Shown here in pieces: positions 1 to 64,000 of a stretch of DNA of 64,000 nucleotides (position 1 is its first letter; every line of letters starts with the position of its first letter). The DNA is from Zobellia nedashkovskayae (lineage in GTDB: Bacteria > Bacteroidota > Bacteroidia > Flavobacteriales > Flavobacteriaceae). Both the position numbers and the translations under genes were made by a program. The notes below the pieces were generated by a model, which did not search any database, was not told where the DNA came from, and worked only from the letters and a program-made list of their open reading frames with translations. The DNA lies in contig NZ_JADDXR010000002.1 in assembly GCF_015330125.1 (NCBI RefSeq), positions 4,786,685-4,850,684 on the forward strand. The letters run 5' to 3'.

Positions 1-3000
1 TTTGGTAAAATAGGAAGGAGATGAAAAGCCTACTTTAAAGCAAACCTCACTTATAGATTCGTTTCCGTTCTCTATCATCTGCTTGGCTTTTTCAAGTCTT
101 ATTTTGCGTAGAAACTCATTTGCAGAATAGCCTGTTAGCGCTTTTATCTTTCTATATAATTGACTTCTACTTAGATTCAGTTCCTCAGCCAACTGCTCTA
201 CATTTAGATTTTCATCCGATAGATTAGCAGTAACATAATCTAGCACCTTTGCAATAAAACCTTTGTCTAATAAAGAAGCACTTTCGGGTACTTTTACGTT
301 GTTTGAATCATTTAAATACTTATTAAACAGTACTTGCCTACTGCTCAAAATTTGCTTTAACTGCGCTCTAAGCACGGTCATCTCAAAAGGTTTGGTCAGA
401 TAAACATCCGCACCGCAGTCAATACCCTTTACCCAATCATCTGTCATTGTTTTGGCGGTGAGCATTAGAATTGGAATATGGCTTGTTTTCAGGTCTTCCC
501 GTATATGTCTACAGAACTCAAATCCGTCCATTTCTGGCATAACCACATCAGAAAGGATAATGTCCGGAGTTCTTTTTTCGGCTGCCTTTAATGCTTCCGT
601 TCCGTTTACTGCTTCAATAACTTTATACTCTCCCTTTAGTTCATTTCTTAAATACGCTCTCAGCTCTGCATTATCTTCAACAATAAGAAGCGTCGTATCC
701 AACCCATTATTTGCATACTGATTAACGATATCTCCGCCCGTCGTAATTGGTTTTAATTCCTCACTTTTAGTCTCGGGCTTTAGAAACAGCTCGCTGGGTT
801 TGAAGTGGGCATTACCAAGCGGTAGAAAAATCCTGAATTTGGTACCAAGTCCTTCTTCACTTTCTACAACTATTTTACCTTTTAAAAGGTCTATAAAACT
901 CTTCACTACTTCTAAGCCAATACCTGTACCACCATAATATTGGCTGTTCATTTTTTCTACTCGGTAAAACCGCTCAAAAACCTTTTCCAATTCTTCTTTT
1001 CCAATACCGCTTCCTGTATCTTCTATGTTTATTTCCAAGGCCTGAAAAGCTTCCGTTTCATTTACCAATGGGAATATAATTTTATTGGCGCATTTAAAAA
1101 CGCCTACCGTTATGGTTCCTCTATCCGGTGTAATTTTAAAGGCATTTGATAGGATGTTAAAAATGACTTTTTCCAACATAGAAGGGTCGCTCCACAGCGT
1201 TATAGGTTGCTCCTCGGATTCTACTAAAAAGTGAATATCTTTTAGCGTTGCCTCTTCTTCAAAATGATTTGTAATTTCTTTGATGAACGTTATGGCCTCT
1301 AGCTCGGACACCTTAACGTTAAGCTTATTAATATCTAGCTTTCTAAAATCCATCAACTCATCTATTAACCGCTTTAATCTGTTGGTGTTCTTGTGGATGA
1401 TACCCAACTTTTCCTTCATCTTTTGAGAAAAAGAAGTTCCTGAATCTCTAAGAATGTCTTCTAACGGATTTAAAATAAGCGTAAGTGGAGTCCTAAATTC
1501 ATGGGAGATATTCGTAAAAAATTGAATTTTTCTATCGTTCAACACTTCTTCCTGTAATCGCTTTTCGCGTTCAAATTGAACCATTCTTTTTTCCTGAACT
1601 CGCTGATTTGCCAACTTTACCAAAAAGTAAGTTATTAGTAAAATGGCCAGTACATACAGTAAAATAGCCGTAGTTGTACCCCACCAAGGTGCTAAAACCG
1701 TAAGCCGTAAAGTCTTTGGTGTTTCATTCCAAACACCATCATTATTGGCTGCTTTCACCTTAAAAACATAATCACCCACAGGAAGATTCGTATAGGTTGC
1801 ACTTCTGGTTTTCCCTACATAGTTCCACCGGTTGTCAAAACCTTCTAAAAAATAGGCGTACTGGTTCTTTTTGGGCCTTGTGAAATTTATTCCTGCATAT
1901 TCTATTGTAAAAACCGACTGATTATGAGTGAGGGTTAAATTTTCCGTACGGCCTATAACTTTTTCTAAAGGCGATTTTTCCGTACCTGGCACAACGGATT
2001 TATTAAAGAGTTTAAAATCCGTGAAGTAAACCTGAGGTTCATTACTATTGAAACTCAAATTTTTGGGGTCTATAGAATTAACCCCTTCATAACTGCCAAA
2101 ATATAAAATACCGGAATCATCTTTGTAGGTAGCATTGTAATTAAAATCGTTGGCCAATAACCCATCATGAATATCAAAGTTTTTAAAGCTTTCTTTTTCT
2201 ACATCCAATCTAGAAATACCATTATTCCCGCCTAACCAGATAGCACCATTATCATCTTCTAAAATTGAAGCTATAGTCTGTTGTCCTAAACCATTTCTAT
2301 CCCCATACCAAGTAAATATATCTTTAGATGGGTCATATTTACATAAACCTCCACCGTCCGTGCCGATCCAAATGATATTCTTGCTATCCTCAAATAGCGA
2401 TACTATTCTATCTACTATAAGTTTTTGACCAGTATCTCCGTGCATGCGCTCTATTAAAGAAATAGCCTTGTCTCCCTCAGAAAAATCATTAGCTATTTTA
2501 TAAAGTCCGCCTGTGGTTCCTAACCAAATAACATCATTACTATCTACCAAGATTTTACGCACTTCTCCATGACTAGGAATTACATCTTGGTAAATTTGAG
2601 AATTGTGAGGAGTGAATTTTTTAGTTTCCGGATTAAAGGAATGCAACCCTGTTACATAAGAGCCAATCCAAATAATTCCGTTTTTGTCTTCATCAAATGC
2701 CATAATACGGTTGCTTGTTAGCCCACCATTGGTATTTGAAATCGTATAGTTAATAAATGTTGATGTGTTTTTTGGAAGATAATAGATACCAGAATTCCAT
2801 GTTCCCACCCAAAGGTTTCCTTTACTATCAAAAAACATTCCCGAAACAGCTGCCGCATGCAGGTTAGTTGCTATTGAATTTTCAGGGTCTTTTAAATGAA
2901 CAATACTTTTGTCCGCAGCATTATATACATCTATACCACCCCCATCTAAACCAATCCACAACCTACCTTCTTGATCACTAGCAATACCTGTAACAGAAGG

Positions 3001-4095
3001 AAGTAGCAGGGAGTTATTGATATTGGCCAAGCTTTCAATATCCTTAAATTTATCAAACAACTTATCGTAAACCCCTACCCCTTTGTTGTAGTACCCAATC
3101 CAAATACGTTCTTGACTATCTACGAAAACAGACCAAATGGAGTTTGATTTTACACTTTTAACATCAAATTTATCATAGCGATAATTCTTAATTAGTGTTC
3201 CGTTTGACTTTAGTACAAAAAGCCCATCATTCTCCGTACCACATATGATATTACCATCTGTGCCTTGGGCAATGGATAATACCCGTTCCGCAGTTATTTT
3301 AAAAGAATCTATTTTATACTTATTTGAAGAGTGCAGTATTATTTTGATCAATCCGTCCGATAGCGTACCTAACCAGATTGCACCTTCTATATCTTCAAAT
3401 AAAGTCTCAATATTTAAATTTAGATTTTCAGCTATTTCGCCGTTATCAATCATAATCTGCGAGGGTTTAACCTTAACCCCATCATATTCAAAAAGACCGT
3501 AATTAGTAGCTACAAATACGTTACCTGTTTTGCTTTTTAAAATACAATTTACCTGTATGGCCGATTTGGCTATGGTAGACTGAAAAGGAATTGACTCACT
3601 ATCTAAGGTTAACGGGTCTACTCTAAATACCCCATGGTAATGAGACCCTACCAAAAGCTCTCCATTAATACCCTCTTGAATTGCTCTAATTAGGACACCG
3701 TTTTGTAATCTGGGTTCTCCCCTCAACTCTATTTTATCAAAGTTATCAAAATCTCTATTGTACAGATCTAAGCCCGTTTCCGTACCTATCCAAAATCTAT
3801 TAGATTTATCAATATATGAGGTATGGATAAGCGAATTGCTTAGTGATTTTGGCTCGCTAATATCTTGTTTATAGGTAGTAAAATCAATACCATTGTATTT
3901 CTTTAACCCCACCCCATTGGTTCCCATCCAAATAAGGCCCATGCTATCTTCAACAATAGTAGAGACCGCTCTTTGGGTATTATCTTGTTCTATATCTATA
4001 AAGGTGTAATCGTCATTTGAATTTTGCCCATAGAGATGACATTGCGTAAGGAAGACGCAAAAAACTAAACTCAAAATTATCTTACTTAATCTCAT
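1..4095 (-). CDS. Hybrid two-component system regulator (HTCS), C-terminus cut by window edge
   Basis: The open frame runs from an ATG at 4095 through the left edge (1365 codons, no stop), so a short C-terminal piece is missing. Visible order: signal peptide (about 1-24); a long run of two-component regulator propeller repeats with recurring WIGT/WMGT-like strands, to about residue 700; a Y_Y_Y-type domain; a membrane segment at about 806-826; a histidine kinase core with ISHEFRTPL (His865) and the GTGIGL ATP-lid; a receiver domain with phospho-acceptor Asp1183 in LSDVVMPEMDG; and an AraC-type HTH ending in SSPSYFTK. Such proteins sense a glycan fragment in the periplasm and activate a nearby utilisation locus. 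It is transcribed in the same direction as the xylose operon, behind a probable terminator. Its target is either that operon or genes left of the window. The family call is secure; the ligand is unknown. Confidence 0.95.
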   Translation of the reverse strand, partial: MRLSKIILSLVFCVFLTQCHLYGQNSNDDYTFIDIEQDNTQRAVSTIVEDSMGLIWMGTNGVGLKKYNGIDFTTYKQDISEPKSLSNSLIHTSYIDKSNRFWIGTETGLDLYNRDFDNFDKIELRGEPRLQNGVLIRAIQEGINGELLVGSHYHGVFRVDPLTLDSESIPFQSTIAKSAIQVNCILKSKTGNVFVATNYGLFEYDGVKVKPSQIMIDNGEIAENLNLNIETLFEDIEGAIWLGTLSDGLIKIILHSSNKYKIDSFKITAERVLSIAQGTDGNIICGTENDGLFVLKSNGTLIKNYRYDKFDVKSVKSNSIWSVFVDSQERIWIGYYNKGVGVYDKLFDKFKDIESLANINNSLLLPSVTGIASDQEGRLWIGLDGGGIDVYNAADKSIVHLKDPENSIATNLHAAAVSGMFFDSKGNLWVGTWNSGIYYLPKNTSTFINYTISNTNGGLTSNRIMAFDEDKNGIIWIGSYVTGLHSFNPETKKFTPHNSQIYQDVIPSHGEVRKILVDSNDVIWLGTTGGLYKIANDFSEGDKAISLIERMHGDTGQKLIVDRIVSLFEDSKNIIWIGTDGGGLCKYDPSKDIFTWYGDRNGLGQQTIASILEDDNGAIWLGGNNGISRLDVEKESFKNFDIHDGLLANDFNYNATYKDDSGILYFGSYEGVNSIDPKNLSFNSNEPQVYFTDFKLFNKSVVPGTEKSPLEKVIGRTENLTLTHNQSVFTIEYAGINFTRPKKNQYAYFLEGFDNRWNYVGKTRSATYTNLPVGDYVFKVKAANNDGVWNETPKTLRLTVLAPWWGTTTAILLYVLAILLITYFLVKLANQRVQEKRMVQFEREKRLQEEVLNDRKIQFFTNISHEFRTPLTLILNPLEDILRDSGTSFSQKMKEKLGIIHKNTNRLKRLIDELMDFRKLDINKLNVKVSELEAITFIKEITNHFEEEATLKDIHFLVESEEQPITLWSDPSMLEKVIFNILSNAFKITPDRGTITVGVFKCANKIIFPLVNETEAFQALEINIEDTGSGIGKEELEKVFERFYRVEKMNSQYYGGTGIGLEVVKSFIDLLKGKIVVESEEGLGTKFRIFLPLGNAHFKPSELFLKPETKSEELKPITTGGDIVNQYANNGLDTTLLIVEDNAELRAYLRNELKGEYKVIEAVNGTEALKAAEKRTPDIILSDVVMPEMDGFEFCRHIREDLKTSHIPILMLTAKTMTDDWVKGIDCGADVYLTKPFEMTVLRAQLKQILSSRQVLFNKYLNDSNNVKVPESASLLDKGFIAKVLDYVTANLSDENLNVEQLAEELNLSRSQLYRKIKALTGYSANEFLRKIRLEKAKQMIENGNESISEVCFKVGFSSPSYFTK

Positions 4096-4236
4096 ATAGT
4101 AGTACTTCTACTCTGTTGGATATTTAAAAAATGGTATTTGATAAAGTGAAAAATAAAAATATGCCGTGCATTACGGAATCAGTTTGAAGATAGGGCAAAT
4201 GGCCATTTCACACAAACAGAATGCTCTTAAACCAAA

Positions 4237-4262
4237 TTGCCGGTAGTTTCTACCACCGGCAA
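4237..4262 (-). terminator. Probable terminator after the xylose operon
   Basis: An inverted repeat, TTGCCGGT / ACCGGCAA, with a 10-base loop lies about 70 bases past the transaldolase stop. On the minus strand it is followed by a T-rich stretch (TTTGGTTT). It would separate the xylose operon from the two-component regulator. Seen by eye; no folding energy was computed. Confidence 0.5.
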
Positions 4263-4332
4263 TATAGCTTATAAAATAAATTGGAAACTGTTGCCAAGAC
4301 CTAAATATTATGTCTGTCTACAACAGGGTTAC

Positions 4333-4989
4333 CTATTGATTTCCTTTCTTATAATCTGCCAAGAATTTCTCTAAACCACTATCCGTTAACGGGTGCTTAA
4401 GCAGACCTTCAATAGCTGACAATGGACCTGTCATTACATCTGACCCCAATTTAGCACAGTTGATTACGTGCATGGTATGACGTACAGAAGCCGACAAAAT
4501 TTGTGTCTCAAAACCGTAGTTATCATAAATCAAACGAATCTCCTCGATCAAACGCATACCATCTGTAGAAATATCATCTAACCTGCCTAAAAATGGAGAA
4601 ACATATGTAGCGCCAGCCTTAGCAGCCAATAATGCCTGACCTACTGAAAACACTAGAGTAACATTTGTTTTTATTCCTTTGTCAGAGAAATATTTACACG
4701 CTTTTACACCATCTGCTATCATTGGTAATTTTACCACAATCTGAGGATGTAAGGCGGCCAATTCTTCACCTTCTTTGATCATACCTGCATAATCGGTTGC
4801 AATAACCTCAGCAGAAACATCACCTTCAACTTTTTCACAAATTGCCAGGTAGTGTTTTAAAATATTGTCTTTTCCGGTAATACCTTCTTTAGCCATTAAA
4901 GAAGGGTTTGTAGTTACGCCATCCAAAACACCTAACTCATAGGCGCTTTGAATATCGTTTAAATTTGCTGTATCTATAAAAAACTTCAT
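4333..4989 (-). CDS. tal: Transaldolase, short (TalC/FSA-size) subfamily
   Basis: 218 residues, the usual size of the small transaldolase/fructose-6-phosphate aldolase subfamily. It opens with [10 protein letters not shown], and the Schiff-base lysine is Lys87 in VVKLPM. Residue 61 is Glu (VSAEV). Fructose-6-phosphate aldolases typically have Gln here and true transaldolases Glu, so transaldolase activity in the pentose phosphate pathway is favoured. The start lies 5 bases after the xylose isomerase stop, so it is the last gene of a tight xylB-xylA-tal operon. It would funnel xylulose-5-phosphate carbon to glycolysis. It is cytoplasmic, with no signal peptide. The family is certain; transaldolase versus aldolase rests on one residue. 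Confidence 0.93.
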
Positions 4990-4994
4990 ATATT

Positions 4995-6320
4995 CTAGAT
5001 GTACTGATTAATTATGTTTTCGAACAATTCTTGCTTACCACTCTTAAGCTCTAACTCACCATTAGTAGTAGCTAAATCGTATAAGTTCTCCAGGCTTAAT
5101 TTACCTCCTTCAAACTCTTTTCCTTTTCCTGAATCAAAAGAGCTGTAACGGTTTTCACGAAGCTTGCTATAATCAGAAGACTGGATTATTTTATCAGCCG
5201 TAATTAAACCTCTTGCAAACGTATCTGCACCACCAATATGAGCTAAGAAAATATCTTCTAGGTCCGTAGAATTTCTTCTAATTTTTGCATCAAAGTTTAC
5301 ACCACCGCCCTGTAGGCCACCAGCTTGTAAAAATACTAGCATAGCTTCCGTAGTTTCTTGAATGTTGTTTGGGAACTGATCTGTATCCCATCCGTTTTGG
5401 TAATCCCCACGGTTGGCGTCTAAACTACCTAACATTCCTGCTTTAGCGGAAACTTCCATTTCATGCTGAAAAGTGTGTTGTGCAAGAGTTGCATGGTTTA
5501 CTTCTATGTTTATTTTGAAATCTTTATCCAATCCGTACTCTTTTAAGAAACCGATTGCCGTAGCCGAATCAAAATCATACTGGTGCTTGGTTGGCTCCAT
5601 TGGTTTTGGTTCAATAAAGAAATTACCTTTAAAACCTTGCTTACGAGCATAATCTCTAGCCATAGTTAAAAACTGTGCCATATGATCTAATTCGCGACCC
5701 ATGTTTGTGTTCAAAAGAGACATATACCCCTCACGACCTCCCCAGAAAACATAGTTCTCACCGTCTAATGCAATAGTCGCATCCATCGCTAATTTTACTT
5801 GACCACCTGCTCTAGCAACCACATCAAAATCTGGGTTTGTAGCAGCACCGTTCATGTATCTTGGATTAGAGAAACAGTTAGCCGTACCCCACAACAACTT
5901 AATACCCGAAGCAGCTTTTTTCTCCTTTATATAATCAGTAATAGTAGCTAATCTTTTTTCTGATTCAGCAAAAGTTGGACCTTCTTGAATCAAATCGAAA
6001 TCATGAAAACAGAAATAATCAAATCCCATTTTGCTGATAAACTCAAAAGCAGCATCTGCTTTATCTTTTGCAGCTTGAACGGCATCTGAAGATTTATCCC
6101 AAGCAAAATTTTGTGTACCTGGGCCAAATGGATCAGAACCTTGCCCACAGAATGTATGCCAGTATGCAATAGCAAACTTGAAGTGTTCCTTCATGGTCTT
6201 GCCCGCAACAACTTGGTCTGGGTTGTAATATTTAAATGCTAAAGGGTTGTCTGATTCTTTTCCTTCAAACTTGATTTCTCCAATACCTTTAAAGTACTCT
6301 TTGTCTCCTAATAATGCCAT
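4995..6320 (-). CDS. xylA: Xylose isomerase
   Basis: 441 residues, typical of class II xylose isomerases. Converts D-xylose to D-xylulose in the cytoplasm. Signature segments include FCFHDFDL (His106, Asp109 of the proton-shuttle site) and WGGREGY (from Trp193), followed by the metal-binding region with [16 protein letters not shown]. Only one base separates it from the xylB stop and five bases from the transaldolase start, so translation is probably coupled. The LacI-type gene at 8139 is the obvious local regulator. Nothing appears damaged. The assignment is firm. Confidence 0.98.
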
Positions 6321-6321
6321 G

Positions 6322-7806
6322 TTACTTGTTTTTTAATAATTGTTCTAATTCTTTTTTCCATGCGGAATATGCAGATTGTAATGCTTCTTTTTCTGCGGAA
6401 GGTTTATAGCTCATAACATAATCATTAGCCATAATTTGTTCTCCGAAGCTTGAAAAATCGCCATCACTTAAAATACAGGCTCTAGCTGCACCAATAGCGC
6501 CTGTGGTATTATATATTTCTATCTCACGATCAATAAGTGTTGCTATTGTATTCGAGAAAATTTCCGATCTAAACAGGTTATCGTTTCCTGCTCGTATTTT
6601 GGTAGCGGTAATACCATCTGACCGAAGGATTTCCATACCATATACAAAAGAGAATGCAATACCTTCCAATGAAGCTCTACACAAATGTGCTTTGGTATGA
6701 TTGTTTAAGTTGATATCAAACATATTTGTACCTAAATCCACATTGTTCAACATGCGTTCTGCACCGTTACCAAATGGCAATATTTTTACACCATCTGAGC
6801 CTTGTGGTACGGAATTGGCCAAATCGTTCATTTCATCATATGAAGCGACATCCAAATTGTTTAACAACCAACGGTATTGAATACCGGCACCGTTTATACA
6901 CAATAGTTTTCCTATATTCTTATTTTCTGCACTGTAGTTTACGTGGGCAAAGTTGTTAACTCGCGAGCTTTCCTTAACCGAAAGATTATCTGTTATCGCA
7001 TAAATCACACCGGATGTTCCACCGGTAGCAGCTACCTCACCTGGATTAAAAACATTTAAGGACAACGCATTGTTAGGCTGATCTCCTGCACGGTATAAAA
7101 TAGGCGTACCCACTTTTAAACCTGACTCTTTTGCTCCTTGTTCCGATACCTTACTTTGAACAGAAAAAGTATCGACTATTTCAGGCACATGAGATTCGTT
7201 CAATCCGTAATAATCCAATAACCAAGTGGCTAAGCTATTCGTTTTAAAATCCCAAAATATACCTTCGGACAAGCCGGATAGTGTTGTGTTTGCTGTACCA
7301 CTCAATCTACAGGCTATATAATCTCCCGGTAGCATGAACTTATGGATACGTTCAAAAATTTCCTGCTCGTTCTCCTTAACCCACTTTAATTTGGATGCGG
7401 TAAAATTAGAAGGCGAGTTTAATAAGTGCTCACTACAACGGTCATTGCCAAGTTCGTTAAATGCTTTTTGACCAATACCTACCGCTCTACTATCGCACCA
7501 GATAATAGAATCACGTAAAGGCTTAAGGTTCTCGTCTACAACCACCAATCCGTGCATTTGGTATGAAATACCAATACCGGTAACCTCTTCTGATTTTATA
7601 TTATTTTCTGATAGCAATGTTTTAGTTGCGGCACAAACATGTTTCCACCACATATCCGGATCTTGTTCTGCCCAACCATTGTTGATAGCTAGAATATCCA
7701 TTTCTGTTTTAGGTTCGCTCACTACGGCAACGGGTTTACCCGTACTCACCTCAACTAAAGCTGCTTTTATTGACGAACTTCCTATATCGTAACCTATACT
7801 GTACAT
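6322..7806 (-). CDS. xylB: Xylulokinase (FGGY family)
   Basis: 494 residues. The N-terminal actin-like phosphate motif is [13 protein letters not shown], followed by [20 protein letters not shown] and the C-terminal FGGY ATP-binding segment ([22 protein letters not shown]). Phosphorylates D-xylulose to D-xylulose-5-phosphate. It is the first gene of the xylB-xylA-tal operon and is divergent from the LacI-type regulator, with a 332-base region between them. FGGY kinases differ in sugar specificity, but direct linkage to xylose isomerase makes xylulose the expected substrate. It differs from the second FGGY kinase at the right edge, which sits with rhamnose isomerase. Confidence 0.97.
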
Positions 7807-8138
7807 AATTATTTGGTGTTTGTAAGTGCTTCTGTTTTTTGAACGTTATCCTATCGGATTTTTTGTATCTCACTAAAAACCAAGCCCTTTTGTCAAATTT
7901 AAACTATAACTTAAAACGAGTTCCAGATAATTCGTTTCCGTACTAAAAATACGAAATAGAACCGTTTATAAATTCAAAATTTCACAACCACAACCTGTTT
8001 AAAATCAGATATTTACAATATTTCGTATTTTTCGAAATGGGTTTCGTAAAAAGAATAGGTGCAAAATGCTATTTTAGCGATCAGTACAGCAAAAAAGAAG
8101 TAATATCTTAATGGGATATTTAGTATCTTGATACAGTT
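7807..8138. promoter_or_regulatory. Divergent xylB / LacI-regulator promoter region with repeated TTTCGTA motifs
   Basis: This 332-base gap holds a minus-strand -7 box matching TAnnTTTG (TAAATTTG, 7894-7901) about 90 bases before xylB. The octamer TACGAAAT (7950-7957) recurs as its reverse complement ATTTCGTA (8020-8027), and a near copy GTTTCGTA lies at 8042-8049. ATTTCG/CGAAAT at 8020-8038 is itself an inverted repeat with a 7-base spacer. These are candidate operators for the adjacent LacI-family protein. This is inference from position and symmetry only; no -33 box is clear. Confidence 0.4.
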
Positions 8139-9170
8139 ATGAAACGAAAACTTAGTTTAGACGATATTGCCAAGCATTTTAAAGTCTCTAAATCTACCGT
8201 ATCTAAGGCGTTAAATGATAGCCATGAAATAAGCACCAAAACCAAGGCGAAAATCATTGCGTATGCCCGGGAACATAAGTACCGTCCCAACCTTAATGCA
8301 ATTAACCTTAGAAAAGAACCTTCGCAATCCGTTGGTGTAATCATTCCTAATATTCTCAACTACTTCTTTGCCCAAGTTATTAGCGGTGTAGAGAAAGTAT
8401 TGAATGACAACGGCTATAATATGATTGCCTGCATCTCTAACGAATCTTACACAAAGGAAGTTGCCATTACCGAAATGTTGCGCAAAGGAGCTATATCCGG
8501 GCTCTTAGTTTCGTTGGCGGAAGAAACAGGTAAACTGGATAACACAGACCATTTTGAGCCCTTCTTGAACAAAGGGGTACCCGTAGTAATGTTTGATCGC
8601 GTATCATCAAAGTTGAACTGTGACAAAGTAACCATAGATGATACCAAAGCTGCATATAATGCAACGGAGCACCTTATAAAATCTGGATTTAAACGTATTG
8701 CCGTAGTTTCCCTATTAGGAGACCTTGAGATTTCACGGCTGAGAATTAACGGCTACCACCAGTGTCTTAAGGACCATAATTTAGACCTAGATCAGAGCTT
8801 GATTTTTGAAAAGCTGGAAAAGTCTTTTATGGAAGTGGAAATACGAAAATTGCTTTCCGCGGGAAAAGTGGATGCCATTTTAGGTTTGGAGGAAGAAGCG
8901 GGCGTTACCTCCTTATTGACCGCTAATTCATTGGCCATTAAAATACCTAAAGAGCTTTCCATTATTTGCTTTACTAACGGAATTCTTCCTAAATATGTAG
9001 TTCCTAGTTTAACATCTATCAGTCAACACGGGTATCATATGGGTGAGCGTGCCGCTCAACAATTGGTAAATAGAATAGAACAAAACGATACCGAAAAACC
9101 ATTTGCAACCGAAGTTATCAAAACCACTATGATTGAGCGGGATTCCACCATACCCTTAATTAAAACTTAG
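8139..9170 (+). CDS. LacI-family transcriptional regulator, probable xylose-operon regulator
   Basis: 343 residues. The N-terminal LacI HTH (residues 4-58) reads LSLDDIAKHFKVSKSTVSKALND, then a hinge helix with RPNLNAINLRK. A periplasmic-binding-protein-like sensor domain follows (VGVIIPNILNYFFAQVISGVE to the end). It is divergent from xylB and separated by a region with repeated TTTCGTA motifs, so control of the xylose operon is likely. The ligand could be xylose, xylulose or a phosphorylated intermediate. Family membership is certain; the regulatory target is inferred from context. Confidence 0.93.
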   Translation: MKRKLSLDDIAKHFKVSKSTVSKALNDSHEISTKTKAKIIAYAREHKYRPNLNAINLRKEPSQSVGVIIPNILNYFFAQVISGVEKVLNDNGYNMIACISNESYTKEVAITEMLRKGAISGLLVSLAEETGKLDNTDHFEPFLNKGVPVVMFDRVSSKLNCDKVTIDDTKAAYNATEHLIKSGFKRIAVVSLLGDLEISRLRINGYHQCLKDHNLDLDQSLIFEKLEKSFMEVEIRKLLSAGKVDAILGLEEEAGVTSLLTANSLAIKIPKELSIICFTNGILPKYVVPSLTSISQHGYHMGERAAQQLVNRIEQNDTEKPFATEVIKTTMIERDSTIPLIKT

Positions 9171-9179
9171 TTTTCCATC

Positions 9180-9383
9180 TTAGAAAAAGAACAATTGATT
9201 GACCCGTATAGTCTGACCTTTTTGAGGCTGCGCTATTATTTTTAAATATGAATACGATTTCTTTGGAAGCTGTATTGATATCTCTTTAAGCCGGTCCAAA
9301 TTGTTTTCATTGGCAAACATCTCCTTCTTGATCATTTGCCAATCTTTCTTGTCATCGGAAGCCCAAATGGAGACAAATTTCAA
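9180..9383 (-). pseudogene. Remnant of the C-terminal carbohydrate-binding domain of a lost gene
   Basis: A 67-codon frame reading from a TTG at 9383 encodes a segment with SIWASDDKKDWQMI, IQLPKKSYSYLKII and a natural-looking end (VNQLFFF). The pattern resembles the F5/8-type or chitobiase-like C-terminal domain often found at the end of bacteroidetal hexosaminidases and other secreted hydrolases. There is no signal peptide, no catalytic domain, and the upstream frame does not continue the domain. It is therefore best read as the 3' end of a deleted or decayed gene lying between the LacI regulator and the sulfatase. A short functional protein is less likely. Confidence 0.45.
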
Positions 9384-9560
9384 TGGTAAAAATAGACTAG
9401 AATAGAAAGTAAGCGGATATGGTTAAAATAGTGCCGACGCTTGATAAAATCGGAAAAAGGATAAACGCAATTTTAAGGTTAATTTGTAATAGGTTCAAAA
9501 TGTTGTTTTATGCTTTTTACCATAATCTACTTTTAAATCGTTTTATAAAACTCGATAAAA
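9384..9560. other. AT-rich leader region before the sulfatase
   Basis: With the remnant at 9180-9383 this completes the 390-base gap between the LacI gene and the sulfatase. I see no convincing -7/-33 pair, hairpin or RNA gene here. Short frames in it have no family features. Confidence 0.3.
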
Positions 9561-11219
9561 ATGAACATCCGCATCCTCGCTCTTATCTGTTTAGGGCTAT
9601 TATTTAGCTGTAAGAACACTACAACTCCTCCAAAAAAAGAAAATGCAAAGCAACCCAATATTTTATTTCTAGCTATAGATGACCTTAGGCCAGAGCTTGG
9701 TGTATATGGCTCTGATATTGCCATCACTCCAAATATTGATGCGTTGGCCCAAGACGGACTTCGCTTTAATAATGCCTATTGCCAACAAGCCATTTGCAGC
9801 CCCTCTAGAGCAAGTTTAATGACAGGTGCCCGACCAGAAACCATACAGGTAATTGAAAATTTTACCTACTTCAGAGATAAAAATCCGGATATCGTAACCA
9901 TTCCTCAGCATTTCAAAAACAATGGCTATGAGGCGGTATATACCGGAAAAATATATCATGGGAAATATAACGACCCTGAGCTTTCTTGGAGCAGAGAACC
10001 GGTTAAGATGAGCAAAACCGATGTTAAATTCGGTTTTAAATTACCGGAAAACATAAAAATGCAAAAAGAAAATAGCGCTGCCATGGTTGCTAAATACGGA
10101 GAGAATGCATTAAGAAATGGTCTTGGTAAAGGTCCTTCTTACGAATTTGCCGATTTTCCAGATAACGCCTATGAAGACGGATTCAATACTGATCTGGCCA
10201 TTGCCACCATGAAAGATATGCTTCAGAAAAATCCTGAAAAGCCTTTCTTCTTAGGTATGGGAATGAAAAAACCACACTTAGATTGGATTGCCCCAAAGAA
10301 ATATTGGGATATGTACGATGAGGCAGACATAAAACTTGCAGCCCAGGACAAAGCTCCAAATGACGGAGCTACCATGGGATTACACGCTTCCTTTGAATTA
10401 AGGGCCAGAGCAGGTATTCCAAAAAAAGGAGATATTTCTCCAGAACAGGCCATAAAACTCAAGCATGCTTATCTAGCTTGTGTTAGTTACGTAGATGCCC
10501 AAATTGGCAGAATGCTTACTGCGCTTGAAGATGCGGGGATTAAGGACAATACCATTGTTATTTTGTGGAGTGACCATGGCTGGCATTTAGGTGATATGGG
10601 TATTTGGGGAAAAGCGACAAACTATGAAATTGCTACAAGAGTTCCTTTGATAATTTGGACCCCGGATATGGCAAAAGAAACCAGAGGGAAATCTACCGAT
10701 GCCCTTGTGGAATTAGTAGACATGTATCCTACCTTATGTGATCTTGCGGACATTTCTAAACCCAACACCCTAGAAGGCCAGAGCTTTGCGCCCTTACTTT
10801 CCAATCCTGACCAAAAATGGAAAACAGCAGTTTTTTCTCAGTTTCCTACACCAGCACTTCGTGAATGGGCGGCAAATCCACTGTCAAAAGGAATGCGCGA
10901 AACTTCTTTTGGACCTTTAATAGAAGAAGTTGAAGGGCGTATAAAAAAACAACAAGGCGAAAAATGGGATCGCGATTTATTTGAAAACCGACTTATGGGC
11001 TATTCCATGCGGACTAAAAATTACCGATTTATCGTTTGGAAAGACTATACTGATGCTACTGCAGAACCCATTTTTGTAGAACTATATGACCACAACAAAG
11101 ACCCGTTAGAAACGGTAAATATTGCAAAAGACAATCCCCAACTTGTAGCGGAGCTCATGCAGCAATTCAACAAAGGATGGAAAGGGAACAGGGCAGAAAT
11201 AAGTCAAACGGGAGCCTAG
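9561..11219 (+). CDS. Secreted sulfatase lipoprotein, iduronate-2-sulfatase-like (S1 family)
   Basis: 552 residues with a lipoprotein signal (LLFSC, Cys17). The sulfatase core begins QPNILFLAIDDLRPELGVYG. The formylglycine motif is CSPSR (Cys79), so an anaerobic- or FGE-type maturase elsewhere must activate it. Later motifs are TGKIYHG, KKPHLDW and SDHGWHLGD, a pattern of iduronate-2-sulfatase-like S1 members. Removes sulfate esters from glycan fragments at the outer membrane or periplasm. It stands alone on the plus strand between the LacI regulator and a convergent DUF4442 gene, so its locus is not obvious. The subfamily and sulfate position cannot be fixed by eye. Confidence 0.93.
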   Translation: MNIRILALICLGLLFSCKNTTTPPKKENAKQPNILFLAIDDLRPELGVYGSDIAITPNIDALAQDGLRFNNAYCQQAICSPSRASLMTGARPETIQVIENFTYFRDKNPDIVTIPQHFKNNGYEAVYTGKIYHGKYNDPELSWSREPVKMSKTDVKFGFKLPENIKMQKENSAAMVAKYGENALRNGLGKGPSYEFADFPDNAYEDGFNTDLAIATMKDMLQKNPEKPFFLGMGMKKPHLDWIAPKKYWDMYDEADIKLAAQDKAPNDGATMGLHASFELRARAGIPKKGDISPEQAIKLKHAYLACVSYVDAQIGRMLTALEDAGIKDNTIVILWSDHGWHLGDMGIWGKATNYEIATRVPLIIWTPDMAKETRGKSTDALVELVDMYPTLCDLADISKPNTLEGQSFAPLLSNPDQKWKTAVFSQFPTPALREWAANPLSKGMRETSFGPLIEEVEGRIKKQQGEKWDRDLFENRLMGYSMRTKNYRFIVWKDYTDATAEPIFVELYDHNKDPLETVNIAKDNPQLVAELMQQFNKGWKGNRAEISQTGA

Positions 11220-11301
11220 TACTTTTATAATAAAAGATGACTTATACTGAAACAATTAAAGTGAAGAGATTTTTAACCAGTAGTACTTTAGAATACAACC
11301 A

Positions 11302-11847
11302 CTATAATTTCCCTTCGCTTTTCTTTGCTTTTGCCAGCGCTCGTTTCTTTTTATAGTGGGCCTTATCCGCTATATAGATTGTTTTTTTCACTTCACAGAA
11401 AACAGTATTCCGCTCGGCGTTCATTAAGCGCGTAGTCTTTACAATGTCTATCTCATCTTCCTGTGCTACTCTTAACTTTATTTCGTCTATTTCCTCTTGG
11501 TTGTATTCAAAATCTGCATAAACATCCTCCTTTGCAGGTCTTTTAAAAGCTATCTCTGCTGATTTATCCCAAACAACAAAATCATTACCAAGAATATTGA
11601 TTAGTTGAGTCATGGGTATAGGGTCTACTGCTGAAAAGAGACTCCCTCCAAAGATGGTGCTTACGTAATTTCGGTTTTTATAACTGATAGGCAACTTAAT
11701 GGTAACCTTTCTAAGATCCTCAGAAACATGCTTTATTCTAGCAGTGCTTCTGCGGTACATAGGCGAAAGATTAAAACCATGTTTAAAAATGATATGCTTG
11801 CCTACAAAACGTGAACCGAAATCCGATAAGTTGCTGTAAAATGACAT
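11302..11847 (-). CDS. DUF4442 (hotdog-fold, thioesterase-like) protein
   Basis: 181 residues, no signal peptide. The central block NYVSTIFGGSLFSAVDPIPM followed by VVWDKSAEIAFKRPA is characteristic of DUF4442 proteins, which share the hotdog fold of acyl-CoA thioesterases. The C-terminus is Lys/Ala-rich (KKKRALAKAKK). It is convergent with the upstream sulfatase and 125 bases from the start of the neighbouring lipoprotein operon. It is probably an independent housekeeping gene rather than part of sugar metabolism. Substrate unknown. Confidence 0.8.
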   Translation of the reverse strand: MSFYSNLSDFGSRFVGKHIIFKHGFNLSPMYRRSTARIKHVSEDLRKVTIKLPISYKNRNYVSTIFGGSLFSAVDPIPMTQLINILGNDFVVWDKSAEIAFKRPAKEDVYADFEYNQEEIDEIKLRVAQEDEIDIVKTTRLMNAERNTVFCEVKKTIYIADKAHYKKKRALAKAKKSEGKL

Positions 11848-11972
11848 TTTAAATATTGTACTTGTTAAGGTTAATTAACAACAAATTTATCACTCTAAAT
11901 GAGTTAAAAAAATAGGAGATACTGACGACACTATTTTCTATATTAACCAGGGTTTTAATACTGAGCTATATA

Positions 11973-13163
11973 TTAATTTTCTATCACCTGTACACTCAGT
12001 GGCTGATTTAAACGCTCTGCATAACTTTCAATTACTTTTTCAGGCTTTTCTGAACCTACCGGAAAGACTAAATAAGCATTTTTCTCATAATACTGACTTC
12101 CAACTGGGAAGGTCTGAATAGTATCGGATAAAACTCTATTCCAATATCTACCATTGTTTGAAGATTTGGTAATCTTGGTGTATGGATTGTGCGTTGGTGA
12201 GGGCTCTCCTTTTGTATTTGAATTATCGTACTGAAGACGTATTGAACCAAAACCATAACCTTTTTCTAAATTATAAAAAGCCAACCAAGCTGCATCATCA
12301 GTAACATGATTTTCTTCTAAAACATCTAGTTCATCGGAGTATAAATTTAACCGTTTAATGGTACCATCTTTTTTAGCATACGCAAGATGGGTAAAAAGAC
12401 TATCCATAGTCATTTCATCATTACGTAAGAGATTTAGTTCCACCTCTTTTTGAACCGAAATAACAGACTCAAACAAAAAATAAGGCAGATTATCATAAAA
12501 CTCATAACGTCCTTCAATTAGAATCTCGGGCACGCTATCCGTACTACCTGAACGTTCCTTGACTACACGGTACTTTTCTACTTCTAGGTGATTTTTAGAA
12601 TCCGGTCGTAAATCTTCTAAATTAAAATATAACCCTGAATTACTTTTAGAAAAATTGGGAGCCCAATGCATTGCAATATGGCTTCTTTTCAACAGCTGAT
12701 TTTTAAAGTTTTTCAACTCTATTCCATTTACTTGTCCGCCGCGTTTATCATCTTCCGTGCTAAAAGTAGCTTTGTAATATTTGTTCTCTACAGCTAGATT
12801 ATCTTCGGAGAGCATTTGCTGAATAGGTAATCCAATCTTACTCTTTTCTTTAATACTGATATTGAATTTTTTGGTTTGATTTGCCATAAGCGTAATCGGA
12901 AAAATTATAGAATATTCAAACCGATTTTCATTTTTAACAAATGCTGTATCATCAACCGGTATAGCAGTTCCATCTTCTGGGTCAATAGCTACTAACATCT
13001 CATTCTCCAGCAATTCACTATCCAAACTAATCGTTGGGTTTACATATTCTAAAGGACGGTCTAAGCCCGCAGTTTCAGAAACAATAACAACAGGCATCTT
13101 CTCCGACGTAGAACAACCTGAAATCAATAAAATAAAGACAACGCAATTAATTAAATTTTTCAT
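11973..13163 (-). CDS. Secreted lipoprotein of unknown family, last gene of the Nramp-like/DHDPS operon
   Basis: 396 residues with a lipoprotein signal (LLISGC, Cys17). I do not recognise a named family with confidence. The first ~110 residues look like an all-beta N-terminal domain (vxxPL... and an FEYSIIFPITLMANQTKKF strand pair). The rest is rich in beta strands with conserved-looking patches: HIAMHWAPNF, YFLFESVISV, LLRNDEMTMDSLFTHLAY and HVTDDAAWLAFYN. The layout (small beta domain plus large beta sandwich, surface-anchored) recalls auxiliary proteins or lyase-like proteins found beside uronate-active enzymes. It lies 16 bases after the Gfo/Idh gene in the same operon and opposite a GH28 gene. 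A glycan-binding or -cleaving role is inference only. Confidence 0.75.
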   Translation of the reverse strand: MKNLINCVVFILLISGCSTSEKMPVVIVSETAGLDRPLEYVNPTISLDSELLENEMLVAIDPEDGTAIPVDDTAFVKNENRFEYSIIFPITLMANQTKKFNISIKEKSKIGLPIQQMLSEDNLAVENKYYKATFSTEDDKRGGQVNGIELKNFKNQLLKRSHIAMHWAPNFSKSNSGLYFNLEDLRPDSKNHLEVEKYRVVKERSGSTDSVPEILIEGRYEFYDNLPYFLFESVISVQKEVELNLLRNDEMTMDSLFTHLAYAKKDGTIKRLNLYSDELDVLEENHVTDDAAWLAFYNLEKGYGFGSIRLQYDNSNTKGEPSPTHNPYTKITKSSNNGRYWNRVLSDTIQTFPVGSQYYEKNAYLVFPVGSEKPEKVIESYAERLNQPLSVQVIEN

Positions 13164-13179
13164 GCTCAGATTAATTCAT

Positions 13180-14478
13180 TTACAATACAGGAATTCCCGG
13201 CTTTGGAATCGCATAATTACCATCTTCTAATGGTGCATTAGGCATTTTCATATCCCAAGATAATTCGGAAGGCACTATACTTAAATTAGACGCTTTCGCC
13301 TTTTCCAAATCAATAATTTTACCAGATTCAATTGCCATTCTACCCATGATAGTCGTCATTGAACTTTCTGCTCCGTACTTAGTATTGTTCACATAGGGTT
13401 TGTTTCCTAAAATTGCTCCTATAAATTCATCCTGTTCAATCTGTGAAGATGATGGATCATCTTTGTCTCTATATCTCCAAAGCGAATTTCCTTCTAAATC
13501 AACCATCTGAAAACGTTCATCTGCCTTACCTTTAGAACCCTGAATATTAAAGCCCAGTCTATTGGCACAATTATCCATTTGTCTACACTGTACATGTAGT
13601 TTTGTACCATCGGCATACTCATATTCTACATAATGATGGTCAAATATCTCTCCATGGTCCGGCCCTTTAAGCATTGCCCTACCTCCCATTCCACTTGCTT
13701 TAATGGGGTAATCTTTTTTAATCCAATTAACTACATCAATTTGGTGAATGGCCTGACCGGCAAGTTGACCGCCCCATAACCAATTAAAATAATGCCAATT
13801 ACTAATTTGATATTCCAATTCTGTTTGACCTGGTTTTCGTGGATGTACGGTAGCCATACCAACGTTATAATAAACGTCCATAGAAAGAACGTCTCCAATA
13901 TCACCTGCATGAATTTTTTCCACCATTTTATTTAGTGCAATTTCATAACGGAATTGTAACCCAACTACAACGTTTAACTTCTTCTCCGTTGCCAATTTTC
14001 CGGTTTCTATCACTTTTCTATATCCAGGACCATCAACAGCTAATGGTTTTTCTAGAAAAACATGTTTGCCAGATGCTATGGCATATTCAAAATGATCAGG
14101 TCTAAAACCAGGTGGTGTAGCCAAAATTACCGCATCACACTCATCAATAACATTTTTGTACGCTTCTAATCCCAAAAACTTACGTTCTCGCGGTACATTG
14201 ACTTGTTCGGGGAAATCTATAGAAACTCTTTGAAAACTATTATCCAACTCATGTTGAAAAACGTCCCCCATTGCTACTAACTCTACAGATTTTGACGCCG
14301 TTAAAGCTTGAAATATTGCCCCAGTACCACGACCTCCACAACCCACTAAACCCAATTTTATTTTTTGCTGCCCCAAGACATTAACATTTGAAAAAACGGG
14401 AAGATGACTAAACACCATACCGGCTGCTACTGTTTTAGAAGTTTGTTTTAAAAATTTTCTCCGTGGATTAGTTTTCAT
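13180..14478 (-). CDS. Tat-type Gfo/Idh/MocA family oxidoreductase
   Basis: 432 residues with a twin-arginine signal (NPRRKFLKQ). The Rossmann start is KLGLVGCGGRGTGAI. The family EKP motif is FLEKPLAVDG, and the C-terminal catalytic patch GGQLAGQAIHQIDVVNW supplies the usual His/Asp. Members oxidise or reduce sugar hydroxyls with tightly bound NAD; exported members include 3-oxidoreductases and GH109-type NAD-dependent glycosidases. It lies between the DHDPS-family gene (60-base gap) and the unknown lipoprotein (17-base gap), so it probably acts on the same exported substrate. The exact reaction is not predictable from sequence alone. Confidence 0.92.
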   Translation of the reverse strand: MKTNPRRKFLKQTSKTVAAGMVFSHLPVFSNVNVLGQQKIKLGLVGCGGRGTGAIFQALTASKSVELVAMGDVFQHELDNSFQRVSIDFPEQVNVPRERKFLGLEAYKNVIDECDAVILATPPGFRPDHFEYAIASGKHVFLEKPLAVDGPGYRKVIETGKLATEKKLNVVVGLQFRYEIALNKMVEKIHAGDIGDVLSMDVYYNVGMATVHPRKPGQTELEYQISNWHYFNWLWGGQLAGQAIHQIDVVNWIKKDYPIKASGMGGRAMLKGPDHGEIFDHHYVEYEYADGTKLHVQCRQMDNCANRLGFNIQGSKGKADERFQMVDLEGNSLWRYRDKDDPSSSQIEQDEFIGAILGNKPYVNNTKYGAESSMTTIMGRMAIESGKIIDLEKAKASNLSIVPSELSWDMKMPNAPLEDGNYAIPKPGIPVL

Positions 14479-14537
14479 ATGCTTCCTTATTTACTATTCT
14501 AAAAATATTAAATTATTGTTTGAAACTGCTTTCTTAT

Positions 14538-15605
14538 TTAAAGGCCTTTCAACCAATTTTCTATATTATCTCTAACAAAATCATCATCATTTAAATGCGG
14601 ATAGTCATTATAAACTCTACTTATCTCTTCATTCTGACCTGTAGATAATTTTTCCGCTTCATCTAAACACCAAATTCCTTTTAGAAGACCTTGTCTTCTC
14701 AATACTTCATGAAGACCTGCTATACACCCTTCAAAATTATTGGTCGCATCAAAAAATGCTGCATTAGTGTCCGTTACTGCAATATTCAATGACATTAATT
14801 CTTTAGATATCGTTCCGCCGGATTGTTTTACTTTATGAATTTCCTCCAAAAGCGTAACAGCTTTATTAGTCCAAACGGCCCAATGCCCCAGTAATCCCCC
14901 TACAATATCTTTTTTGATGACTTTACCTTCAATAGTCACATTATAAGTCGTTAAAAGGTCAGCTACTATATTGTCATCATTACCCGTGTATAATACAATT
15001 TCATCACAACGTGATGAAGCGCAAACGGCACGTACCACTTCTAAAGTTTGATACCTATTAAACGGTGCCATTTTTATAGCTTCTACATTCTTGATTTCAG
15101 CAAAAGCTTTCCAAAAATTATAACTCAAAACTCGTCCTCCTACAGCTGGTTGCAGATAAAATCCAAATACCGGTATAACTTGGGCAATTTTAGTTGCTCG
15201 TTCCAATAGTGCCTCTTCTGACCAATCTCCTAAGCCATTAGTACTTACCAAAACAATATCATAACCTAATTCTGCACAGATTTTAGCTTCGGTTACGGCT
15301 TGTTCCGTATTCCCGCTAACACCGGCTACTTTTATAAATGGTCTGTCTAAATTGGCTATTTCAATTTCCTCTATCGCCAGTTGTAATACCTTTTTATATA
15401 GATTGATTTTTGGGTCTCGTATTTGGAACTGTGTTGTATGTACCCCAATTGCAATACCTCCTGCACCTGAAGCCATATAATATCTTGTTAACAATCGTTG
15501 ACGTTTCTCGTCTAGCTCACGACCTTCTGTCAATGCCAAGGGATGAGCAGGAATTACAGTACCTTGATGCAACAATTTTTTTAATACGGGGTCTAAAGTA
15601 TTCAT
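14538..15605 (-). CDS. Dihydrodipicolinate synthase/N-acetylneuraminate lyase family protein
   Basis: 355 residues, somewhat longer than the ~300 usual for the family, with a C-terminal extension after LRRQGLLKGIWCLDEAEKLS. Barrel features: the Schiff-base lysine in VEAIKMAPFN, the Tyr of FYLQPAVGG near the usual catalytic Tyr, and GVSGNTEQAV early in the barrel. The family makes or breaks C-C bonds of 2-keto acids (pyruvate-dependent aldolases) or dehydrates keto-deoxy acids. There is no signal peptide, so the product is cytoplasmic. It is encoded 22 bases after the SDR gene and is followed by the Gfo/Idh gene. The operon setting suggests catabolism of an unusual sugar acid, not lysine synthesis. 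Confidence 0.88.
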   Translation of the reverse strand: MNTLDPVLKKLLHQGTVIPAHPLALTEGRELDEKRQRLLTRYYMASGAGGIAIGVHTTQFQIRDPKINLYKKVLQLAIEEIEIANLDRPFIKVAGVSGNTEQAVTEAKICAELGYDIVLVSTNGLGDWSEEALLERATKIAQVIPVFGFYLQPAVGGRVLSYNFWKAFAEIKNVEAIKMAPFNRYQTLEVVRAVCASSRCDEIVLYTGNDDNIVADLLTTYNVTIEGKVIKKDIVGGLLGHWAVWTNKAVTLLEEIHKVKQSGGTISKELMSLNIAVTDTNAAFFDATNNFEGCIAGLHEVLRRQGLLKGIWCLDEAEKLSTGQNEEISRVYNDYPHLNDDDFVRDNIENWLKGL

Positions 15606-15627
15606 ATTAACTTTGTACTAATTTGAT

Positions 15628-16647
15628 TTAAAAATCTCCTTTTCGTTCTTGGAAATGCGTAGGTTTACCTAATTGTTCCCCTCCAATTTTGACCCAATTA
15701 GCTGTCCACTTTATCATATCTTGCAGTGAGGTCCTGGGATTTCCAAATAAACTATAAGCCCCGTTTGAATTATTTAGCAATGCTGTCTCTGCAGGCTTAT
15801 TTTCAAAAATAGGTTCTACCTTAAGTAATTTACCAAATTCTTCTGCCAACCATTGTATGGATATGGTTTCCGGCCCGGTCACGTTTAATTTTCTAGCTGG
15901 TGATTCACAATGTAAAAGGGAACGTATAGCATACTCATTGGCATCGCCTTGCCAAATAACATTGGCAAATCCCATACTTAAATTTATTGGTTTTTGTTCA
16001 ATCACCGCCTTTGCAACTTCTAACAAAACCCCGTACCTAAGATCAAGTGCATAATTTAACCGATACAATAGCATTTCTGTTCCGTTTTTAACGGAAAAAT
16101 GTTCAAAAACACGTTCACGACCTAAACAAGATTGGGCATATTCACCAATTGGCGAAGGTTTCACTTCTTCTTTAGCTCCTCCACTGTCAATAGGCACAAA
16201 CGGATATATATTACCGGTAGAAAAAACAACTATTTTTGATTCCTTATATCTTTCCGAAACTCTACCAGGAAGGTAAGCGTTCATTGCCCAAGTAAAATGC
16301 TCATTACCCGATGTACCAAATTTATTACCCGCCATATAAATAACGTTTTTAACCTTTGGGAGCTTCATCAAGGCTTCATCATCCAATAAATCTACCTTGA
16401 TACATTCAATACCATAATCTGTCAATTCTTGAAATAGATTTTGATTTGAAAAGCGAGAAGCGCCAATTACTTTTTTAGTGCTTCCTGCAGCATCAATTGC
16501 TCTTTTAGCAAGCTTTGCCAGGGTAGGCCCCATCTTTCCCCCCAAACCTAAAATCATTATGTCTCCTTCAATTTTACTGATATCTTCTATTAATCGTTTT
16601 GAAGGTTTAGAGAGTTGTTCCTCTAATTCGGCTATTGTAGCTATCAT
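15628..16647 (-). CDS. NAD-dependent epimerase/dehydratase-like SDR with Cys in place of the catalytic Lys
   Basis: 339 residues. The nucleotide-binding motif is LGLGGKMGPTLAKLA, followed by VIYMAGNKFG and FSTGNIYPF, as in extended SDRs. The usual YxxxK dyad appears as YAQSC, so the Lys is replaced by Cys, and GRERVFEH follows. Extended-SDR features downstream (LRYGVLLEVA, LNVTGPETIS) are intact. This could be a conserved subfamily trait or reflect a non-redox function. It sits 11 bases from the Nramp-like gene and 22 from the DHDPS-like gene. Substrate unknown; a sugar or sugar-acid intermediate is inferred. Confidence 0.88.
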   Translation of the reverse strand: MIATIAELEEQLSKPSKRLIEDISKIEGDIMILGLGGKMGPTLAKLAKRAIDAAGSTKKVIGASRFSNQNLFQELTDYGIECIKVDLLDDEALMKLPKVKNVIYMAGNKFGTSGNEHFTWAMNAYLPGRVSERYKESKIVVFSTGNIYPFVPIDSGGAKEEVKPSPIGEYAQSCLGRERVFEHFSVKNGTEMLLYRLNYALDLRYGVLLEVAKAVIEQKPINLSMGFANVIWQGDANEYAIRSLLHCESPARKLNVTGPETISIQWLAEEFGKLLKVEPIFENKPAETALLNNSNGAYSLFGNPRTSLQDMIKWTANWVKIGGEQLGKPTHFQERKGDF

Positions 16648-16658
16648 AGATTTCTAGT

Positions 16659-17867
16659 TTATTTAATAAATATATTATAGGTATTCGCACCTGCTAATAG
16701 CACTAGCATTGCCAATCCTAAAATCATAATAATATTCAATGTTGTACTTAATTTAAAAAAGTGTTTTGCCGCTCTATCCCGCGCAATCATAAAAATCATA
16801 AACCCTATTACAGGAACAACTATGATAGTAAAACCTTGAGCCATAATTATAAGCTGTATGGGTAAATTTCCAAAAATTATAGCAACAGCTGCACCGATCA
16901 ATATGACTGACATTATCACATAGCGTACTTTTTGGGACTCTAACTTTCTGCCAATATTTAGAGCATCGGATAATAAAACACCGCCCAAAGTTGCGTTCCC
17001 GATTAAGGAAGAAAAAGAAGCTGCAAACAAACCGAACATAAATATTACCGTGGCATAACTTCCAAATATTGGTTCTAACGCTTTACCCATTTCGGCAGCA
17101 GAATTAACCTGAATTCCCTGCGGATAAAGTACTGAAGCAGCGACTAACATAACTGTTGCCGTTATTATTCCCAGAATAAATACGCCGGATAAACTTTCTC
17201 TTTCATGTGACTTGGACTCACTCTTATCCCATCCTTTTTCTTGGACGAGATACGACTGATAGAATGCTCCTGCAATTGAAAAACTGGAAGCCACTAAAGC
17301 CAGAGCCAAAAATTCCGAGCCACTTGGTAATTCAAAATTAAATTGCTGTATTAAAAGTGAAATATTAGGCTTTGAAATTATTAGGGTTAGTACAAATGAA
17401 ATCAGCATTAAAACAACCATACCAATCATAATTTTCTCTAGAATCTTAAAAAAAGATTTAAAAAACAGTAAAATAATAGCAATAACGGAAAATGCAATTA
17501 TCCATGGCACAGGCGATACATTAAACATTTCACCAAACACCATACCAGCGCCTATTGAGTTACCTGCCTGAAAAGAAGCTGCTACTATAAAAAGACCAAC
17601 ACCAATAACAATACAAATTGTATTGCTATATTTTTCACGTATCAGTTCAATAAGTGTTTGTTTTGAGCTTAACCCTATTCGAGTAGAAACTATGGTGAAA
17701 GCCGCCATAAAAAGAATACAAATAGGCACTACCCAAAGTAACCTAAATTCATAGTTAGCCCCAATTTTAGAACCTATTGCTAAACTACCTGGTCCCAAAA
17801 CTAAAGCTGCAGTAATAAAGCCCGGACCTATTAAACCAAGTATATTCTTCTTTTTCCTATCTGTCAT
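16659..17867 (-). CDS. Nramp-fold (SLC11-related) transporter lacking the metal-binding motifs
   Basis: 402 residues, about 11 hydrophobic helices, no signal peptide. The N-terminus GLIGPGFITAALVLGPGSLA aligns with the first Nramp helix. The metal-binding DPGN is replaced by GPGS (residues 25-28). The helix-6 region around residues 194-205 has no Met-Pro-His. Both hallmark ligand sets of divalent-metal transporters are therefore missing. It is the first gene of a five-gene operon of sugar-acid-type enzymes and is divergent from GH28. Transport of an organic acid or sugar acid is a reasonable hypothesis. Known Nramp-related carriers with altered ligands (Mg2+ or Al3+ types) are an alternative. 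Confidence 0.88.
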   Translation of the reverse strand: MTDRKKKNILGLIGPGFITAALVLGPGSLAIGSKIGANYEFRLLWVVPICILFMAAFTIVSTRIGLSSKQTLIELIREKYSNTICIVIGVGLFIVAASFQAGNSIGAGMVFGEMFNVSPVPWIIAFSVIAIILLFFKSFFKILEKIMIGMVVLMLISFVLTLIISKPNISLLIQQFNFELPSGSEFLALALVASSFSIAGAFYQSYLVQEKGWDKSESKSHERESLSGVFILGIITATVMLVAASVLYPQGIQVNSAAEMGKALEPIFGSYATVIFMFGLFAASFSSLIGNATLGGVLLSDALNIGRKLESQKVRYVIMSVILIGAAVAIIFGNLPIQLIIMAQGFTIIVVPVIGFMIFMIARDRAAKHFFKLSTTLNIIMILGLAMLVLLAGANTYNIFIK

Positions 17868-18084
17868 TTAAAATTTACCTGATTTATTATTTAGGACTTG
17901 AACCTCATGAGATAAGGCTATTTGCACCAAAACCTAAAAGTAACATTAAAAACAGAATAACCTTTAATTTGCAATTCACAAAAAATCGTCGCACTTTTCT
18001 AATTGGTAATTATTAAAACTACACATCCAAAGTTTTATCGAATATTGAAGATTTTTTTTTGGGAGGAAATAAATAAATTTTAGA

Positions 18085-19614
18085 ATGATGAAAATATTAC
18101 GCATTAGCTTATTAGTTTTAATTTTTGGCTTCGTTTCTAATAACGCATATGCAGAATTAGACTGCCCAATACAAAGTGATGGCTACAACATTACCGATTA
18201 TGGTGCAAAAGGTGATGGGGAGTTTTTAAACACAAAATCCATTCAAAAAGCAATTGATGCCTGCGTTGCTAATGGAGGAGGAAAAGTGATTATACCTTCT
18301 GGAATTTTTAAATCGGGTTCTATTCTTTTAAAAAGTAATGTTGAACTACATTTTGAACATAACTCCGTTTTACTTTCAAGTATTAACGTTACCGATTTCC
18401 CTTTACAACCCATGCCAATATACCGATCTCATAAAGACCAACTTGGAGGATTTAATGCCCTTATTTATGCCGAAGGCCAAGAAAACATAGCTTTGACCGG
18501 TAGTGGAACAATAGACGGACAAGGCCCGCTTCATACTCCTATGCCCAACCCTTATGCAGGTGATGTTGATGGAAGACCTAGAAATATACTTTTAATTTCC
18601 TGCAAGAATATTAAAATAGACGGCTTACGGATGCTCAATGCATCCATTTGGAACCAACATTATCTTGACTGCGAAGACTTATTTATCTCTAACATTTACG
18701 TCTACAGTCATGGAAGCAGAAATAACGATGGCATTGATATTGACGGATGCCGCCGTGTTGTTCTCTCAAATAGTATTATTGATTCTGATGATGACGGTAT
18801 CGTTTTAAAGAGTACAGGGGCAGCTGCTTGTGAAGATATTGCTATTACAAATTGCGTAGTCAGTAGTTTTTGCAATGCCATAAAAGCAGGTACCGAAACC
18901 ACTGGTGGCTTTAAAAATGTTTCCATAAGTAACTGTGTCATCAAACCTTCAAAAGAAAAAGGTAAACCTATTTGGGATACGCCTCGTATAGGTGTATCCG
19001 GCCTTTCTCTTATGATTGTAGATGGTGGCACGTTGGTAGGTTTTACCGTAAATAATTTAACTATTCACGGTACAGAATCTCCTATTTACATTCGTTTGGG
19101 AAATAGGGCAAGGCCTCATACGCCCGGTGCTGTGGTCAACAATATTGGAGAAGTAAAAAATATTTCAATCAGTAATGTAGTGGCTTACAATGCGGGTACT
19201 TGGGGTTCTTCTATTACAGGACTTGAAGGACATCCAATTAAAAATATCTCTTTGAACAACATTCAGCTTTTCTCTAAAGGCGGACTTAAAATGGGAGATT
19301 TTAGTACTACTGTTGAAGAAGATGAAAAAGGGTATCCGCATGCAATTACGTACGGTAATTTACCAAGTCATACATTGTATGTTAGGCATGCAGAAAACAT
19401 ATCCTTAAACAATGTTACCATTGGAACAGAGTCACCAGATTCAAGGTTTCCTATCATAGTAGATGATGTAGATGGCCTTCAAGTAAGAAATATAGTCTGG
19501 AAAAATGCGGATGGAACAAAACCATTGGTTAAAGGAAAAGGAATTCGTAATCATGCCGTTGAAGCCCCATTAGGATGGACAGACGGAGATTACTTTGACT
19601 TAATGGATAAGTAG
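18085..19614 (+). CDS. Secreted GH28 (polygalacturonase-like) glycoside hydrolase
   Basis: 509 residues with a Sec signal ending near NNAYA. The right-handed beta-helix is evident from the repeated I-x-I/V-x-N strands. GH28 active-site segments: NNDGIDIDGC and SDDDGIVLKS supply the three Asp, then a segment CNAIKAGTETTGG where fungal enzymes have GHG. An exo-acting uronic-acid hydrolase is plausible; galacturonan or rhamnogalacturonan is the classical substrate. It is divergent from the Nramp-like/DHDPS operon (217-base gap), suggesting that operon imports and degrades its product. A GGAGG run lies 18 bases before the ATG. Confidence 0.93.
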   Translation: MMKILRISLLVLIFGFVSNNAYAELDCPIQSDGYNITDYGAKGDGEFLNTKSIQKAIDACVANGGGKVIIPSGIFKSGSILLKSNVELHFEHNSVLLSSINVTDFPLQPMPIYRSHKDQLGGFNALIYAEGQENIALTGSGTIDGQGPLHTPMPNPYAGDVDGRPRNILLISCKNIKIDGLRMLNASIWNQHYLDCEDLFISNIYVYSHGSRNNDGIDIDGCRRVVLSNSIIDSDDDGIVLKSTGAAACEDIAITNCVVSSFCNAIKAGTETTGGFKNVSISNCVIKPSKEKGKPIWDTPRIGVSGLSLMIVDGGTLVGFTVNNLTIHGTESPIYIRLGNRARPHTPGAVVNNIGEVKNISISNVVAYNAGTWGSSITGLEGHPIKNISLNNIQLFSKGGLKMGDFSTTVEEDEKGYPHAITYGNLPSHTLYVRHAENISLNNVTIGTESPDSRFPIIVDDVDGLQVRNIVWKNADGTKPLVKGKGIRNHAVEAPLGWTDGDYFDLMDK

Positions 19615-20016
19615 ACTCCCAATAGTTCATATTAGGCGGAAAGAAAATATAAAAATGCGAACGATAATTTCAACTAGGCCGATTGTTGTTTTTCTAAAAG
19701 GGGGAACATTTAATATCATTCTATCATAAACAACAGTAATTGACCTTTTTCAAACTTCCTATCAGACATATATCGTCCGCATTTTAATGAACTAAATTGT
19801 GATTTCTTTAATTTGCTTACACCAAAATTACGGCATCGCTCTAGTTAAAATTTGATATTTTAGGTGAGTACCGTTTATCTACACTTGAAACCTAATTACC
19901 TATAGACGAATGGAAATTGGAAATGAGAAGTAGCTACTTATTCTGATAAAATCCGAGCATAAAAAAAAGAGCACCATAAAATGATGCTCCTTTAAATACG
20001 TTTGTTAAACTATTAA
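19615..20016. other. Convergent intergenic region
   Basis: Between GH28 (plus) and the GH117-like gene (minus). It contains the terminator at 19969-19989 and a 12-base perfect palindrome, AAGTAGCTACTT (19928-19939), of unknown meaning. No open frame with family features. Confidence 0.5.
19969..19989 (-). terminator. Rho-independent terminator of the sulfatase/GH117-like operon
   Basis: The hairpin GAGCA.CAT / ATG.TGCTC, with one internal mismatch, is followed on the minus strand by eight T residues. It lies 28 bases beyond the GH117-like stop and is flanked by A/T runs on both sides, so it may work for both convergent transcripts. Confidence 0.75.
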
Positions 20017-21285
20017 TTAGTTCTTTAAACTCTCAGATTGTATACGTTCCTTCTGTTTTTTACTTAATCCCTGTCTGAAGTACACGTCAGGTTTATGTTT
20101 AACCCGGTGCTCTTTCATTTCTTCATCGTGTATATCCAAGCTTAAATCACAATCAAAACGCACCAGTTTTGAATGGAATTCACCTTTTCCTCCTAAATTA
20201 ATAAAATGGGCCAAGCCCCAAGTAATCCCACGACCATCCTCTGTATTCGTAAAAGCATCCGGCACATGGGGCGCAGCGGCATAAGGCATCAATTCCGTTA
20301 TCGAAGCAATTTCAAAATTAACCCAGTCTTCTGCAAATTGAATTGTATTATGCTCTGGACCATCTTTATACACCAAAGCCGCTACTCCCTTTCTAAAAGG
20401 AAACAATGAGGTTTCATGCCCCGAGGTTATCACAGGATTCAACGGGTGCTTCTTAAATGGCCCTAAGGGACTATCCGCTATAGCAAGTCCTTGCATGCGT
20501 ACCTTATCCGGCTTTTCACCAAAGTCTGATTTATAATAAATATAGACCTTACCATTATGTACTAACGGATAGGGATCATGAATTGAATACTGGTCCCATT
20601 CTCCTTCTTTTCCGTTTTCAATCACAATCTTGTTATAAGGCGTCCAAGGGCCTTCTGGTGAATCTGCATAAGAAACTGCAACAGGACAATCGTCCCCTCT
20701 TTTACCACTGGCCTCCATGAAACCTTGGTAATAGAGGTAATACTTTCCTTTCCATTCTAAAATATCCGTAGTGGTTACAGACCGCCAACCCACCATAGGC
20801 TTTTGGGGTCTTTTAATAGCCACACCTTGTTCTTCCCAAGTAAAACCATCTGTAGAAGTAGCATACCAAATTTCCGATAAATCCCAATCTGAAGACGGAA
20901 TAGTATCATTGCTCATATCTGCTCCCCTTGGCGCTGTAGAAGTGTTCCTATACGTATACCATACATAGTACTTCCCATTATGTAAAAGTGTTTTTGATGG
21001 ATCTCTTCTTGTAATTGTACCATCGTGACCGTTATAATCAAATCCTTTTAACTCCGTATACTTAAACTGACTAAACAGCTCGTTGTGCTGTGGTTGCGGG
21101 GCTTCATAGTCCGTATAAATGCGCTCCATAGCAGCACTCATTTTTCTATTGGGTTTTTCTTTTGGTAATACAAAAGGGAAACCTTCTTGCTTTTCAGTAG
21201 GTTCTACTACTTGCTTTTCAGATTGTGCTTTGCATGTGCTTAGCACAAAAAGCAACAGAAATAAGGAAATTATATTCTTCATCAT
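20017..21285 (-). CDS. GH117-like glycoside hydrolase lipoprotein
   Basis: 422 residues with a lipoprotein signal (LSTC, Cys18). A five-bladed beta-propeller is indicated by repeated KYYxWYT / YADSPEGPW strands. Candidate GH117 catalytic residues: Asp95 in TRRDPSK, Asp237 in SIHDPYP and His290 in SGHETSLFPFRKG. The spacing is close to that known for 3,6-anhydro-L-galactosidases. GH117 enzymes remove terminal alpha-1,3-linked 3,6-anhydro-L-galactose from agar oligosaccharides, but other clades have other or unknown substrates. The gene follows the 600-residue sulfatase by 33 bases, so desulfation and exo-hydrolysis are probably coupled. A GH43-type assignment is the main alternative. Confidence 0.85.
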   Translation of the reverse strand: MMKNIISLFLLLFVLSTCKAQSEKQVVEPTEKQEGFPFVLPKEKPNRKMSAAMERIYTDYEAPQPQHNELFSQFKYTELKGFDYNGHDGTITRRDPSKTLLHNGKYYVWYTYRNTSTAPRGADMSNDTIPSSDWDLSEIWYATSTDGFTWEEQGVAIKRPQKPMVGWRSVTTTDILEWKGKYYLYYQGFMEASGKRGDDCPVAVSYADSPEGPWTPYNKIVIENGKEGEWDQYSIHDPYPLVHNGKVYIYYKSDFGEKPDKVRMQGLAIADSPLGPFKKHPLNPVITSGHETSLFPFRKGVAALVYKDGPEHNTIQFAEDWVNFEIASITELMPYAAAPHVPDAFTNTEDGRGITWGLAHFINLGGKGEFHSKLVRFDCDLSLDIHDEEMKEHRVKHKPDVYFRQGLSKKQKERIQSESLKN

Positions 21286-21318
21286 ATGGTCTAGTTATAT
21301 TTTTAAAAGCTCTGTTTA

Positions 21319-23121
21319 TTATTTGCCTAGGTATTCAATGTAGGTGTAATACACGCCAAAGGTTTCTCCCTTTTCAATGAAGTCATTTACCAGCATAGTT
21401 TTGCCTTCTTCTAGATTTAAAATAAAATCTGCGCTCTGCATATCTCCTTCAACAGTTTGTTCTTTAATTTGATTAGCAATCTGAATACGCACTTTCTCTG
21501 GATGCATAGTTTTATATTCATACTGGTTTTTTGGATTCTCCGTAGGAATACCCAAAATAGGTCCAGCACATTCTTTGGGCCAACGCATACACGATATTTT
21601 ATACCTGCCGGCTTTCTCCACTTTTATTGGATGTGTATTGTTTCTATTTTTCATTCCTGATGCTACTTGCTCAGGTTTCCAGATTCCACCGTCTTCTCCA
21701 ATAGCGTGCTGGATGGTTAGCTTAATTTCCTTTTGACTGTCATTCCCAATAGTACTCACCGGAAATTGCTGGTATTCGTAACCTGATTTTGCCACATCTA
21801 AAAACGCCTTGTTTTGAGACAAAAGTCCTTCTACCACTTCCTTATTTCCTGATGCTACATCTATATCTTGATGTTTATCGGCCTCTATATCGTAAAGCTC
21901 CTTACCGTTTACCAATCGCCATTTCTCATTTAGTATAGCGGTATCTTCTTTATCATGCGGCGTACGATAATCTTGACGAGTATGAACAAACACTGTTCTT
22001 TTATCATCTAACTTTCCGTTATTAAGTAGTAAAGGCGAAAAATCGATTCCATCTAACTTCATGCCTTCAGGAATTTCAAGATTACAAAGTCCGGCTAAAG
22101 TGGGGATCAAATCCACATGTGCCGTTAATTCATTCAGGTCCTTTCCTCCTTTTATCTTCCCATCTTTCCAGCGGATAAAGAAAGGAACCCGATGACCTCC
22201 TTCCGTACGTTGGCCTTTTCTCCCTCTAAACCCTTTATTGAACCCTAACTTACCATCTTCACTAAGCCCTCCTCCAGAACCATTGTCCGTCATGTAAATC
22301 AGTATGGTGTTATCTGCTAGTTTTTTCTCTTTTAAGTAAGCTTCTAGTTTTCCAAAGTTCTCATCTATATTGGTTATCATTCCGTAGAATTCAGCTCCAA
22401 CAATTTTATCTCCTACTAAATGCCGATAAGGAGCCGCGTACTTTTCTGTAACAATAAAGGGGCTATGAGGTGCATTGGTTGGTAGGTAAAGAAAGAACGG
22501 AGCATCTTTATTTTTGTCCATAAAACCCATGGCTTCTTGAAACCAAACATCTGTACAATACCCTGAAAATTGTTTAGGCTCGTTATTAACGTAATACACA
22601 TCATCATTATAACTGTTTCCCCAATAATCGGATAGCTCTCCTACTCCACCTGCTTTATGATGTAAAGCTACATCAAAACCGCTGTCTGTAGGTCTTGACG
22701 GATAATTGTCTCCCAAATGCCACTTGCCGAACATGGCGGTTTTATACCCGTTCTTTTTAAATACATCTGCCATGGTATTTGCATTTTCCGCTAAAGCATC
22801 GCGGCCTTTGTAAGTTGCCCACGTACCATTATTTACCGGATACCTTCCCGTCATTAAAGCTGCACGGGTTGGTGTACACATAGGGCTTACATGAAAATCG
22901 GTCATGCGCACCGCTTGTTTATAGAACTTATCTATGTTAGGTGTCTTTATCCATGGATTACCATGACATCCTAAATCACCTATACCTTGATCATCTGTCA
23001 TCACCAAAATTACATTAGGCGGTTTCTCTTCTTGTGCAAATCCTTTAGTAACGAATAATGCTACTAATAACATAAGTGCAGTGTGTCTAAATCTATTCAT
23101 GAACATCTTAAATTTTATCAT
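21319..23121 (-). CDS. Secreted arylsulfatase-type S1 sulfatase
   Basis: 600 residues. The annotated start is Met at 23121, but Met8 at 23100 gives a cleaner signal peptide (MNRFRHTALMLLVALF...FAQ). The core starts PPNVILVMTDDQGIGDLG. The formylglycine motif is CTPTR (Cys82), with FGKWHLGDNYP and YMTDNGSGGG following. A C-terminal domain of ~150 residues carries ISCMRWPKECAGP. Hydrolyses glycan sulfate esters in the periplasm or at the surface. It is first in an operon with the GH117-like gene and divergent from the TPR-HTH regulator. A minus-strand -7 box (TAGTTTTG, 23192-23199) is a possible promoter. Confidence 0.93.
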   Translation of the reverse strand: MIKFKMFMNRFRHTALMLLVALFVTKGFAQEEKPPNVILVMTDDQGIGDLGCHGNPWIKTPNIDKFYKQAVRMTDFHVSPMCTPTRAALMTGRYPVNNGTWATYKGRDALAENANTMADVFKKNGYKTAMFGKWHLGDNYPSRPTDSGFDVALHHKAGGVGELSDYWGNSYNDDVYYVNNEPKQFSGYCTDVWFQEAMGFMDKNKDAPFFLYLPTNAPHSPFIVTEKYAAPYRHLVGDKIVGAEFYGMITNIDENFGKLEAYLKEKKLADNTILIYMTDNGSGGGLSEDGKLGFNKGFRGRKGQRTEGGHRVPFFIRWKDGKIKGGKDLNELTAHVDLIPTLAGLCNLEIPEGMKLDGIDFSPLLLNNGKLDDKRTVFVHTRQDYRTPHDKEDTAILNEKWRLVNGKELYDIEADKHQDIDVASGNKEVVEGLLSQNKAFLDVAKSGYEYQQFPVSTIGNDSQKEIKLTIQHAIGEDGGIWKPEQVASGMKNRNNTHPIKVEKAGRYKISCMRWPKECAGPILGIPTENPKNQYEYKTMHPEKVRIQIANQIKEQTVEGDMQSADFILNLEEGKTMLVNDFIEKGETFGVYYTYIEYLGK

Positions 23122-23480
23122 ACTATAGCATGGTAATTTTACATTATTTCGATTTTCTTATTTGTATTAGTGCAACCACATGCATACCTCTCAAAACTAA
23201 CTATAGAAAATGAAAAAATGGTAAAAACGCACTTTACAAATATTATACAAGTGTATATTTGCCCTTAATTATAACTATAATCATATTTTAATTTAATATC
23301 TTGATTTGAATACCTCAACAAAAACACACACCTCTGTATTACAGAACACTACATATAATTACCATTCTATTCTTCATCACAGAAATTGGAATTTATCAAA
23401 CTATAGAATCTAAAAATAGTATACACGACAGCACTTCCTATTATACAAATCGGTTTAAGGAAGCTATAGCAGATTCAAAT
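23122..23480. promoter_or_regulatory. Divergent sulfatase / TPR-regulator promoter region
   Basis: The gap holds a minus-strand TAnnTTTG box at 23192-23199 and a plus-strand one at 23254-23261 (TATATTTG). The regulator frame stays open upstream of its first listed start, back to 23310, so part of this gap (about 23310-23480) may be coding. No -33 element is clear. Confidence 0.4.
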
Positions 23481-24965
23481 TTGTTTCCTACCGAATCCTA
23501 TCAAATTCTTGATAAATCTAAAGTCTATTTTGAAAGAAAAAAAGATACAAGTGCAGCGGTAAAATGTCTTTTGGCTATGGCCGAAATTGAAAAAAGAAAA
23601 GGAAAATTTAGTAAGTCTTTTGACCACCTTTGGCAAGCTAAATATTTAAGTGACCAAGCTCATAATAAAGCTCAAAAAGTTCAAATACGAATTAGTCTGG
23701 CTCGTCTTTACGATGAATTTAATATGAACGAGCAATCTGTTTTCTATCTAACGGAAGCCTTGGAAATTTCAAAAAAATTATACGCTCAAGATTCTACGCA
23801 AATAGATAATCTTATTTCTAGCTATATGTATATGGCCGTACGGCAAAGAAAAATGGGGAACCACCAAGAAGCGCTGCAGTATTTAGATTCTTGTTTTGTT
23901 ACTCCTTCCGTTGCCCTAGAAAAAAGTATAGAAATGCCTTTTTGGGATGCTGAAAAGGGTAAAATTATGCAAGAACTACATCAGTATAAAAAAGCAAATA
24001 CCTTTTTACATTTATCTCGCAACAATACGTTAGGAAAAAAAGCAAGTTACAGGCCCAACATCTCTTTGTATTTAGGCGATTTAAAAAAAGACCTTGGCCA
24101 AAAAGATAGTGCCCTATTCTTTTACAATGAGAGTTTAGCTCTGAGCCAAGATCAAGGATTCAGGAACGATTTGGAAACAGAAGTTTTGCGAAAAATATCT
24201 GAAGTATATTCTGCAAACGGAGATACCAAACTTGCCTATGACTACCTTGTTAAGTCAACAAATACCGCTGACCAGGTCCTACATAATAAGAACCAAACTA
24301 ACAGCGAGCTTTTTCAAATAAAGGATTCTTATTTAAAATCTATTTCAGAGAAAAATGCGCAATTAGAACAAAAAACACGGACTATTGAAAAGAGTAATAC
24401 CATTCAGTTTAGGCTTAAAATTATTCTCTTTTTACTAGTTCTATTAGGTCTTGTTTTAGGTGTTGTTTTTCAGATGCGCCTAAAGCTCAAAAAGACCCTT
24501 CTACATAAAAAAGAAGCTGAACTCAAAACGAAATTTATAGAAGAGCGTAGCAATAATGAAATAGAATTAAAGAGCAAGGAGCTCACTTCTTATGCAATAC
24601 AATTAATAGACAAGGATACTGCTATAGATGAACTTTTGAACCTACTAAAAACAGAATTCTCCCCTCATTACAAATCCCTTTTTAGTAAATATAAAAAGGG
24701 GTCTAAAGACCTATGGAATGAATTTAACCTTCAGTTCACCCAAGTCAATTCAGCATTTTATGATAAACTAAAAGAACTACATCCTAAACTTAGCTCAACA
24801 GAACAGAAACACTGTGCCCTCATAAAACTGAATTTAAGTACAAAAGAAATGGCTAGAATCCTGAATATAGAACCCCACAGTGTTCATGTCTCACGTTCTA
24901 GAATACGTAAGAAAATGGGGTTGAAACGTTCGGAGAATTTGGAAAGTTATATTGCTGATATTTAG
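23481..24965 (+). CDS. TPR-containing membrane regulator with C-terminal LuxR-like HTH; N-terminus uncertain
   Basis: 494 residues from a TTG at 23481. Residues ~1-280 form tetratricopeptide-like helices, a membrane segment lies at about 310-332 (IILFLLVLLGLVLGVVF), a coiled linker follows, and the C-terminal HTH has LSSTEQKHCALIKLNLSTKEMARIL. Bacteroidota use this architecture for regulators beside glycan or stress loci. The frame continues upstream without a stop to 23310 and includes a hydrophobic stretch (ITILFFITEIGIY) that looks like a signal anchor. The true start may therefore be a non-ATG codon such as CTG at 23334. It is divergent from the sulfatase/GH117-like operon, its likely target. 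Confidence 0.85.
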   Translation: MFPTESYQILDKSKVYFERKKDTSAAVKCLLAMAEIEKRKGKFSKSFDHLWQAKYLSDQAHNKAQKVQIRISLARLYDEFNMNEQSVFYLTEALEISKKLYAQDSTQIDNLISSYMYMAVRQRKMGNHQEALQYLDSCFVTPSVALEKSIEMPFWDAEKGKIMQELHQYKKANTFLHLSRNNTLGKKASYRPNISLYLGDLKKDLGQKDSALFFYNESLALSQDQGFRNDLETEVLRKISEVYSANGDTKLAYDYLVKSTNTADQVLHNKNQTNSELFQIKDSYLKSISEKNAQLEQKTRTIEKSNTIQFRLKIILFLLVLLGLVLGVVFQMRLKLKKTLLHKKEAELKTKFIEERSNNEIELKSKELTSYAIQLIDKDTAIDELLNLLKTEFSPHYKSLFSKYKKGSKDLWNEFNLQFTQVNSAFYDKLKELHPKLSSTEQKHCALIKLNLSTKEMARILNIEPHSVHVSRSRIRKKMGLKRSENLESYIADI

Positions 24966-25150
24966 TTAATCCAATACTTTCTATAGATTTTATGCAACCA
25001 AACATGTCTAAGATTGTTTAAGAAATAGTAGTATTTACCATTGTAATTCATAACTTTAACTACTTAACTAGCGGACGGTTAAGGTTTTTTATTCTATTAA
25101 TACTCCTTAGTCCAGACCATAAGAAAATCAACGACTAAGACATCTGAACT

Positions 25151-25492
25151 ATGAAAAAATTAATACCCCTTCTTATTCTTGTTCTATTTGTAAATATACT
25201 GCAAGGCCAAAGCGAAGACAGTAAAATAATGCACATGATAGATGCTTCCTACGACAGTAAATCTGAGCTAGGCTACCTTTTTATAAGTCGGTTAGATGAA
25301 AGTCCGATAACTTTCAATATAATTAACCATGAACTCCTCCAGAAATTTAACTTAAACGATGACTCTCTAAAGGGTTCTACTTTTAAAATTACCTATGGTA
25401 CTGAGAAGTTATACCCCGAAGAAAACAACGCACAGAACAGCGTGCCATTAAAAGAGAAAAAAATTATACTGAATTTAGAACAAATTGAATAA
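25151..25492 (+). CDS. Small secreted protein of unknown function
   Basis: 113 residues with a clear Sec signal (LIPLLILVLFVNILQGQ). No family recognised. The remainder is polar with alternating beta-like strands (GSTFKITYG, KKIILNLEQIE). It follows the TPR-HTH regulator by 186 bases on the same strand but shows no coding overlap. It is a possible periplasmic or exported accessory protein; no function can be assigned. Confidence 0.65.
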   Translation: MKKLIPLLILVLFVNILQGQSEDSKIMHMIDASYDSKSELGYLFISRLDESPITFNIINHELLQKFNLNDDSLKGSTFKITYGTEKLYPEENNAQNSVPLKEKKIILNLEQIE

Positions 25493-25532
25493 GTAGAAAA
25501 CAATTAAACAGCACTTGGTTATGAAGTATACG

Positions 25533-26309
25533 TTAGAAAGAATGACGGTACATTTTCTTCATTAATTCATAAAGTTCAGGGTGCTTTTTCTGAAATGCCT
25601 CTGGATTATTGAAGAAATATTCGCTGGCAACGCTTAGAAATTCTACCTCGCTAGTAGCACCGTAAGGGTTAATGTCAGACTTATTTTTCCTAATATCATC
25701 TATTTCCTTATGCATCAATTTTAGCCAAGGGGCAACATATTGCTTTTGCATTAGACTTTCGGGAATACCATCAATTGCGCCATCGGCCTTATCTATTAAG
25801 TGAACAAATTCATGAATACCCACATTAGTGGTAGAATTTTCATTTGCAAATCCAGCATGCAACGCGGGCAAAGACAAAATCATCAAACGGTTCATACCGC
25901 CCGAACCTACTTTTCCTAAAATATTACGCCCTTCACCCTCAGTTTGGTGTTCATCATTAAAACTTCCTTTATATAGCAAAACTTCGTTAATATTCCGGTA
26001 GCGTAATTCTGGAAATCCAAACAACGGTATTACAGCACTTGCAGCTACTAACAAACGATCGGTATCATTAATTTCAATTTCTACACCCGTAATAGTTACA
26101 TCATCAAAAAAGTATAAAATTTCTTCTTCAAAACGGAACCTATCTTTGGGAGATAAATCTGTATAAAATGATACTTCTTTGTTAAGGATATTGCGCCAAG
26201 CTGAATTAAAATTGTTCAAATTAACCGTTTTCTTATAGAACCAAATCCGCCAGATGATAAGTGTGATTACAAGAAAAAGGGGCAGAACGACAAAGAAATT
26301 AGTAGACAT
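25533..26309 (-). CDS. Zinc-dependent peptidase, MtfA-like (M90)
   Basis: 258 residues. An N-terminal membrane helix (residues 5-22) precedes a zincin-like domain with the HExxH motif HEFVH (166-170) in VGIHEFVHLIDKADG, and a downstream conserved SEVEFLSVASEYFF segment that supplies the third ligand region. In enterobacteria MtfA binds the Mlc repressor of glucose uptake and has aminopeptidase activity; the flavobacterial role is not known. It lies 49 bases after the antiporter stop on the same strand, so the two may be cotranscribed. Confidence 0.87.
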   Translation of the reverse strand: MSTNFFVVLPLFLVITLIIWRIWFYKKTVNLNNFNSAWRNILNKEVSFYTDLSPKDRFRFEEEILYFFDDVTITGVEIEINDTDRLLVAASAVIPLFGFPELRYRNINEVLLYKGSFNDEHQTEGEGRNILGKVGSGGMNRLMILSLPALHAGFANENSTTNVGIHEFVHLIDKADGAIDGIPESLMQKQYVAPWLKLMHKEIDDIRKNKSDINPYGATSEVEFLSVASEYFFNNPEAFQKKHPELYELMKKMYRHSF

Positions 26310-26358
26310 AATTTATATAAAGTAGATTGAATATAACATTTTATGCAATCTGGTGTTC

Positions 26359-27597
26359 TTATTTTGTTAAACGAAGAATAACTTTTTCTAGCGTTAAACC
26401 TTGTACAATTATAGAAAAAATTACCACTAAGTAAGTTATAGGCACGATATAATCCCATGAAACAGTCTGTGGCAAGGAAAGTGCCATTGCTATGGAAATG
26501 CCTCCTCTTAAGCCTCCCCAGGTCATTATCAAAGATGTTTTTGAGTCAAAATGCAGCCATTTTTGCAATACAACTATCAACATTCCTACAGATAGAAAAC
26601 GAGATAATATTACCACAAAAGCAGCTAAAACACCAACGATAATAATTTGCTGCGAAAACGGGATCAGTACTATTTCCAAGCCTATCAACACAAACAAAAT
26701 AGCGTTGGACAGGATATCTATCAACTCCCAGAATTTATCCACATAATCTACCGTATTTTCTTTTTTCTCTTGACGATAGGTTTTGTTCCCAATAAAAAGC
26801 CCGGCAACAACCATACTAATCGGTCCCGAAACACCAATCTTGCCAGCCAATGCATAACCGCCCATTACCATACCTAAAGTTATGAGCACTTCCGTTTCAT
26901 ACGAATTGATTTTTGAAATTGCCCTATGTGCAATCCGTCCTAGAATATATCCAAAAAGTAAGCCTCCTCCAATTTCTACTAAAAAATTTTCTGCAATACC
27001 CAACGGATCAATACCGTCCAAATTACCGGCGTTGGCAAATTGTAATAAGGTTAGAAATACCACCACTCCTACGCCATCATTAAAAAGACTTTCGCCTACG
27101 ATAGTAGTTTCCATAGATTTTTTTATGCCAATTTTCTTTAATACACCCATAACCGCTATAGGGTCTGTTGGAGAAATCAGGGCACCGAACAATAAACAAT
27201 GAACTAGAGGTAAAGGCATACCTATTTGTTGCAAAACCAAGAAAAAAATGCCTCCTATTAAAAAAGTAGAAATCACCACGCCTAAACTGGAAAAAGCTAC
27301 GATTTTCCATCTTTGTGATTTCAGTTCAGTGATATTTACGTGCACCGCTCCCGCGAAAAGCATAAAGCTTAATAAGCCCTCCATCAATAAATTTTTGAAA
27401 TCGATTGTGCCTACAATATCCTTTTCAAATTTTATCAGCTCAGGAAAGAGTTTGGATAAACCGAGTATCCCCAACGAAAAAACAATGGAAATAATCATGG
27501 TGCCTATAGTAGTCTGTAATTTTAAGAACAGAGAATTGATGTACGCGAAAATGGACACCAGCACCATGAAAATACTAATAATCGTAAATAAATCCAT
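26359..27597 (-). CDS. CPA1-type Na+(K+)/H+ antiporter
   Basis: 412 residues, about 12 transmembrane helices. The CPA1 motif ESLFNDGVGVVVFL carries the Asn-Asp pair of the ion site, with ISPTDPIAVMG and WGGLRGGISIAMALSLP (loop with the functional Arg) also present. Exchanges external protons for cytoplasmic cations and helps pH and salt balance in a marine cell. A weak minus-strand -7 box (27725-27732) and a 9-bp hairpin (27653-27678) precede it. Family certain; ion preference not determinable. Confidence 0.93.
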   Translation of the reverse strand: MDLFTIISIFMVLVSIFAYINSLFLKLQTTIGTMIISIVFSLGILGLSKLFPELIKFEKDIVGTIDFKNLLMEGLLSFMLFAGAVHVNITELKSQRWKIVAFSSLGVVISTFLIGGIFFLVLQQIGMPLPLVHCLLFGALISPTDPIAVMGVLKKIGIKKSMETTIVGESLFNDGVGVVVFLTLLQFANAGNLDGIDPLGIAENFLVEIGGGLLFGYILGRIAHRAISKINSYETEVLITLGMVMGGYALAGKIGVSGPISMVVAGLFIGNKTYRQEKKENTVDYVDKFWELIDILSNAILFVLIGLEIVLIPFSQQIIIVGVLAAFVVILSRFLSVGMLIVVLQKWLHFDSKTSLIMTWGGLRGGISIAMALSLPQTVSWDYIVPITYLVVIFSIIVQGLTLEKVILRLTK

Positions 27598-27652
27598 GTC
27601 TTAAATTAAGCTGTTAACAATTGTACTAAATTAATTACATCCACTACTGATT

Positions 27653-27678
27653 ACCTATTCTACTTGCCAAGAATAGGT
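27653..27678 (-). repeat. Nine-base inverted repeat in the antiporter leader
   Basis: ACCTATTCT / AGAATAGGT with an 8-base loop, 56 bases before the antiporter ATG. No T-run follows on the minus strand. It may be a protein-binding palindrome or leader hairpin. Confidence 0.45.
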
Positions 27679-27905
27679 GTTGATGTCAGCACGGCAGTGC
27701 AAATAAGTAATCTGGGCTTAATGGCAAAAGTAATCTAACCCCTTCAAACCCCACTTCCATTATATAAAACTAAAGCTCATGTTTCTATAATTTTTATTGA
27801 AATCATTAGAACTTTATTCTTTACAGCACATTATCAAATATCCTCTTATCAAAAATCAACCATATCGTCTCAAGAAAATCCCTCTTTTTTGTTCGGAAAA
27901 AAAAG

Positions 27906-27964
27906 AAACCCGGAAAATTAAATCTACGGCCGCTCTTTGGGCAATGATTTTATTCACCGGGTTT
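27906..27964 (-). terminator. Terminator-like structure, possibly the 3' end of a small RNA
   Basis: The arms AAACCCGG and CCGGGTTT enclose a 43-base loop. On the minus strand the second arm is followed by C and eight T residues. It lies 50 bases past the stop of the 152-residue secreted protein gene and probably ends that transcript. The long loop could hold further structure. Confidence 0.6.
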
Positions 27965-28013
27965 GAATAAAAAAAACACTTCTTTGATTTAAAATTTAAT
28001 CAATAAAGAATTA

Positions 28014-28472
28014 TCAATATCTAAACTCAATACTGGTCAATTGTTGATCATACTTCAACAGCCAATCTTTTATTTTTTGTGCGGAATCTTCATCGGTTTT
28101 AGAAGAATAATAACTGCCGTCAGGAAGCTCTATCCATAAAGTCAACAATACGCCGTTCTCTGAGTAATTGGGGGCGAAACGTGTATGCAATACCACCAAT
28201 TTTTCACCTAACATAGGAAGTCTCACATGTTCACTCTCAAACTCCACATTACCTTCATTGGCAGAAACCAAATAGGTCTTACCCTTATGCTCCTCAATAA
28301 ATTTTTGCCATTGATAGTATACATTACTTTCGTTCTGGCCAATAATATTAGCCGTGAAACTAGTGGCCATTTTATTGTAAGGCATATTCTGCTCCGTAAT
28401 TTCATATGGGTTTTGAGCATTGACCATTAGCATACAAAAAAGCATTATTGCACCTAGTAAGAATGTTTTCAT
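28014..28472 (-). CDS. Secreted protein of unknown function
   Basis: 152 residues with a Sec signal (LLGAIMLFCMLMVNAQ). No named family recognised. It has mixed alpha/beta character with motifs YYQWQKFIEEHKGKTYLVS and LLTLWIELPDGSYY. A GENE-scale neighbour on the same strand, the SYLF protein, ends 56 bases upstream, so cotranscription is possible. A terminator follows at 27906-27964. Function unknown. Confidence 0.7.
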   Translation of the reverse strand: MKTFLLGAIMLFCMLMVNAQNPYEITEQNMPYNKMATSFTANIIGQNESNVYYQWQKFIEEHKGKTYLVSANEGNVEFESEHVRLPMLGEKLVVLHTRFAPNYSENGVLLTLWIELPDGSYYSSKTDEDSAQKIKDWLLKYDQQLTSIEFRY

Positions 28473-28528
28473 GGTTCTTCTAAATTGAATTTATGATTTC
28501 CTTTTTTGAAGAATAATCTTCCCTCTTT

Positions 28529-29050
28529 CTAAAAAGAACTGTACTTAAATTTTTGCCCACCTACGGTAGCCTTTGCCATAAGTCCTGATTTAGGTAGGGT
28601 AAAAACCGCAACACCATCCTTATATTTAGCATTCGCAGCCACTCCGGATTTAAGGGCCACAGCAGAAATTTGAGCCGAAAATTCAAAATTATCTTCTTCA
28701 AATTCCATTACATCATCTTCACTTTCAAAGAAAATGACTTCAATAACAGATTGACCACCAGCTTGGAAACCCACATCTAGTTTTTTAAGATTAGCCATAC
28801 CTTGTGCAGTGCCTTCTTGATAGAGCACGCCGTTACCCGATGCTGCGCCAACTAAAAAACCACCTTCACCAACATTTGGAAATATGACATAACCGGCAGA
28901 GTTTTCAAAAAACGTATTAATATTGGCATCGGTCTTTACTAATTCCTTTTTTGCCTTAGCGGCATCTTTAATAATTTTTTTATCCTTTCTTGTCTGTGCA
29001 GACACAACAAACGTCATGCTCAATGCAAGTACTATTGTAATTAGTTTCAT
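28529..29050 (-). CDS. SYLF (YSC84-like) lipid-binding domain protein
   Basis: 173 residues with a signal peptide (LALSMTFVVSA). The conserved SYLF core is FFENSAGYVIFPNVGEGGFLVGAASGNGVLYQEG, and the C-terminal ALKSGVAANAKY and VFTLPKSGLMAKATVGGQKF match the family. Related proteins bind phosphoinositides in eukaryotes; bacterial secreted members are of unknown role and may act in the envelope. It precedes the 152-residue protein gene on the same strand and follows the chagasin-like gene. Confidence 0.88.
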   Translation of the reverse strand: MKLITIVLALSMTFVVSAQTRKDKKIIKDAAKAKKELVKTDANINTFFENSAGYVIFPNVGEGGFLVGAASGNGVLYQEGTAQGMANLKKLDVGFQAGGQSVIEVIFFESEDDVMEFEEDNFEFSAQISAVALKSGVAANAKYKDGVAVFTLPKSGLMAKATVGGQKFKYSSF

Positions 29051-29152
29051 CTTCTTTTTTTTATTATTACTGTTCTCGTTTGGGTTTAAAAATGAGTTCC
29101 CTATTCCCTATTTTTAATATTATTTCATTAGAAAATACGTCTAATGATTCAC

Positions 29153-29524
29153 CTAATAAGCTTCAATACGCCCCATGGTTCCAATAATGACTCTTAACTT
29201 AAAAGTTTTTTTAGTCTCCGTTCCATTAGTGTAATCTATTTTAAGCATATCCTCTCCCGTACCCACAGTCTTAAAATTAAACGTAGATTCCGTATTTTTC
29301 CCACTAGTCTCCGCTGTAACTGGTTCCGCAAGTTTTATATGATTATTTTCTGAAACAATACGCCATTCATATTCAGGAAAATCTTCTCCTTGCAGGTCAA
29401 TTGTAAACACATCGTTCTCACTCAATTCAATAGTAGAACCACTATCCTTATTTGTTAAGGGGCTGCTACAACTTACTGTTAGCAGTAAAATCGAAAAAAC
29501 TAAAATTGCGTTTCTTTTTAACAT
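29153..29524 (-). CDS. Chagasin-like (I42) protease-inhibitor-family lipoprotein
   Basis: 123 residues with a lipoprotein signal (LLTVSC, Cys19). The Ig-like fold of I42 inhibitors is suggested by the ordered strands ENDVFTIDLQG, YEWRIVSENN and FKTVGTGEDMLKIDY. The usual GNPTTGY loop is altered (GEDFPEYEW), so inhibitor activity against cysteine proteases is not assured. It lies 103 bases upstream of the SYLF gene on the same strand. The family call rests on fold pattern and length. Confidence 0.7.
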   Translation of the reverse strand: MLKRNAILVFSILLLTVSCSSPLTNKDSGSTIELSENDVFTIDLQGEDFPEYEWRIVSENNHIKLAEPVTAETSGKNTESTFNFKTVGTGEDMLKIDYTNGTETKKTFKLRVIIGTMGRIEAY

Positions 29525-29633
29525 GGGTGGTTAATTTAATGTTGACCCTATTCTTTCAAACTGGAAAATGGAGCCGTATTCATATTTTTTTGCAGAAAAT
29601 AAAGGAACCTGTATTTTCTATCCTTTTATATTA

Positions 29634-30092
29634 TTATTCAACTTTGGTTGGCACTACCAACAAAGGTGTTTTCGTATGCTTTACAATTTTTACAGCGGTG
29701 TTACCCATCAGCACATTTTCAAAAGAGCTATGGCTGTGTGTACCAATTACTAATAAATCCATCTTATTCTCATTTACATACTCTAAAATAGCCTCGTCAG
29801 CTTCGCCTTCCAAAACAGCTGTCTTTATTCTTCCTCCACCTAAATGTGCCGCTGAATCTGTAAGAAAGTTATTGGCTCCCTGCATCAGTTCTTGTACCAA
29901 TTTCATAGAGCCTGTGTTAAAGGGACTTTCATAACCCAAAAACGGAGAATAGTCAATGGCATAATAGGAAGCATCAGAAATGACATGGACCAAAAAAATC
30001 TCTGCATCCAAGGCCTTGGCATAAGCATACCCTGTTTTTGCTACTTTTTCTGCTGATGGATTATAATCCAATGCAATACATATCCTTTTCAT
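29634..30092 (-). CDS. Universal stress protein (UspA family)
   Basis: 152 residues. Starts KRICIALDYNPSAEKVAKTGYAYAKAL. The ATP-loop region VIGTHSHSSFENVLMGNTAVKIV has the terminal G-N-T of the Usp nucleotide site, but the second Gly of the G-2x-G motif is Ser. Nucleotide binding is therefore plausible but not certain. It lies 50 bases after the ArsC-like gene stop on the same strand and is probably cotranscribed with it. The divergent promoter carries Fnr/Crp-like palindromes, matching the use of Usp proteins in oxygen- or growth-limited cells. Confidence 0.92.
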   Translation of the reverse strand: MKRICIALDYNPSAEKVAKTGYAYAKALDAEIFLVHVISDASYYAIDYSPFLGYESPFNTGSMKLVQELMQGANNFLTDSAAHLGGGRIKTAVLEGEADEAILEYVNENKMDLLVIGTHSHSSFENVLMGNTAVKIVKHTKTPLLVVPTKVE

Positions 30093-30141
30093 ATCTTTTT
30101 TAATTAAATAATTACGAATCTCATACTAATTAATGAGCTGC

Positions 30142-30507
30142 TTATAATCGTGATAAATCGCTAGGGGTCTCTACAAATATGCTTTTATGACCACGAATAG
30201 CAATTGGTTCTTTAATGAATTCCGGACTCTTACGCAGCAGCTTGATCCAATCATTATCCGACAGGTTCGCATCATTGAACTCAGACGGAAAGTCAGGATA
30301 ATCTTTATTAACCAATCCTTCTAGAGGTACAGACAGACGCTCGGCTAATTCTTCCAATTGGGTTCCGGTAAATATATTTTTAAGAATATCTACGTCCCGT
30401 ACTGGTAGTCCCTCTCCTATTGCATACGCCAATGTTTTTTCTGCAGACGCTCTGCTAGGATTGTAATACAAAACAATTTCATATTCTGATGTGGCTAATT
30501 CTGGCAT
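30142..30507 (-). CDS. ArsC/Spx-like thioredoxin-fold protein without active-site Cys
   Basis: 121 residues, the normal ArsC/Spx size. The fold is seen in EIVLYYNPSRASAEKTLAYA, LEGLVNKDYPDF and LRKSPEFIKEPIAIRGHKSIF. The position of the catalytic Cys (N-P-x-C-S in ArsC) reads NPSRAS with no Cys. The protein contains no Cys at all in the visible sequence, so classical arsenate reduction is ruled out. It probably serves a regulatory or structural role. It is the first gene of a two-gene unit with the universal stress protein and faces Fnr/Crp-like palindromes. Confidence 0.82.
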   Translation of the reverse strand: MPELATSEYEIVLYYNPSRASAEKTLAYAIGEGLPVRDVDILKNIFTGTQLEELAERLSVPLEGLVNKDYPDFPSEFNDANLSDNDWIKLLRKSPEFIKEPIAIRGHKSIFVETPSDLSRL

Positions 30508-30845
30508 AATCTTTTTAGGATTTATATCAAGTTAATGTTGCCTTATTCTAAAGATTTGGAGTAAGTCTTCTCCCAGTTTACAGCTATGTCTTTACTATTA
30601 ATTACTCAAAATTATAAAGTTTGACATGTTGATGACCTGACATAGATCATGTTGTGAATTATTTATGAAATTCTGTATAATTAATGATATTTTATTTTGT
30701 GAATATGCCCCTATTGGTCATTTGCCCTAATACAAAACAATATAAGTTTACTATTACCTCTTTATCATGACCTACGTCATGCTTTCATCATAACAATCTC
30801 AATACATTTGTACTAGTCCAGTTGTATAACCTAAATAATTCCGTT
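30508..30845. promoter_or_regulatory. Divergent promoter region with two Fnr/Crp-like palindromes
   Basis: Site 1 (30638-30649) is TGAC-ATAG-ATCA. Site 2 (30766-30781) is a perfect CATGAC-CTAC-GTCATG, with the 4-base spacing of Fnr-type sites. A plus-strand -7 box TACATTTG lies at 30803-30810, about 22 bases after site 2 and 36 before the GTG start. This suggests oxygen- or redox-responsive control of both the ArsC-like/Usp pair and the small helical proteins. Confidence 0.6.
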
Positions 30846-31304
30846 GTGAGCAATTTTAGAAAAAGACCGAAAGACAGCTATATTCAAGAAGCTGATTGGG
30901 CAGAATTATATGTTCTAACAGAGCATTGGAAATCTGATCTTGAATTCTATAATGATGACCTTAAGTTTTTACACCACCTTATTGATAAATATTTTATGTG
31001 GATCTCTAAAAAAGAAAACATAGATATGGTGCGACAAATTGAAGTTGGATTAGTTGAGATGGATAACCAATCTAGCAAATTACTACAGCACGTAAATACA
31101 AACTTGCACCATTTGGCTGAGTTAATGGATAATCCGTTTGCTTACGACTCCAATAAGTTTAGGACAGAGCATCAACAAATAGAAGATGACCTTGCCTCTT
31201 TTGTTAAGAGCTTTAGAAAAAATAGAAAAGCAGTTTTCTCCATTACGGAACATGTAATAGATGCGGAAGAAATGGTACGACGTCTAAATTTAATTCCAAA
31301 ATAA
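30846..31304 (+). CDS. Helical cytoplasmic protein, paralogue A
   Basis: About 152 residues from a GTG at 30846; the frame also opens at a TTG at 30822. The GTG is preferred because it leaves a ~29-base leader after the -7 box at 30803-30810. The protein is almost entirely helical and polar, with the segment HWKSDLEFYNDDLKFL. It shares that pattern with the 127-residue protein at 31668, so the two are probably paralogues. No signal peptide and no recognised domain. The Fnr-like promoter suggests a stress or redox role. Confidence 0.75.
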   Translation: MSNFRKRPKDSYIQEADWAELYVLTEHWKSDLEFYNDDLKFLHHLIDKYFMWISKKENIDMVRQIEVGLVEMDNQSSKLLQHVNTNLHHLAELMDNPFAYDSNKFRTEHQQIEDDLASFVKSFRKNRKAVFSITEHVIDAEEMVRRLNLIPK

Positions 31305-31377
31305 ATCATTTAGAATTGTTGTGTAAATTTCATCATTAGTACAACATATATAATTTAGAAGATTTAATACTCATAAA

Positions 31378-31590
31378 ATGAAAGATCTACATAAAATACT
31401 AAATCAAATTACACAGCTTACCACCAATATTGAAACCAATTATCCGGAGCTTTATCGTTCCCTGGATGAAAACCCTATGACCCTACCAACAAAGAACCAT
31501 CCACATATCGACAAAGAGGTAATGCAGGAATATTTGGAAGATTTAAAAGAACTGCTTCAGCATCATTTAGACACTCATAAAAAGAAGTAA
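31378..31590 (+). CDS. Small helical protein, 70 residues
   Basis: 70 residues, charged and helical (HKILNQITQLTTNIETNYPEL and VMQEYLEDLKELLQHHLDTHKKK), no signal peptide. It lies between the two paralogous helical proteins, 73 bases after the first and 77 before the second, so it belongs to the same gene set. It may bind them or DNA/RNA. No family recognised. Confidence 0.7.
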   Translation: MKDLHKILNQITQLTTNIETNYPELYRSLDENPMTLPTKNHPHIDKEVMQEYLEDLKELLQHHLDTHKKK

Positions 31591-31667
31591 TTTAAGTTAT
31601 AAAAATTGGATCGCTGTCCTATTCGTGTTATCAATAAAAACTGATTATAGAATTAAAACAAAACATC

Positions 31668-32051
31668 ATGGTAGACGTAATTTATAATTCTGACCTACAT
31701 TTTGAACACACCTTGTGGACGTCAGAACTAACCTTTTGGGAAGGCGAATTAAAATCATTGGAGAACAAGCTAAAAGAATTAATAAGCCATTGGACAGATA
31801 AAGAAGTACTCGCAAAACTAGAGCATTATAAGGATGTATTTACGCTTCAAAGTGATGTCGTTAGGGATATCAAAAAAAGCATTAAACAACATGAGATAAA
31901 CATTTTAGACCATACACCTAATGGACATGAATCCATGGATATCCCCAGGGTAAAAGAACACCTTAAACTTCGTAGCAAAATGGAAACCCAACGAGAAGCG
32001 TATGGAAATCTAAAAAAAGAATTCTTCCAATTTTCAAGCGAATATTTATAA
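31668..32051 (+). CDS. Helical cytoplasmic protein, paralogue B
   Basis: 127 residues, no signal peptide, predicted all-helical coiled coil. The segment LWTSELTFWEGELKSL matches HWKSDLEFYNDDLKFL of the protein at 30846: both follow W-x-S-[DE]-L-x-F-aromatic-x2-[DE]-L-K-x-L. This makes them diverged paralogues in one gene set downstream of an Fnr/Crp-like site. Convergent with the aminotransferase gene 64 bases on. Function unknown. Confidence 0.75.
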   Translation: MVDVIYNSDLHFEHTLWTSELTFWEGELKSLENKLKELISHWTDKEVLAKLEHYKDVFTLQSDVVRDIKKSIKQHEINILDHTPNGHESMDIPRVKEHLKLRSKMETQREAYGNLKKEFFQFSSEYL

Positions 32052-32115
32052 GTTTCAAAAAACTCATATGGGCTAATATTATCCACATGAACTTTAATGA
32101 TTTAAGGTCTTCCCA

Positions 32116-33306
32116 TTAAATAACTAAGGCTATTCGCTTAGATTCTAACAATGTATCTTGAAAAGCTTGCAGGCCTTTTCCAGACTCAAAAGAATGGCCT
32201 AATTCTAATAACGCCATTTCCAAGGCACTCAAAACGGTTACTAAATCACTAGAAGATACGGAGCCCATATGACCTATTCTAAAATAGGAGGTTTTCATTT
32301 CCGTAAGTAATCCTCCAGCAATAATAACATCATAATTAGCGATTTTTAAGCGTAATTCCGCCCCATCAATACCTTTGGGATAATATATAGCTGTTAATGT
32401 ATTGGCCGTAATTTTTTCTGTTTTAGGTAATGTCTCTAAATTAAGTGCTTTAATTCCTGCTCTAAAGGCTTCTGCTAAATTTTTATTCCTTTCCACCCTG
32501 TTGGCTATCTTCTCTGCACATATGGTTTTTAAACTGGTTTCTAAGGCTACGATTAAATTAACGGCAGGTGTTCCAAAATAAGAAGGGCGTCTTTCTTCAT
32601 AAGCTTTCATAATCGGTAACCAATTGTTCCAGTCAGAATAGTAGCTAGATACGGGTGTTTTTCTATTTTCCCAAATCTCCATTGCTTTTGGGGAGGCTAC
32701 TAAAAGTGCTAGACCAGGAGGTACGCCTATTGCTTTTTGAGAACCAGTCAGAACAACATCAATACTCCATTCTTCTTGTTTAACTTCTTCACCCGCAACA
32801 GAACAAACACCGTCTAGAATACTTAAAACATCATATTTTTTGGCTAATTGAGCTATAGGTTCGGGGTCAACAAGAACTCCAGTAGAGGTGTCTACATGAG
32901 TCATGGTTAAGACTTTGTATGATTTAGACCTCAGCTCATTCTCAATAGCCTCAAGAGATACAACTTCACCAACGGGAGCTTCCAATATTGTTGTATTTGC
33001 TCCATATCTATCTAAAATATCCTTAAACCTTTCTCCGAAGTATCCGGTAGAAATTACAAGGGCATTATCTCCCTTTTCTATAAGATTGGCCGCAGCCATA
33101 TCCATAGCTAATGTTCCTGTTCCGGCAACTATAAAAGGCTGTCCGTTTGGTGCCAACCAAACCTCTCTCATCATCTCTAGGCTTTTTCCAAAAATTTCAA
33201 TAAAATTTGGTGCTACATGACTGGTAGTTGCCATACCCATGGCACGTAAAACTTCTGGCTCAAATTCTATTGGGCCAGGAATCATTAATAATTTTCTACT
33301 TTTCAT
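32116..33306 (-). CDS. Class V PLP aminotransferase (serine/alanine-glyoxylate type)
   Basis: 396 residues. The PLP lysine is Lys191 in LTGSQKAIGVPPG, with Asp165 in SILDGVCSVAGEE. The start region MIPGPIEFEPEVLRAMG fits serine-glyoxylate or alanine-glyoxylate aminotransferases. Such enzymes convert glyoxylate to glycine with Ser or Ala as amino donor. It overlaps no gene but follows the RraA-like gene by 25 bases, beside the glyoxylate-shunt operon, suggesting disposal of glyoxylate carbon. Amino-donor preference cannot be read. Confidence 0.9.
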   Translation of the reverse strand: MKSRKLLMIPGPIEFEPEVLRAMGMATTSHVAPNFIEIFGKSLEMMREVWLAPNGQPFIVAGTGTLAMDMAAANLIEKGDNALVISTGYFGERFKDILDRYGANTTILEAPVGEVVSLEAIENELRSKSYKVLTMTHVDTSTGVLVDPEPIAQLAKKYDVLSILDGVCSVAGEEVKQEEWSIDVVLTGSQKAIGVPPGLALLVASPKAMEIWENRKTPVSSYYSDWNNWLPIMKAYEERRPSYFGTPAVNLIVALETSLKTICAEKIANRVERNKNLAEAFRAGIKALNLETLPKTEKITANTLTAIYYPKGIDGAELRLKIANYDVIIAGGLLTEMKTSYFRIGHMGSVSSSDLVTVLSALEMALLELGHSFESGKGLQAFQDTLLESKRIALVI

Positions 33307-33331
33307 ATCTTTAATTTTATTGATGAAATAT

Positions 33332-33814
33332 TTATAAAACGGCTTGTTCGCTCAATAGTATACCATCCGTATCTACGTACACGTAATGATCGGGAACAAA
33401 TGTAACCCCACCAAAATTTACAGGAATATCATTCTCCCCCATATTACGTTTAACACTCTTAACGGGGCATGTATTTAGAGCCCTTACACCCACATCCATC
33501 GTATTAATTAATTCACTATCACGAATACAACCGTTAACAATAATTCCGGACCAATTATTCTTTAAAGCCAATGCGGCAAGTTGGTCCCCGACTAAGGCAC
33601 AACGCAAGGAACCTCCACCATCTATAACCAAAACTTTTCCTCCACCTTTTGTTTCTAATTTTTTGCGCACCAAAGAATTATCTTCAAATAATTTTAAGGT
33701 CGATATTTTTCCCGAGAAGGTCTTCTTGTTTCCAAAAGATTTAAAAAGAGGGGTCGCACATTCAAAAATTCCGATGTTTTCGTCCCAAAGATCTGCTGTA
33801 GTAAACATAGACAT
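33332..33814 (-). CDS. RraA-family protein (4-hydroxy-4-methyl-2-oxoglutarate aldolase-like)
   Basis: 160 residues, the normal size. Family motifs: FSGKISTLKLFEDNSLV, VLVIDGGGSLRCALVGDQLA and GIIVNGCIRDSELI, the last with the Arg-Asp of the metal/substrate site. RraA-like proteins either inhibit RNase E in enterobacteria or cleave HMG/oxaloacetate. Bacteroidota lack a close RNase E target of that type, so pyruvate-producing aldolase or decarboxylase activity is more likely. It precedes the class V aminotransferase by 25 bases and follows the aceA terminator. Confidence 0.9.
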   Translation of the reverse strand: MSMFTTADLWDENIGIFECATPLFKSFGNKKTFSGKISTLKLFEDNSLVRKKLETKGGGKVLVIDGGGSLRCALVGDQLAALALKNNWSGIIVNGCIRDSELINTMDVGVRALNTCPVKSVKRNMGENDIPVNFGGVTFVPDHYVYVDTDGILLSEQAVL

Positions 33815-33876
33815 CTATATTAGTTATAGTACAAACTTTTAATGCATTGAAATAGAATAAATACGTGTTATGAAAA

Positions 33877-33918
33877 TAATGATAAAGACGAAGTACGTAT
33901 ACGTCGCCTTTATCATTA
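33877..33918 (-). terminator. Terminator after the glyoxylate-shunt operon
   Basis: The outer arms TAATGATAAAG / CTTTATCATTA form an 11-bp stem, with an inner CGTC/GACG pairing around an 11-base loop. It lies 13 bases past the aceA stop on the minus strand and is followed by ATTTTC. It separates aceA from the RraA-like gene. Confidence 0.7.
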
Positions 33919-33930
33919 AAATTAGTAAAA

Positions 33931-35538
33931 CTATCTAGATAAAACAGCTTCTCGCTTCTCCTTTTTATCAATAGAAAACTGATTACTCGTGTTCTTTTCG
34001 CCACCTGCTTTTAAGGCTTTATCACCAGCGAAGAAGGTTTTGTGATCGTCACCCAAATCAGAACCGGCCATACGTTGGTGTTTTACACAAGACACTCCTT
34101 TACGTATTTCTTGGCGCTGAACATTATCTACATAGGCCAACATTCCCATATCACCAAAATAGCCTTCGACAAGATTGTTCATTTGTAATGCTGTTGTATG
34201 ATATGTTGGCAAAGTAATTAGGTGATGAAAAACACCTGCATGTAAAGCGGCATCTTCTTGAAACGTTCTGATCATTTCATCTGCACGTTCAGACAGTTCT
34301 GTTTTATCATATTTAGCATCCATCAGCTCTGCCCTATCATACCCCAATATATTGTCACCAGCTTCTTTCATAAGGTCATATGCCTGTTGTCTAAAATTAA
34401 GCGTCCAATTGAAAGATGGTGAATTATTATATACCAACTTCGCATTAGGTACTTCCTCTTTTACTCTGTTCACCATATTTGCAATCTGGCCTACATGTGG
34501 TGTTGGTGTTTCTATCCAAAGTAAATCCGCTCCATTCTGCAGACTGGTTATGCAATCAAGTACAACTCTATCTATATTAGAGTTTGCTTTAAACTTGTAG
34601 AGTCCGTTAGGCATACGAACGGGACGAACCAATTTACCATCCCGCTTTATCAATACGTCGTTCTCTTTTACATCTTCCATAGAGATTTCTTCTGCTTCTA
34701 TAAAATCGATATACTTAGAAGCTAAATCTCCTTTTTCCTGAGAAACAGGAAGTTTCTGAGTTAAGCCGGCACCTTCGGAATCTGTACGAGCTACGATTAC
34801 ACCTTCATCTACACCTAACTCTAAAAACGCATAACGTAAAGCATTTAGTTTTGCTATAAAATCTTCATGCGGTACGGTTACCTTACCATCTTGATGACCA
34901 CATTGTTTGGCATCTGACACCTGATTTTCAATCTGAAGCGCACAAGCACCCGCTTCAATCATTTTCTTTGCCAATAAATAAGTGGCCTCCTCATTACCGA
35001 ATCCCGCATCAATATCTGCTATAATAGGAACTATATGCGTTTCAAAATTATCAATCTCATTCTGTACATCCTCTCCTGCATCCAGACGGTGAAATAAGTC
35101 ATTTAATTCAACAGCATCTGCTTGTCTTAAAAATTGATAGATTTCTTCAATTAATTTAGGCACCGAGGTTTTTTCGTGCATGGACTGATCGGGCAAAGGA
35201 CCAAACTCTGAACGCAATGCCGCTACCATCCAACCAGAAAGATATAAATATGATTTATCTGTAGTACCGTGGTGCTTTTTTACCGCTATCATTTTTTGCT
35301 GCGCCACAAAACCGTGCCAGCAACCTAAGGACCGGGTATAGTTCATAGGGTTTGCATCATAATCTGCCATGTCTTTACGCATAATGGACGCCGTGTATTT
35401 AGCAATATCCAATCCTGTTTTAAATCTGTTCTGAATAGCCATTCTAGCCGAATTCTCTGGGTTTATGGCTGCCCAAGTATTTCCGTGTTTAGCTTTTAAG
35501 TTACGTACAACATCAAGAGCTGAATTATAATTTGTCAT
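33931..35538 (-). CDS. aceA: Isocitrate lyase, long form
   Basis: 535 residues, the longer type common in this phylum. The catalytic motif is KQCGH with Cys213 (in DAKQCGHQDGK). Other regions are IADIDAGFGNEEAT and LLWIETPTPHVGQI. Cleaves isocitrate to glyoxylate and succinate in the glyoxylate shunt. It is the distal gene behind aceB, a hairpin and a small ORF. The divergent ScfR/RamB-like regulator and its palindromic operator probably control the operon, linked to acetate or fatty-acid growth. Confidence 0.97.
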   Translation of the reverse strand: MTNYNSALDVVRNLKAKHGNTWAAINPENSARMAIQNRFKTGLDIAKYTASIMRKDMADYDANPMNYTRSLGCWHGFVAQQKMIAVKKHHGTTDKSYLYLSGWMVAALRSEFGPLPDQSMHEKTSVPKLIEEIYQFLRQADAVELNDLFHRLDAGEDVQNEIDNFETHIVPIIADIDAGFGNEEATYLLAKKMIEAGACALQIENQVSDAKQCGHQDGKVTVPHEDFIAKLNALRYAFLELGVDEGVIVARTDSEGAGLTQKLPVSQEKGDLASKYIDFIEAEEISMEDVKENDVLIKRDGKLVRPVRMPNGLYKFKANSNIDRVVLDCITSLQNGADLLWIETPTPHVGQIANMVNRVKEEVPNAKLVYNNSPSFNWTLNFRQQAYDLMKEAGDNILGYDRAELMDAKYDKTELSERADEMIRTFQEDAALHAGVFHHLITLPTYHTTALQMNNLVEGYFGDMGMLAYVDNVQRQEIRKGVSCVKHQRMAGSDLGDDHKTFFAGDKALKAGGEKNTSNQFSIDKKEKREAVLSR

Positions 35539-35550
35539 AATAGTGGAGTT

Positions 35551-35670
35551 TTAAGAGTTTTGATTAATTAATGACGTAAGTCCATTTCTATTTCCTGACC
35601 CGCTGTAATGCAACGTGTTGCTAATTGACCATTCGGTAACTAAAGCTTTAGATTTTTTTAAAGTTTTCAT
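35551..35670 (-). CDS. Small ORF (39 codons) between aceB and aceA
   Basis: A complete frame from ATG at 35670 to TAA at 35551 encodes a basic, Ser/Asn-rich peptide beginning MKTLKKSKALVTEWS. It ends 12 bases before the aceA ATG and starts about 78 bases after the aceB stop, past the hairpin at 35707-35739. The placement fits a translated leader that couples to aceA, but a chance frame is possible. No family known to me. Confidence 0.4.
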   Translation of the reverse strand: MKTLKKSKALVTEWSISNTLHYSGSGNRNGLTSLINQNS

Positions 35671-35706
35671 ACTTTTGTTTTACGTTATTATTTATTAATA
35701 ATTAGG

Positions 35707-35739
35707 ACCCTGTAATAGATGTTCGCGCATCTGCAGGGT
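35707..35739 (-). other. Hairpin between aceB and the small ORF
   Basis: Outer arms ACCCTG / CAGGGT and inner arms AGATG / CATCT around TTCGCG, with bulges. There is no T-run on the minus strand. More likely an mRNA-stability or attenuation element than a terminator, setting the aceB:aceA ratio. Confidence 0.5.
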
Positions 35740-35748
35740 TCTTTCTTT

Positions 35749-37347
35749 TTAGATATACTTATATGCCGGTATCGTCAAGAACTCTTCAAAATCATCGGCT
35801 AAAATCAATTCTTGAAATAGTTTAAAAGCCCTTTTAAACTGAGTTTCCTTTATTTTAGAAGGCCCCACTTCTGTAAGTATTTTTTCGACTTCTTCATCAA
35901 AAATGGTATTGAAAAGGGCATTATCAAATTTTCTACCGTCTTCAAGAACAGCCTCTTTATTTAACCAATGCCAAATCTGTGTTCTTGAAATTTCTGCTGT
36001 CGCGGCATCCTCCATTAAGTTGTATAACGCTACAGCTCCATTACCTCTAAGCCAAGCTTCTAAATACAAGGTTCCTACATTGATGTTTTTACGTACGCCC
36101 TCTTCAGTAACCGTACCTATGGGAAGTTCTACCAAATCTGCAGCGGTAATGGATATATCATTACGTGTAACATGCAATTGATTTGGGGTTGGCATGTGCT
36201 TATTGAACTCGTTCATAGCCACCTCTACTAAATCAGGATGTGCTACCCAGGTACCGTCATGTCCATTTTGGACCTCTCGCTCTTTATCTAACCGAACTTT
36301 TTCTAAAGCAGCTGAATTAGCATTCGGATTATTCTTAATTGGAATTTGGGCTGCCATACCTCCTATCGCAAGAATCCCTCTTTTATGACAGCGCTGAATT
36401 ACCAATTTTGAATAGGCATCCATAAAAGGAGACGTCATAGTTACTTGATCACGATTGGGGACCAAAAAGTTAGGGTGATTTCTGAATTTTTTGATAAAAG
36501 AGAAAATATAATCCCAACGGCCACAGTTTAAACCAACGATATGGTCTTTAAGTTCGTATATAATCTCATCTAGTTGATGGCTTGCAGTAATGGTTTCAAC
36601 CAATACAGTAGTTTTGAAAGTCCCTTTTGGTACACTAAGGTATTCTTGGGCAAATTCAAAAACCTCGTTCCACCAGCGTGCTTCTAAATAGTGTTCCAAC
36701 TTTGGAAGGTAAAAATATGGGGCCGTATTATTTGCCATCATAGTTTTAGTATTGTGAAATACATAAAGTCCAAAGTCAAACAAACTGGCAGATATTTCAT
36801 TTTCTTTAATATGAATATGGCGTTCGTTTAAATGGAGACCTCTTGGGCGCACCAATAAAACAGCTGTTTCCGTATTTAAAGTGTAAGACTTGTCTTTTTG
36901 CCGATTGTAAAAATCAATTGTTTTTTTGTTGGCATCAATTAAGTTCTGCTGCCCCTCTACACAATTAGACCAAGTAGGCGAATTACTATCTTCAAAATCT
37001 GCCATAAAGGTTTTAGCGCCTGAGTTTAGGGCATTGATTACCATCTTACGATCTACAGGACCGGTTATTTCTACACGACGATCTTGTAAATCATGCGGGA
37101 TGGACGAGGCTGTCCAATCAGATGCTCTAATACTTTTGGTTTCAACAGGAAATTCAGGAAACTTTCCCTTATCAAAAAAAGCTTGTTCTGCCTTTCTCCT
37201 CTCCAAAAGTGATAATCTTTCATTATCAAAACGCTCATGGAGGGCCGTTAAAAAAGCCATAGCTTCTTCGGTCAATACCTGAGGATAGTAATTTTTTACT
37301 TCCGCATTAAACTGCCATTTGGTAAATGTTGTTGTTCTATTTTCCAT
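35749..37347 (-). CDS. aceB: Malate synthase A
   Basis: 532 residues, the usual malate synthase A size. Conserved regions include MADFEDSNSPTWSNCVEGQ, RPRGLHLNERHI, LNCGRWDYIFSFIKK and GAVALYNLMEDAATAEISR. Condenses glyoxylate with acetyl-CoA to malate. It is the first gene of the aceB-small ORF-aceA operon and is divergent from the XRE/ScfR regulator gene. The perfect palindrome at 37397-37412 lies 50 bases upstream of its start. Confidence 0.97.
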   Translation of the reverse strand: MENRTTTFTKWQFNAEVKNYYPQVLTEEAMAFLTALHERFDNERLSLLERRKAEQAFFDKGKFPEFPVETKSIRASDWTASSIPHDLQDRRVEITGPVDRKMVINALNSGAKTFMADFEDSNSPTWSNCVEGQQNLIDANKKTIDFYNRQKDKSYTLNTETAVLLVRPRGLHLNERHIHIKENEISASLFDFGLYVFHNTKTMMANNTAPYFYLPKLEHYLEARWWNEVFEFAQEYLSVPKGTFKTTVLVETITASHQLDEIIYELKDHIVGLNCGRWDYIFSFIKKFRNHPNFLVPNRDQVTMTSPFMDAYSKLVIQRCHKRGILAIGGMAAQIPIKNNPNANSAALEKVRLDKEREVQNGHDGTWVAHPDLVEVAMNEFNKHMPTPNQLHVTRNDISITAADLVELPIGTVTEEGVRKNINVGTLYLEAWLRGNGAVALYNLMEDAATAEISRTQIWHWLNKEAVLEDGRKFDNALFNTIFDEEVEKILTEVGPSKIKETQFKRAFKLFQELILADDFEEFLTIPAYKYI

Positions 37348-37396
37348 ATCTCGATTGTTTTATGAAACAATATTAAAATAAAGTTTTCACATATTC

Positions 37397-37446
37397 TAGC
37401 GAACGTTCGCTAAATTTTAAACTTTAACATAATTTACAATGTTCGC
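37397..37446. promoter_or_regulatory. Palindromic operator of the glyoxylate operon
   Basis: The 16-base perfect palindrome TAGCGAACGTTCGCTA (37397-37412) sits in the 126-base divergent gap between aceB and the ScfR-like gene. A half-site GTTCGC recurs at 37441-37446, 28 bases from the regulator ATG. Position and symmetry point to binding by the adjacent regulator, with autoregulation. Confidence 0.65.
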
Positions 37447-37473
37447 ATAATTGATTATCTTTGCTCTTGAACT

Positions 37474-38949
37474 ATGGAAGAAGAATACGTTAAGCTCATT
37501 TTTGGACTGAAATTAAAACAGATCCGCACCGAAAGAAATCTATCTCTGTTTGGATTATCAAAGCTTGCCAAACTATCAAAATCGTATCTGAACGAAATTG
37601 AAAAAGGCAAGAAATATCCAAAGACCGATAAGATTATTATACTATCAGAAAAATTAGATATTCCTTACGATGACCTCGTTTCTTTAAAATTGGATAAGAA
37701 TCTTGCCCCTATTGGTGAAATTTTACAATCCAAGATTCTAAAGGAAATTCCATTGGAACTTTTTGGAATAAAAGAGAGCAACCTAATTGATATTATTGCA
37801 AACGCGCCTGATAAGGTCAATGCCTTTATCACTACTATAATTGAAGTTGCTAAACATTACAACTTTAATAGGGAGAGTTTTTACCTTTCCTCTTTACGCT
37901 CCTACCAACAGTCTAACTATAATTATTTTGATGATTTAGAACAGAAAGTAGTTAAGTTTTGCAAGGCATATCAGATAGATTTGAAGTCTCCAGTATCATC
38001 TAAAGAACTAGAAGAGGTTCTTGTTGAGGAATACGGTTACACTATAAATAACAACGATTTAAAAAAGCACAAAGAACTTTACGACTTGCGCTCTGTCTTT
38101 GTACCAAAAACTAAAACCTTATTACTGGCAAGTGATATAGATGAGGCGCAACGCACTTTTATATATGCCAAAGAAATAGGCTACAACTACTTGGATTTTG
38201 AGCAACGTCTTTACACGTTTCCATGGATTAAGTTTGAAAATTTTGATCAAGTGCTGAACAATTTTTACGCCTCCTATTTTGCCGGCGCACTTTTGTTGCC
38301 TAGAGCGGCACTGGTTAACGAGTTTTCAACACTCATTAAAAAAGACACTTTTGACAAGGTAGCTTTTATAAAGATTTTTTCCTTTTTTGCGGCTTCACCG
38401 GAAACTTTCTACCAACGTTTAACAAATCTACTACCACAAGATTTTAACATTCAGACGCTATTTTTTTTACGTTTTACCCATGACGTAGGAAGTAAAAATT
38501 ATTACCTGACAAAAGAATTGCATTTACCCAGTCAACAATCTCCTCATAGTAATGAAACCAATGAGCATTATTGTAGAAGATGGGTTTCATTAAAGGTGCT
38601 AGCTGACATCGATAAAAGTAAAGAAGATCATGCTTTTGATATACAAATATCCAAATACCCGGATGATGACGTCTCATACCTGGTATTTTCTTCTGCCACA
38701 AAAGATCCATTTAAAAAGGATCAATATAGAAGTATTAGTATTGGTCTGCTTATCAATAAGCAATTGAAAAAGAAAATGGCCTTTTTAGAAGACCCGAAAA
38801 TAGACACACAAATAGTTGGTAACACCTGTGAACGTTGTTCTATAATGGACTGTAAGGAGCGAGTGGTAGCTCCAAAAATCTTAGAGAAAATCAAAAAAAA
38901 CAAAGTAATAGATGAAGTAGTTTCTGAGCTGACGGCCAAATTTAGCTAG
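37474..38949 (+). CDS. XRE-family regulator of the ScfR/RamB type
   Basis: 491 residues. The N-terminal XRE HTH (residues ~8-65) has RTERNLSLFGLSKLAKLSKS. A large middle region resembles ImmA/IrrE-type or DUF955-like folds without a visible zinc motif. The C-terminal Cys-rich patch NTCERCSIMDCKERVVAP is typical of short-chain fatty acyl regulators (DUF2083). RamB/ScfR family members control the glyoxylate and propionate routes in other bacteria. Divergent from aceB, with the palindrome at 37397 between them. Confidence 0.9.
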   Translation: MEEEYVKLIFGLKLKQIRTERNLSLFGLSKLAKLSKSYLNEIEKGKKYPKTDKIIILSEKLDIPYDDLVSLKLDKNLAPIGEILQSKILKEIPLELFGIKESNLIDIIANAPDKVNAFITTIIEVAKHYNFNRESFYLSSLRSYQQSNYNYFDDLEQKVVKFCKAYQIDLKSPVSSKELEEVLVEEYGYTINNNDLKKHKELYDLRSVFVPKTKTLLLASDIDEAQRTFIYAKEIGYNYLDFEQRLYTFPWIKFENFDQVLNNFYASYFAGALLLPRAALVNEFSTLIKKDTFDKVAFIKIFSFFAASPETFYQRLTNLLPQDFNIQTLFFLRFTHDVGSKNYYLTKELHLPSQQSPHSNETNEHYCRRWVSLKVLADIDKSKEDHAFDIQISKYPDDDVSYLVFSSATKDPFKKDQYRSISIGLLINKQLKKKMAFLEDPKIDTQIVGNTCERCSIMDCKERVVAPKILEKIKKNKVIDEVVSELTAKFS

Positions 38950-39004
38950 GCGTTTTTCAATAATCGCCTGAATTAGGTATTCTGATACTAAGGAGTGATA
39001 TACA

Positions 39005-39086
39005 TCTTGAATTTCAATGAATTGCCCCAAACCGGGTCCCAAGTATTATCAGTGGAGATAAACTTAGTGTTCATTACTTTTACTTT
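39005..39086 (-). pseudogene. Degenerate fragment of a second GH97 gene
   Basis: Hand alignment gives about 70 identities over 83 positions with 43377-43459, which lies inside the GH97 gene (its residues ~72-99). One base is deleted relative to the intact gene, so the frame is broken. The fragment overlaps the last 23 bases of the GH117-like CDS, which ends inside it. It is the relic of a duplicated GH97 gene at the PUL edge. Confidence 0.75.
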
Positions 39087-40107
39087 CAAAACGAGCAAAA
39101 TAAGCCAATCCTTTTCCTCCCTTCAGTGAAATACCCCAACCAGGAATTTCGGTTTTAGGATTTCCGTTTTCTAAATGAGGACGATACAAACCTGGTGCTC
39201 TGGGAATATTTACAAGGCTGTCTTGTATAACGGAAAAACTCACTCCGTCTACTGCAAAATTTATAGTCTTATTTATTGAAGCTAACGATGCAACGCCACC
39301 ACCCTTTGCCCATATCAGTACCTCATGACTTTTGTCCAACAATGGCCCATCATGCTTTTCAAAAGGACCTTCTGGACTATCTGCATACGCTACGCTCATT
39401 TGCGTTTTACTTGGCCCTGATTTTCCATGTATGATAGATCTCCCCTTGTAAAACAGCCATACTTTATCATCCTTAACTAACATGCTAGCGTCATCTATTC
39501 GGTAACTATCAAAGTCAGATGCTACGTTGCTAATCTCTAGTACAGGGTTGTTTTCTACTCTTATAAACGGTCCGTCTGGACTATCTGAAACTGCAAGACC
39601 TATTGCGGTAATGTCTGTAGTTGAGTTGTTTTCAAACTCGTTTTTCGCATTGTCTGGGGTGGGTTTTACTCCAGTATAATACAAATAATATTTTCCTTCA
39701 TAAGCTAAAATGTTTGGCGTAAAAACCGAATGATTATCAAACGCTCCTTCCTCTCCTACGCCTAGCGCCATACCTTGCTCCTTCCACGTGTAGCCTTCAT
39801 CTTCTGAAGTTGCATACCAGATAGTTCCCCAATAACCTGCAGTTTCCGGACTAACCATACGCGTATACCATACGTAGTACGTATCAACTACTTTTATGAT
39901 ATCACTATTATCCCTTTTATTATATAAGAAGTCTTTTCCAATTCCTGTTATTTCCTGATAAGAGAACTTTATAGAGTCGATTTCTGTTTTTACATCCTCC
40001 TTCGCATTTTTTTCCTTTTTTACAGAATTACAGGACGTTATGCAAAAAACTAATACCATTAGAATTCCCAAACCAGATTTTACTTTGTTCATTTTCAATT
40101 TATTCAT
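39064..40107 (-). CDS. GH117-like glycoside hydrolase lipoprotein, second paralogue
   Basis: 347 residues with a lipoprotein signal (ITSC, Cys26). A five-bladed propeller similar to the enzyme at 20017. Candidate catalytic residues: Asp66 in NKRDNSD (matching RRDPS), Asp206 in RIDDASM and His261 in DKSHEVLIWAKGGG. It is the distal gene of the ~18 kb PUL operon, 43 bases after the sulfatase at 40151. Its last ~7 codons fall in the GH97 relic, so the C-terminus may have been re-formed. GH43-type activity is an alternative. Confidence 0.82.
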   Translation of the reverse strand: MNKLKMNKVKSGLGILMVLVFCITSCNSVKKEKNAKEDVKTEIDSIKFSYQEITGIGKDFLYNKRDNSDIIKVVDTYYVWYTRMVSPETAGYWGTIWYATSEDEGYTWKEQGMALGVGEEGAFDNHSVFTPNILAYEGKYYLYYTGVKPTPDNAKNEFENNSTTDITAIGLAVSDSPDGPFIRVENNPVLEISNVASDFDSYRIDDASMLVKDDKVWLFYKGRSIIHGKSGPSKTQMSVAYADSPEGPFEKHDGPLLDKSHEVLIWAKGGGVASLASINKTINFAVDGVSFSVIQDSLVNIPRAPGLYRPHLENGNPKTEIPGWGISLKGGKGLAYFARFESKSNEH

Positions 40108-40150
40108 TGTGATTATCTAGCTCTAGAAAAAATGATTATTTTGAATTGTT

Positions 40151-41758
40151 TTAGCGTGCACTACCCCACCAATCTTTATTCGGTTGCCAGTCGGGTGACA
40201 GCATTTCTTGGCGTTGTTTTTCCAATCGCGGCATCAATATATTTCTATTGTCTTCCAGTTTTTGTTTGCATTCAGTTTCGTTCCATGAAGTGTCTTCTTC
40301 GGCATATTCGGTTTGCATAGATTCTAACCAAGCCAAGAGTTCTTTTTTCATTTCAAGCGACAGTGTTTCTTTTTCTGTAGAGAGATCAATAGTTTCTCCC
40401 AAATCTGAATTTAGATCATAAAGTTCCGTGTGACTGTCTTCCCAATAATGAATGATTTTCCAATTTCCCTTCCTCATTATGGAAACAGGCTCTCCACCTT
40501 GGTTACCGTAATGCGGATAGTGCCAATACAAAGGTCTTTCTGCAATACGCTTCCCTTTCAGCAATGGCTTAAGGCTTACTCCATCTGCATGATGTTTCGG
40601 CTGAATAGGAATATCTGCTAAATCTAAAAGGGTAGGAAACAAATCAGCACCAGAAACGGGTACTTCATTTTTAACACCTTCTTGAAGCATCCATGGCACA
40701 TATATAAAATAGGGAACACGCAATCCACCTTCCCATTGATAACCTTTACCTCCACGAAGATCAAGTTGGTTAGTGGAAAAATTATCGCCCGAGGTAACCC
40801 CACCATTATCAGAAGTAAAAACCACTATTGTATTCTTATCTAGACTAAGGTCTTTTAAAGTTTGTAGAACACTACCAACGGCTTCATCTACCTGTTCTAT
40901 TAAACCGGCATATACGGGATTGTCTTGGTTCGTTCTAGCAGGTAGCACTCGCTCCATTTCAAAACCTTTTTCGGTAATGCCCATACTATCCGCCTTATCT
41001 CTATATTTTTTCCATTTAGTTTGAGAAGTCTGTATAGGGGAATGTACAGCGTAAAAAGAGAGGTACGCTAGAAAGGTTGAGTCTTTTTGTTCACGGATAA
41101 ATGTGGAGGTTTCTTTAGCTAGCTTCATAGAAAGCGACATCCCTTTTTCCTCCGGATAATCCGTCATTTGTGGATTATTGAAAGGAGAAAAATAACCGCC
41201 ACTATAGGGGCCACCTTTCTCATACCCTCCTTGGTTGATATCAAAACCATGGTCTGTTGGAAGTGAATGGTCCGTTTCGCCTCCTAAATGCCATTTCCCT
41301 GCAAAAAAAGTAGCATACCCATTATCCTTCAGTACCTCTGGCAAAGTGACATCCTTTTGATCTAAGTGATGTTTATACTCCGGTGGCAATAATTTGGTAT
41401 ACCGATTCAATTCTTTCCAAGCCTGCCCAGATTTAGCTCCCTCATATTGGGTAATTCCATGTCTTGCAGTAAACTGTCCGTTCAACAAACTCGCTCGGGA
41501 CGGACTACAGACAGCACAAGTGGCATATCCATTGGTAAATATGGTGCCCGACTTTGCCAATCCATCAATATTTGGAGTTTCGTAATATGAACTGCCCATA
41601 ACACTTAAATCCGCATAGCCCAAATCATCAACTACAATAAAAAGGATGTTCGGTTTTTTAGTTGGCTCAGCTATTTGCTTTTGGTTTCCACAGGAAGCCA
41701 AAAACACCGTACAAACACAACTTAAAATAGTCTTTATGATATTCGCTCTCATTATCAT
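40151..41758 (-). CDS. Sulfatase lipoprotein (S1 family)
   Basis: 535 residues with a lipoprotein signal (LASC, Cys23). The core begins KKPNILFIVVDDLGYADL. The formylglycine motif is CSPSR (Cys84 in CAVCSPSRAS). FAGKWHLGGE, VFTSDNGGVTSG and LRGGKGYQWEGGLRVP follow, in the pattern of S1 arylsulfatase-like enzymes. It lies 3 bases after the GH97 stop in the PUL operon. Removes a sulfate from the target glycan; the position is not predictable. Confidence 0.94.
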   Translation of the reverse strand: MIMRANIIKTILSCVCTVFLASCGNQKQIAEPTKKPNILFIVVDDLGYADLSVMGSSYYETPNIDGLAKSGTIFTNGYATCAVCSPSRASLLNGQFTARHGITQYEGAKSGQAWKELNRYTKLLPPEYKHHLDQKDVTLPEVLKDNGYATFFAGKWHLGGETDHSLPTDHGFDINQGGYEKGGPYSGGYFSPFNNPQMTDYPEEKGMSLSMKLAKETSTFIREQKDSTFLAYLSFYAVHSPIQTSQTKWKKYRDKADSMGITEKGFEMERVLPARTNQDNPVYAGLIEQVDEAVGSVLQTLKDLSLDKNTIVVFTSDNGGVTSGDNFSTNQLDLRGGKGYQWEGGLRVPYFIYVPWMLQEGVKNEVPVSGADLFPTLLDLADIPIQPKHHADGVSLKPLLKGKRIAERPLYWHYPHYGNQGGEPVSIMRKGNWKIIHYWEDSHTELYDLNSDLGETIDLSTEKETLSLEMKKELLAWLESMQTEYAEEDTSWNETECKQKLEDNRNILMPRLEKQRQEMLSPDWQPNKDWWGSAR

Positions 41759-41761
41759 TCT

Positions 41762-43672
41762 TTACTTCTTACTAGGCCTAATCCACATACAATGTCCTCC
41801 CCCGGGTGCTATTTGGGCATTAATAACATCTCCTTTTTTAACCTCTCCTTTTCGTACACGATAAGCTTCCGGATTTGTTTTAAAATGAGTCTCCTCCGTA
41901 TCTTCATAATACGTAATATCATACTCCTTTCCGGCTTCCAAAAAATCCAAAGCAATAGGCAAAGTTCCTCCGGGCTCATTATGCACGGAACCGATAAACC
42001 ATGACTCGTTATGCCTTCTTGCTGTAGAAATATAGGCATCCATTTTGGCATGGAGTATTTTTGTTTCATCCCATTGCCCCACGGGCATTTCCCTAACAAA
42101 CTCAAACAGGTCGCTTTTTTCGGTATAGGCTTCCGGAGCATCTGGAATACAAACGAGCCCGCTAAAAATAATCAAGGTTCGGGCTGCTTCCGCAGTGACC
42201 GTGGTATACAGGTTTTTGGCTTTCGGTCCTTTTTCCCTTTCCCCTGCATTAACTCCGGTTATATCAAAGACACCATTGTTCATATCCAACGGACCTTGCA
42301 AAGCATTAATCAATGCCATTCTAATAAAGGCTTTTGGGGTGAAAGCCCGTCTGGAGTCTTGTTGGGCGTGACAATGTTCCTTTGTTATGGCATTAGGGTA
42401 TGTTCTTGTAACTCCCGTAAACGGCACCGGACTATCGTGAAAGTCAATTAACAGTTCGCTTTTTGCGCTCATCTGAATGGCATCTCTAGTAAAGGAAACA
42501 TTGCTCCCCATAAAGCCGTATTTAATTCCTTTGGCACCCAATTCTTTATAATACGGAAAAAGTGCAGCATCTCCGTAATTCCCTTCTCGTCTATCATAAT
42601 ACAACAATATGGACACGCCTTTCTCTTCTGCATAGTCCATTACCTTTTTTAAATCAAGTTTATCGGACATTTCAATATGTCCTTCAGAAACATCGGTGTA
42701 CCAAGCATCATCAATCATAAAGTATTCAACACCGTTCTCAGCGGCAAAATCGATAAATCGAAAATAGCTTTCCGTATCTATTCCGTAATTGAATCCATCT
42801 GCTGTTGTATACCCATGTACACGCCAGTCCCATACCGTTTTTCCGGGCTTAATCCATGAAGTGTCTTTAAGAGCTAATGGCGCAGCTACGTTTTGTGGTA
42901 CGTTGTTGGTAAGTAAATCACCTATGTTTTCTTCCAAAAGTATCAAACGCCAAGGTGTCACCAGTTTTTTTCCTTCGGAAGTAAATTCGTTATTGGAAAT
43001 GAGTTTTCCTTTTTCCTTATCGTATACAAAATCGATAACGGAAAAACCCGGAGCACTTACCAAATCAGATTCAAGAAGTGAGATATATTTGCTTTGCTTG
43101 GACTCTATTACCAAAGGCACTTGCCAACGGTACGGAATTGAGTCCATCTGCGCCAAATCATTCAAAACAATAGGACCTTTGGGCATACTTTCTCCAGCCG
43201 GCATATAAACTTCATCGCTTACAGAGAGTCCATATTCAATATAGAAGGCAGGTGCTGCATCTACTATCAATTCATTAATTACGAAACGAAAAGCACTGCC
43301 GCCATCATAGGCACGAATATATAAAGTGGCAGGGCCACCCTCATAATCTAAGGATACCTCTAACTCATTATAGGTATCTTGAATCTCACTGAATTGCCCC
43401 CAAACCGGGTTCCAAGTATTATCAACGGAGCTCACCTTGGTGTTCGTTATTTTCACTTTTGTATTCGGAAAAATGGACAACTCGGAATTTTGAACTAGCT
43501 GTTGTCCATTCATAGACATCCCATAGTTTAGTGCACCATCAGTATTATCAATTGTCAATTCAATGGATTGGTCTGGGGATTTTAAAACATACGTATTCGT
43601 TTTACTGCACGCTTCCGTAATAATCGCCAAGAGTAAAATCACACCAATTACCAGCCTTTTTCTACTATGCAT
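41762..43672 (-). CDS. GH97-family glycoside hydrolase lipoprotein with altered catalytic residues
   Basis: 636 residues with a lipoprotein signal (ITEAC, Cys22). N-terminal beta-supersandwich and barrel as in GH97 (EYFMIDDAWYTD, RTYPNAITKE, RMALINALQGPLDMNNG). At the position of the retaining nucleophile Asp, the sequence reads KYGFMGS (Gly386). At the inverting Glu position it has HDS (Asp413). The general-acid Glu432 is kept. So it may use an inverting mechanism with Asp, or have a changed role. GH97 acts on alpha-galactosides or alpha-glucosides. Part of it (43377-43459) is duplicated as a relic at 39005. Confidence 0.9.
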   Translation of the reverse strand: MHSRKRLVIGVILLLAIITEACSKTNTYVLKSPDQSIELTIDNTDGALNYGMSMNGQQLVQNSELSIFPNTKVKITNTKVSSVDNTWNPVWGQFSEIQDTYNELEVSLDYEGGPATLYIRAYDGGSAFRFVINELIVDAAPAFYIEYGLSVSDEVYMPAGESMPKGPIVLNDLAQMDSIPYRWQVPLVIESKQSKYISLLESDLVSAPGFSVIDFVYDKEKGKLISNNEFTSEGKKLVTPWRLILLEENIGDLLTNNVPQNVAAPLALKDTSWIKPGKTVWDWRVHGYTTADGFNYGIDTESYFRFIDFAAENGVEYFMIDDAWYTDVSEGHIEMSDKLDLKKVMDYAEEKGVSILLYYDRREGNYGDAALFPYYKELGAKGIKYGFMGSNVSFTRDAIQMSAKSELLIDFHDSPVPFTGVTRTYPNAITKEHCHAQQDSRRAFTPKAFIRMALINALQGPLDMNNGVFDITGVNAGEREKGPKAKNLYTTVTAEAARTLIIFSGLVCIPDAPEAYTEKSDLFEFVREMPVGQWDETKILHAKMDAYISTARRHNESWFIGSVHNEPGGTLPIALDFLEAGKEYDITYYEDTEETHFKTNPEAYRVRKGEVKKGDVINAQIAPGGGHCMWIRPSKK

Positions 43673-43692
43673 GTATTGAAGTTAGAGTATTA

Positions 43693-45255
43693 TTAATTTA
43701 CAATCATTTCAATTTGTTTCCACCCTTCCATACCATCATTCTCTTGGTTCTTTCCAGACGTACTACGACCATCAAGAATGATTTTTTTAAGGGCTTTTTT
43801 TAGTTCTTTGGTTTTTTTAGGGTTGTCCGCTATTAAATTTTTGGTTTCACCTATATCGTCTTTTAAGTTGTATAACTGCATATCCGGCAAATCAAGCTTC
43901 TCTTTTTCTACATCCTGTGGTCGCGGATAACTCCAACCACCAGAACCCGAACAAACACTTAGTTTCCAATCCCCTTGTCTTATGGCAAAAGATCCATCAA
44001 TAGAATGATGGACTGTATATTCGCGCATATCTTCATCCTTATCGCCTTTAATCAAAGAAAGCATACTGTAGCTATCTTCCGCTTCTGTATCTGGAATTTG
44101 GTATCCCGTCAATTCTGCACATGTTGCAAAGAAATCGGTTGTACAGATAACCTTATCGGTGCTTGAATTTTTTAATCCTTTACTTGGCCACTCCACAATA
44201 AAAGGAACGCGGTGTCCACCTTCAAATATATCTGCCTTTGTTCCTCTATAAACATAACTTGGGTCATGGTCTACTTTTTCAAGCTCTTTAAAATCGGCTT
44301 TTGGAGAACACCCATTGTCACTTGTAAAAACTAGAAGGGTGTTTTCTGAAATACCTTGTCTTTTAAGTGTCTCCCGTATTTGACGAACCACATCATCTAC
44401 TTGCATTACAAAATCTCCGTACATATTGGTGTTACTCTTGCCTAAAAATTCCGTAGTTGGTAAAATTGGGGTGTGCGGGGCAGGTAAAGGAAAATACAGA
44501 AAGAAAGGCGAAGTTTCCTTTGCATTCTTCTCTATATAATCAACAGCTTTATCCGTTAAATCCTGTAATACATTGGCATGCACAAAATCGTCTGACGTTA
44601 GCCCTTTTCTCCAAATACCCTTATCATCTACTGAAATCGTAGTTTTAGTCGGCACCATGGTTGGCATATCGTTTTCTATGTACACATAGGGAGCCATGTC
44701 TAGCGAACCGCAAAAACCAAATGAGTAATCAAACCCATGTGTAGACGGGCCATTTTTGACCGGTACTGCAAAATCCACCTTTGGGTTAGCATTTAGTTTA
44801 TTATGCTTCAAATTGGCATCTTTATCTTCAATTGCCCAATCCCAACCAAGATGCCATTTTCCGATATAAGCCGTGGCATATCCTTGTGTTTTTAGCATTT
44901 CGGGAACGGTTGTGCGCTCTTGCTTTATTAATGACTTGGAATACCCGCTTAACACGAAACTTTTTAAGGAACTACGCCAATTGTAACGTCCCGTTAAAAT
45001 ACCGTACCGGGTTGGGGAACAGACCGCAGATGATGTATGAGCGTCTGTAAACTTAACACCATTTGCTGCCATGGCATCCATATTTGGTGTCGAAATTTTC
45101 CCATTAGGATTAAATGCCTTTACATCACCATACCCTAAATCATCTGCTAGGATATAAATAATATTTGGACTTTTATCTTGACTAGCAATAGGACCAAAAG
45201 CCACGAGTACATTGAATAAAATGAGTAGAAAATTGATTGTTTTTTTCTTGTTCAT
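43693..45255 (-). CDS. Secreted sulfatase (S1 family)
   Basis: 520 residues with a Sec signal (LLILFNVLVAFGPIASQ). The core begins SPNIIYILADDLGYGDV. The formylglycine motif is CSPTR (Cys79 in SAVCSPTRYG). YIGKWHLGWDW, PLPAPHTPI and FTSDNGCSP give the arylsulfatase pattern. It is preceded by RhaM and followed 20 bases on by GH97 in the PUL operon. Likely works on the same sulfated glycan as the other two PUL sulfatases, with a different positional preference. Confidence 0.94.
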   Translation of the reverse strand: MNKKKTINFLLILFNVLVAFGPIASQDKSPNIIYILADDLGYGDVKAFNPNGKISTPNMDAMAANGVKFTDAHTSSAVCSPTRYGILTGRYNWRSSLKSFVLSGYSKSLIKQERTTVPEMLKTQGYATAYIGKWHLGWDWAIEDKDANLKHNKLNANPKVDFAVPVKNGPSTHGFDYSFGFCGSLDMAPYVYIENDMPTMVPTKTTISVDDKGIWRKGLTSDDFVHANVLQDLTDKAVDYIEKNAKETSPFFLYFPLPAPHTPILPTTEFLGKSNTNMYGDFVMQVDDVVRQIRETLKRQGISENTLLVFTSDNGCSPKADFKELEKVDHDPSYVYRGTKADIFEGGHRVPFIVEWPSKGLKNSSTDKVICTTDFFATCAELTGYQIPDTEAEDSYSMLSLIKGDKDEDMREYTVHHSIDGSFAIRQGDWKLSVCSGSGGWSYPRPQDVEKEKLDLPDMQLYNLKDDIGETKNLIADNPKKTKELKKALKKIILDGRSTSGKNQENDGMEGWKQIEMIVN

Positions 45256-45359
45256 GTGTATTAGTTTAGAAAAGTAATGAGTGGTGTTTTACCCCCTCTG
45301 ATATTGATATTATTAGAAATGATAAATCTTTCTGAAATATTAAAAACAACTTGGATAAT

Positions 45360-45674
45360 CTAGGACATATGAAAAAGATGTTTTAAATCTATAGAAACGG
45401 GACTATCATCTGTATTTGTTTCCATGAGACCTGCCATATGTTTCCACCATTTTTTACAAACTTCAGTATCACCTAATGCATTCCATTTCTCTTCAGATTC
45501 TACCTCGGCATAACCAAATAAAAAATGCGTCTCGGAATCTAGAAAAATATTATAATTATGAACCCCGTGTTCTTTAAGTAGCTGTTCTAGTTCAGGCCAA
45601 ATAGGATTGTGCCTTCTTGCATATTCCTCTATATTATTAGGATATACCTTCATTTTGAATGCTTTTCTAATCAT
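45360..45674 (-). CDS. rhaM: L-rhamnose mutarotase
   Basis: 104 residues, exact family size. Motifs: RKAFKMKVYPNNIEEYARRHNPIWPEL with the catalytic His, NYNIFLD and the Trp-rich CKKWWKHMAGLM. Interconverts alpha and beta L-rhamnose, speeding supply of the isomer used by rhamnose isomerase. It is encoded inside the PUL operon, not beside the rhamnose catabolic genes at 59662. This shows the PUL glycan yields L-rhamnose. The gaps of 104 and 191 bases to its neighbours show no clear promoter. Confidence 0.94.
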   Translation of the reverse strand: MIRKAFKMKVYPNNIEEYARRHNPIWPELEQLLKEHGVHNYNIFLDSETHFLFGYAEVESEEKWNALGDTEVCKKWWKHMAGLMETNTDDSPVSIDLKHLFHMS

Positions 45675-45865
45675 TTTTTATTGGATTAGGTTTAGTACTC
45701 TTTTACTTTATTTCCTACTTGTTCATCACATTCAACCATTAAACTAAAATAAACGCACTTATTTGAATCGATATAACCCATATTTCATCAACAAAAAATG
45801 GTTCAAATAAACTAGGGGGCAAAATGACCAAAGCCACTTTACCCCCGAATTTAATATTTAGAAAA

Positions 45866-47203
45866 CTAGAGTTTTACATCCCAGCCTTTAGCGTATTCTC
45901 TACCCCATAAAGCCAATGCTTTACGATCTAGCATTCGCCCGGTTTTGGAATCTATATCAAAACCATTACCAATTCTATAGGCTACGTTACCAAAGTGAAC
46001 TAATGCCATACTTTTTGATGCATCATCAATTGGTGCTTGTAAAGTTTCTTTACCTCTAATGGTGTTGAAAAAATTACCAACGTGAATGGTAGTCATTCCA
46101 CCTCCGCCGCCAAGCTCAATTCCGCCTTCTTGCGTTTTTGCGTTAACAGTTTTTACCAAGTTACCACCTCTGTCATACAACTTGTACAAGTTTCGGTTTA
46201 CAAAGACACTACCTTCGCTGCCGTATATAATTGTACCACGACCACCACCATAGGTAGAATATCCATTTCTACTTTTACCATCCCATTTAATGGTTGTATC
46301 ATTATCGAACTTAAAAGTAGCTTCCATAGTATCGTACATTTCCCAACCGTCATCTACAAAGGCCGATTTAACACCATCTGCCTCTACATGATTTGGAAAG
46401 TCTACTTGTAGCGCCCAACGTGCTACATCTAATTCATGTGTACCATTATTACCTAATTCAGCCGTACCATAATTCCATCCGTACCAGTGCCAGTTGTAGT
46501 TCCAAGTTTCAGAAGTATAGTCACGACGAACAGCTGGCCCCTGAAATAAATCCCAATCCAAACCAGCAGGAACAGGCGCAGCTTTCTGATGTGGCACCTC
46601 TCCTCTTTTACTACTAAAAAAGGCAACTGCCTTGTACGGCTTACCAATTACCCCATTATGAATTTGTTTTATAATATCTATACTATGCTCTGCTGAACGT
46701 TGCTGGTTACCCATTTGTACAACACGGTCGTACTTTTTCTGGGCGGCAACGAGTAATTCATTTTCGGCCATGTTATGGCTACATGGTTTTTCTACGTAAA
46801 CGTGTTTCCCTTCTTTTAACGCCATAATTGAACCTGGAGCGTGCCAATGGTCGGGTGTTAAGTTGAACAATGCATCTACTTTTTTATCTTCTAGAACTTT
46901 TCTAATATCGTTTTCCAATTTTGGAGTATAGCCTAATCGCGTAGACATTTCTGTGGCGGCTTTTACACGCTGACTCTCCATTACATCGCAAAGGTATAAC
47001 AGCTCTACATTATTACTCTTCAACTCTATTGGCGTATACATAGCACTTACACGGCGTCCCAGACCTGCAATGGCCACCTGAATTCTATCATTGGCACCCA
47101 TCACTTTTCTGTAACTCTTAGCCGATAAGCTAGAGCTACCCAATATAGCACCTGTAGTTCCCAATGCTGTTTTCTGAATAAAACTTCTTCTAGATGTTTT
47201 CAT
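45866..47203 (-). CDS. Tat-type Gfo/Idh/MocA family oxidoreductase in the PUL
   Basis: 445 residues with a twin-arginine signal (TSRRSFIQKTALG). The Rossmann start is IQVAIAGLGRRVSAM. The EKP motif is VYVEKPCSHN, and NYGTAELGNNGTHELDVARW is the C-terminal His/Asp patch. Exported members can oxidise sugar C3 hydroxyls, making 3-keto-glycosides that a DUF1080 hydrolase/lyase then cleaves. Such a DUF1080 gene is in this operon (51663). This gene follows the sulfatase-GH78 gene by 157 bases. The reaction is inferred from the pairing. Confidence 0.92.
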   Translation of the reverse strand: MKTSRRSFIQKTALGTTGAILGSSSLSAKSYRKVMGANDRIQVAIAGLGRRVSAMYTPIELKSNNVELLYLCDVMESQRVKAATEMSTRLGYTPKLENDIRKVLEDKKVDALFNLTPDHWHAPGSIMALKEGKHVYVEKPCSHNMAENELLVAAQKKYDRVVQMGNQQRSAEHSIDIIKQIHNGVIGKPYKAVAFFSSKRGEVPHQKAAPVPAGLDWDLFQGPAVRRDYTSETWNYNWHWYGWNYGTAELGNNGTHELDVARWALQVDFPNHVEADGVKSAFVDDGWEMYDTMEATFKFDNDTTIKWDGKSRNGYSTYGGGRGTIIYGSEGSVFVNRNLYKLYDRGGNLVKTVNAKTQEGGIELGGGGGMTTIHVGNFFNTIRGKETLQAPIDDASKSMALVHFGNVAYRIGNGFDIDSKTGRMLDRKALALWGREYAKGWDVKL

Positions 47204-47360
47204 TATTGTTATTCTTTAATTTTAAAATCTTGTAATAAAAAGCGGTCTCCATGTTCTTATAACAGGATGCTGCCGGTTTAGGCTACTCCAAAATTTGGCT
47301 AATCTTTAAACTTATGTTTTTATAAATGTACCTTTTACAATTAAAAAAACTAAAGAAACT

Positions 47361-50300
47361 TTAAAAAGAATTGACCACTAATTTAATTTCATGCTTACCT
47401 GGTTCCAAGCGCACAGAGCCAAAAGCAGCGTTTACTTTTTTACCATTGTGCATGAGTTCTTTTCCTGGTGATGGAGCTATTTCAAATTCCGCAACCATAT
47501 TAGCTGGAATCTCAATTTCGAAAATTTGAAGCCTAGGAGTTTCATATTTGTAGCTTCCTTTTATAGTTCCTTTTATGGTAGGCACTTCAATGCTGCTATT
47601 TTTTAAATCGCTCATTTGAGGTTTGATAGTAGCAATTCCAAATCCTGGTGTTTTAGGTTGAATACCCCAAAGTCCACGTGGGATGGCATTAGCCGGCACA
47701 GCACCCCAAGCATGGTTCCAATCTAGATTATTCTTATACTTTAAATCCCAAGCTTCCAAGGTCATAGTAGAACCGATACGAATCATGTTATACCAACTTC
47801 TATCACTTGTATCTGTTAGCAGTTCTAAAGCGTAATCTGCCGCTCCTGCGTTATAAAGGCCGTCCATTAAATATTGTGAACCGTAAACACTACACGCCAT
47901 TCCGCGTGACTTCACGTACTCCACAACAGAGGAAATATGTTCCTCAGGCACCATATTAAAAGCCAAGGGCAACATATTAGCATGTAAGGCAGCATGATCC
48001 GTTCCGATACCATCAACATAAATACCTCGCTCTGAATCGAACATTTTTTCATTGACCGCTTTTTTAGCTTTTAAAGCACGAAGTTCAAAATCTCTAGCTT
48101 CCTCAGTTTTACCCAAGACTTTTGCAAATTCGGACATGATATTCATATTCTGGTAATAGAATGCATTCACTACGGTATTGTAATCTTTAAAAACATAGGC
48201 ATCCCGTTCTCCTTTATTTGATGGGTCTCCTCCCCAACCTGCAGATGGCCAATCTACAATATCCCTAAAGGTCTCCTTTAACTGTGGAGAAAAACCTAAA
48301 TTCTTCATTAACTCCGGCGTCATTTTAGTAGAAGTAATCAACCCTTCTTCATTAGAAAGCTCATAAAGGGTCTTGTATTTTAAATGGTCATAATATTTTT
48401 CAATAAGCTCCGTATTGCCCGTATACATATAATCTGCATAGAACATGAGCGCCACGTGCTGCTGCCATTCGGTAGGCCAGGTTGGGTGTTCCATAAAATA
48501 TTCTATGGTCTGCCTTGCAATGGCATATTCTCGATCGGTGGTGTAATGACTTAATTGGTTCAAATACGCATCTGCCTCATACGGAATGCGCTCACGGTCA
48601 CCATCTACATAGAGTCCATTAAAAGTAGTGGCCTTAATCGTATATTTACAGATTTCCCAAACTTGATTTAAAATGTCATCTGAGCTTTTGAAACTACTAG
48701 CATCATCTTCCCAATAACTATGATGTGCCAGTAGCGTGAAATCTTCTGCAGTAATGGACTCTTTTACACCATCAACCTCAACATATCTAAACGGCATTAA
48801 AACCGGAAAGTCTTTTGGAAGCGGTAGCGCCTTGCCTGGCCTTGTATTCCTTTCATCTACTTGTACCTGAAGTTGGTATTCTGTTTGATCAGGGCTTACA
48901 GCCATTTTAATTTCCTGATATCTGATATGACTTCTGTGGAAAGGTGTCCTGTTGATGTTTTCTCCATCTAATTGTTCCCCTATTCTAAAAGTAAGACTGT
49001 CACTCTCTTTGGTTTTATATGTAAAGTCTAGAGTTGCGAAAGCTGCTTTTCCAAAGTCCATGAAATAGGTTTCGCCTTTTTTTTCAAATTTGACGGGTTT
49101 AATTTCATCAATTTGAAAACTGTTGGGAGTGGTTATCGTTGCTTTAGGACTTCCCATAGTAAAAGACTGACTTTGAGAATAGCGTGAAAGCCGATTGTCT
49201 TGGTCCCAAATTCGTACTTTCCAGAAATAAGTCTCTCCACTTTTCAATGCTGTACCTTCATACTCTATTTCTGACGAGGTACTTGTTCTTATTTGCTTGC
49301 TATCCCAAACATCACCAATATTATTGGTAATGTTCTCTTTAGATGAAGCAACCAATATTTGATAAGCCGATTGTGAAACCGCTCCGTCCGGCACCACCCA
49401 CCCAAATTCTGGTTCAGTATCAATTACCGTAACCCTTTCTGTGTTCCTTATCCACTCCACAACCAAATCACTAGGGCCTTTAGAATAGTCATCGGAAAGC
49501 TCAAGAATAAGGTCATTTGTTTTGTTGCGAAATGCCGCTAACTTTTCGGCGTATTTTGAATCTTTTGCTAGGTTGTTAATCTCCTTAGGGTCGTCTTCTA
49601 AATTGTAAAGTTCTTCAAAAGACTGATTGTTAACATATCGGAAATATTTCCAATTTTCGGTACGGATTCCTTCGCTTGGCGCAATATTATCAAACTCCCA
49701 AAGATGCTCAATCAAGACGGTATCTCGCTCAAAATTTTTCTTCGATTTATCTACAATAGGCATGAGGCTTTTACCTTGCCACGCATTTGGTTGGGCAATT
49801 CCTGCTAAATCTAAAATAGTAGAAGGCACATCTATGTTCAATGCCAATGCATCACTATCTTTTTGTCTTTTTACCCTTGGGTCATATACAATTAAAGGCA
49901 CGCGAACAGAATTATCATATAACAACCATTTCCCCGCAAGCTGGCGTTCACCTAAAAAGTAACCGTTATCTCCCATTAGAATAATAACCGTGTTTTCTGC
50001 AAGTCCCTTCTTCTCTAGCTCACTCCTTATTTTGGTAATTTCCCTATCTATTCCAGAAATCATTCTGTAATATCCATTTACGCTATGTTGATATTTTTCG
50101 GGAGTATCATAACGCCACGTCCAACGTAAACGGTTAAAGCCATCACGTACAAATTTAGGTTGAGCCTCAAAATATTTGTCTTCTCCCAAATCTGCTTTGG
50201 GCATATTCATATTCTGAAGCAAAGCATCTGACTCCGTTTGCCAGAAATATTGGTCTTCAGCTCCATCATGGGCATGAGGAGCACTAAAACTCAAGGAAAG

Positions 50301-50882
50301 ACAAAAAGGTTTGTCTGTTTTTACTTCTGCAATAAAGTCTATCGCTTTTTGTCCTGTGTAGCGTGTTAAATGAACCGTGTCCTTACCTAACGTTTTATAG
50401 TAATAACCACGTTTGTCTTTATATTCATTATTACGGTCATAAGACTCATATTCATCAAACTGATTTTCTAGGTTATCATAACGGACTCCATATTTTCCAT
50501 AGAAACCAGTAAAATACCCATTCTCCTTTAAAATAGAAGGATAGGATTGAGTCATGTACGACGCTCTAATATTTCCTGTTTGAAAATTGAAGCTATGCGT
50601 ACGCTCATAAAGTCCGGTCAAAATACTAGCTCTACTGGCGGCACAAATTGGGGTGGTCACCATAGCATTCTCAAAATAAGTGCCTTTCTTGGCCAATTTA
50701 TCCATTTCTGGAGTAGAAATAAGCTTGTTTCCCGCATAACCCAGTGCATCAAAACGCTGGTCATCCGTTAAAATAAAAATAATGTTGGGCTTTTTAGCTT
50801 GCTGTTCTTGCGCCGCTTTTTGGGCCTTTAATGGTTGTAAGTATCCGCAAAGAAAAATAACCACCAAAACTCGTATTCTCAT
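47361..50882 (-). CDS. Bifunctional sulfatase / GH78 alpha-L-rhamnosidase fusion
   Basis: 1173 residues with a Sec signal ([14 protein letters not shown]). The N-terminal sulfatase domain (about 30-465) starts [18 protein letters not shown], with formylglycine motif CAASR (Cys80) and [13 protein letters not shown]. The GH78 part (about 470-1173) has a rhamnosidase N-domain, [18 protein letters not shown] (acidic catalytic patch) and the barrel sequence [19 protein letters not shown]. It would desulfate and remove terminal L-rhamnose in one protein. A similar sulfatase-GH78 fusion is known from Formosa agariphila ulvan use. A dedicated promoter with the shared operator precedes it. Confidence 0.95.
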
Positions 50883-50956
50883 AAATTAGGTATTTGTCAA
50901 TTTCCCCTGAAACTAGGCATTCAGGTTAAAATCAAGAAGCTAGAAAAAATCTTCTT

Positions 50957-51006
50957 CAAACTTATGTTTTATAGAAACATTACCCATCCTGTGCTGTCCT
51001 GAGGAT
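50957..51006 (-). promoter_or_regulatory. Internal PUL promoter with rhamnose-type operator
   Basis: On the minus strand, a -7 box TAAGTTTG (50957-50964) is preceded by GCACAGGA whose last base is at 50987: 22 bases lie between them. Two 10-base units, TCCTGTGCTG and TCCTGAGGAT (plus strand, 50987-51006), match the units before susC. This would let the sulfatase-GH78 gene be transcribed separately. Confidence 0.65.
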
Positions 51007-51051
51007 TGATACTTTTAACTGTTTATTTATCTACCATACCTGGCTGACAAA

Positions 51052-51627
51052 TTAAACCTTGTTTGTTATCACTTTAAGTATCCTTAGTATTTCGTCTACA
51101 CCCATTCTTTCTGTATAGTTGGCTTCAACATGGGCTTCTTCAATTGTTTGATTGGTGTTGATAATAAAAGTAGCCGGTATAGGAAGAGTTTTTGAACCGT
51201 CGCCATTTAGAAGTGTTAAATCACGTCGTGCATGATAATCTTCACCCGGATCAAATTGAAGACCATACGCTTTAATTACTTTCTGATCAGCATCACTGAG
51301 CACTTCAAAATCTAAATTATTCTTTTCTTTTGCCGTTAATGCGCTATCCGGACTTTGCGGACTGATTGCTAAAAATGAAGCTCCAAGAGATTTAATTTCC
51401 GGCAGTTTACTTTGAACTTCTCTAAGGTCTAAATTGCAAATGGGGCACCACTCACCACGATAAAATTTAATAACTACAATCCCTGATTTTAGCATTTCTG
51501 AAAGCGTAATATCTTTACCTAAAGCATTTGGCAAAGTAAAATCTGGAGCTTTATCGCCAACGGATAATCCTTGGAGATGACTTGCATTTGAAATAACTAA
51601 CTTTTGAAAATCTTGTAATTCACTCAT
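51052..51627 (-). CDS. Peroxiredoxin (AhpC/TSA family)
   Basis: 191 residues, no signal peptide. The thioredoxin-fold core has VIKFYRGEWCPICNLDLREV with the two-Cys CxxC, and APDFTLPNALGKDITL upstream. Reduces hydrogen peroxide or organic hydroperoxides. Encoded between the DUF1080 and sulfatase-GH78 genes. In this operon it may protect envelope enzymes or a redox step linked to the Gfo/Idh protein, or be a passenger. The start at 51627 is the only early Met. Confidence 0.9.
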   Translation of the reverse strand: MSELQDFQKLVISNASHLQGLSVGDKAPDFTLPNALGKDITLSEMLKSGIVVIKFYRGEWCPICNLDLREVQSKLPEIKSLGASFLAISPQSPDSALTAKEKNNLDFEVLSDADQKVIKAYGLQFDPGEDYHARRDLTLLNGDGSKTLPIPATFIINTNQTIEEAHVEANYTERMGVDEILRILKVITNKV

Positions 51628-51662
51628 ATAATATTGAATTATGTTCTTTAAAATTGATGTCC

Positions 51663-52490
51663 TTACAGGTTCTTCAACCGTATATTTCTATACTTAACTT
51701 TCATTGGCGGACCTACATGAACCTGTACTCCTAAATATCCTTTTAACTTTCTATTTATAGCGTCTTCATCATTAACATCACTCATTAAAACTCCATTTAC
51801 ATAATGTTGAAGTCTATTACCTTTTATAATAAGATGTACCTCGTTCCAATCCTCACTCTTTATTTTTGTCTTCAGGGAATCTGATTCGCCCAAAGAACCT
51901 ACCACTTCCCTACTCTGCCAACAGTTATTTTTCACATTAGCTCTTAACGAACCGTTAGTATCAGGATTATCTTGGCTATTAATAGTTACTTTTTCTCCTC
52001 TATAGGCCAAGGTAGCCCTTTTTTTCTCCTCATAGTTTTGACCGGTATACCTTCTCTTACCATCAATATCTGCTTGGTATCCTTTCATGGCATTAGGAAT
52101 TGTATCTATTAAATCACTCCTATAATTAATACCGCTATTCCCAGATTCAGCTATTTTAAATTCCAACTTCAATTCAAAATCATCTGGTTGATCTCCTTCC
52201 CAGATAATAAAAGTATTACTTTTTAAAAGAGTTTCTGGGGTTACCTCACCCACTAACGCACCATTTTCTACACGCCAATAATTAGGATCACCTTTCCAAC
52301 CCGTTAAGGTTTCGCCATCAAAAATATTTACAAAGCCATCTCCTTCCTCTAGAATTTTAACTACAGCGTCAGCTTCTATCGTTGTTTCTTGCTTTTTTTC
52401 TTTGCAAGATTGAACGTATGCAAGCAACATAAGGGCCATAAAACAGCCTGCTAAATATTTTGATACTTTTCTACTATTTTTATACATCAT
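51663..52490 (-). CDS. DUF1080 (3-keto-disaccharide hydrolase-like) lipoprotein
   Basis: 275 residues from Met at 52490; an upstream in-frame Met at 52514 is possible but gives a poor signal. The lipoprotein signal is LLAYVQSC. The DUF1080 beta-sandwich is seen in FVNIFDGETLTGWKGDPNYW, EFKIAESGNSGINYRSD and HYVNGVLMSDV. DUF1080 enzymes cleave 3-keto-glycosides made by Gfo/Idh oxidoreductases. Encoded directly after SusD, upstream of the peroxiredoxin, with a Gfo/Idh gene later in the operon. Confidence 0.9.
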   Translation of the reverse strand: MMYKNSRKVSKYLAGCFMALMLLAYVQSCKEKKQETTIEADAVVKILEEGDGFVNIFDGETLTGWKGDPNYWRVENGALVGEVTPETLLKSNTFIIWEGDQPDDFELKLEFKIAESGNSGINYRSDLIDTIPNAMKGYQADIDGKRRYTGQNYEEKKRATLAYRGEKVTINSQDNPDTNGSLRANVKNNCWQSREVVGSLGESDSLKTKIKSEDWNEVHLIIKGNRLQHYVNGVLMSDVNDEDAINRKLKGYLGVQVHVGPPMKVKYRNIRLKNL

Positions 52491-52568
52491 ATTTTTTTTA
52501 TGATTAAAGGTCATGGATAACCATGACCTTTAAATATTTGTATCCTGATATCTTCTAGGTTAATTTAA

Positions 52569-54065
52569 TTAAAAATTAGGATTTAGAGAGGACTCTGAAG
52601 CTGGAAGAGCGTATCGTTCGGAAATATTGGTAAAGACATTACCTCGTGGTTCTACTCCTGCGGGATAGTAATAGTCAATCGGGTTTGCCTTTATATTGTT
52701 CCCATGAGCCGTAATCACGTCTATTGCACGACCCGTTCTTACCAAGTCAAACCACCTTTTGTTCTCAAAAGCGAGTTCTACTCTTCTTTCATTAAAAATC
52801 GCCTCACCTAAATCACCTGTCGGCTCACCAAGACCGGCACGTGTACGAACTTGATTTAAATAAGGAAGAGCTTCGCCACTCTTACCTTGTTCTTCTAAAG
52901 TTTCTGCTAAAAACAACAGCACTTCAGAGTACCGATAAATAGGCCAATTCATACCATGGTTACCATTTAGAGCATGAGGCTCAACATATTTCTTAATAAT
53001 TGGGTACACACCATCTTCCCAAAAACTCTCACTAGCCGTTACGTACATAATAGAAGCTTCCTCCCTTAAGTCTCCATCTTCATAAGCTTCAATAATATCT
53101 GGCGTAGGAATATTATTTCCTTCACCATTAAGAGGTTGCGGATTAGATGTTCCAGTTATTAAACCAACTTCCTCTGCATTAAGTGGTCTTGGAAGAAAGT
53201 TATATAAAAAACTACCGTTAAGCCCTTCAGCACCTTCTCTATACTGAATTTCAAAAATAGACTCCATGTTGTTCTTGTTTTCGCTATTTCCAGAAAAAGC
53301 ATCTTCATAATTAGGCATTAACATGTACTCATTACTGGCTACGACTTCCTTCAACAAAGTTTCTGCTTCTCCCCATTGTTCACGTACTATATAAACATTT
53401 GCCAAAAGTGTTTGAGCTGCACCCAATGTAACTCTACCTTGCTCTTGTTCTGATTTAAGCGGTAATAAGCCCGCAGCCGCTCTGGCATCCTCAATTATTT
53501 GTGTGTACAGTTCATCTTCACTAGAAAGCGGTAAAGCGGCTCCATCACGATCTAATACAGGTTCTAAGTGCATTGGCACACTACCAAATAATTGTGTTAA
53601 TTCAAAATAAGAATAAGCTCTTAGAAACAATGCCTGACCTTTTAGATTTGCCTTTTCTTTCTCATCAAATTCTGCTTCGTCAATAGTTGTCAAAATTTGA
53701 TTGGTACGAGCTACGACTTGATAATACTCGCGATAAATTGATTCTACATGAGTATTAGCTGTAATGCCACCGTCACTGGGTATAGAGTGATCTGCGATAT
53801 CTTCTTGATTGTCCGTTGCTCCAAACGCCGTATTACGAGCAAAATAGGTGTTGTCAGAATGCATCTCCGCCAAATATGGCTTAGCTTGATTATTAATTCC
53901 GCGTAAAGGAACATACGCTCCGTTTACTGCTTGAGTAAAATCTTCCTGTGTTTTAAAGAATGTAGGGACACTCAATGAATCCTCAGGAAATATAGTTAAT
54001 TCATCATCGCAACTGGTGACTAAAAAAGTCATCGAGGCTACAATACAGTAGAATATCTTTTTCAT
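52569..54065 (-). CDS. susD: SusD/RagB-family glycan-binding lipoprotein
   Basis: 498 residues from Met at 54065. A longer frame opens at 54113, but Met17 gives the proper lipoprotein signal (FLVTSC). SusD features: FPEDSLSVPTFFKTQEDFTQAVNGAY, ALFLRAYSYFELTQLFG (helical TPR-like core), and the RRVELAFENKRWFDLVRTG C-terminal block. Forms the lid of the outer-membrane SusCD importer. It is 10 bases after susC stop. Defines the PUL; the ligand is inferred to be a rhamnose-rich sulfated glycan. Confidence 0.95.
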   Translation of the reverse strand: MKKIFYCIVASMTFLVTSCDDELTIFPEDSLSVPTFFKTQEDFTQAVNGAYVPLRGINNQAKPYLAEMHSDNTYFARNTAFGATDNQEDIADHSIPSDGGITANTHVESIYREYYQVVARTNQILTTIDEAEFDEKEKANLKGQALFLRAYSYFELTQLFGSVPMHLEPVLDRDGAALPLSSEDELYTQIIEDARAAAGLLPLKSEQEQGRVTLGAAQTLLANVYIVREQWGEAETLLKEVVASNEYMLMPNYEDAFSGNSENKNNMESIFEIQYREGAEGLNGSFLYNFLPRPLNAEEVGLITGTSNPQPLNGEGNNIPTPDIIEAYEDGDLREEASIMYVTASESFWEDGVYPIIKKYVEPHALNGNHGMNWPIYRYSEVLLFLAETLEEQGKSGEALPYLNQVRTRAGLGEPTGDLGEAIFNERRVELAFENKRWFDLVRTGRAIDVITAHGNNIKANPIDYYYPAGVEPRGNVFTNISERYALPASESSLNPNF

Positions 54066-54123
54066 GTTTTCAGTTTTATAATTTGTCGAAATTGAAATAT
54101 GTTTGGACATCATCGTTTTTGAT

Positions 54124-57100
54124 TTAAAAGTTTAAGTTTAAACCAACACTAAATATTCTTGGAACAGGATATCCGGAAATATCAACACCAGAAGCAAGGT
54201 TGCCACCATCTCCATCTCCATTGTTCTGTACACTTATCTCAGGGTTTGGTCCACCCCAATATTTCGTAAAAATATGTACATTCTGAATTGACCCATAAAT
54301 ACGGGCAGACTTAAAATACTTTTCAACTCCAGGTATTGTGTACCCTAAAGTGATATTTCTAATATTAAAATATGAAGCATCAGCAACAAAACGATCGTTT
54401 ACCCAATCTCTTTCTATACCGGTAACATTACCGCCACCAACCGTAGTACCATAGAAGCCATCTCCAGGGTCTTCAATAGATCTAAAGCGATTCTCGACAT
54501 CAGCCAAAAGATTAAAAACACCGTCTAAGTTTGCCGTACTATATAAATGCCTCACCAACAATTGATTCCCTTGAGAACCAGTACCCACTACTGACAAATC
54601 AAAATTACCATAATTGATTGTATTCGTAATACCATAGGTGAAATCAGGGAAAGGACTGCCGGTAATGGCTCGATCATCATCATCACCTCCATTTGTTATA
54701 ATACCATCACCATTAATATCTACTAACTTAATACTTCCTACAGTGGAACGACCTGGAACCTGTGGTGAACTATCTAAATCTTCTTGATTTAAGTAAACGC
54801 CATCGGATACATGTCCATAAAATTGCCCAAAAGGTTGCCCCACTTGGGTAATATGCCATCCTCCTGGACCATATACCCTATCTATACCATCTGCTAATGC
54901 CTCTACCCTATTTCGGTTGAATGAAATATTGGCATTAGTTGTCCATTTAAATTTACCCGTTGTATTAACAGTGTTTAGACCAAACTCATGACCCCAAAAA
55001 CGAATCTCTCCAATATTATCGCTAAATTGATTAAAACCAGATTCCTCCGCAACTTGAACATTGTATAATAGATTAGTGGTATTTTTGGTATAGTAGTCAT
55101 ACACGAAAGACACCCTGTCATTAAAAAGGCTTAAATCAAGTCCTAAATCAAACTGCTTGGTTGTCTCCCAACCTAAGTTTGAATTTGAAAGAGAATTTAC
55201 AGCAGAACCAGGCGCAAAAGTGTCTCCGAAAACCGCATTTACCGTATTGTCTATTAAAGCATATTGGGTGTAATTACCAATGTTATTATTACCCGTAACT
55301 CCGAAACTACCTCTTAATTTAAGTAATGATATGGTCTCAGAATTTTCTAAAAAAGATTCATCAGAAACAATCCAACCCGCTGATACGGAAGGAAAAGTAC
55401 CCCAACGATTCTCAGATCCAAACCTTGAAGAACCATCACTACGTATTGAACCGGTCAATAAATATTTTCCTTTATAGTTATACGTAAGTCTAGATAAAAA
55501 AGAAACCAAACTCCACTCTCTTACCTCATCAAATGTTCCACTTCTGTTTATGTTGGTGGCTCCTTGTATTGTTGGCAAGCGGTCATCTGCAAAATCAGAT
55601 GCCTGAACCCTATTACGATCTTGCCGGTATTTTTGATACGTAAAACCCCCTAAGACAGAGAAAGTATGATTACCAATACTTTTATCATAAGTAACCGTAT
55701 TCTCGTTCAACCAAGAAAAAGTATTTCGGTCATCCCAAATTGCCTCGTTATTGGTAGGTACAGGTCTATTGATAGAGTATGTAGCATTAGTAGGACTGAA
55801 GAATTCATATTGCTCATTATATAATTCAGCATTCAAACTAGTTTTTATAGCAAGACCCTCAATAGGTTTATATTCCAAAAAGGCATTTGTCAAAAGATTA
55901 ATACTTTTAGTTTCATCTTTAATACGCTCTGCAGAATTTAACCAGTTAGCGTAAGAAAAAATGTTTCCTGTATCTGCTGGAAAATTATTGAATTCCGTTC
56001 TTGAGCCATCCGCATTATAAATTGGCATAATAGGCCAAGTATGTAATGCATTAAACAAAAGACCGGTACCTCTGGTACCATCTGTTCTTGGCACATTGTC
56101 AATTACATGATTAGGTGCTATGTTTACACCAATACGGACCTTGTCGGATAAAGTATAATCTAAATTCGCACGAAGTGAATATCGCTTATAATCAGAACCT
56201 AAAACAACCCCTTCTTGATCAAAGAAACCTAACACAACCGATGTTTTCAATTTTTCTTTATTAGAAGTAATACTAAGATTGTAATTGGTCATAGGTGCCG
56301 TTCTTAGAAGCGCATCATACCAATCATTAGTCTGCCCTTCATATTGAGAAGGATTCTGGAAAATATCAGGAACGGGACTACCTTGATCCTCGTAATATTC
56401 TTTTTTAAATTGAGCAAATTGAACAGCATCCATCATTTCTATTCTTCCACGCTCCGGAACACTTTGCATACTGGTAGTCATATTTAAACTCACACTTGTC
56501 TCTCCCGCTCTTCCGCTTTTGGTGGTAATTAATACAACACCATTTGCTGCTCTAGAACCATACAACGAAGTAGAAGCGGCATCTTTAAGTACACTAATGT
56601 CCTGAATTTCATCTGGGTTTATATTGTTGATTCCTCCCGAAATAGGAAAACCATCCACCACGTATAAAGGATCACTACCACCAGAAACCGATAATTGTCC
56701 CCTAATACGTACGGACATGCCTTGACCTGGTTTACCTGTGGTCTGGTTAATTTGAACTCCAGGAAGTCTACCTTGTATTTTTTGTGTAACCTGAGAAACC
56801 GGAATATCCGCAAGTTCATTGGCTTGAATAGTAGATACAGAACCTGTTACTTGTCGCTTAATTTGGGTACCATAACCTACTACTACAACTTCATCTAGAA
56901 GTGCTGCATCTTCGGCCATCGATATATCTATCTGGCTTTTACCGTCTACTGTAATTTCTTGAGCAGTAAATCCTATGTAAGTAAACACCAAAACACTATT
57001 GGCGTTTGGAGCTACAATACTGTAGTTCCCGTCAAAATCTGTTACAGACCCGGTAGTTGTTCCTTTAACAACTACGTTTACCCCGGGCAAGGCTTGTGAA

Positions 57101-57219
57101 TCGTCTGCCGAAATAACTGTACCCGTAACGGTAACGCTTTGTGCCTGCATTGCTAAACCCCATAATAGGGTAACAATAATTAGAAATCCTTGTGAATTCC
57201 TTCGAAATCTTTTTTTCAT
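54124..57219 (-). CDS. susC: SusC/RagA-family TonB-dependent outer-membrane transporter
   Basis: 1031 residues with a signal peptide (about 1-26). A carboxypeptidase-regulatory-like domain (28-115, VTVTGTVISADDSQALPGVNVVVKGT) is followed by a plug (about 120-245: VDGFPISGG, DISVLKDAASTSLYGSRAANG) and a beta-barrel ending RIFSVGLNLNF. Imports glycan fragments with SusD using TonB energy. It is first in the PUL operon; its promoter carries a phased operator array at 57317-57356. Confidence 0.97.
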   Translation of the reverse strand: MKKRFRRNSQGFLIIVTLLWGLAMQAQSVTVTGTVISADDSQALPGVNVVVKGTTTGSVTDFDGNYSIVAPNANSVLVFTYIGFTAQEITVDGKSQIDISMAEDAALLDEVVVVGYGTQIKRQVTGSVSTIQANELADIPVSQVTQKIQGRLPGVQINQTTGKPGQGMSVRIRGQLSVSGGSDPLYVVDGFPISGGINNINPDEIQDISVLKDAASTSLYGSRAANGVVLITTKSGRAGETSVSLNMTTSMQSVPERGRIEMMDAVQFAQFKKEYYEDQGSPVPDIFQNPSQYEGQTNDWYDALLRTAPMTNYNLSITSNKEKLKTSVVLGFFDQEGVVLGSDYKRYSLRANLDYTLSDKVRIGVNIAPNHVIDNVPRTDGTRGTGLLFNALHTWPIMPIYNADGSRTEFNNFPADTGNIFSYANWLNSAERIKDETKSINLLTNAFLEYKPIEGLAIKTSLNAELYNEQYEFFSPTNATYSINRPVPTNNEAIWDDRNTFSWLNENTVTYDKSIGNHTFSVLGGFTYQKYRQDRNRVQASDFADDRLPTIQGATNINRSGTFDEVREWSLVSFLSRLTYNYKGKYLLTGSIRSDGSSRFGSENRWGTFPSVSAGWIVSDESFLENSETISLLKLRGSFGVTGNNNIGNYTQYALIDNTVNAVFGDTFAPGSAVNSLSNSNLGWETTKQFDLGLDLSLFNDRVSFVYDYYTKNTTNLLYNVQVAEESGFNQFSDNIGEIRFWGHEFGLNTVNTTGKFKWTTNANISFNRNRVEALADGIDRVYGPGGWHITQVGQPFGQFYGHVSDGVYLNQEDLDSSPQVPGRSTVGSIKLVDINGDGIITNGGDDDDRAITGSPFPDFTYGITNTINYGNFDLSVVGTGSQGNQLLVRHLYSTANLDGVFNLLADVENRFRSIEDPGDGFYGTTVGGGNVTGIERDWVNDRFVADASYFNIRNITLGYTIPGVEKYFKSARIYGSIQNVHIFTKYWGGPNPEISVQNNGDGDGGNLASGVDISGYPVPRIFSVGLNLNF

Positions 57220-57286
57220 AATCTTGAGATGTTTAGTTGAGTAACATTAAATCCTTAATATTTTGAGCGGAATTTTAAGGGATAAT

Positions 57287-57356
57287 CAAATATATACGGG
57301 TCATTCTAAGAACTCATCCTGTACAGTGCTGTAGTGTCCTGTACTATCCTGTACTA
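57287..57356 (-). promoter_or_regulatory. susC promoter with four-unit, 10-base-phased operator array
   Basis: Plus-strand units TCCTGTACAG (57317), TGCTGTAGTG (57327), TCCTGTACTA (57337) and TCCTGTACTA (57347) repeat at exactly 10 bases. On the minus strand the nearest unit reads GTACAGGA, ending at 57317. Twenty-two bases separate it from the -7 box TATATTTG (57287-57294). The array lies about 65 bases before the start codon and replaces a -33 box. Confidence 0.75.
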
Positions 57357-57502
57357 CACGAGAGTTCCATGGACCAAAGGTTAATTTGACATGGACAACC
57401 TTGTTAAATCTCTCTTAGAACAAACCCATTATATGCTTTCTTCAAAATTTTGAATTACCTTTTAACTCTATAATAAATTCGTTACAATTAATTTCACTTT
57501 AA

Positions 57503-58414
57503 ATGAAACTAGCATCAATAGATATTGGGTCTAATGCCATACGATTACAGGTTGTAAAAGTTTATGAAGAAGATGATTTAGTCAGCTTTAAAAACTTGCA
57601 ATTATTACGTTTTCCTTTACGATTAGGTCACGATGTCTTTTCTCAAGGAGAAATATCGCAGCCTACAAAAGAGAAGTTTGTGAAGCTAATGAGCACCTTT
57701 AAACATTTAATAGACCTGTACGAAGTGGAAGATTACTATGCCGTTGCCACTTCCGCTATGCGGGAAGCAAGCAATGGAAAGGAAGTTAGCAATCAAATCC
57801 TGAAAGATGTTGGTATGAAAATCAATGTCATTAGTGGAAAGAAGGAGGCTAGCATTCTAAACAAAGCCATTAAGCCTACGCTACAGGATAGAAAATACGT
57901 GCATATTGATGTGGGCGGTGGTAGTACGGAACTAAATTTACTTGAAGGGGGCAAACTTATACAAAGTAGATCTTTTAAGATAGGATCAGTACGGCAATTA
58001 ACCGCAAAAGAACGCGCGGCTGTTTTTGCATCAATGAAAGAATGGCTTCACACCACAAGTTTTTATAAATCAAAAAATATAGTTGGTATTGGTACTGGCG
58101 GTAACATTAACAAGCTCTACGGACTGGCCAACAAGGCTTCAAACATGGCGATTTCTTTTGCTGAATTGAAAGCATTGCGAGCTTATGTAAGTGAGTTCAC
58201 TTATGAGCAACGCATGTCTATTTTAAAGATGAATCCGGACAGGGCCGATGTTATCATTCCTGCTTCTGAGATTTATTTAAGGGTACTAAAGGAAATGGGG
58301 AGTGACCAGATTCTTGTCCCTAAAGTGGGTTTAAAAGATGGTCTTATTTATGAGCTTTACGAACAAAGAACTCATAAAAATCTTGACAGAATAGAGTATT
58401 TGGGCTACCTCTAA
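57503..58414 (+). CDS. Ppx/GppA phosphatase-family protein
   Basis: 303 residues. The actin/hexokinase-like fold shows LASIDIGSNAIRLQVV, AVATSAMREASNG, HIDVGGGSTELNLLEGG and GIGTGGNINKL, the four phosphate/substrate loops of exopolyphosphatase/guanosine pentaphosphatase enzymes. It lacks the C-terminal extension of E. coli Ppx. Acts on polyphosphate or pppGpp. It lies on the plus strand between the PUL and the GntR-type gene, with which it converges (24-base gap). Probably unrelated to sugar use. Confidence 0.92.
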   Translation: MKLASIDIGSNAIRLQVVKVYEEDDLVSFKNLQLLRFPLRLGHDVFSQGEISQPTKEKFVKLMSTFKHLIDLYEVEDYYAVATSAMREASNGKEVSNQILKDVGMKINVISGKKEASILNKAIKPTLQDRKYVHIDVGGGSTELNLLEGGKLIQSRSFKIGSVRQLTAKERAAVFASMKEWLHTTSFYKSKNIVGIGTGGNINKLYGLANKASNMAISFAELKALRAYVSEFTYEQRMSILKMNPDRADVIIPASEIYLRVLKEMGSDQILVPKVGLKDGLIYELYEQRTHKNLDRIEYLGYL

Positions 58415-58438
58415 ACTACTATTCAATAGCTGATTTGA

Positions 58439-59485
58439 CTATATAGAATTTCTGTCGATAAAATGAAATGGGTTTTTTACTTTCCCTTTTTTCTTATCCA
58501 TAATCATACGGGCAGCTGTTTCTCCCATCGCTTTAAAATCTGTGGAGATACATGTAATTCCCAATAATTGTTTTAGGGGCGTATCGTTATAGGAAATTAC
58601 ACCTATATCATTTCCTAGCTCAAATTCCTGGTTCCGTATTTGGTTAACGAGATTCACCAAATCCGATTCGCTTATGGTAATGAACAAATCGCCTTTTTTT
58701 AGAATCATATCATCATAAATCTCGTCTAGCACCTCAAAATCTATGGAGTGCTCGCTACAAAATTTTCTAAATCCATGTAAAATTCGCTTGGGATAAGGAT
58801 AAACCGATTCTTTGGGATATGTGATGAACAATTTTTCATATTGAGAAATCTTACTATATCCTTCTTTTAATGCATTATAAATATCATTCTCAAAATCCTG
58901 ATAAATTTCAATATGGTTTCCTTCAATTTCGGCAACAGGATTATCCATTATGACTAATTTTTCCTTTGGGATTTCATTTATTGCTTTAATTACTTCAGGG
59001 GTATAGCTCGTATGTTTTAGTTTTTCTGTCTTAAAATGAGGCATGATGACATAATAGTCATAAGCATTCCTATTTTTTTCCAAAAGATTTAGAAAAAGTT
59101 CTTCCTCGCAATGGTAAATGAAAAGACTTGTATGAGATGTTCCTCCAATGCTATTTATAAAAGAATTATAAATCCGCATCTTATACGAACTCAACTTATT
59201 GATTAGAAAGAGGATATTGACTTTTGATATTAATTTAGTTCTGGCTATATAATACCCTTTTCCCCTTATGGATATGATTACCTTCCGCTCCCTTAAAATA
59301 CTATACGCCTTTTCTACTGTATCTCTTGATAACAGGTACTCTTCACTGAACATGTTTATAGACGGAATTTTATCGTCCATCTTTAAATTACCTGCAGAAA
59401 TATTATAAATGATAGAGTCTACAATCTGTTTGTACTTTGGAACTCTAGAATTCTCATTTATATTGATAAAATTAAATATATTCAT
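58439..59485 (-). CDS. GntR-type regulator with LacI-like sensor domain, probable rhamnose regulator
   Basis: 348 residues. N-terminal GntR winged helix (about 10-75): VPKYKQIVDSIIYNISAG and EEYLLSRDTVEKAYSILRERK. The rest is a periplasmic-binding-like domain (VNILFLINKLSSYKMRIYN to GITCISTDFKAMGETAARMIMDKK). Architecture as in AraR-type regulators. It is divergent from rhaEW, and the shared operator motif lies between them. It is therefore the best candidate for the regulator of susC, the sulfatase-GH78 gene and rhaEW. Ligand likely L-rhamnose or a derivative. Confidence 0.9.
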   Translation of the reverse strand: MNIFNFININENSRVPKYKQIVDSIIYNISAGNLKMDDKIPSINMFSEEYLLSRDTVEKAYSILRERKVIISIRGKGYYIARTKLISKVNILFLINKLSSYKMRIYNSFINSIGGTSHTSLFIYHCEEELFLNLLEKNRNAYDYYVIMPHFKTEKLKHTSYTPEVIKAINEIPKEKLVIMDNPVAEIEGNHIEIYQDFENDIYNALKEGYSKISQYEKLFITYPKESVYPYPKRILHGFRKFCSEHSIDFEVLDEIYDDMILKKGDLFITISESDLVNLVNQIRNQEFELGNDIGVISYNDTPLKQLLGITCISTDFKAMGETAARMIMDKKKGKVKNPFHFIDRNSI

Positions 59486-59593
59486 CAGCAGAAGTCTTTA
59501 TCTTTTCCATTGTAATGGTCTTACAACATGGCAATAATAAAGATGTAATTTGGTAATCTACCAAAAAAAAACATTTTTATTTTTCACATAAGC

Positions 59594-59637
59594 GGTACAG
59601 TACAGGACACAAAGCTTTCTTTCATAATCTACTTTTG
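59594..59637 (+). promoter_or_regulatory. rhaEW promoter with the shared operator
   Basis: GTACAGGA (59600-59607) inside GGTACAGTACAGGACAC (59594-59610), 22 bases, then the -7 box TACTTTTG (59630-59637). The spacing equals that at susC and at the sulfatase-GH78 gene. The leader would be about 18 bases. Confidence 0.75.
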
Positions 59638-59661
59638 CTATCAAACATAATAACCCTTTAA

Positions 59662-61767
59662 ATGAAAAATACAACACAACAATTCAAGTACGTCGATCAT
59701 CTTTGGGATGAAAAGAAAGCAGCTGCACTAGGTGATGACCAAGTGGCTTTATTTCTTTATCGCTCAAATATTCTTGGGGCAGATTTAAGAATAACTAACT
59801 ATGGTGGTGGAAATACGAGTTGCAAAACCATTGAAAAAGACCCATTGACCGATGAGGATGTAGAGGTTATGTGGATTAAAGGTTCTGGTGGAGATATCGG
59901 TACATTAACTAAAGCTGGAATTGCAGGTCTTTATACTGAAAGATTAAGAAGTTTAAAGAATGTCTATGGAGGTCTTGAAGATGAAGATCGCATGGTTGGT
60001 CTTTTTAACCATTGTATATATGACCTAGACAGTAAAGCCCCTTCTATAGATACGCCATTGCACGGGTTACTTCCGTTTAAACATATTGACCACCTACACC
60101 CAGATGCTTTAATAGCGGTTGCCGCAGCAAAGGACAGCGAAAAGGTTACCAAAGAAATTTGGGGAGATACAATGGGTTGGGTACCATGGCAACGACCAGG
60201 TTTTGACTTAGGTCTTCAATTAGAAAAATGTCTGAACGATAACCCTGGTATACGTGGAATAGTTTTAGGAAGCCACGGACTTTTTACTTGGGGAGATACT
60301 TCTTATGAATGTTACATGAACAGTCTTGAAGTTATTGAAACTGCTTCTGAATACATAGAAAAAAAGATTGCCGCTAACGGAAGTGTGTTTGGCGGTCAAA
60401 AGATAAAAAGTCTTGCAAAAGAGGAGCGTTTGGAAAAAGCCGCTCAACTCATGCCAATGCTAAGAGGCCTCTGTTCTTCTGAAAACAGAATGATCGGGCA
60501 TTTTAATGATAGTGATGTTGTTCTTGAGTATATCAATAGTAATGATTTAGAGCGCTTGGCACCTATGGGCACGTCATGTCCTGACCACTTTTTAAGAACT
60601 AAAATTCAACCTTTAGTATTAAAGTTAGATACTAAAGAAGACCTTTCTGATACGGAAGCCGTTCTTGCCAAATTACGTCCAGCTTTTGAACAGTACAGAA
60701 AGGAATATCAATCCTATTATGATAACCATAAGCGTCCTAATAGCCCTGCCGTTAGAGATGCCAGTCCGGTTATAATTATATATCCAGGAGTAGGTATGTT
60801 CAGTTTTGCTAAAAACAAGCAGACTACCCGCGTTGCCAATGAATTTTACGTAAACGCTATTAACGTAATGCGTGGTGCAGAAGCTATTACGGAATACACA
60901 TCCTTGCCAAGACAAGAAGCTTTTGATATTGAATATTGGTTACTAGAAGAAGCAAAATTACAGCGTATGCCAAAAGAAAAACCATTATCCCGCAAAGTAG
61001 CTTTGGTTACTGGTGCAGGTGGCGGTATAGGTAAAGCTATTGCAGATAAGTTGGCCGAAGAAGGTGCCAATGTTGTATTGACGGATATTGTTGAAGATAG
61101 ATTAAAAGAAGGTGTTGCTACTTACGCTAGAGATATTGCAAGCTATGCTGTTTGTGATGTAACAAAAAGCGAATCAGTTGCAGATGCCTATAAAAAGGCT
61201 TGTTTGGAGTTTGGTGGTGTAGACATCGTTGTTCACAGTGCCGGTCTTGCCATTTCAAAACCTTTAGAAGATACTACGGAGAAAGATTGGGATATTCTTC
61301 AAAATGTTCTGGTAAAAGGCCAATTTGAACTAGCAAAACAAGCGGTAGCGGTTATGCGGAAACAAAACCTAGGTGGTGACGTTATTAGTATTGCTAGTAA
61401 AAATGGTTTGGTTTCAGGCCCAAATAATGTAGCTTATGGAACAGCTAAAGCTGCCCAACAACATATGGCTCGTTTACTAGCCGCAGAGTTAGGTGGTGAT
61501 AAAATACGTGTGAATACGGTTAATCCTGATGGGGTTATTGTTGGTAGTAAAATATGGGAAGGAGATTGGGCCGAAGGTCGTGCCAAAGCATACGGAATTA
61601 CGGTTGAGGAGCTTCCTACCCATTACGCAAAGCGTAATCTTTTAAATGAAATTATTTATCCTAAAGATATTGCCGATGGGGTCTTTGCCTGTGTTGGTGT
61701 ATTGAACAAAACAACAGGAAATATTATTAATGTAGATGGCGGTATGGCCAATGCATTTGTACGATAG
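59662..61767 (+). CDS. rhaEW: Bifunctional L-rhamnulose-1-phosphate aldolase / L-lactaldehyde dehydrogenase
   Basis: 701 residues. The N-terminal class II aldolase domain (about 1-430) has NYGGGNTSCKTIEKD, a substrate loop and the His motif DHLHPDALIAVAAA. The C-terminal SDR domain (about 445-701) starts VALVTGAGGGIGKAIA, with the catalytic YGTAK. Splits L-rhamnulose-1-phosphate to DHAP and L-lactaldehyde and oxidises the latter. This is the RhaEW architecture known from other rhamnose regulons. It is the first gene of the rhamnose set; a hairpin separates it from rhaI. Confidence 0.95.
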   Translation: MKNTTQQFKYVDHLWDEKKAAALGDDQVALFLYRSNILGADLRITNYGGGNTSCKTIEKDPLTDEDVEVMWIKGSGGDIGTLTKAGIAGLYTERLRSLKNVYGGLEDEDRMVGLFNHCIYDLDSKAPSIDTPLHGLLPFKHIDHLHPDALIAVAAAKDSEKVTKEIWGDTMGWVPWQRPGFDLGLQLEKCLNDNPGIRGIVLGSHGLFTWGDTSYECYMNSLEVIETASEYIEKKIAANGSVFGGQKIKSLAKEERLEKAAQLMPMLRGLCSSENRMIGHFNDSDVVLEYINSNDLERLAPMGTSCPDHFLRTKIQPLVLKLDTKEDLSDTEAVLAKLRPAFEQYRKEYQSYYDNHKRPNSPAVRDASPVIIIYPGVGMFSFAKNKQTTRVANEFYVNAINVMRGAEAITEYTSLPRQEAFDIEYWLLEEAKLQRMPKEKPLSRKVALVTGAGGGIGKAIADKLAEEGANVVLTDIVEDRLKEGVATYARDIASYAVCDVTKSESVADAYKKACLEFGGVDIVVHSAGLAISKPLEDTTEKDWDILQNVLVKGQFELAKQAVAVMRKQNLGGDVISIASKNGLVSGPNNVAYGTAKAAQQHMARLLAAELGGDKIRVNTVNPDGVIVGSKIWEGDWAEGRAKAYGITVEELPTHYAKRNLLNEIIYPKDIADGVFACVGVLNKTTGNIINVDGGMANAFVR

Positions 61768-61796
61768 TTAGTTCTGAGTTAGTTAGTTTGTTTTTT

Positions 61797-61828
61797 TACT
61801 TCCATGGGCCGTTTAACCCATGGAAGTA
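61797..61828 (+). terminator. Strong hairpin between rhaEW and rhaI
   Basis: A 12-base stem (TACTTCCATGGG / CCCATGGAAGTA) with an 8-base loop, followed by TTTTTTAAAA. A partial terminator or attenuator that would set lower expression of rhaI and rhaB than of rhaEW, or a processing site. Confidence 0.75.
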
Positions 61829-61849
61829 TTTTTTAAAATGTAATACTTT

Positions 61850-63130
61850 ATGAGAATAGACAAAGGTCAACTTGGAGATACCAATAAAAAAGGAATCACC
61901 GAGCATAATGAGCGTTACGATTTTTTAGCCTATACACTTTTAAAAAAGGGTAAAGATGTTAACGTAATAATTGAGAAATTACAGGACTTTCAGGTAGCCA
62001 TACCAAGTTGGGCATTGGGCGCAGGTGGTACAAGGTTCGGACGTTTTGGATTTCAAGGAGAACCTTCAAGTCTAGAGTTAAAAATAGATGATGTTGGCTT
62101 AATTCACTCACTCACTCAAAGTGCAGGAGCCATATCATTACACATACCTTGGGATGTACCTACAGATTACAATGCCATTAAAGATTTGGCAAACTCTCAT
62201 AATATCCTATTTGACGCAGTCAACTCAAACACTTTTCAAAATCAAAAGAACAGTAAGGAGAGTTATAAGTTTGGCTCTTTAAGTAACACGAGTAAAGCTG
62301 CTCGTGAACAGGCTGTAGCTCACAATATTGAAGTAGTTAAAATTGGAGAGAAATTAGGTTCAAAAAGCTTGACGGTCTGGTTGGCAGACGGCTCTAATTT
62401 TCCTGGACAAACTAATTTTCAATCGGCTTTACAAAATACAGAAGATAGCTTAAAGGACATATACAAAACACTTCCGGAAGACTGGAAAATGTTTATAGAA
62501 TATAAACCCTACGAACCTAATTTCTATAGTACGGTAATTCAGGATTGGGGAACTTCATTTATGCTAGCTAATGCTTGCGGAGAAAAAGCGTATACTTTAG
62601 TAGATTTAGGACACCACCTTCCTAACACTAATATTGAACAAATAGTTTCCACCTTAATGTTAAAGGGAAAGCTAGGCGGATTCCATTTTAATGATAGTAA
62701 ATATGGCGATGACGACCTTACCGTTGGTAGTATAAAGCCTTATGCTCTATTCTTAATTTTCAATGCTTTGGTTTATGGAATGGAAAACAATCCACAAAAC
62801 CCTTATCCAGCTTGGATGATAGATGCCAGTCATAATATAAAAGACCCGTTAGAAGATTTAATCCAATCTTTAGAGGCCATACAGGAAGCGCACGCGAAAG
62901 CATTGCTTGTTGACCAAGAATTATTAGCTAAGGCACAACTGAATCATGACGTTGTTAAATGTCAAGAGATTCTTCAAGATGCTTACCGCACAGATGTTAG
63001 ACCATTGTTGCAAAAAGCAAGGTTAAACAGCGGCGGGGCATTAAACCCAATTAACGCTTATAGATCTTTAAAGGTGAGAGAGAATTTAATAAAAGAAAGA
63101 GGTGCTAACTCCGTAGCATCCGGACTATAA
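61850..63130 (+). CDS. rhaI: L-rhamnose isomerase, RhaI type
   Basis: 426 residues, the RhaI (not RhaA) type. TIM-barrel features: SWALGAGGTRFGRFG, WLADGSNFPGQ, FIEYKPYEPNFY, LVDLGHHLPNTNIEQI (metal His/Asp) and GGFHFNDSKYGDDDL. Converts L-rhamnose to L-rhamnulose in the cytoplasm. It follows rhaEW by 82 bases across the hairpin and is followed 10 bases on by the FGGY kinase. Metal-dependent. Confidence 0.95.
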   Translation: MRIDKGQLGDTNKKGITEHNERYDFLAYTLLKKGKDVNVIIEKLQDFQVAIPSWALGAGGTRFGRFGFQGEPSSLELKIDDVGLIHSLTQSAGAISLHIPWDVPTDYNAIKDLANSHNILFDAVNSNTFQNQKNSKESYKFGSLSNTSKAAREQAVAHNIEVVKIGEKLGSKSLTVWLADGSNFPGQTNFQSALQNTEDSLKDIYKTLPEDWKMFIEYKPYEPNFYSTVIQDWGTSFMLANACGEKAYTLVDLGHHLPNTNIEQIVSTLMLKGKLGGFHFNDSKYGDDDLTVGSIKPYALFLIFNALVYGMENNPQNPYPAWMIDASHNIKDPLEDLIQSLEAIQEAHAKALLVDQELLAKAQLNHDVVKCQEILQDAYRTDVRPLLQKARLNSGGALNPINAYRSLKVRENLIKERGANSVASGL

Positions 63131-63140
63131 TTACATCATT

Positions 63141-64000
63141 ATGAAAGTTAAAGTAACGGCCGTATTTGATATTGGAAAGACGAACAAAAAGTTCTTTCTT
63201 TTTGATGAAAATTTTCAAGAAGTTCATCGAGAATATAATCGTTTCGAAGAAATTGAAGATGAGGACGGCTACCCTACTGAAAATCTTGCTGCTCTAGAAG
63301 TATGGGCTAAAGAGGTCTTTGATAACATGCTAGATTCTGAAAAGTATGAAATTATAGCTTTAAACTTTTCATGTTACGGAGCAAGCTGGGTACATATTGA
63401 TGAAAACGGAAAACCACTCACGCCACTTTACAACTATATGAAGCCGTTAAAAGATGATGTTTTTACTTCTTTTAATAAAGCTTACGGACCGGAGAAAGAA
63501 TTATCAAGAGTAACAGGCTCTCCTCAATTAGGTATGTTAAATACCGGTATGCACTTATATTGGTTAAAAAATTCCCAACCAGAAACTTTTAAAAAAATAA
63601 AATACTCCCTGCATCTACCTCAATACCTCAGCTATTTATTTACAGGTATTCCCGTAAGTGAATATACAAGTATTGGTTGTCATACCATGCTATGGGACTT
63701 TGAGAAAAAAGACTATCATTCATGGGTTTATCAAGAGGGGATTAATAAAAAATTACCCCCTATTGAATCGTCTAGAAAAACGACCCTCGTAAATTACAAG
63801 GGTAAAACAATTAAAATGGGTGTTGGAATCCACGATAGTTCTTCTGCCCTAATTCCGTATATCAGAAGTGTAACCAAACCGTTTTTGCTAATTTCTACGG
63901 GAACATGGAGCATTTCAATTAATCCGTTTAACGAAGGAATGCTTACTCCAGATGATATTGAGAACGACTCATTGTTCAATATGAGAATTGACGGTAGTCC
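63141..64000 (+). CDS. rhaB: FGGY-family carbohydrate kinase, probable rhamnulokinase (truncated by window end)
   Basis: The open frame starts at ATG 63141 and runs past the right edge (286 complete codons seen, about 60% of a normal FGGY kinase). N-terminal phosphate motif VFDIGKTNKKFFLFD, then ALNFSCYGASWVHID and the FGGY-like ISTGTWSISINPF. Phosphorylates L-rhamnulose to L-rhamnulose-1-phosphate, judged from its place 10 bases after rhaI. The C-terminus is not visible. Confidence 0.9.
   Translation, partial: MKVKVTAVFDIGKTNKKFFLFDENFQEVHREYNRFEEIEDEDGYPTENLAALEVWAKEVFDNMLDSEKYEIIALNFSCYGASWVHIDENGKPLTPLYNYMKPLKDDVFTSFNKAYGPEKELSRVTGSPQLGMLNTGMHLYWLKNSQPETFKKIKYSLHLPQYLSYLFTGIPVSEYTSIGCHTMLWDFEKKDYHSWVYQEGINKKLPPIESSRKTTLVNYKGKTIKMGVGIHDSSSALIPYIRSVTKPFLLISTGTWSISINPFNEGMLTPDDIENDSLFNMRIDGS

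Follow-up and report, generated by a model that had tools for sequence, protein, structure and literature searches.

The AraR protein of Bacillus subtilis is a repressor, and its operator is a palindrome. Other regulator families typically use direct repeats with a spacing of about one helical turn; in the pho box of PhoB, tandem direct repeats spaced in this way stand where the −35 box would be, and their distance to the −10 box is fixed. The AraR subfamily, described from Firmicutes, combines a GntR winged helix-turn-helix (HTH) with a LacI-type sugar-binding domain (PMC4494728), and that source does not define the subfamily by a palindromic operator. It describes the operators of GntR proteins as mostly palindromes. 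In the MocR group (GabR, TauR and PdxR), GntR proteins with an aminotransferase-like sensor domain recognise direct repeats and activate divergent targets (PMC5320631, PMC4494728). NanR of Escherichia coli, with a FadR-type sensor domain, also places GntR dimers on a tandem operator, (GGTATA)3, and represses (PMC8012715). Control of rhamnose catabolism in Bacteroidota has been described for RhaR of Bacteroides thetaiotaomicron, an AraC-family protein whose operator has a 21-bp period and which governs a single operon (PMC3878776, PMC3870299).

The window analysed here, a 64,000-nucleotide stretch of the Zobellia nedashkovskayae genome, contains a gene (gntR, 58439..59485, minus strand) whose product is a GntR/LacI hybrid and the candidate reader of a promoter box, as judged from Pfam, a structure model, a fold match and co-occurrence. 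Its N-terminus is a GntR winged HTH (PF00392, residues 17-80, E 1.8e-9, above cut-off) and its C-terminus a LacI/GalR-type sugar-binding domain (Peripla_BP_3, PF13377, E 1e-8). The structure model matched LacI-family structures, and the solved structures matched include the AraR DNA-binding domain (4egy); AraR is labelled a repressor in its PDB name. We favour, with a probability of roughly 0.7, a reading in which the hybrid, bound to a repeat over the −33 region, activates the sigma-A promoters of a rhamnose/sulfated-rhamnan regulon in a class II-type manner. The hybrid has the domain architecture of AraR but occurs in Bacteroidota, its neighbours and presumed targets are rhamnose rather than arabinose genes, its presumed operator is a direct repeat instead of a palindrome, and, unlike AraR, it is probably an activator. 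It would resemble the MocR proteins in HTH, direct-repeat operator and activation of divergent targets, but its LacI-type sensor makes it an analogue in working and not a member of that group. NanR differs in sensor domain, sign, repeat and spacing; PhoB works similarly but differs in protein family, signal and sigma factor.

The preliminary description had claimed that three promoters of the window share ACAGGA-N22-TAnnTTTG, and all three positions proved exact, with a spacer of 22 bases in each case. At the rhaEW promoter (plus strand) ACAGGA lies at 59602-59607 and the −7 box TACTTTTG at 59630-59637; at the susC promoter (minus strand) the corresponding positions are 57322-57317 and 57294-57287 (TATATTTG); at the promoter of the sulfatase-GH78 gene, inside the polysaccharide utilization locus (PUL) and also on the minus strand, they are 50992-50987 and 50964-50957 (TAAGTTTG). 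ACAGGA by itself is common (39 in the window vs 24 expected), so that it is the spacing and the longer box that carry the information: the spaced pattern is expected 0.04 times per window, and none of 100 dinucleotide shuffles gave three. TAnnTTTG, the sigma-A −7 box of Bacteroidota (PMC9723704), is exact at all three sites. It had also been stated that no −33 box is visible; this stood for the three promoters but is not distinctive, as most other sampled promoters lack one too. TTG at the −33 distance occurs at 2 of the 61 locked sites, which come from many species, and at 16 of 118 other intergenic TAnnTTTG sites sampled in this genome. As proof of activation, a missing −33 box was tested twice and discarded, since it did not distinguish these promoters from others.

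ACAGGA lies in the 3' part of a longer box, an 18-bp tandem direct repeat whose period is 10 bp (approximately CAGKAYAG-TA-CAGGATAG). This box spans −49 to −32 and consists of two units of about 8 bp; 8 of 8 column pairs agree when shifted by 10 bp. It reads CGGTACAGTACAGGACAC at rhaEW (59593..59610, plus strand) and CAGGACAGCACAGGATGG at the internal PUL promoter (50984..51001, minus strand), and at susC it is extended to an array of four units with the same period (57314..57351, minus strand), of which the locked 18-mer is the proximal one (57331-57314). Four-unit arrays also occur at susC in Zobellia and Maribacter loci. The alignment of 61 locked sites combines 31 from loci picked by a gntR homologue (the window, L037, L073-L112) with 30 from loci picked by GTACAGGA-N22-TAnnTTTG (L113-L140); G-42 and T-41 are therefore preselected in the second half, while columns further upstream are free of selection. 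In these aligned sites the direct repeat scores 1.27 bits per column pair vs 0.77 for the best dyad, a weaker symmetry centred at −43. A palindromic operator, GNACWGNACAGG, was the first reading and was dropped because the 10-bp direct repeat fits the aligned sites better. It had 11 matches in the genome, five of them at four cluster sites (three single, two overlapping at the sulfatase site); two of the six elsewhere were inspected (3165019 and 3672512) and both lie within ORFs. The control search for this palindrome gave 0 forward matches and 1 reverse.

Conservation of the lock was followed at rhaEW with a matrix built from other promoters only. From 175 loci, 112 contained RhaEW and 111 were used (L037, a partial copy of the window gene, was dropped); 106 of these were at least 70% identical, and removal of identical sequences left 98. 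The box stands 22 bp from a TAnnTTTG-like box in 96 of the 98 (misses, L157 and L232), vs 0/98 for reversed and 0/106 for shuffled controls; the −7 box is exact in 50 and has one mismatch in 46. Among five RhaEW at 62-65% identity, one (L154) was locked. Another collection of 76 rhaEW promoters, which shares species with the first so that rows are not fully independent, had the box in 72 and the lock in 71. Unlocked rhaEW promoters were those of L156 and L157, which are not adjacent to gntR, L195 and L213, whose RhaEW is 63-65% identical, and L232, a Neolewinella with two mismatches in the −7 box. At 17 SusC promoters the best-scoring 18-mer was locked in 8; in 8 of the other 9 the best unit lies upstream within a multi-unit array and the proximal unit is at gap 22, as found by script in L163, L164, L166, L171 and L172 and by eye in L182, L184 and L191, where the script reported no lock. 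The SusC promoter of L155 was not locked. Over whole genomes, a gap of 22 accounted for 45 of 129 matches to GTACAGGA-N(10-36)-TAnnTTTG in 42 genomes with the regulator, vs 6 of 95 in 42 control genomes, hand-picked among those without a regulator homologue at E 1e-20.

A whole-genome search, the check proposed in the preliminary description, found ACAGGA-N22-TAnnTTTG six times in 4.94 Mb, four of them within 4,837,641-4,856,869. The fourth exact site precedes a sulfatase gene some 6 kb beyond the end of the window. It is one of two locked sites of this genome outside the window; the other, the fifth, is at 4,883,025, and an AraC gene adjoins it. The matches at 2316107 and 3269912 were taken as chance because no 18-mer scoring at least 10 was present in the surrounding stretches (L038, L039). 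The 18-bp tandem-repeat box, the four susC units and the sites outside the window go beyond the preliminary description.

On the plus strand rhaEW (59662..61767; NCBIfam equivalogs) encodes a bifunctional rhamnulose-1-phosphate aldolase/lactaldehyde dehydrogenase and is followed by a rhaI-like L-rhamnose isomerase gene (61850..63130; NCBIfam, where both matching models score it under their curated cut-offs). On the minus strand are genes assigned by Pfam to a susC-like TonB-dependent transporter (54124..57219), a susD-like lipoprotein (52569..54113) and a sulfatase fused to a GH78 alpha-L-rhamnosidase (47361..50882), a 71%-identical counterpart of which also has a locked box upstream (L073). 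Downstream of the 61 locked sites we found rhaEW (23), SusC-like (9) and sulfatase-type (6) genes, a 490-residue membrane protein (2), other genes (17, including PL11 lyases, rhaM and GH families) and no clear ORF (4). The proposal that the element joins the PUL, its internal promoter and the rhamnose genes is strongly supported by comparison with relatives. The enzymes seen include sulfatases, GH78, GH97 and GH43. Ulvan was dropped as the substrate since none of the enzymes identified is specific to it; sulfatases, the GH78 rhamnosidase and rhamnose catabolism together indicate no more than a polysaccharide that is sulfated and contains rhamnose.

The earlier suggestion that the GntR/LacI hybrid is the natural candidate regulator gained support from its position divergent from rhaEW, kept in most relatives read, and from co-occurrence. 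Of 42 genomes with a close homologue, 37 contain a 15-mer of the box, as do 14 of the 157 other genomes; 9 of these 14 were read and none was locked, vs 19 of 21 read loci with the regulator. However, all 42 regulator genomes also contain rhaEW, so that regulator and target are confounded and presence or absence cannot tell which of them the box follows. Where the regulator is only 41-44% identical the locked box still lies beside the gene. Two genomes whose homologue is 39-41% identical and not next to rhaEW lack the box at rhaEW. By eye, the relation of the motif variants AGTACAGG, ACTACAGG and AGCACAGG to regulator clades was not clear-cut.

These data have led us to propose a model whereby the 18-bp repeat is the operator of the regulon, the two winged-HTH domains of the 58439 protein bind both repeat units on one helix face, and the bound regulator would touch RNA polymerase from a fixed position over the −33 region, giving class II-type activation. 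The LacI-type domain may bind the signal, either L-rhamnose or an early product, and the four-unit susC array could hold two dimers. A fixed-distance site overlapping the upstream promoter element, a feature of class II-type activation, is present at −49 to −32 with gap 22 in 96/98. The fuller version, in which a hybrid of AraR architecture lies head-to-tail on a −33-replacing repeat to switch on rhamnose catabolism and the outer-membrane machinery for sulfated polysaccharides of rhamnose, with extra susC units raising cooperativity, has in our estimate slightly better than even odds. Points against the model include the prevalence of palindromic GntR operators together with the weaker dyad seen at −43, repression by AraR, the rhaEW confounding and the boxless rhaEW of two genomes.

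Activation and a promoter-blocking repressor had both been left open; the single-base spacing lock favours activation, and we infer the sign from it. An AraR-like repressor acting at the same operator, covering the −33 region without sugar, blocking RNA polymerase and being released by rhamnose, is the rival to be taken most seriously, though unlikely. The box overlaps the promoter, the domain build is that of AraR (PMC4494728), and NanR, another GntR protein on direct repeats, represses (PMC8012715). Yet repression does not require a site positioned to the base, and here gap 22 and a single orientation recur at rhaEW and other targets; the 46 of 98 rhaEW −7 boxes with one mismatch fit a helped promoter, a share without a baseline for comparison. 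It is less likely still that the box is read by a different regulator, such as an AraC-type, response-regulator or SusR-like protein, and that gntR is no more than genetically linked to the rha genes. The confounding with rhaEW and the AraC gene at the fifth site would suit such a protein, as would the 10-11 bp direct repeats of a DeoR-type RhaR (PMC3870299), but only two DNA-binding regulators occur among the 18 ORFs scanned at 32-63 kb and no other one was found beside the target genes; the divergent gntR and the box retained at 41-44% identity also argue for the hybrid. An upstream element for an alternative sigma factor, with no activator site, is very improbable: the fixed spacing to a −10-type element resembles sigma-factor promoters, but the downstream box is that of sigma-A (PMC9723704) and the upstream box multiplies by 10-bp steps at susC, unlike a single −35 element. 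Chance likeness of the three promoters is hardly credible, as only the bare hexamer is frequent and the spaced pattern is both rare by expectation and conserved among relatives.

A search of open-licence PMC text found no description of this regulon. In our judgement activator action at Bacteroidota −7-box promoters is poorly known. Here an operator of fixed geometry and a candidate protein can be named, and culturable marine species supply many natural promoters, which opens the mechanism to testing at single-base resolution. The box is also a signature locating genes for rhamnose and rhamnose-polysaccharide use in degraders of algal polymers, among them an unnamed conserved membrane protein. 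The opposite strand of the rhaEW set contained 10 further boxes, 8 of them locked; they look like divergent promoters, since they are separate sequences and each has its own −7-like box.

The preliminary description had claimed an ACAGGA element exactly 22 bases 5' of a TAnnTTTG −7 box (a locked element) at three promoters of the window, those of susC (TonB-dependent transporter; minus strand), sulfatase-GH78 (minus strand) and rhaEW (bifunctional rhamnulose-1-phosphate aldolase/lactaldehyde dehydrogenase; plus strand). All three were confirmed, each oriented towards its gene, against an expectation of 0.04 per window. A whole-genome search with ACAGGA-N22-TAnnTTTG (4.94 Mb, two contigs), proposed in the same description, returned six matches: four fall within 4,837,641–4,856,869, comprising the three window promoters and a site at 4,856,834–4,856,869 (minus strand), 5' of a gene for a 584-residue sulfatase about 6 kb past the window end, while the stretches surrounding the remaining two were searched and contain no extended box.

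The extended 18-bp box emerged from an alignment of 61 distinct locked sites from 82 loci, window included, chosen by ACAGGA-N22-TAnnTTTG; for half of these sites (L113–L140 among the loci compared) GT before ACAGGA was also a selection criterion. Conservation extends both up- and downstream of ACAGGA, giving C(A/G)GNA(C/T)AGTACAGGATA(G/C) from −49 to −32 when the −7 box is placed at −12 to −5, after the available portion of PMC9723704. The box is best read, from its columns, as a tandem direct repeat, CAGKAYAG-TA-CAGGATAG, because a 10-bp shift brings all 8 column pairs into agreement (mean 1.27 bits) and outperforms both a 5-bp shift (0.85 bits, with 1 of 13 pairs strongly negative) and the top-scoring dyad (0.77 bits, centre −43, with 1 of 6 pairs strongly negative). 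Four repeat units in register are present in the susC promoter of the window (57351–57314) as well as in Zobellia (L163, L164, L166), Maribacter (L171, L182, L184) and L172; Arenibacter has three in L181 and about two in its other loci. A sample of 0.80 Mb from the source genome contains 24 18-mers with a score of 10 or more, one of them locked; the window together with the 15 kb that follow it contains 8, four of which have an exact −7 box at the locked distance. The sample's locked one, a fifth site at 4,883,025 (minus strand; L286/L287), scores 26.1 with a gap of 22 to TAGTTTTA and lies 5' of the gene for a cytochrome-c-domain protein of 925 residues and of genes with DUF4432, AP_endonuc_2 and GFO_IDH_MocA domains. 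An AraC-family gene adjoins this box.

The candidate reader is the gntR product (58439–59485, minus strand), which combines a GntR winged HTH with a sugar-binding domain of LacI type; its AlphaFold2 model (pLDDT 90.5, pTM 0.71, weak linker at residues 83–85) matches LacI-family regulators. Its closest named homologues, up to 97% identical, are from Zobellia, a genus reportedly possessing an alginate GntR repressor. Between the susC promoter and gntR, and opposite in direction to both, lies a Ppx/GppA phosphatase gene (57503–58414). A scan of 18 ORFs at 32–63 kb of the window identified a single other DNA-binding regulator, an XRE/M78 protein, divergent from the isocitrate lyase and malate synthase genes of a glyoxylate-shunt cluster (33931–38949).

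When gaps of 10 to 36 were permitted between GTACAGGA and TAnnTTTG, gap 22 accounted for 45 of 129 matches in the 42 genomes of the family that encode a close homologue of the regulator (runner-up gap 23, with 9), against 6 of 95 in 42 chosen control genomes lacking any homologue at E 1e-20 (Fisher p = 1.5e-7). In an independent test, a matrix built from 34 distinct 18-mers, none upstream of rhaEW, was applied to 98 distinct rhaEW promoters (RhaEW at least 70% identical). It found a box scoring at least 10 in 97, and a TAnnTTTG-like sequence (no more than one mismatch in TTTG) stood exactly 22 bases past the box in 96, being exact in 50; gap 20 ranked second with 10. The two promoters that are not locked are L157, where gntR is not adjacent to rhaEW, and L232. 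Reversed promoters gave 4 boxes, none locked, and 106 shuffled promoters gave none; the opposite strand gave 10, of which 8 are locked, these being different sequences that each have a −7-like box of their own. With the full matrix, 72 of 76 rhaEW promoters carried a box, 71 of them locked. The box also occurs in the Lewinellaceae Neolewinella and Lewinella (L232, L237, L240; class Saprospiria), with a locked −7-like sequence in two of the three.

Of 199 family genomes sampled, 42 encode a homologue of the regulator at 56% identity or more; the 15-mer CRGTACAGTACAGGA, with no more than one mismatch, is present in 37 of the 42 versus 14 of the 157 others (p = 3e-23). One locus was checked from each of 30 of the 51 matching genomes, and a −7-like box at gap 22 was present in 19 of 21 with the homologue and in none of 9 without a close one. 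Since RhaEW is found in 47 of the 199 genomes, including all 42, co-occurrence of the 15-mer cannot by itself discriminate between the regulator and its presumed target. In the remaining five RhaEW genomes the homologue is 39–44% identical; where it lies beside rhaEW (three genomes) a recognisable box at gap 22 persists, and where it does not (two genomes) neither has the box. Two adjoining gntR copies, 72% and 63% identical to that of the window, lie near rhaEW in one relative (L082:8736–10976), and neighbouring copies occur in three further genomes (G163, G070, G153).

We favour class II-type activation, in which the GntR hybrid, bound to the box over the −33 region, would touch RNA polymerase and activate transcription, because the box keeps one exact position and one orientation there at many kinds of promoter. 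The main rival is repression by the same protein from the same box. NanR, which according to the accessible text of PMC8012715 reads tandem repeats, represses. A repressor operator may sit almost anywhere over a promoter; a one-base lock is what polymerase contact needs. For activation, there are direct-repeat readers that activate among MocR-group GntR proteins, as described in parts of PMC5320631 and PMC4494728. As to the earlier remark that no other −33 box is seen, 2 of 61 locked sites have TTG at gaps 17–21, but TTG is rare at other intergenic TAnnTTTG sites too (16 of 118 in 0.8 Mb of the source genome), and 76 other such sites in target loci showed no TTG peak; the absent −33 box is thus weak evidence for activation.

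Genes 3' of the 61 locked sites are rhaEW (23), SusC-like (9), sulfatase-type (6), the 490-residue membrane protein described below (2) and another gene (17), with no clear ORF in 4. Domain scans of 16 of the 17 identified PL11 rhamnogalacturonan lyase, GH3 and GH39 twice each and GH5, GH31, GH43, GH127, rhaM mutarotase, KduI, GDSL lipase, DHDPS family and transketolase once each; one had no domain match. Most of these fit the use of rhamnose-containing polysaccharides, which the transketolase does not obviously do. Zobellia galactanivorans lacks key ulvan genes, according to the portion of PMC9296495 available. The regulators in the available text of the rhamnose regulon survey PMC3870299 are of AraC, DeoR and LacI types, and its main text contains neither 'GntR' nor 'Flavobacter'; Bacteroides RhaR is AraC-type in the excerpted PMC3878776, unlike the GntR/LacI hybrid here. 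In the accessible part of PMC4494728, the AraR subfamily is described for Firmicutes and the FadR/HutC/YtrA set counts one Bacteroidetes regulator. Searches of the open-licence PMC literature found no description of this regulon.

Where the genes after rhaEW at the locked sites were read, they are rhaI (L-rhamnose isomerase-like) and those for an FGGY kinase, an LldD-like dehydrogenase and a membrane protein of 490 residues with numerous hydrophobic stretches. In the source genome this last protein is encoded in the rha operon next to the window on the plus strand (L037:5817–7289; contig G000:C2, about 4,852,316–4,853,788). It is 77–93% identical in relatives, has no match in Pfam or NCBIfam scans, follows a separate locked box in L078 and L118, and is a candidate L-rhamnose permease. 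The window's rha operon lacks a 429-residue second class II aldolase-family protein, which follows the FGGY kinase in the rha operons of many relatives (e.g. L082:17391–18680).
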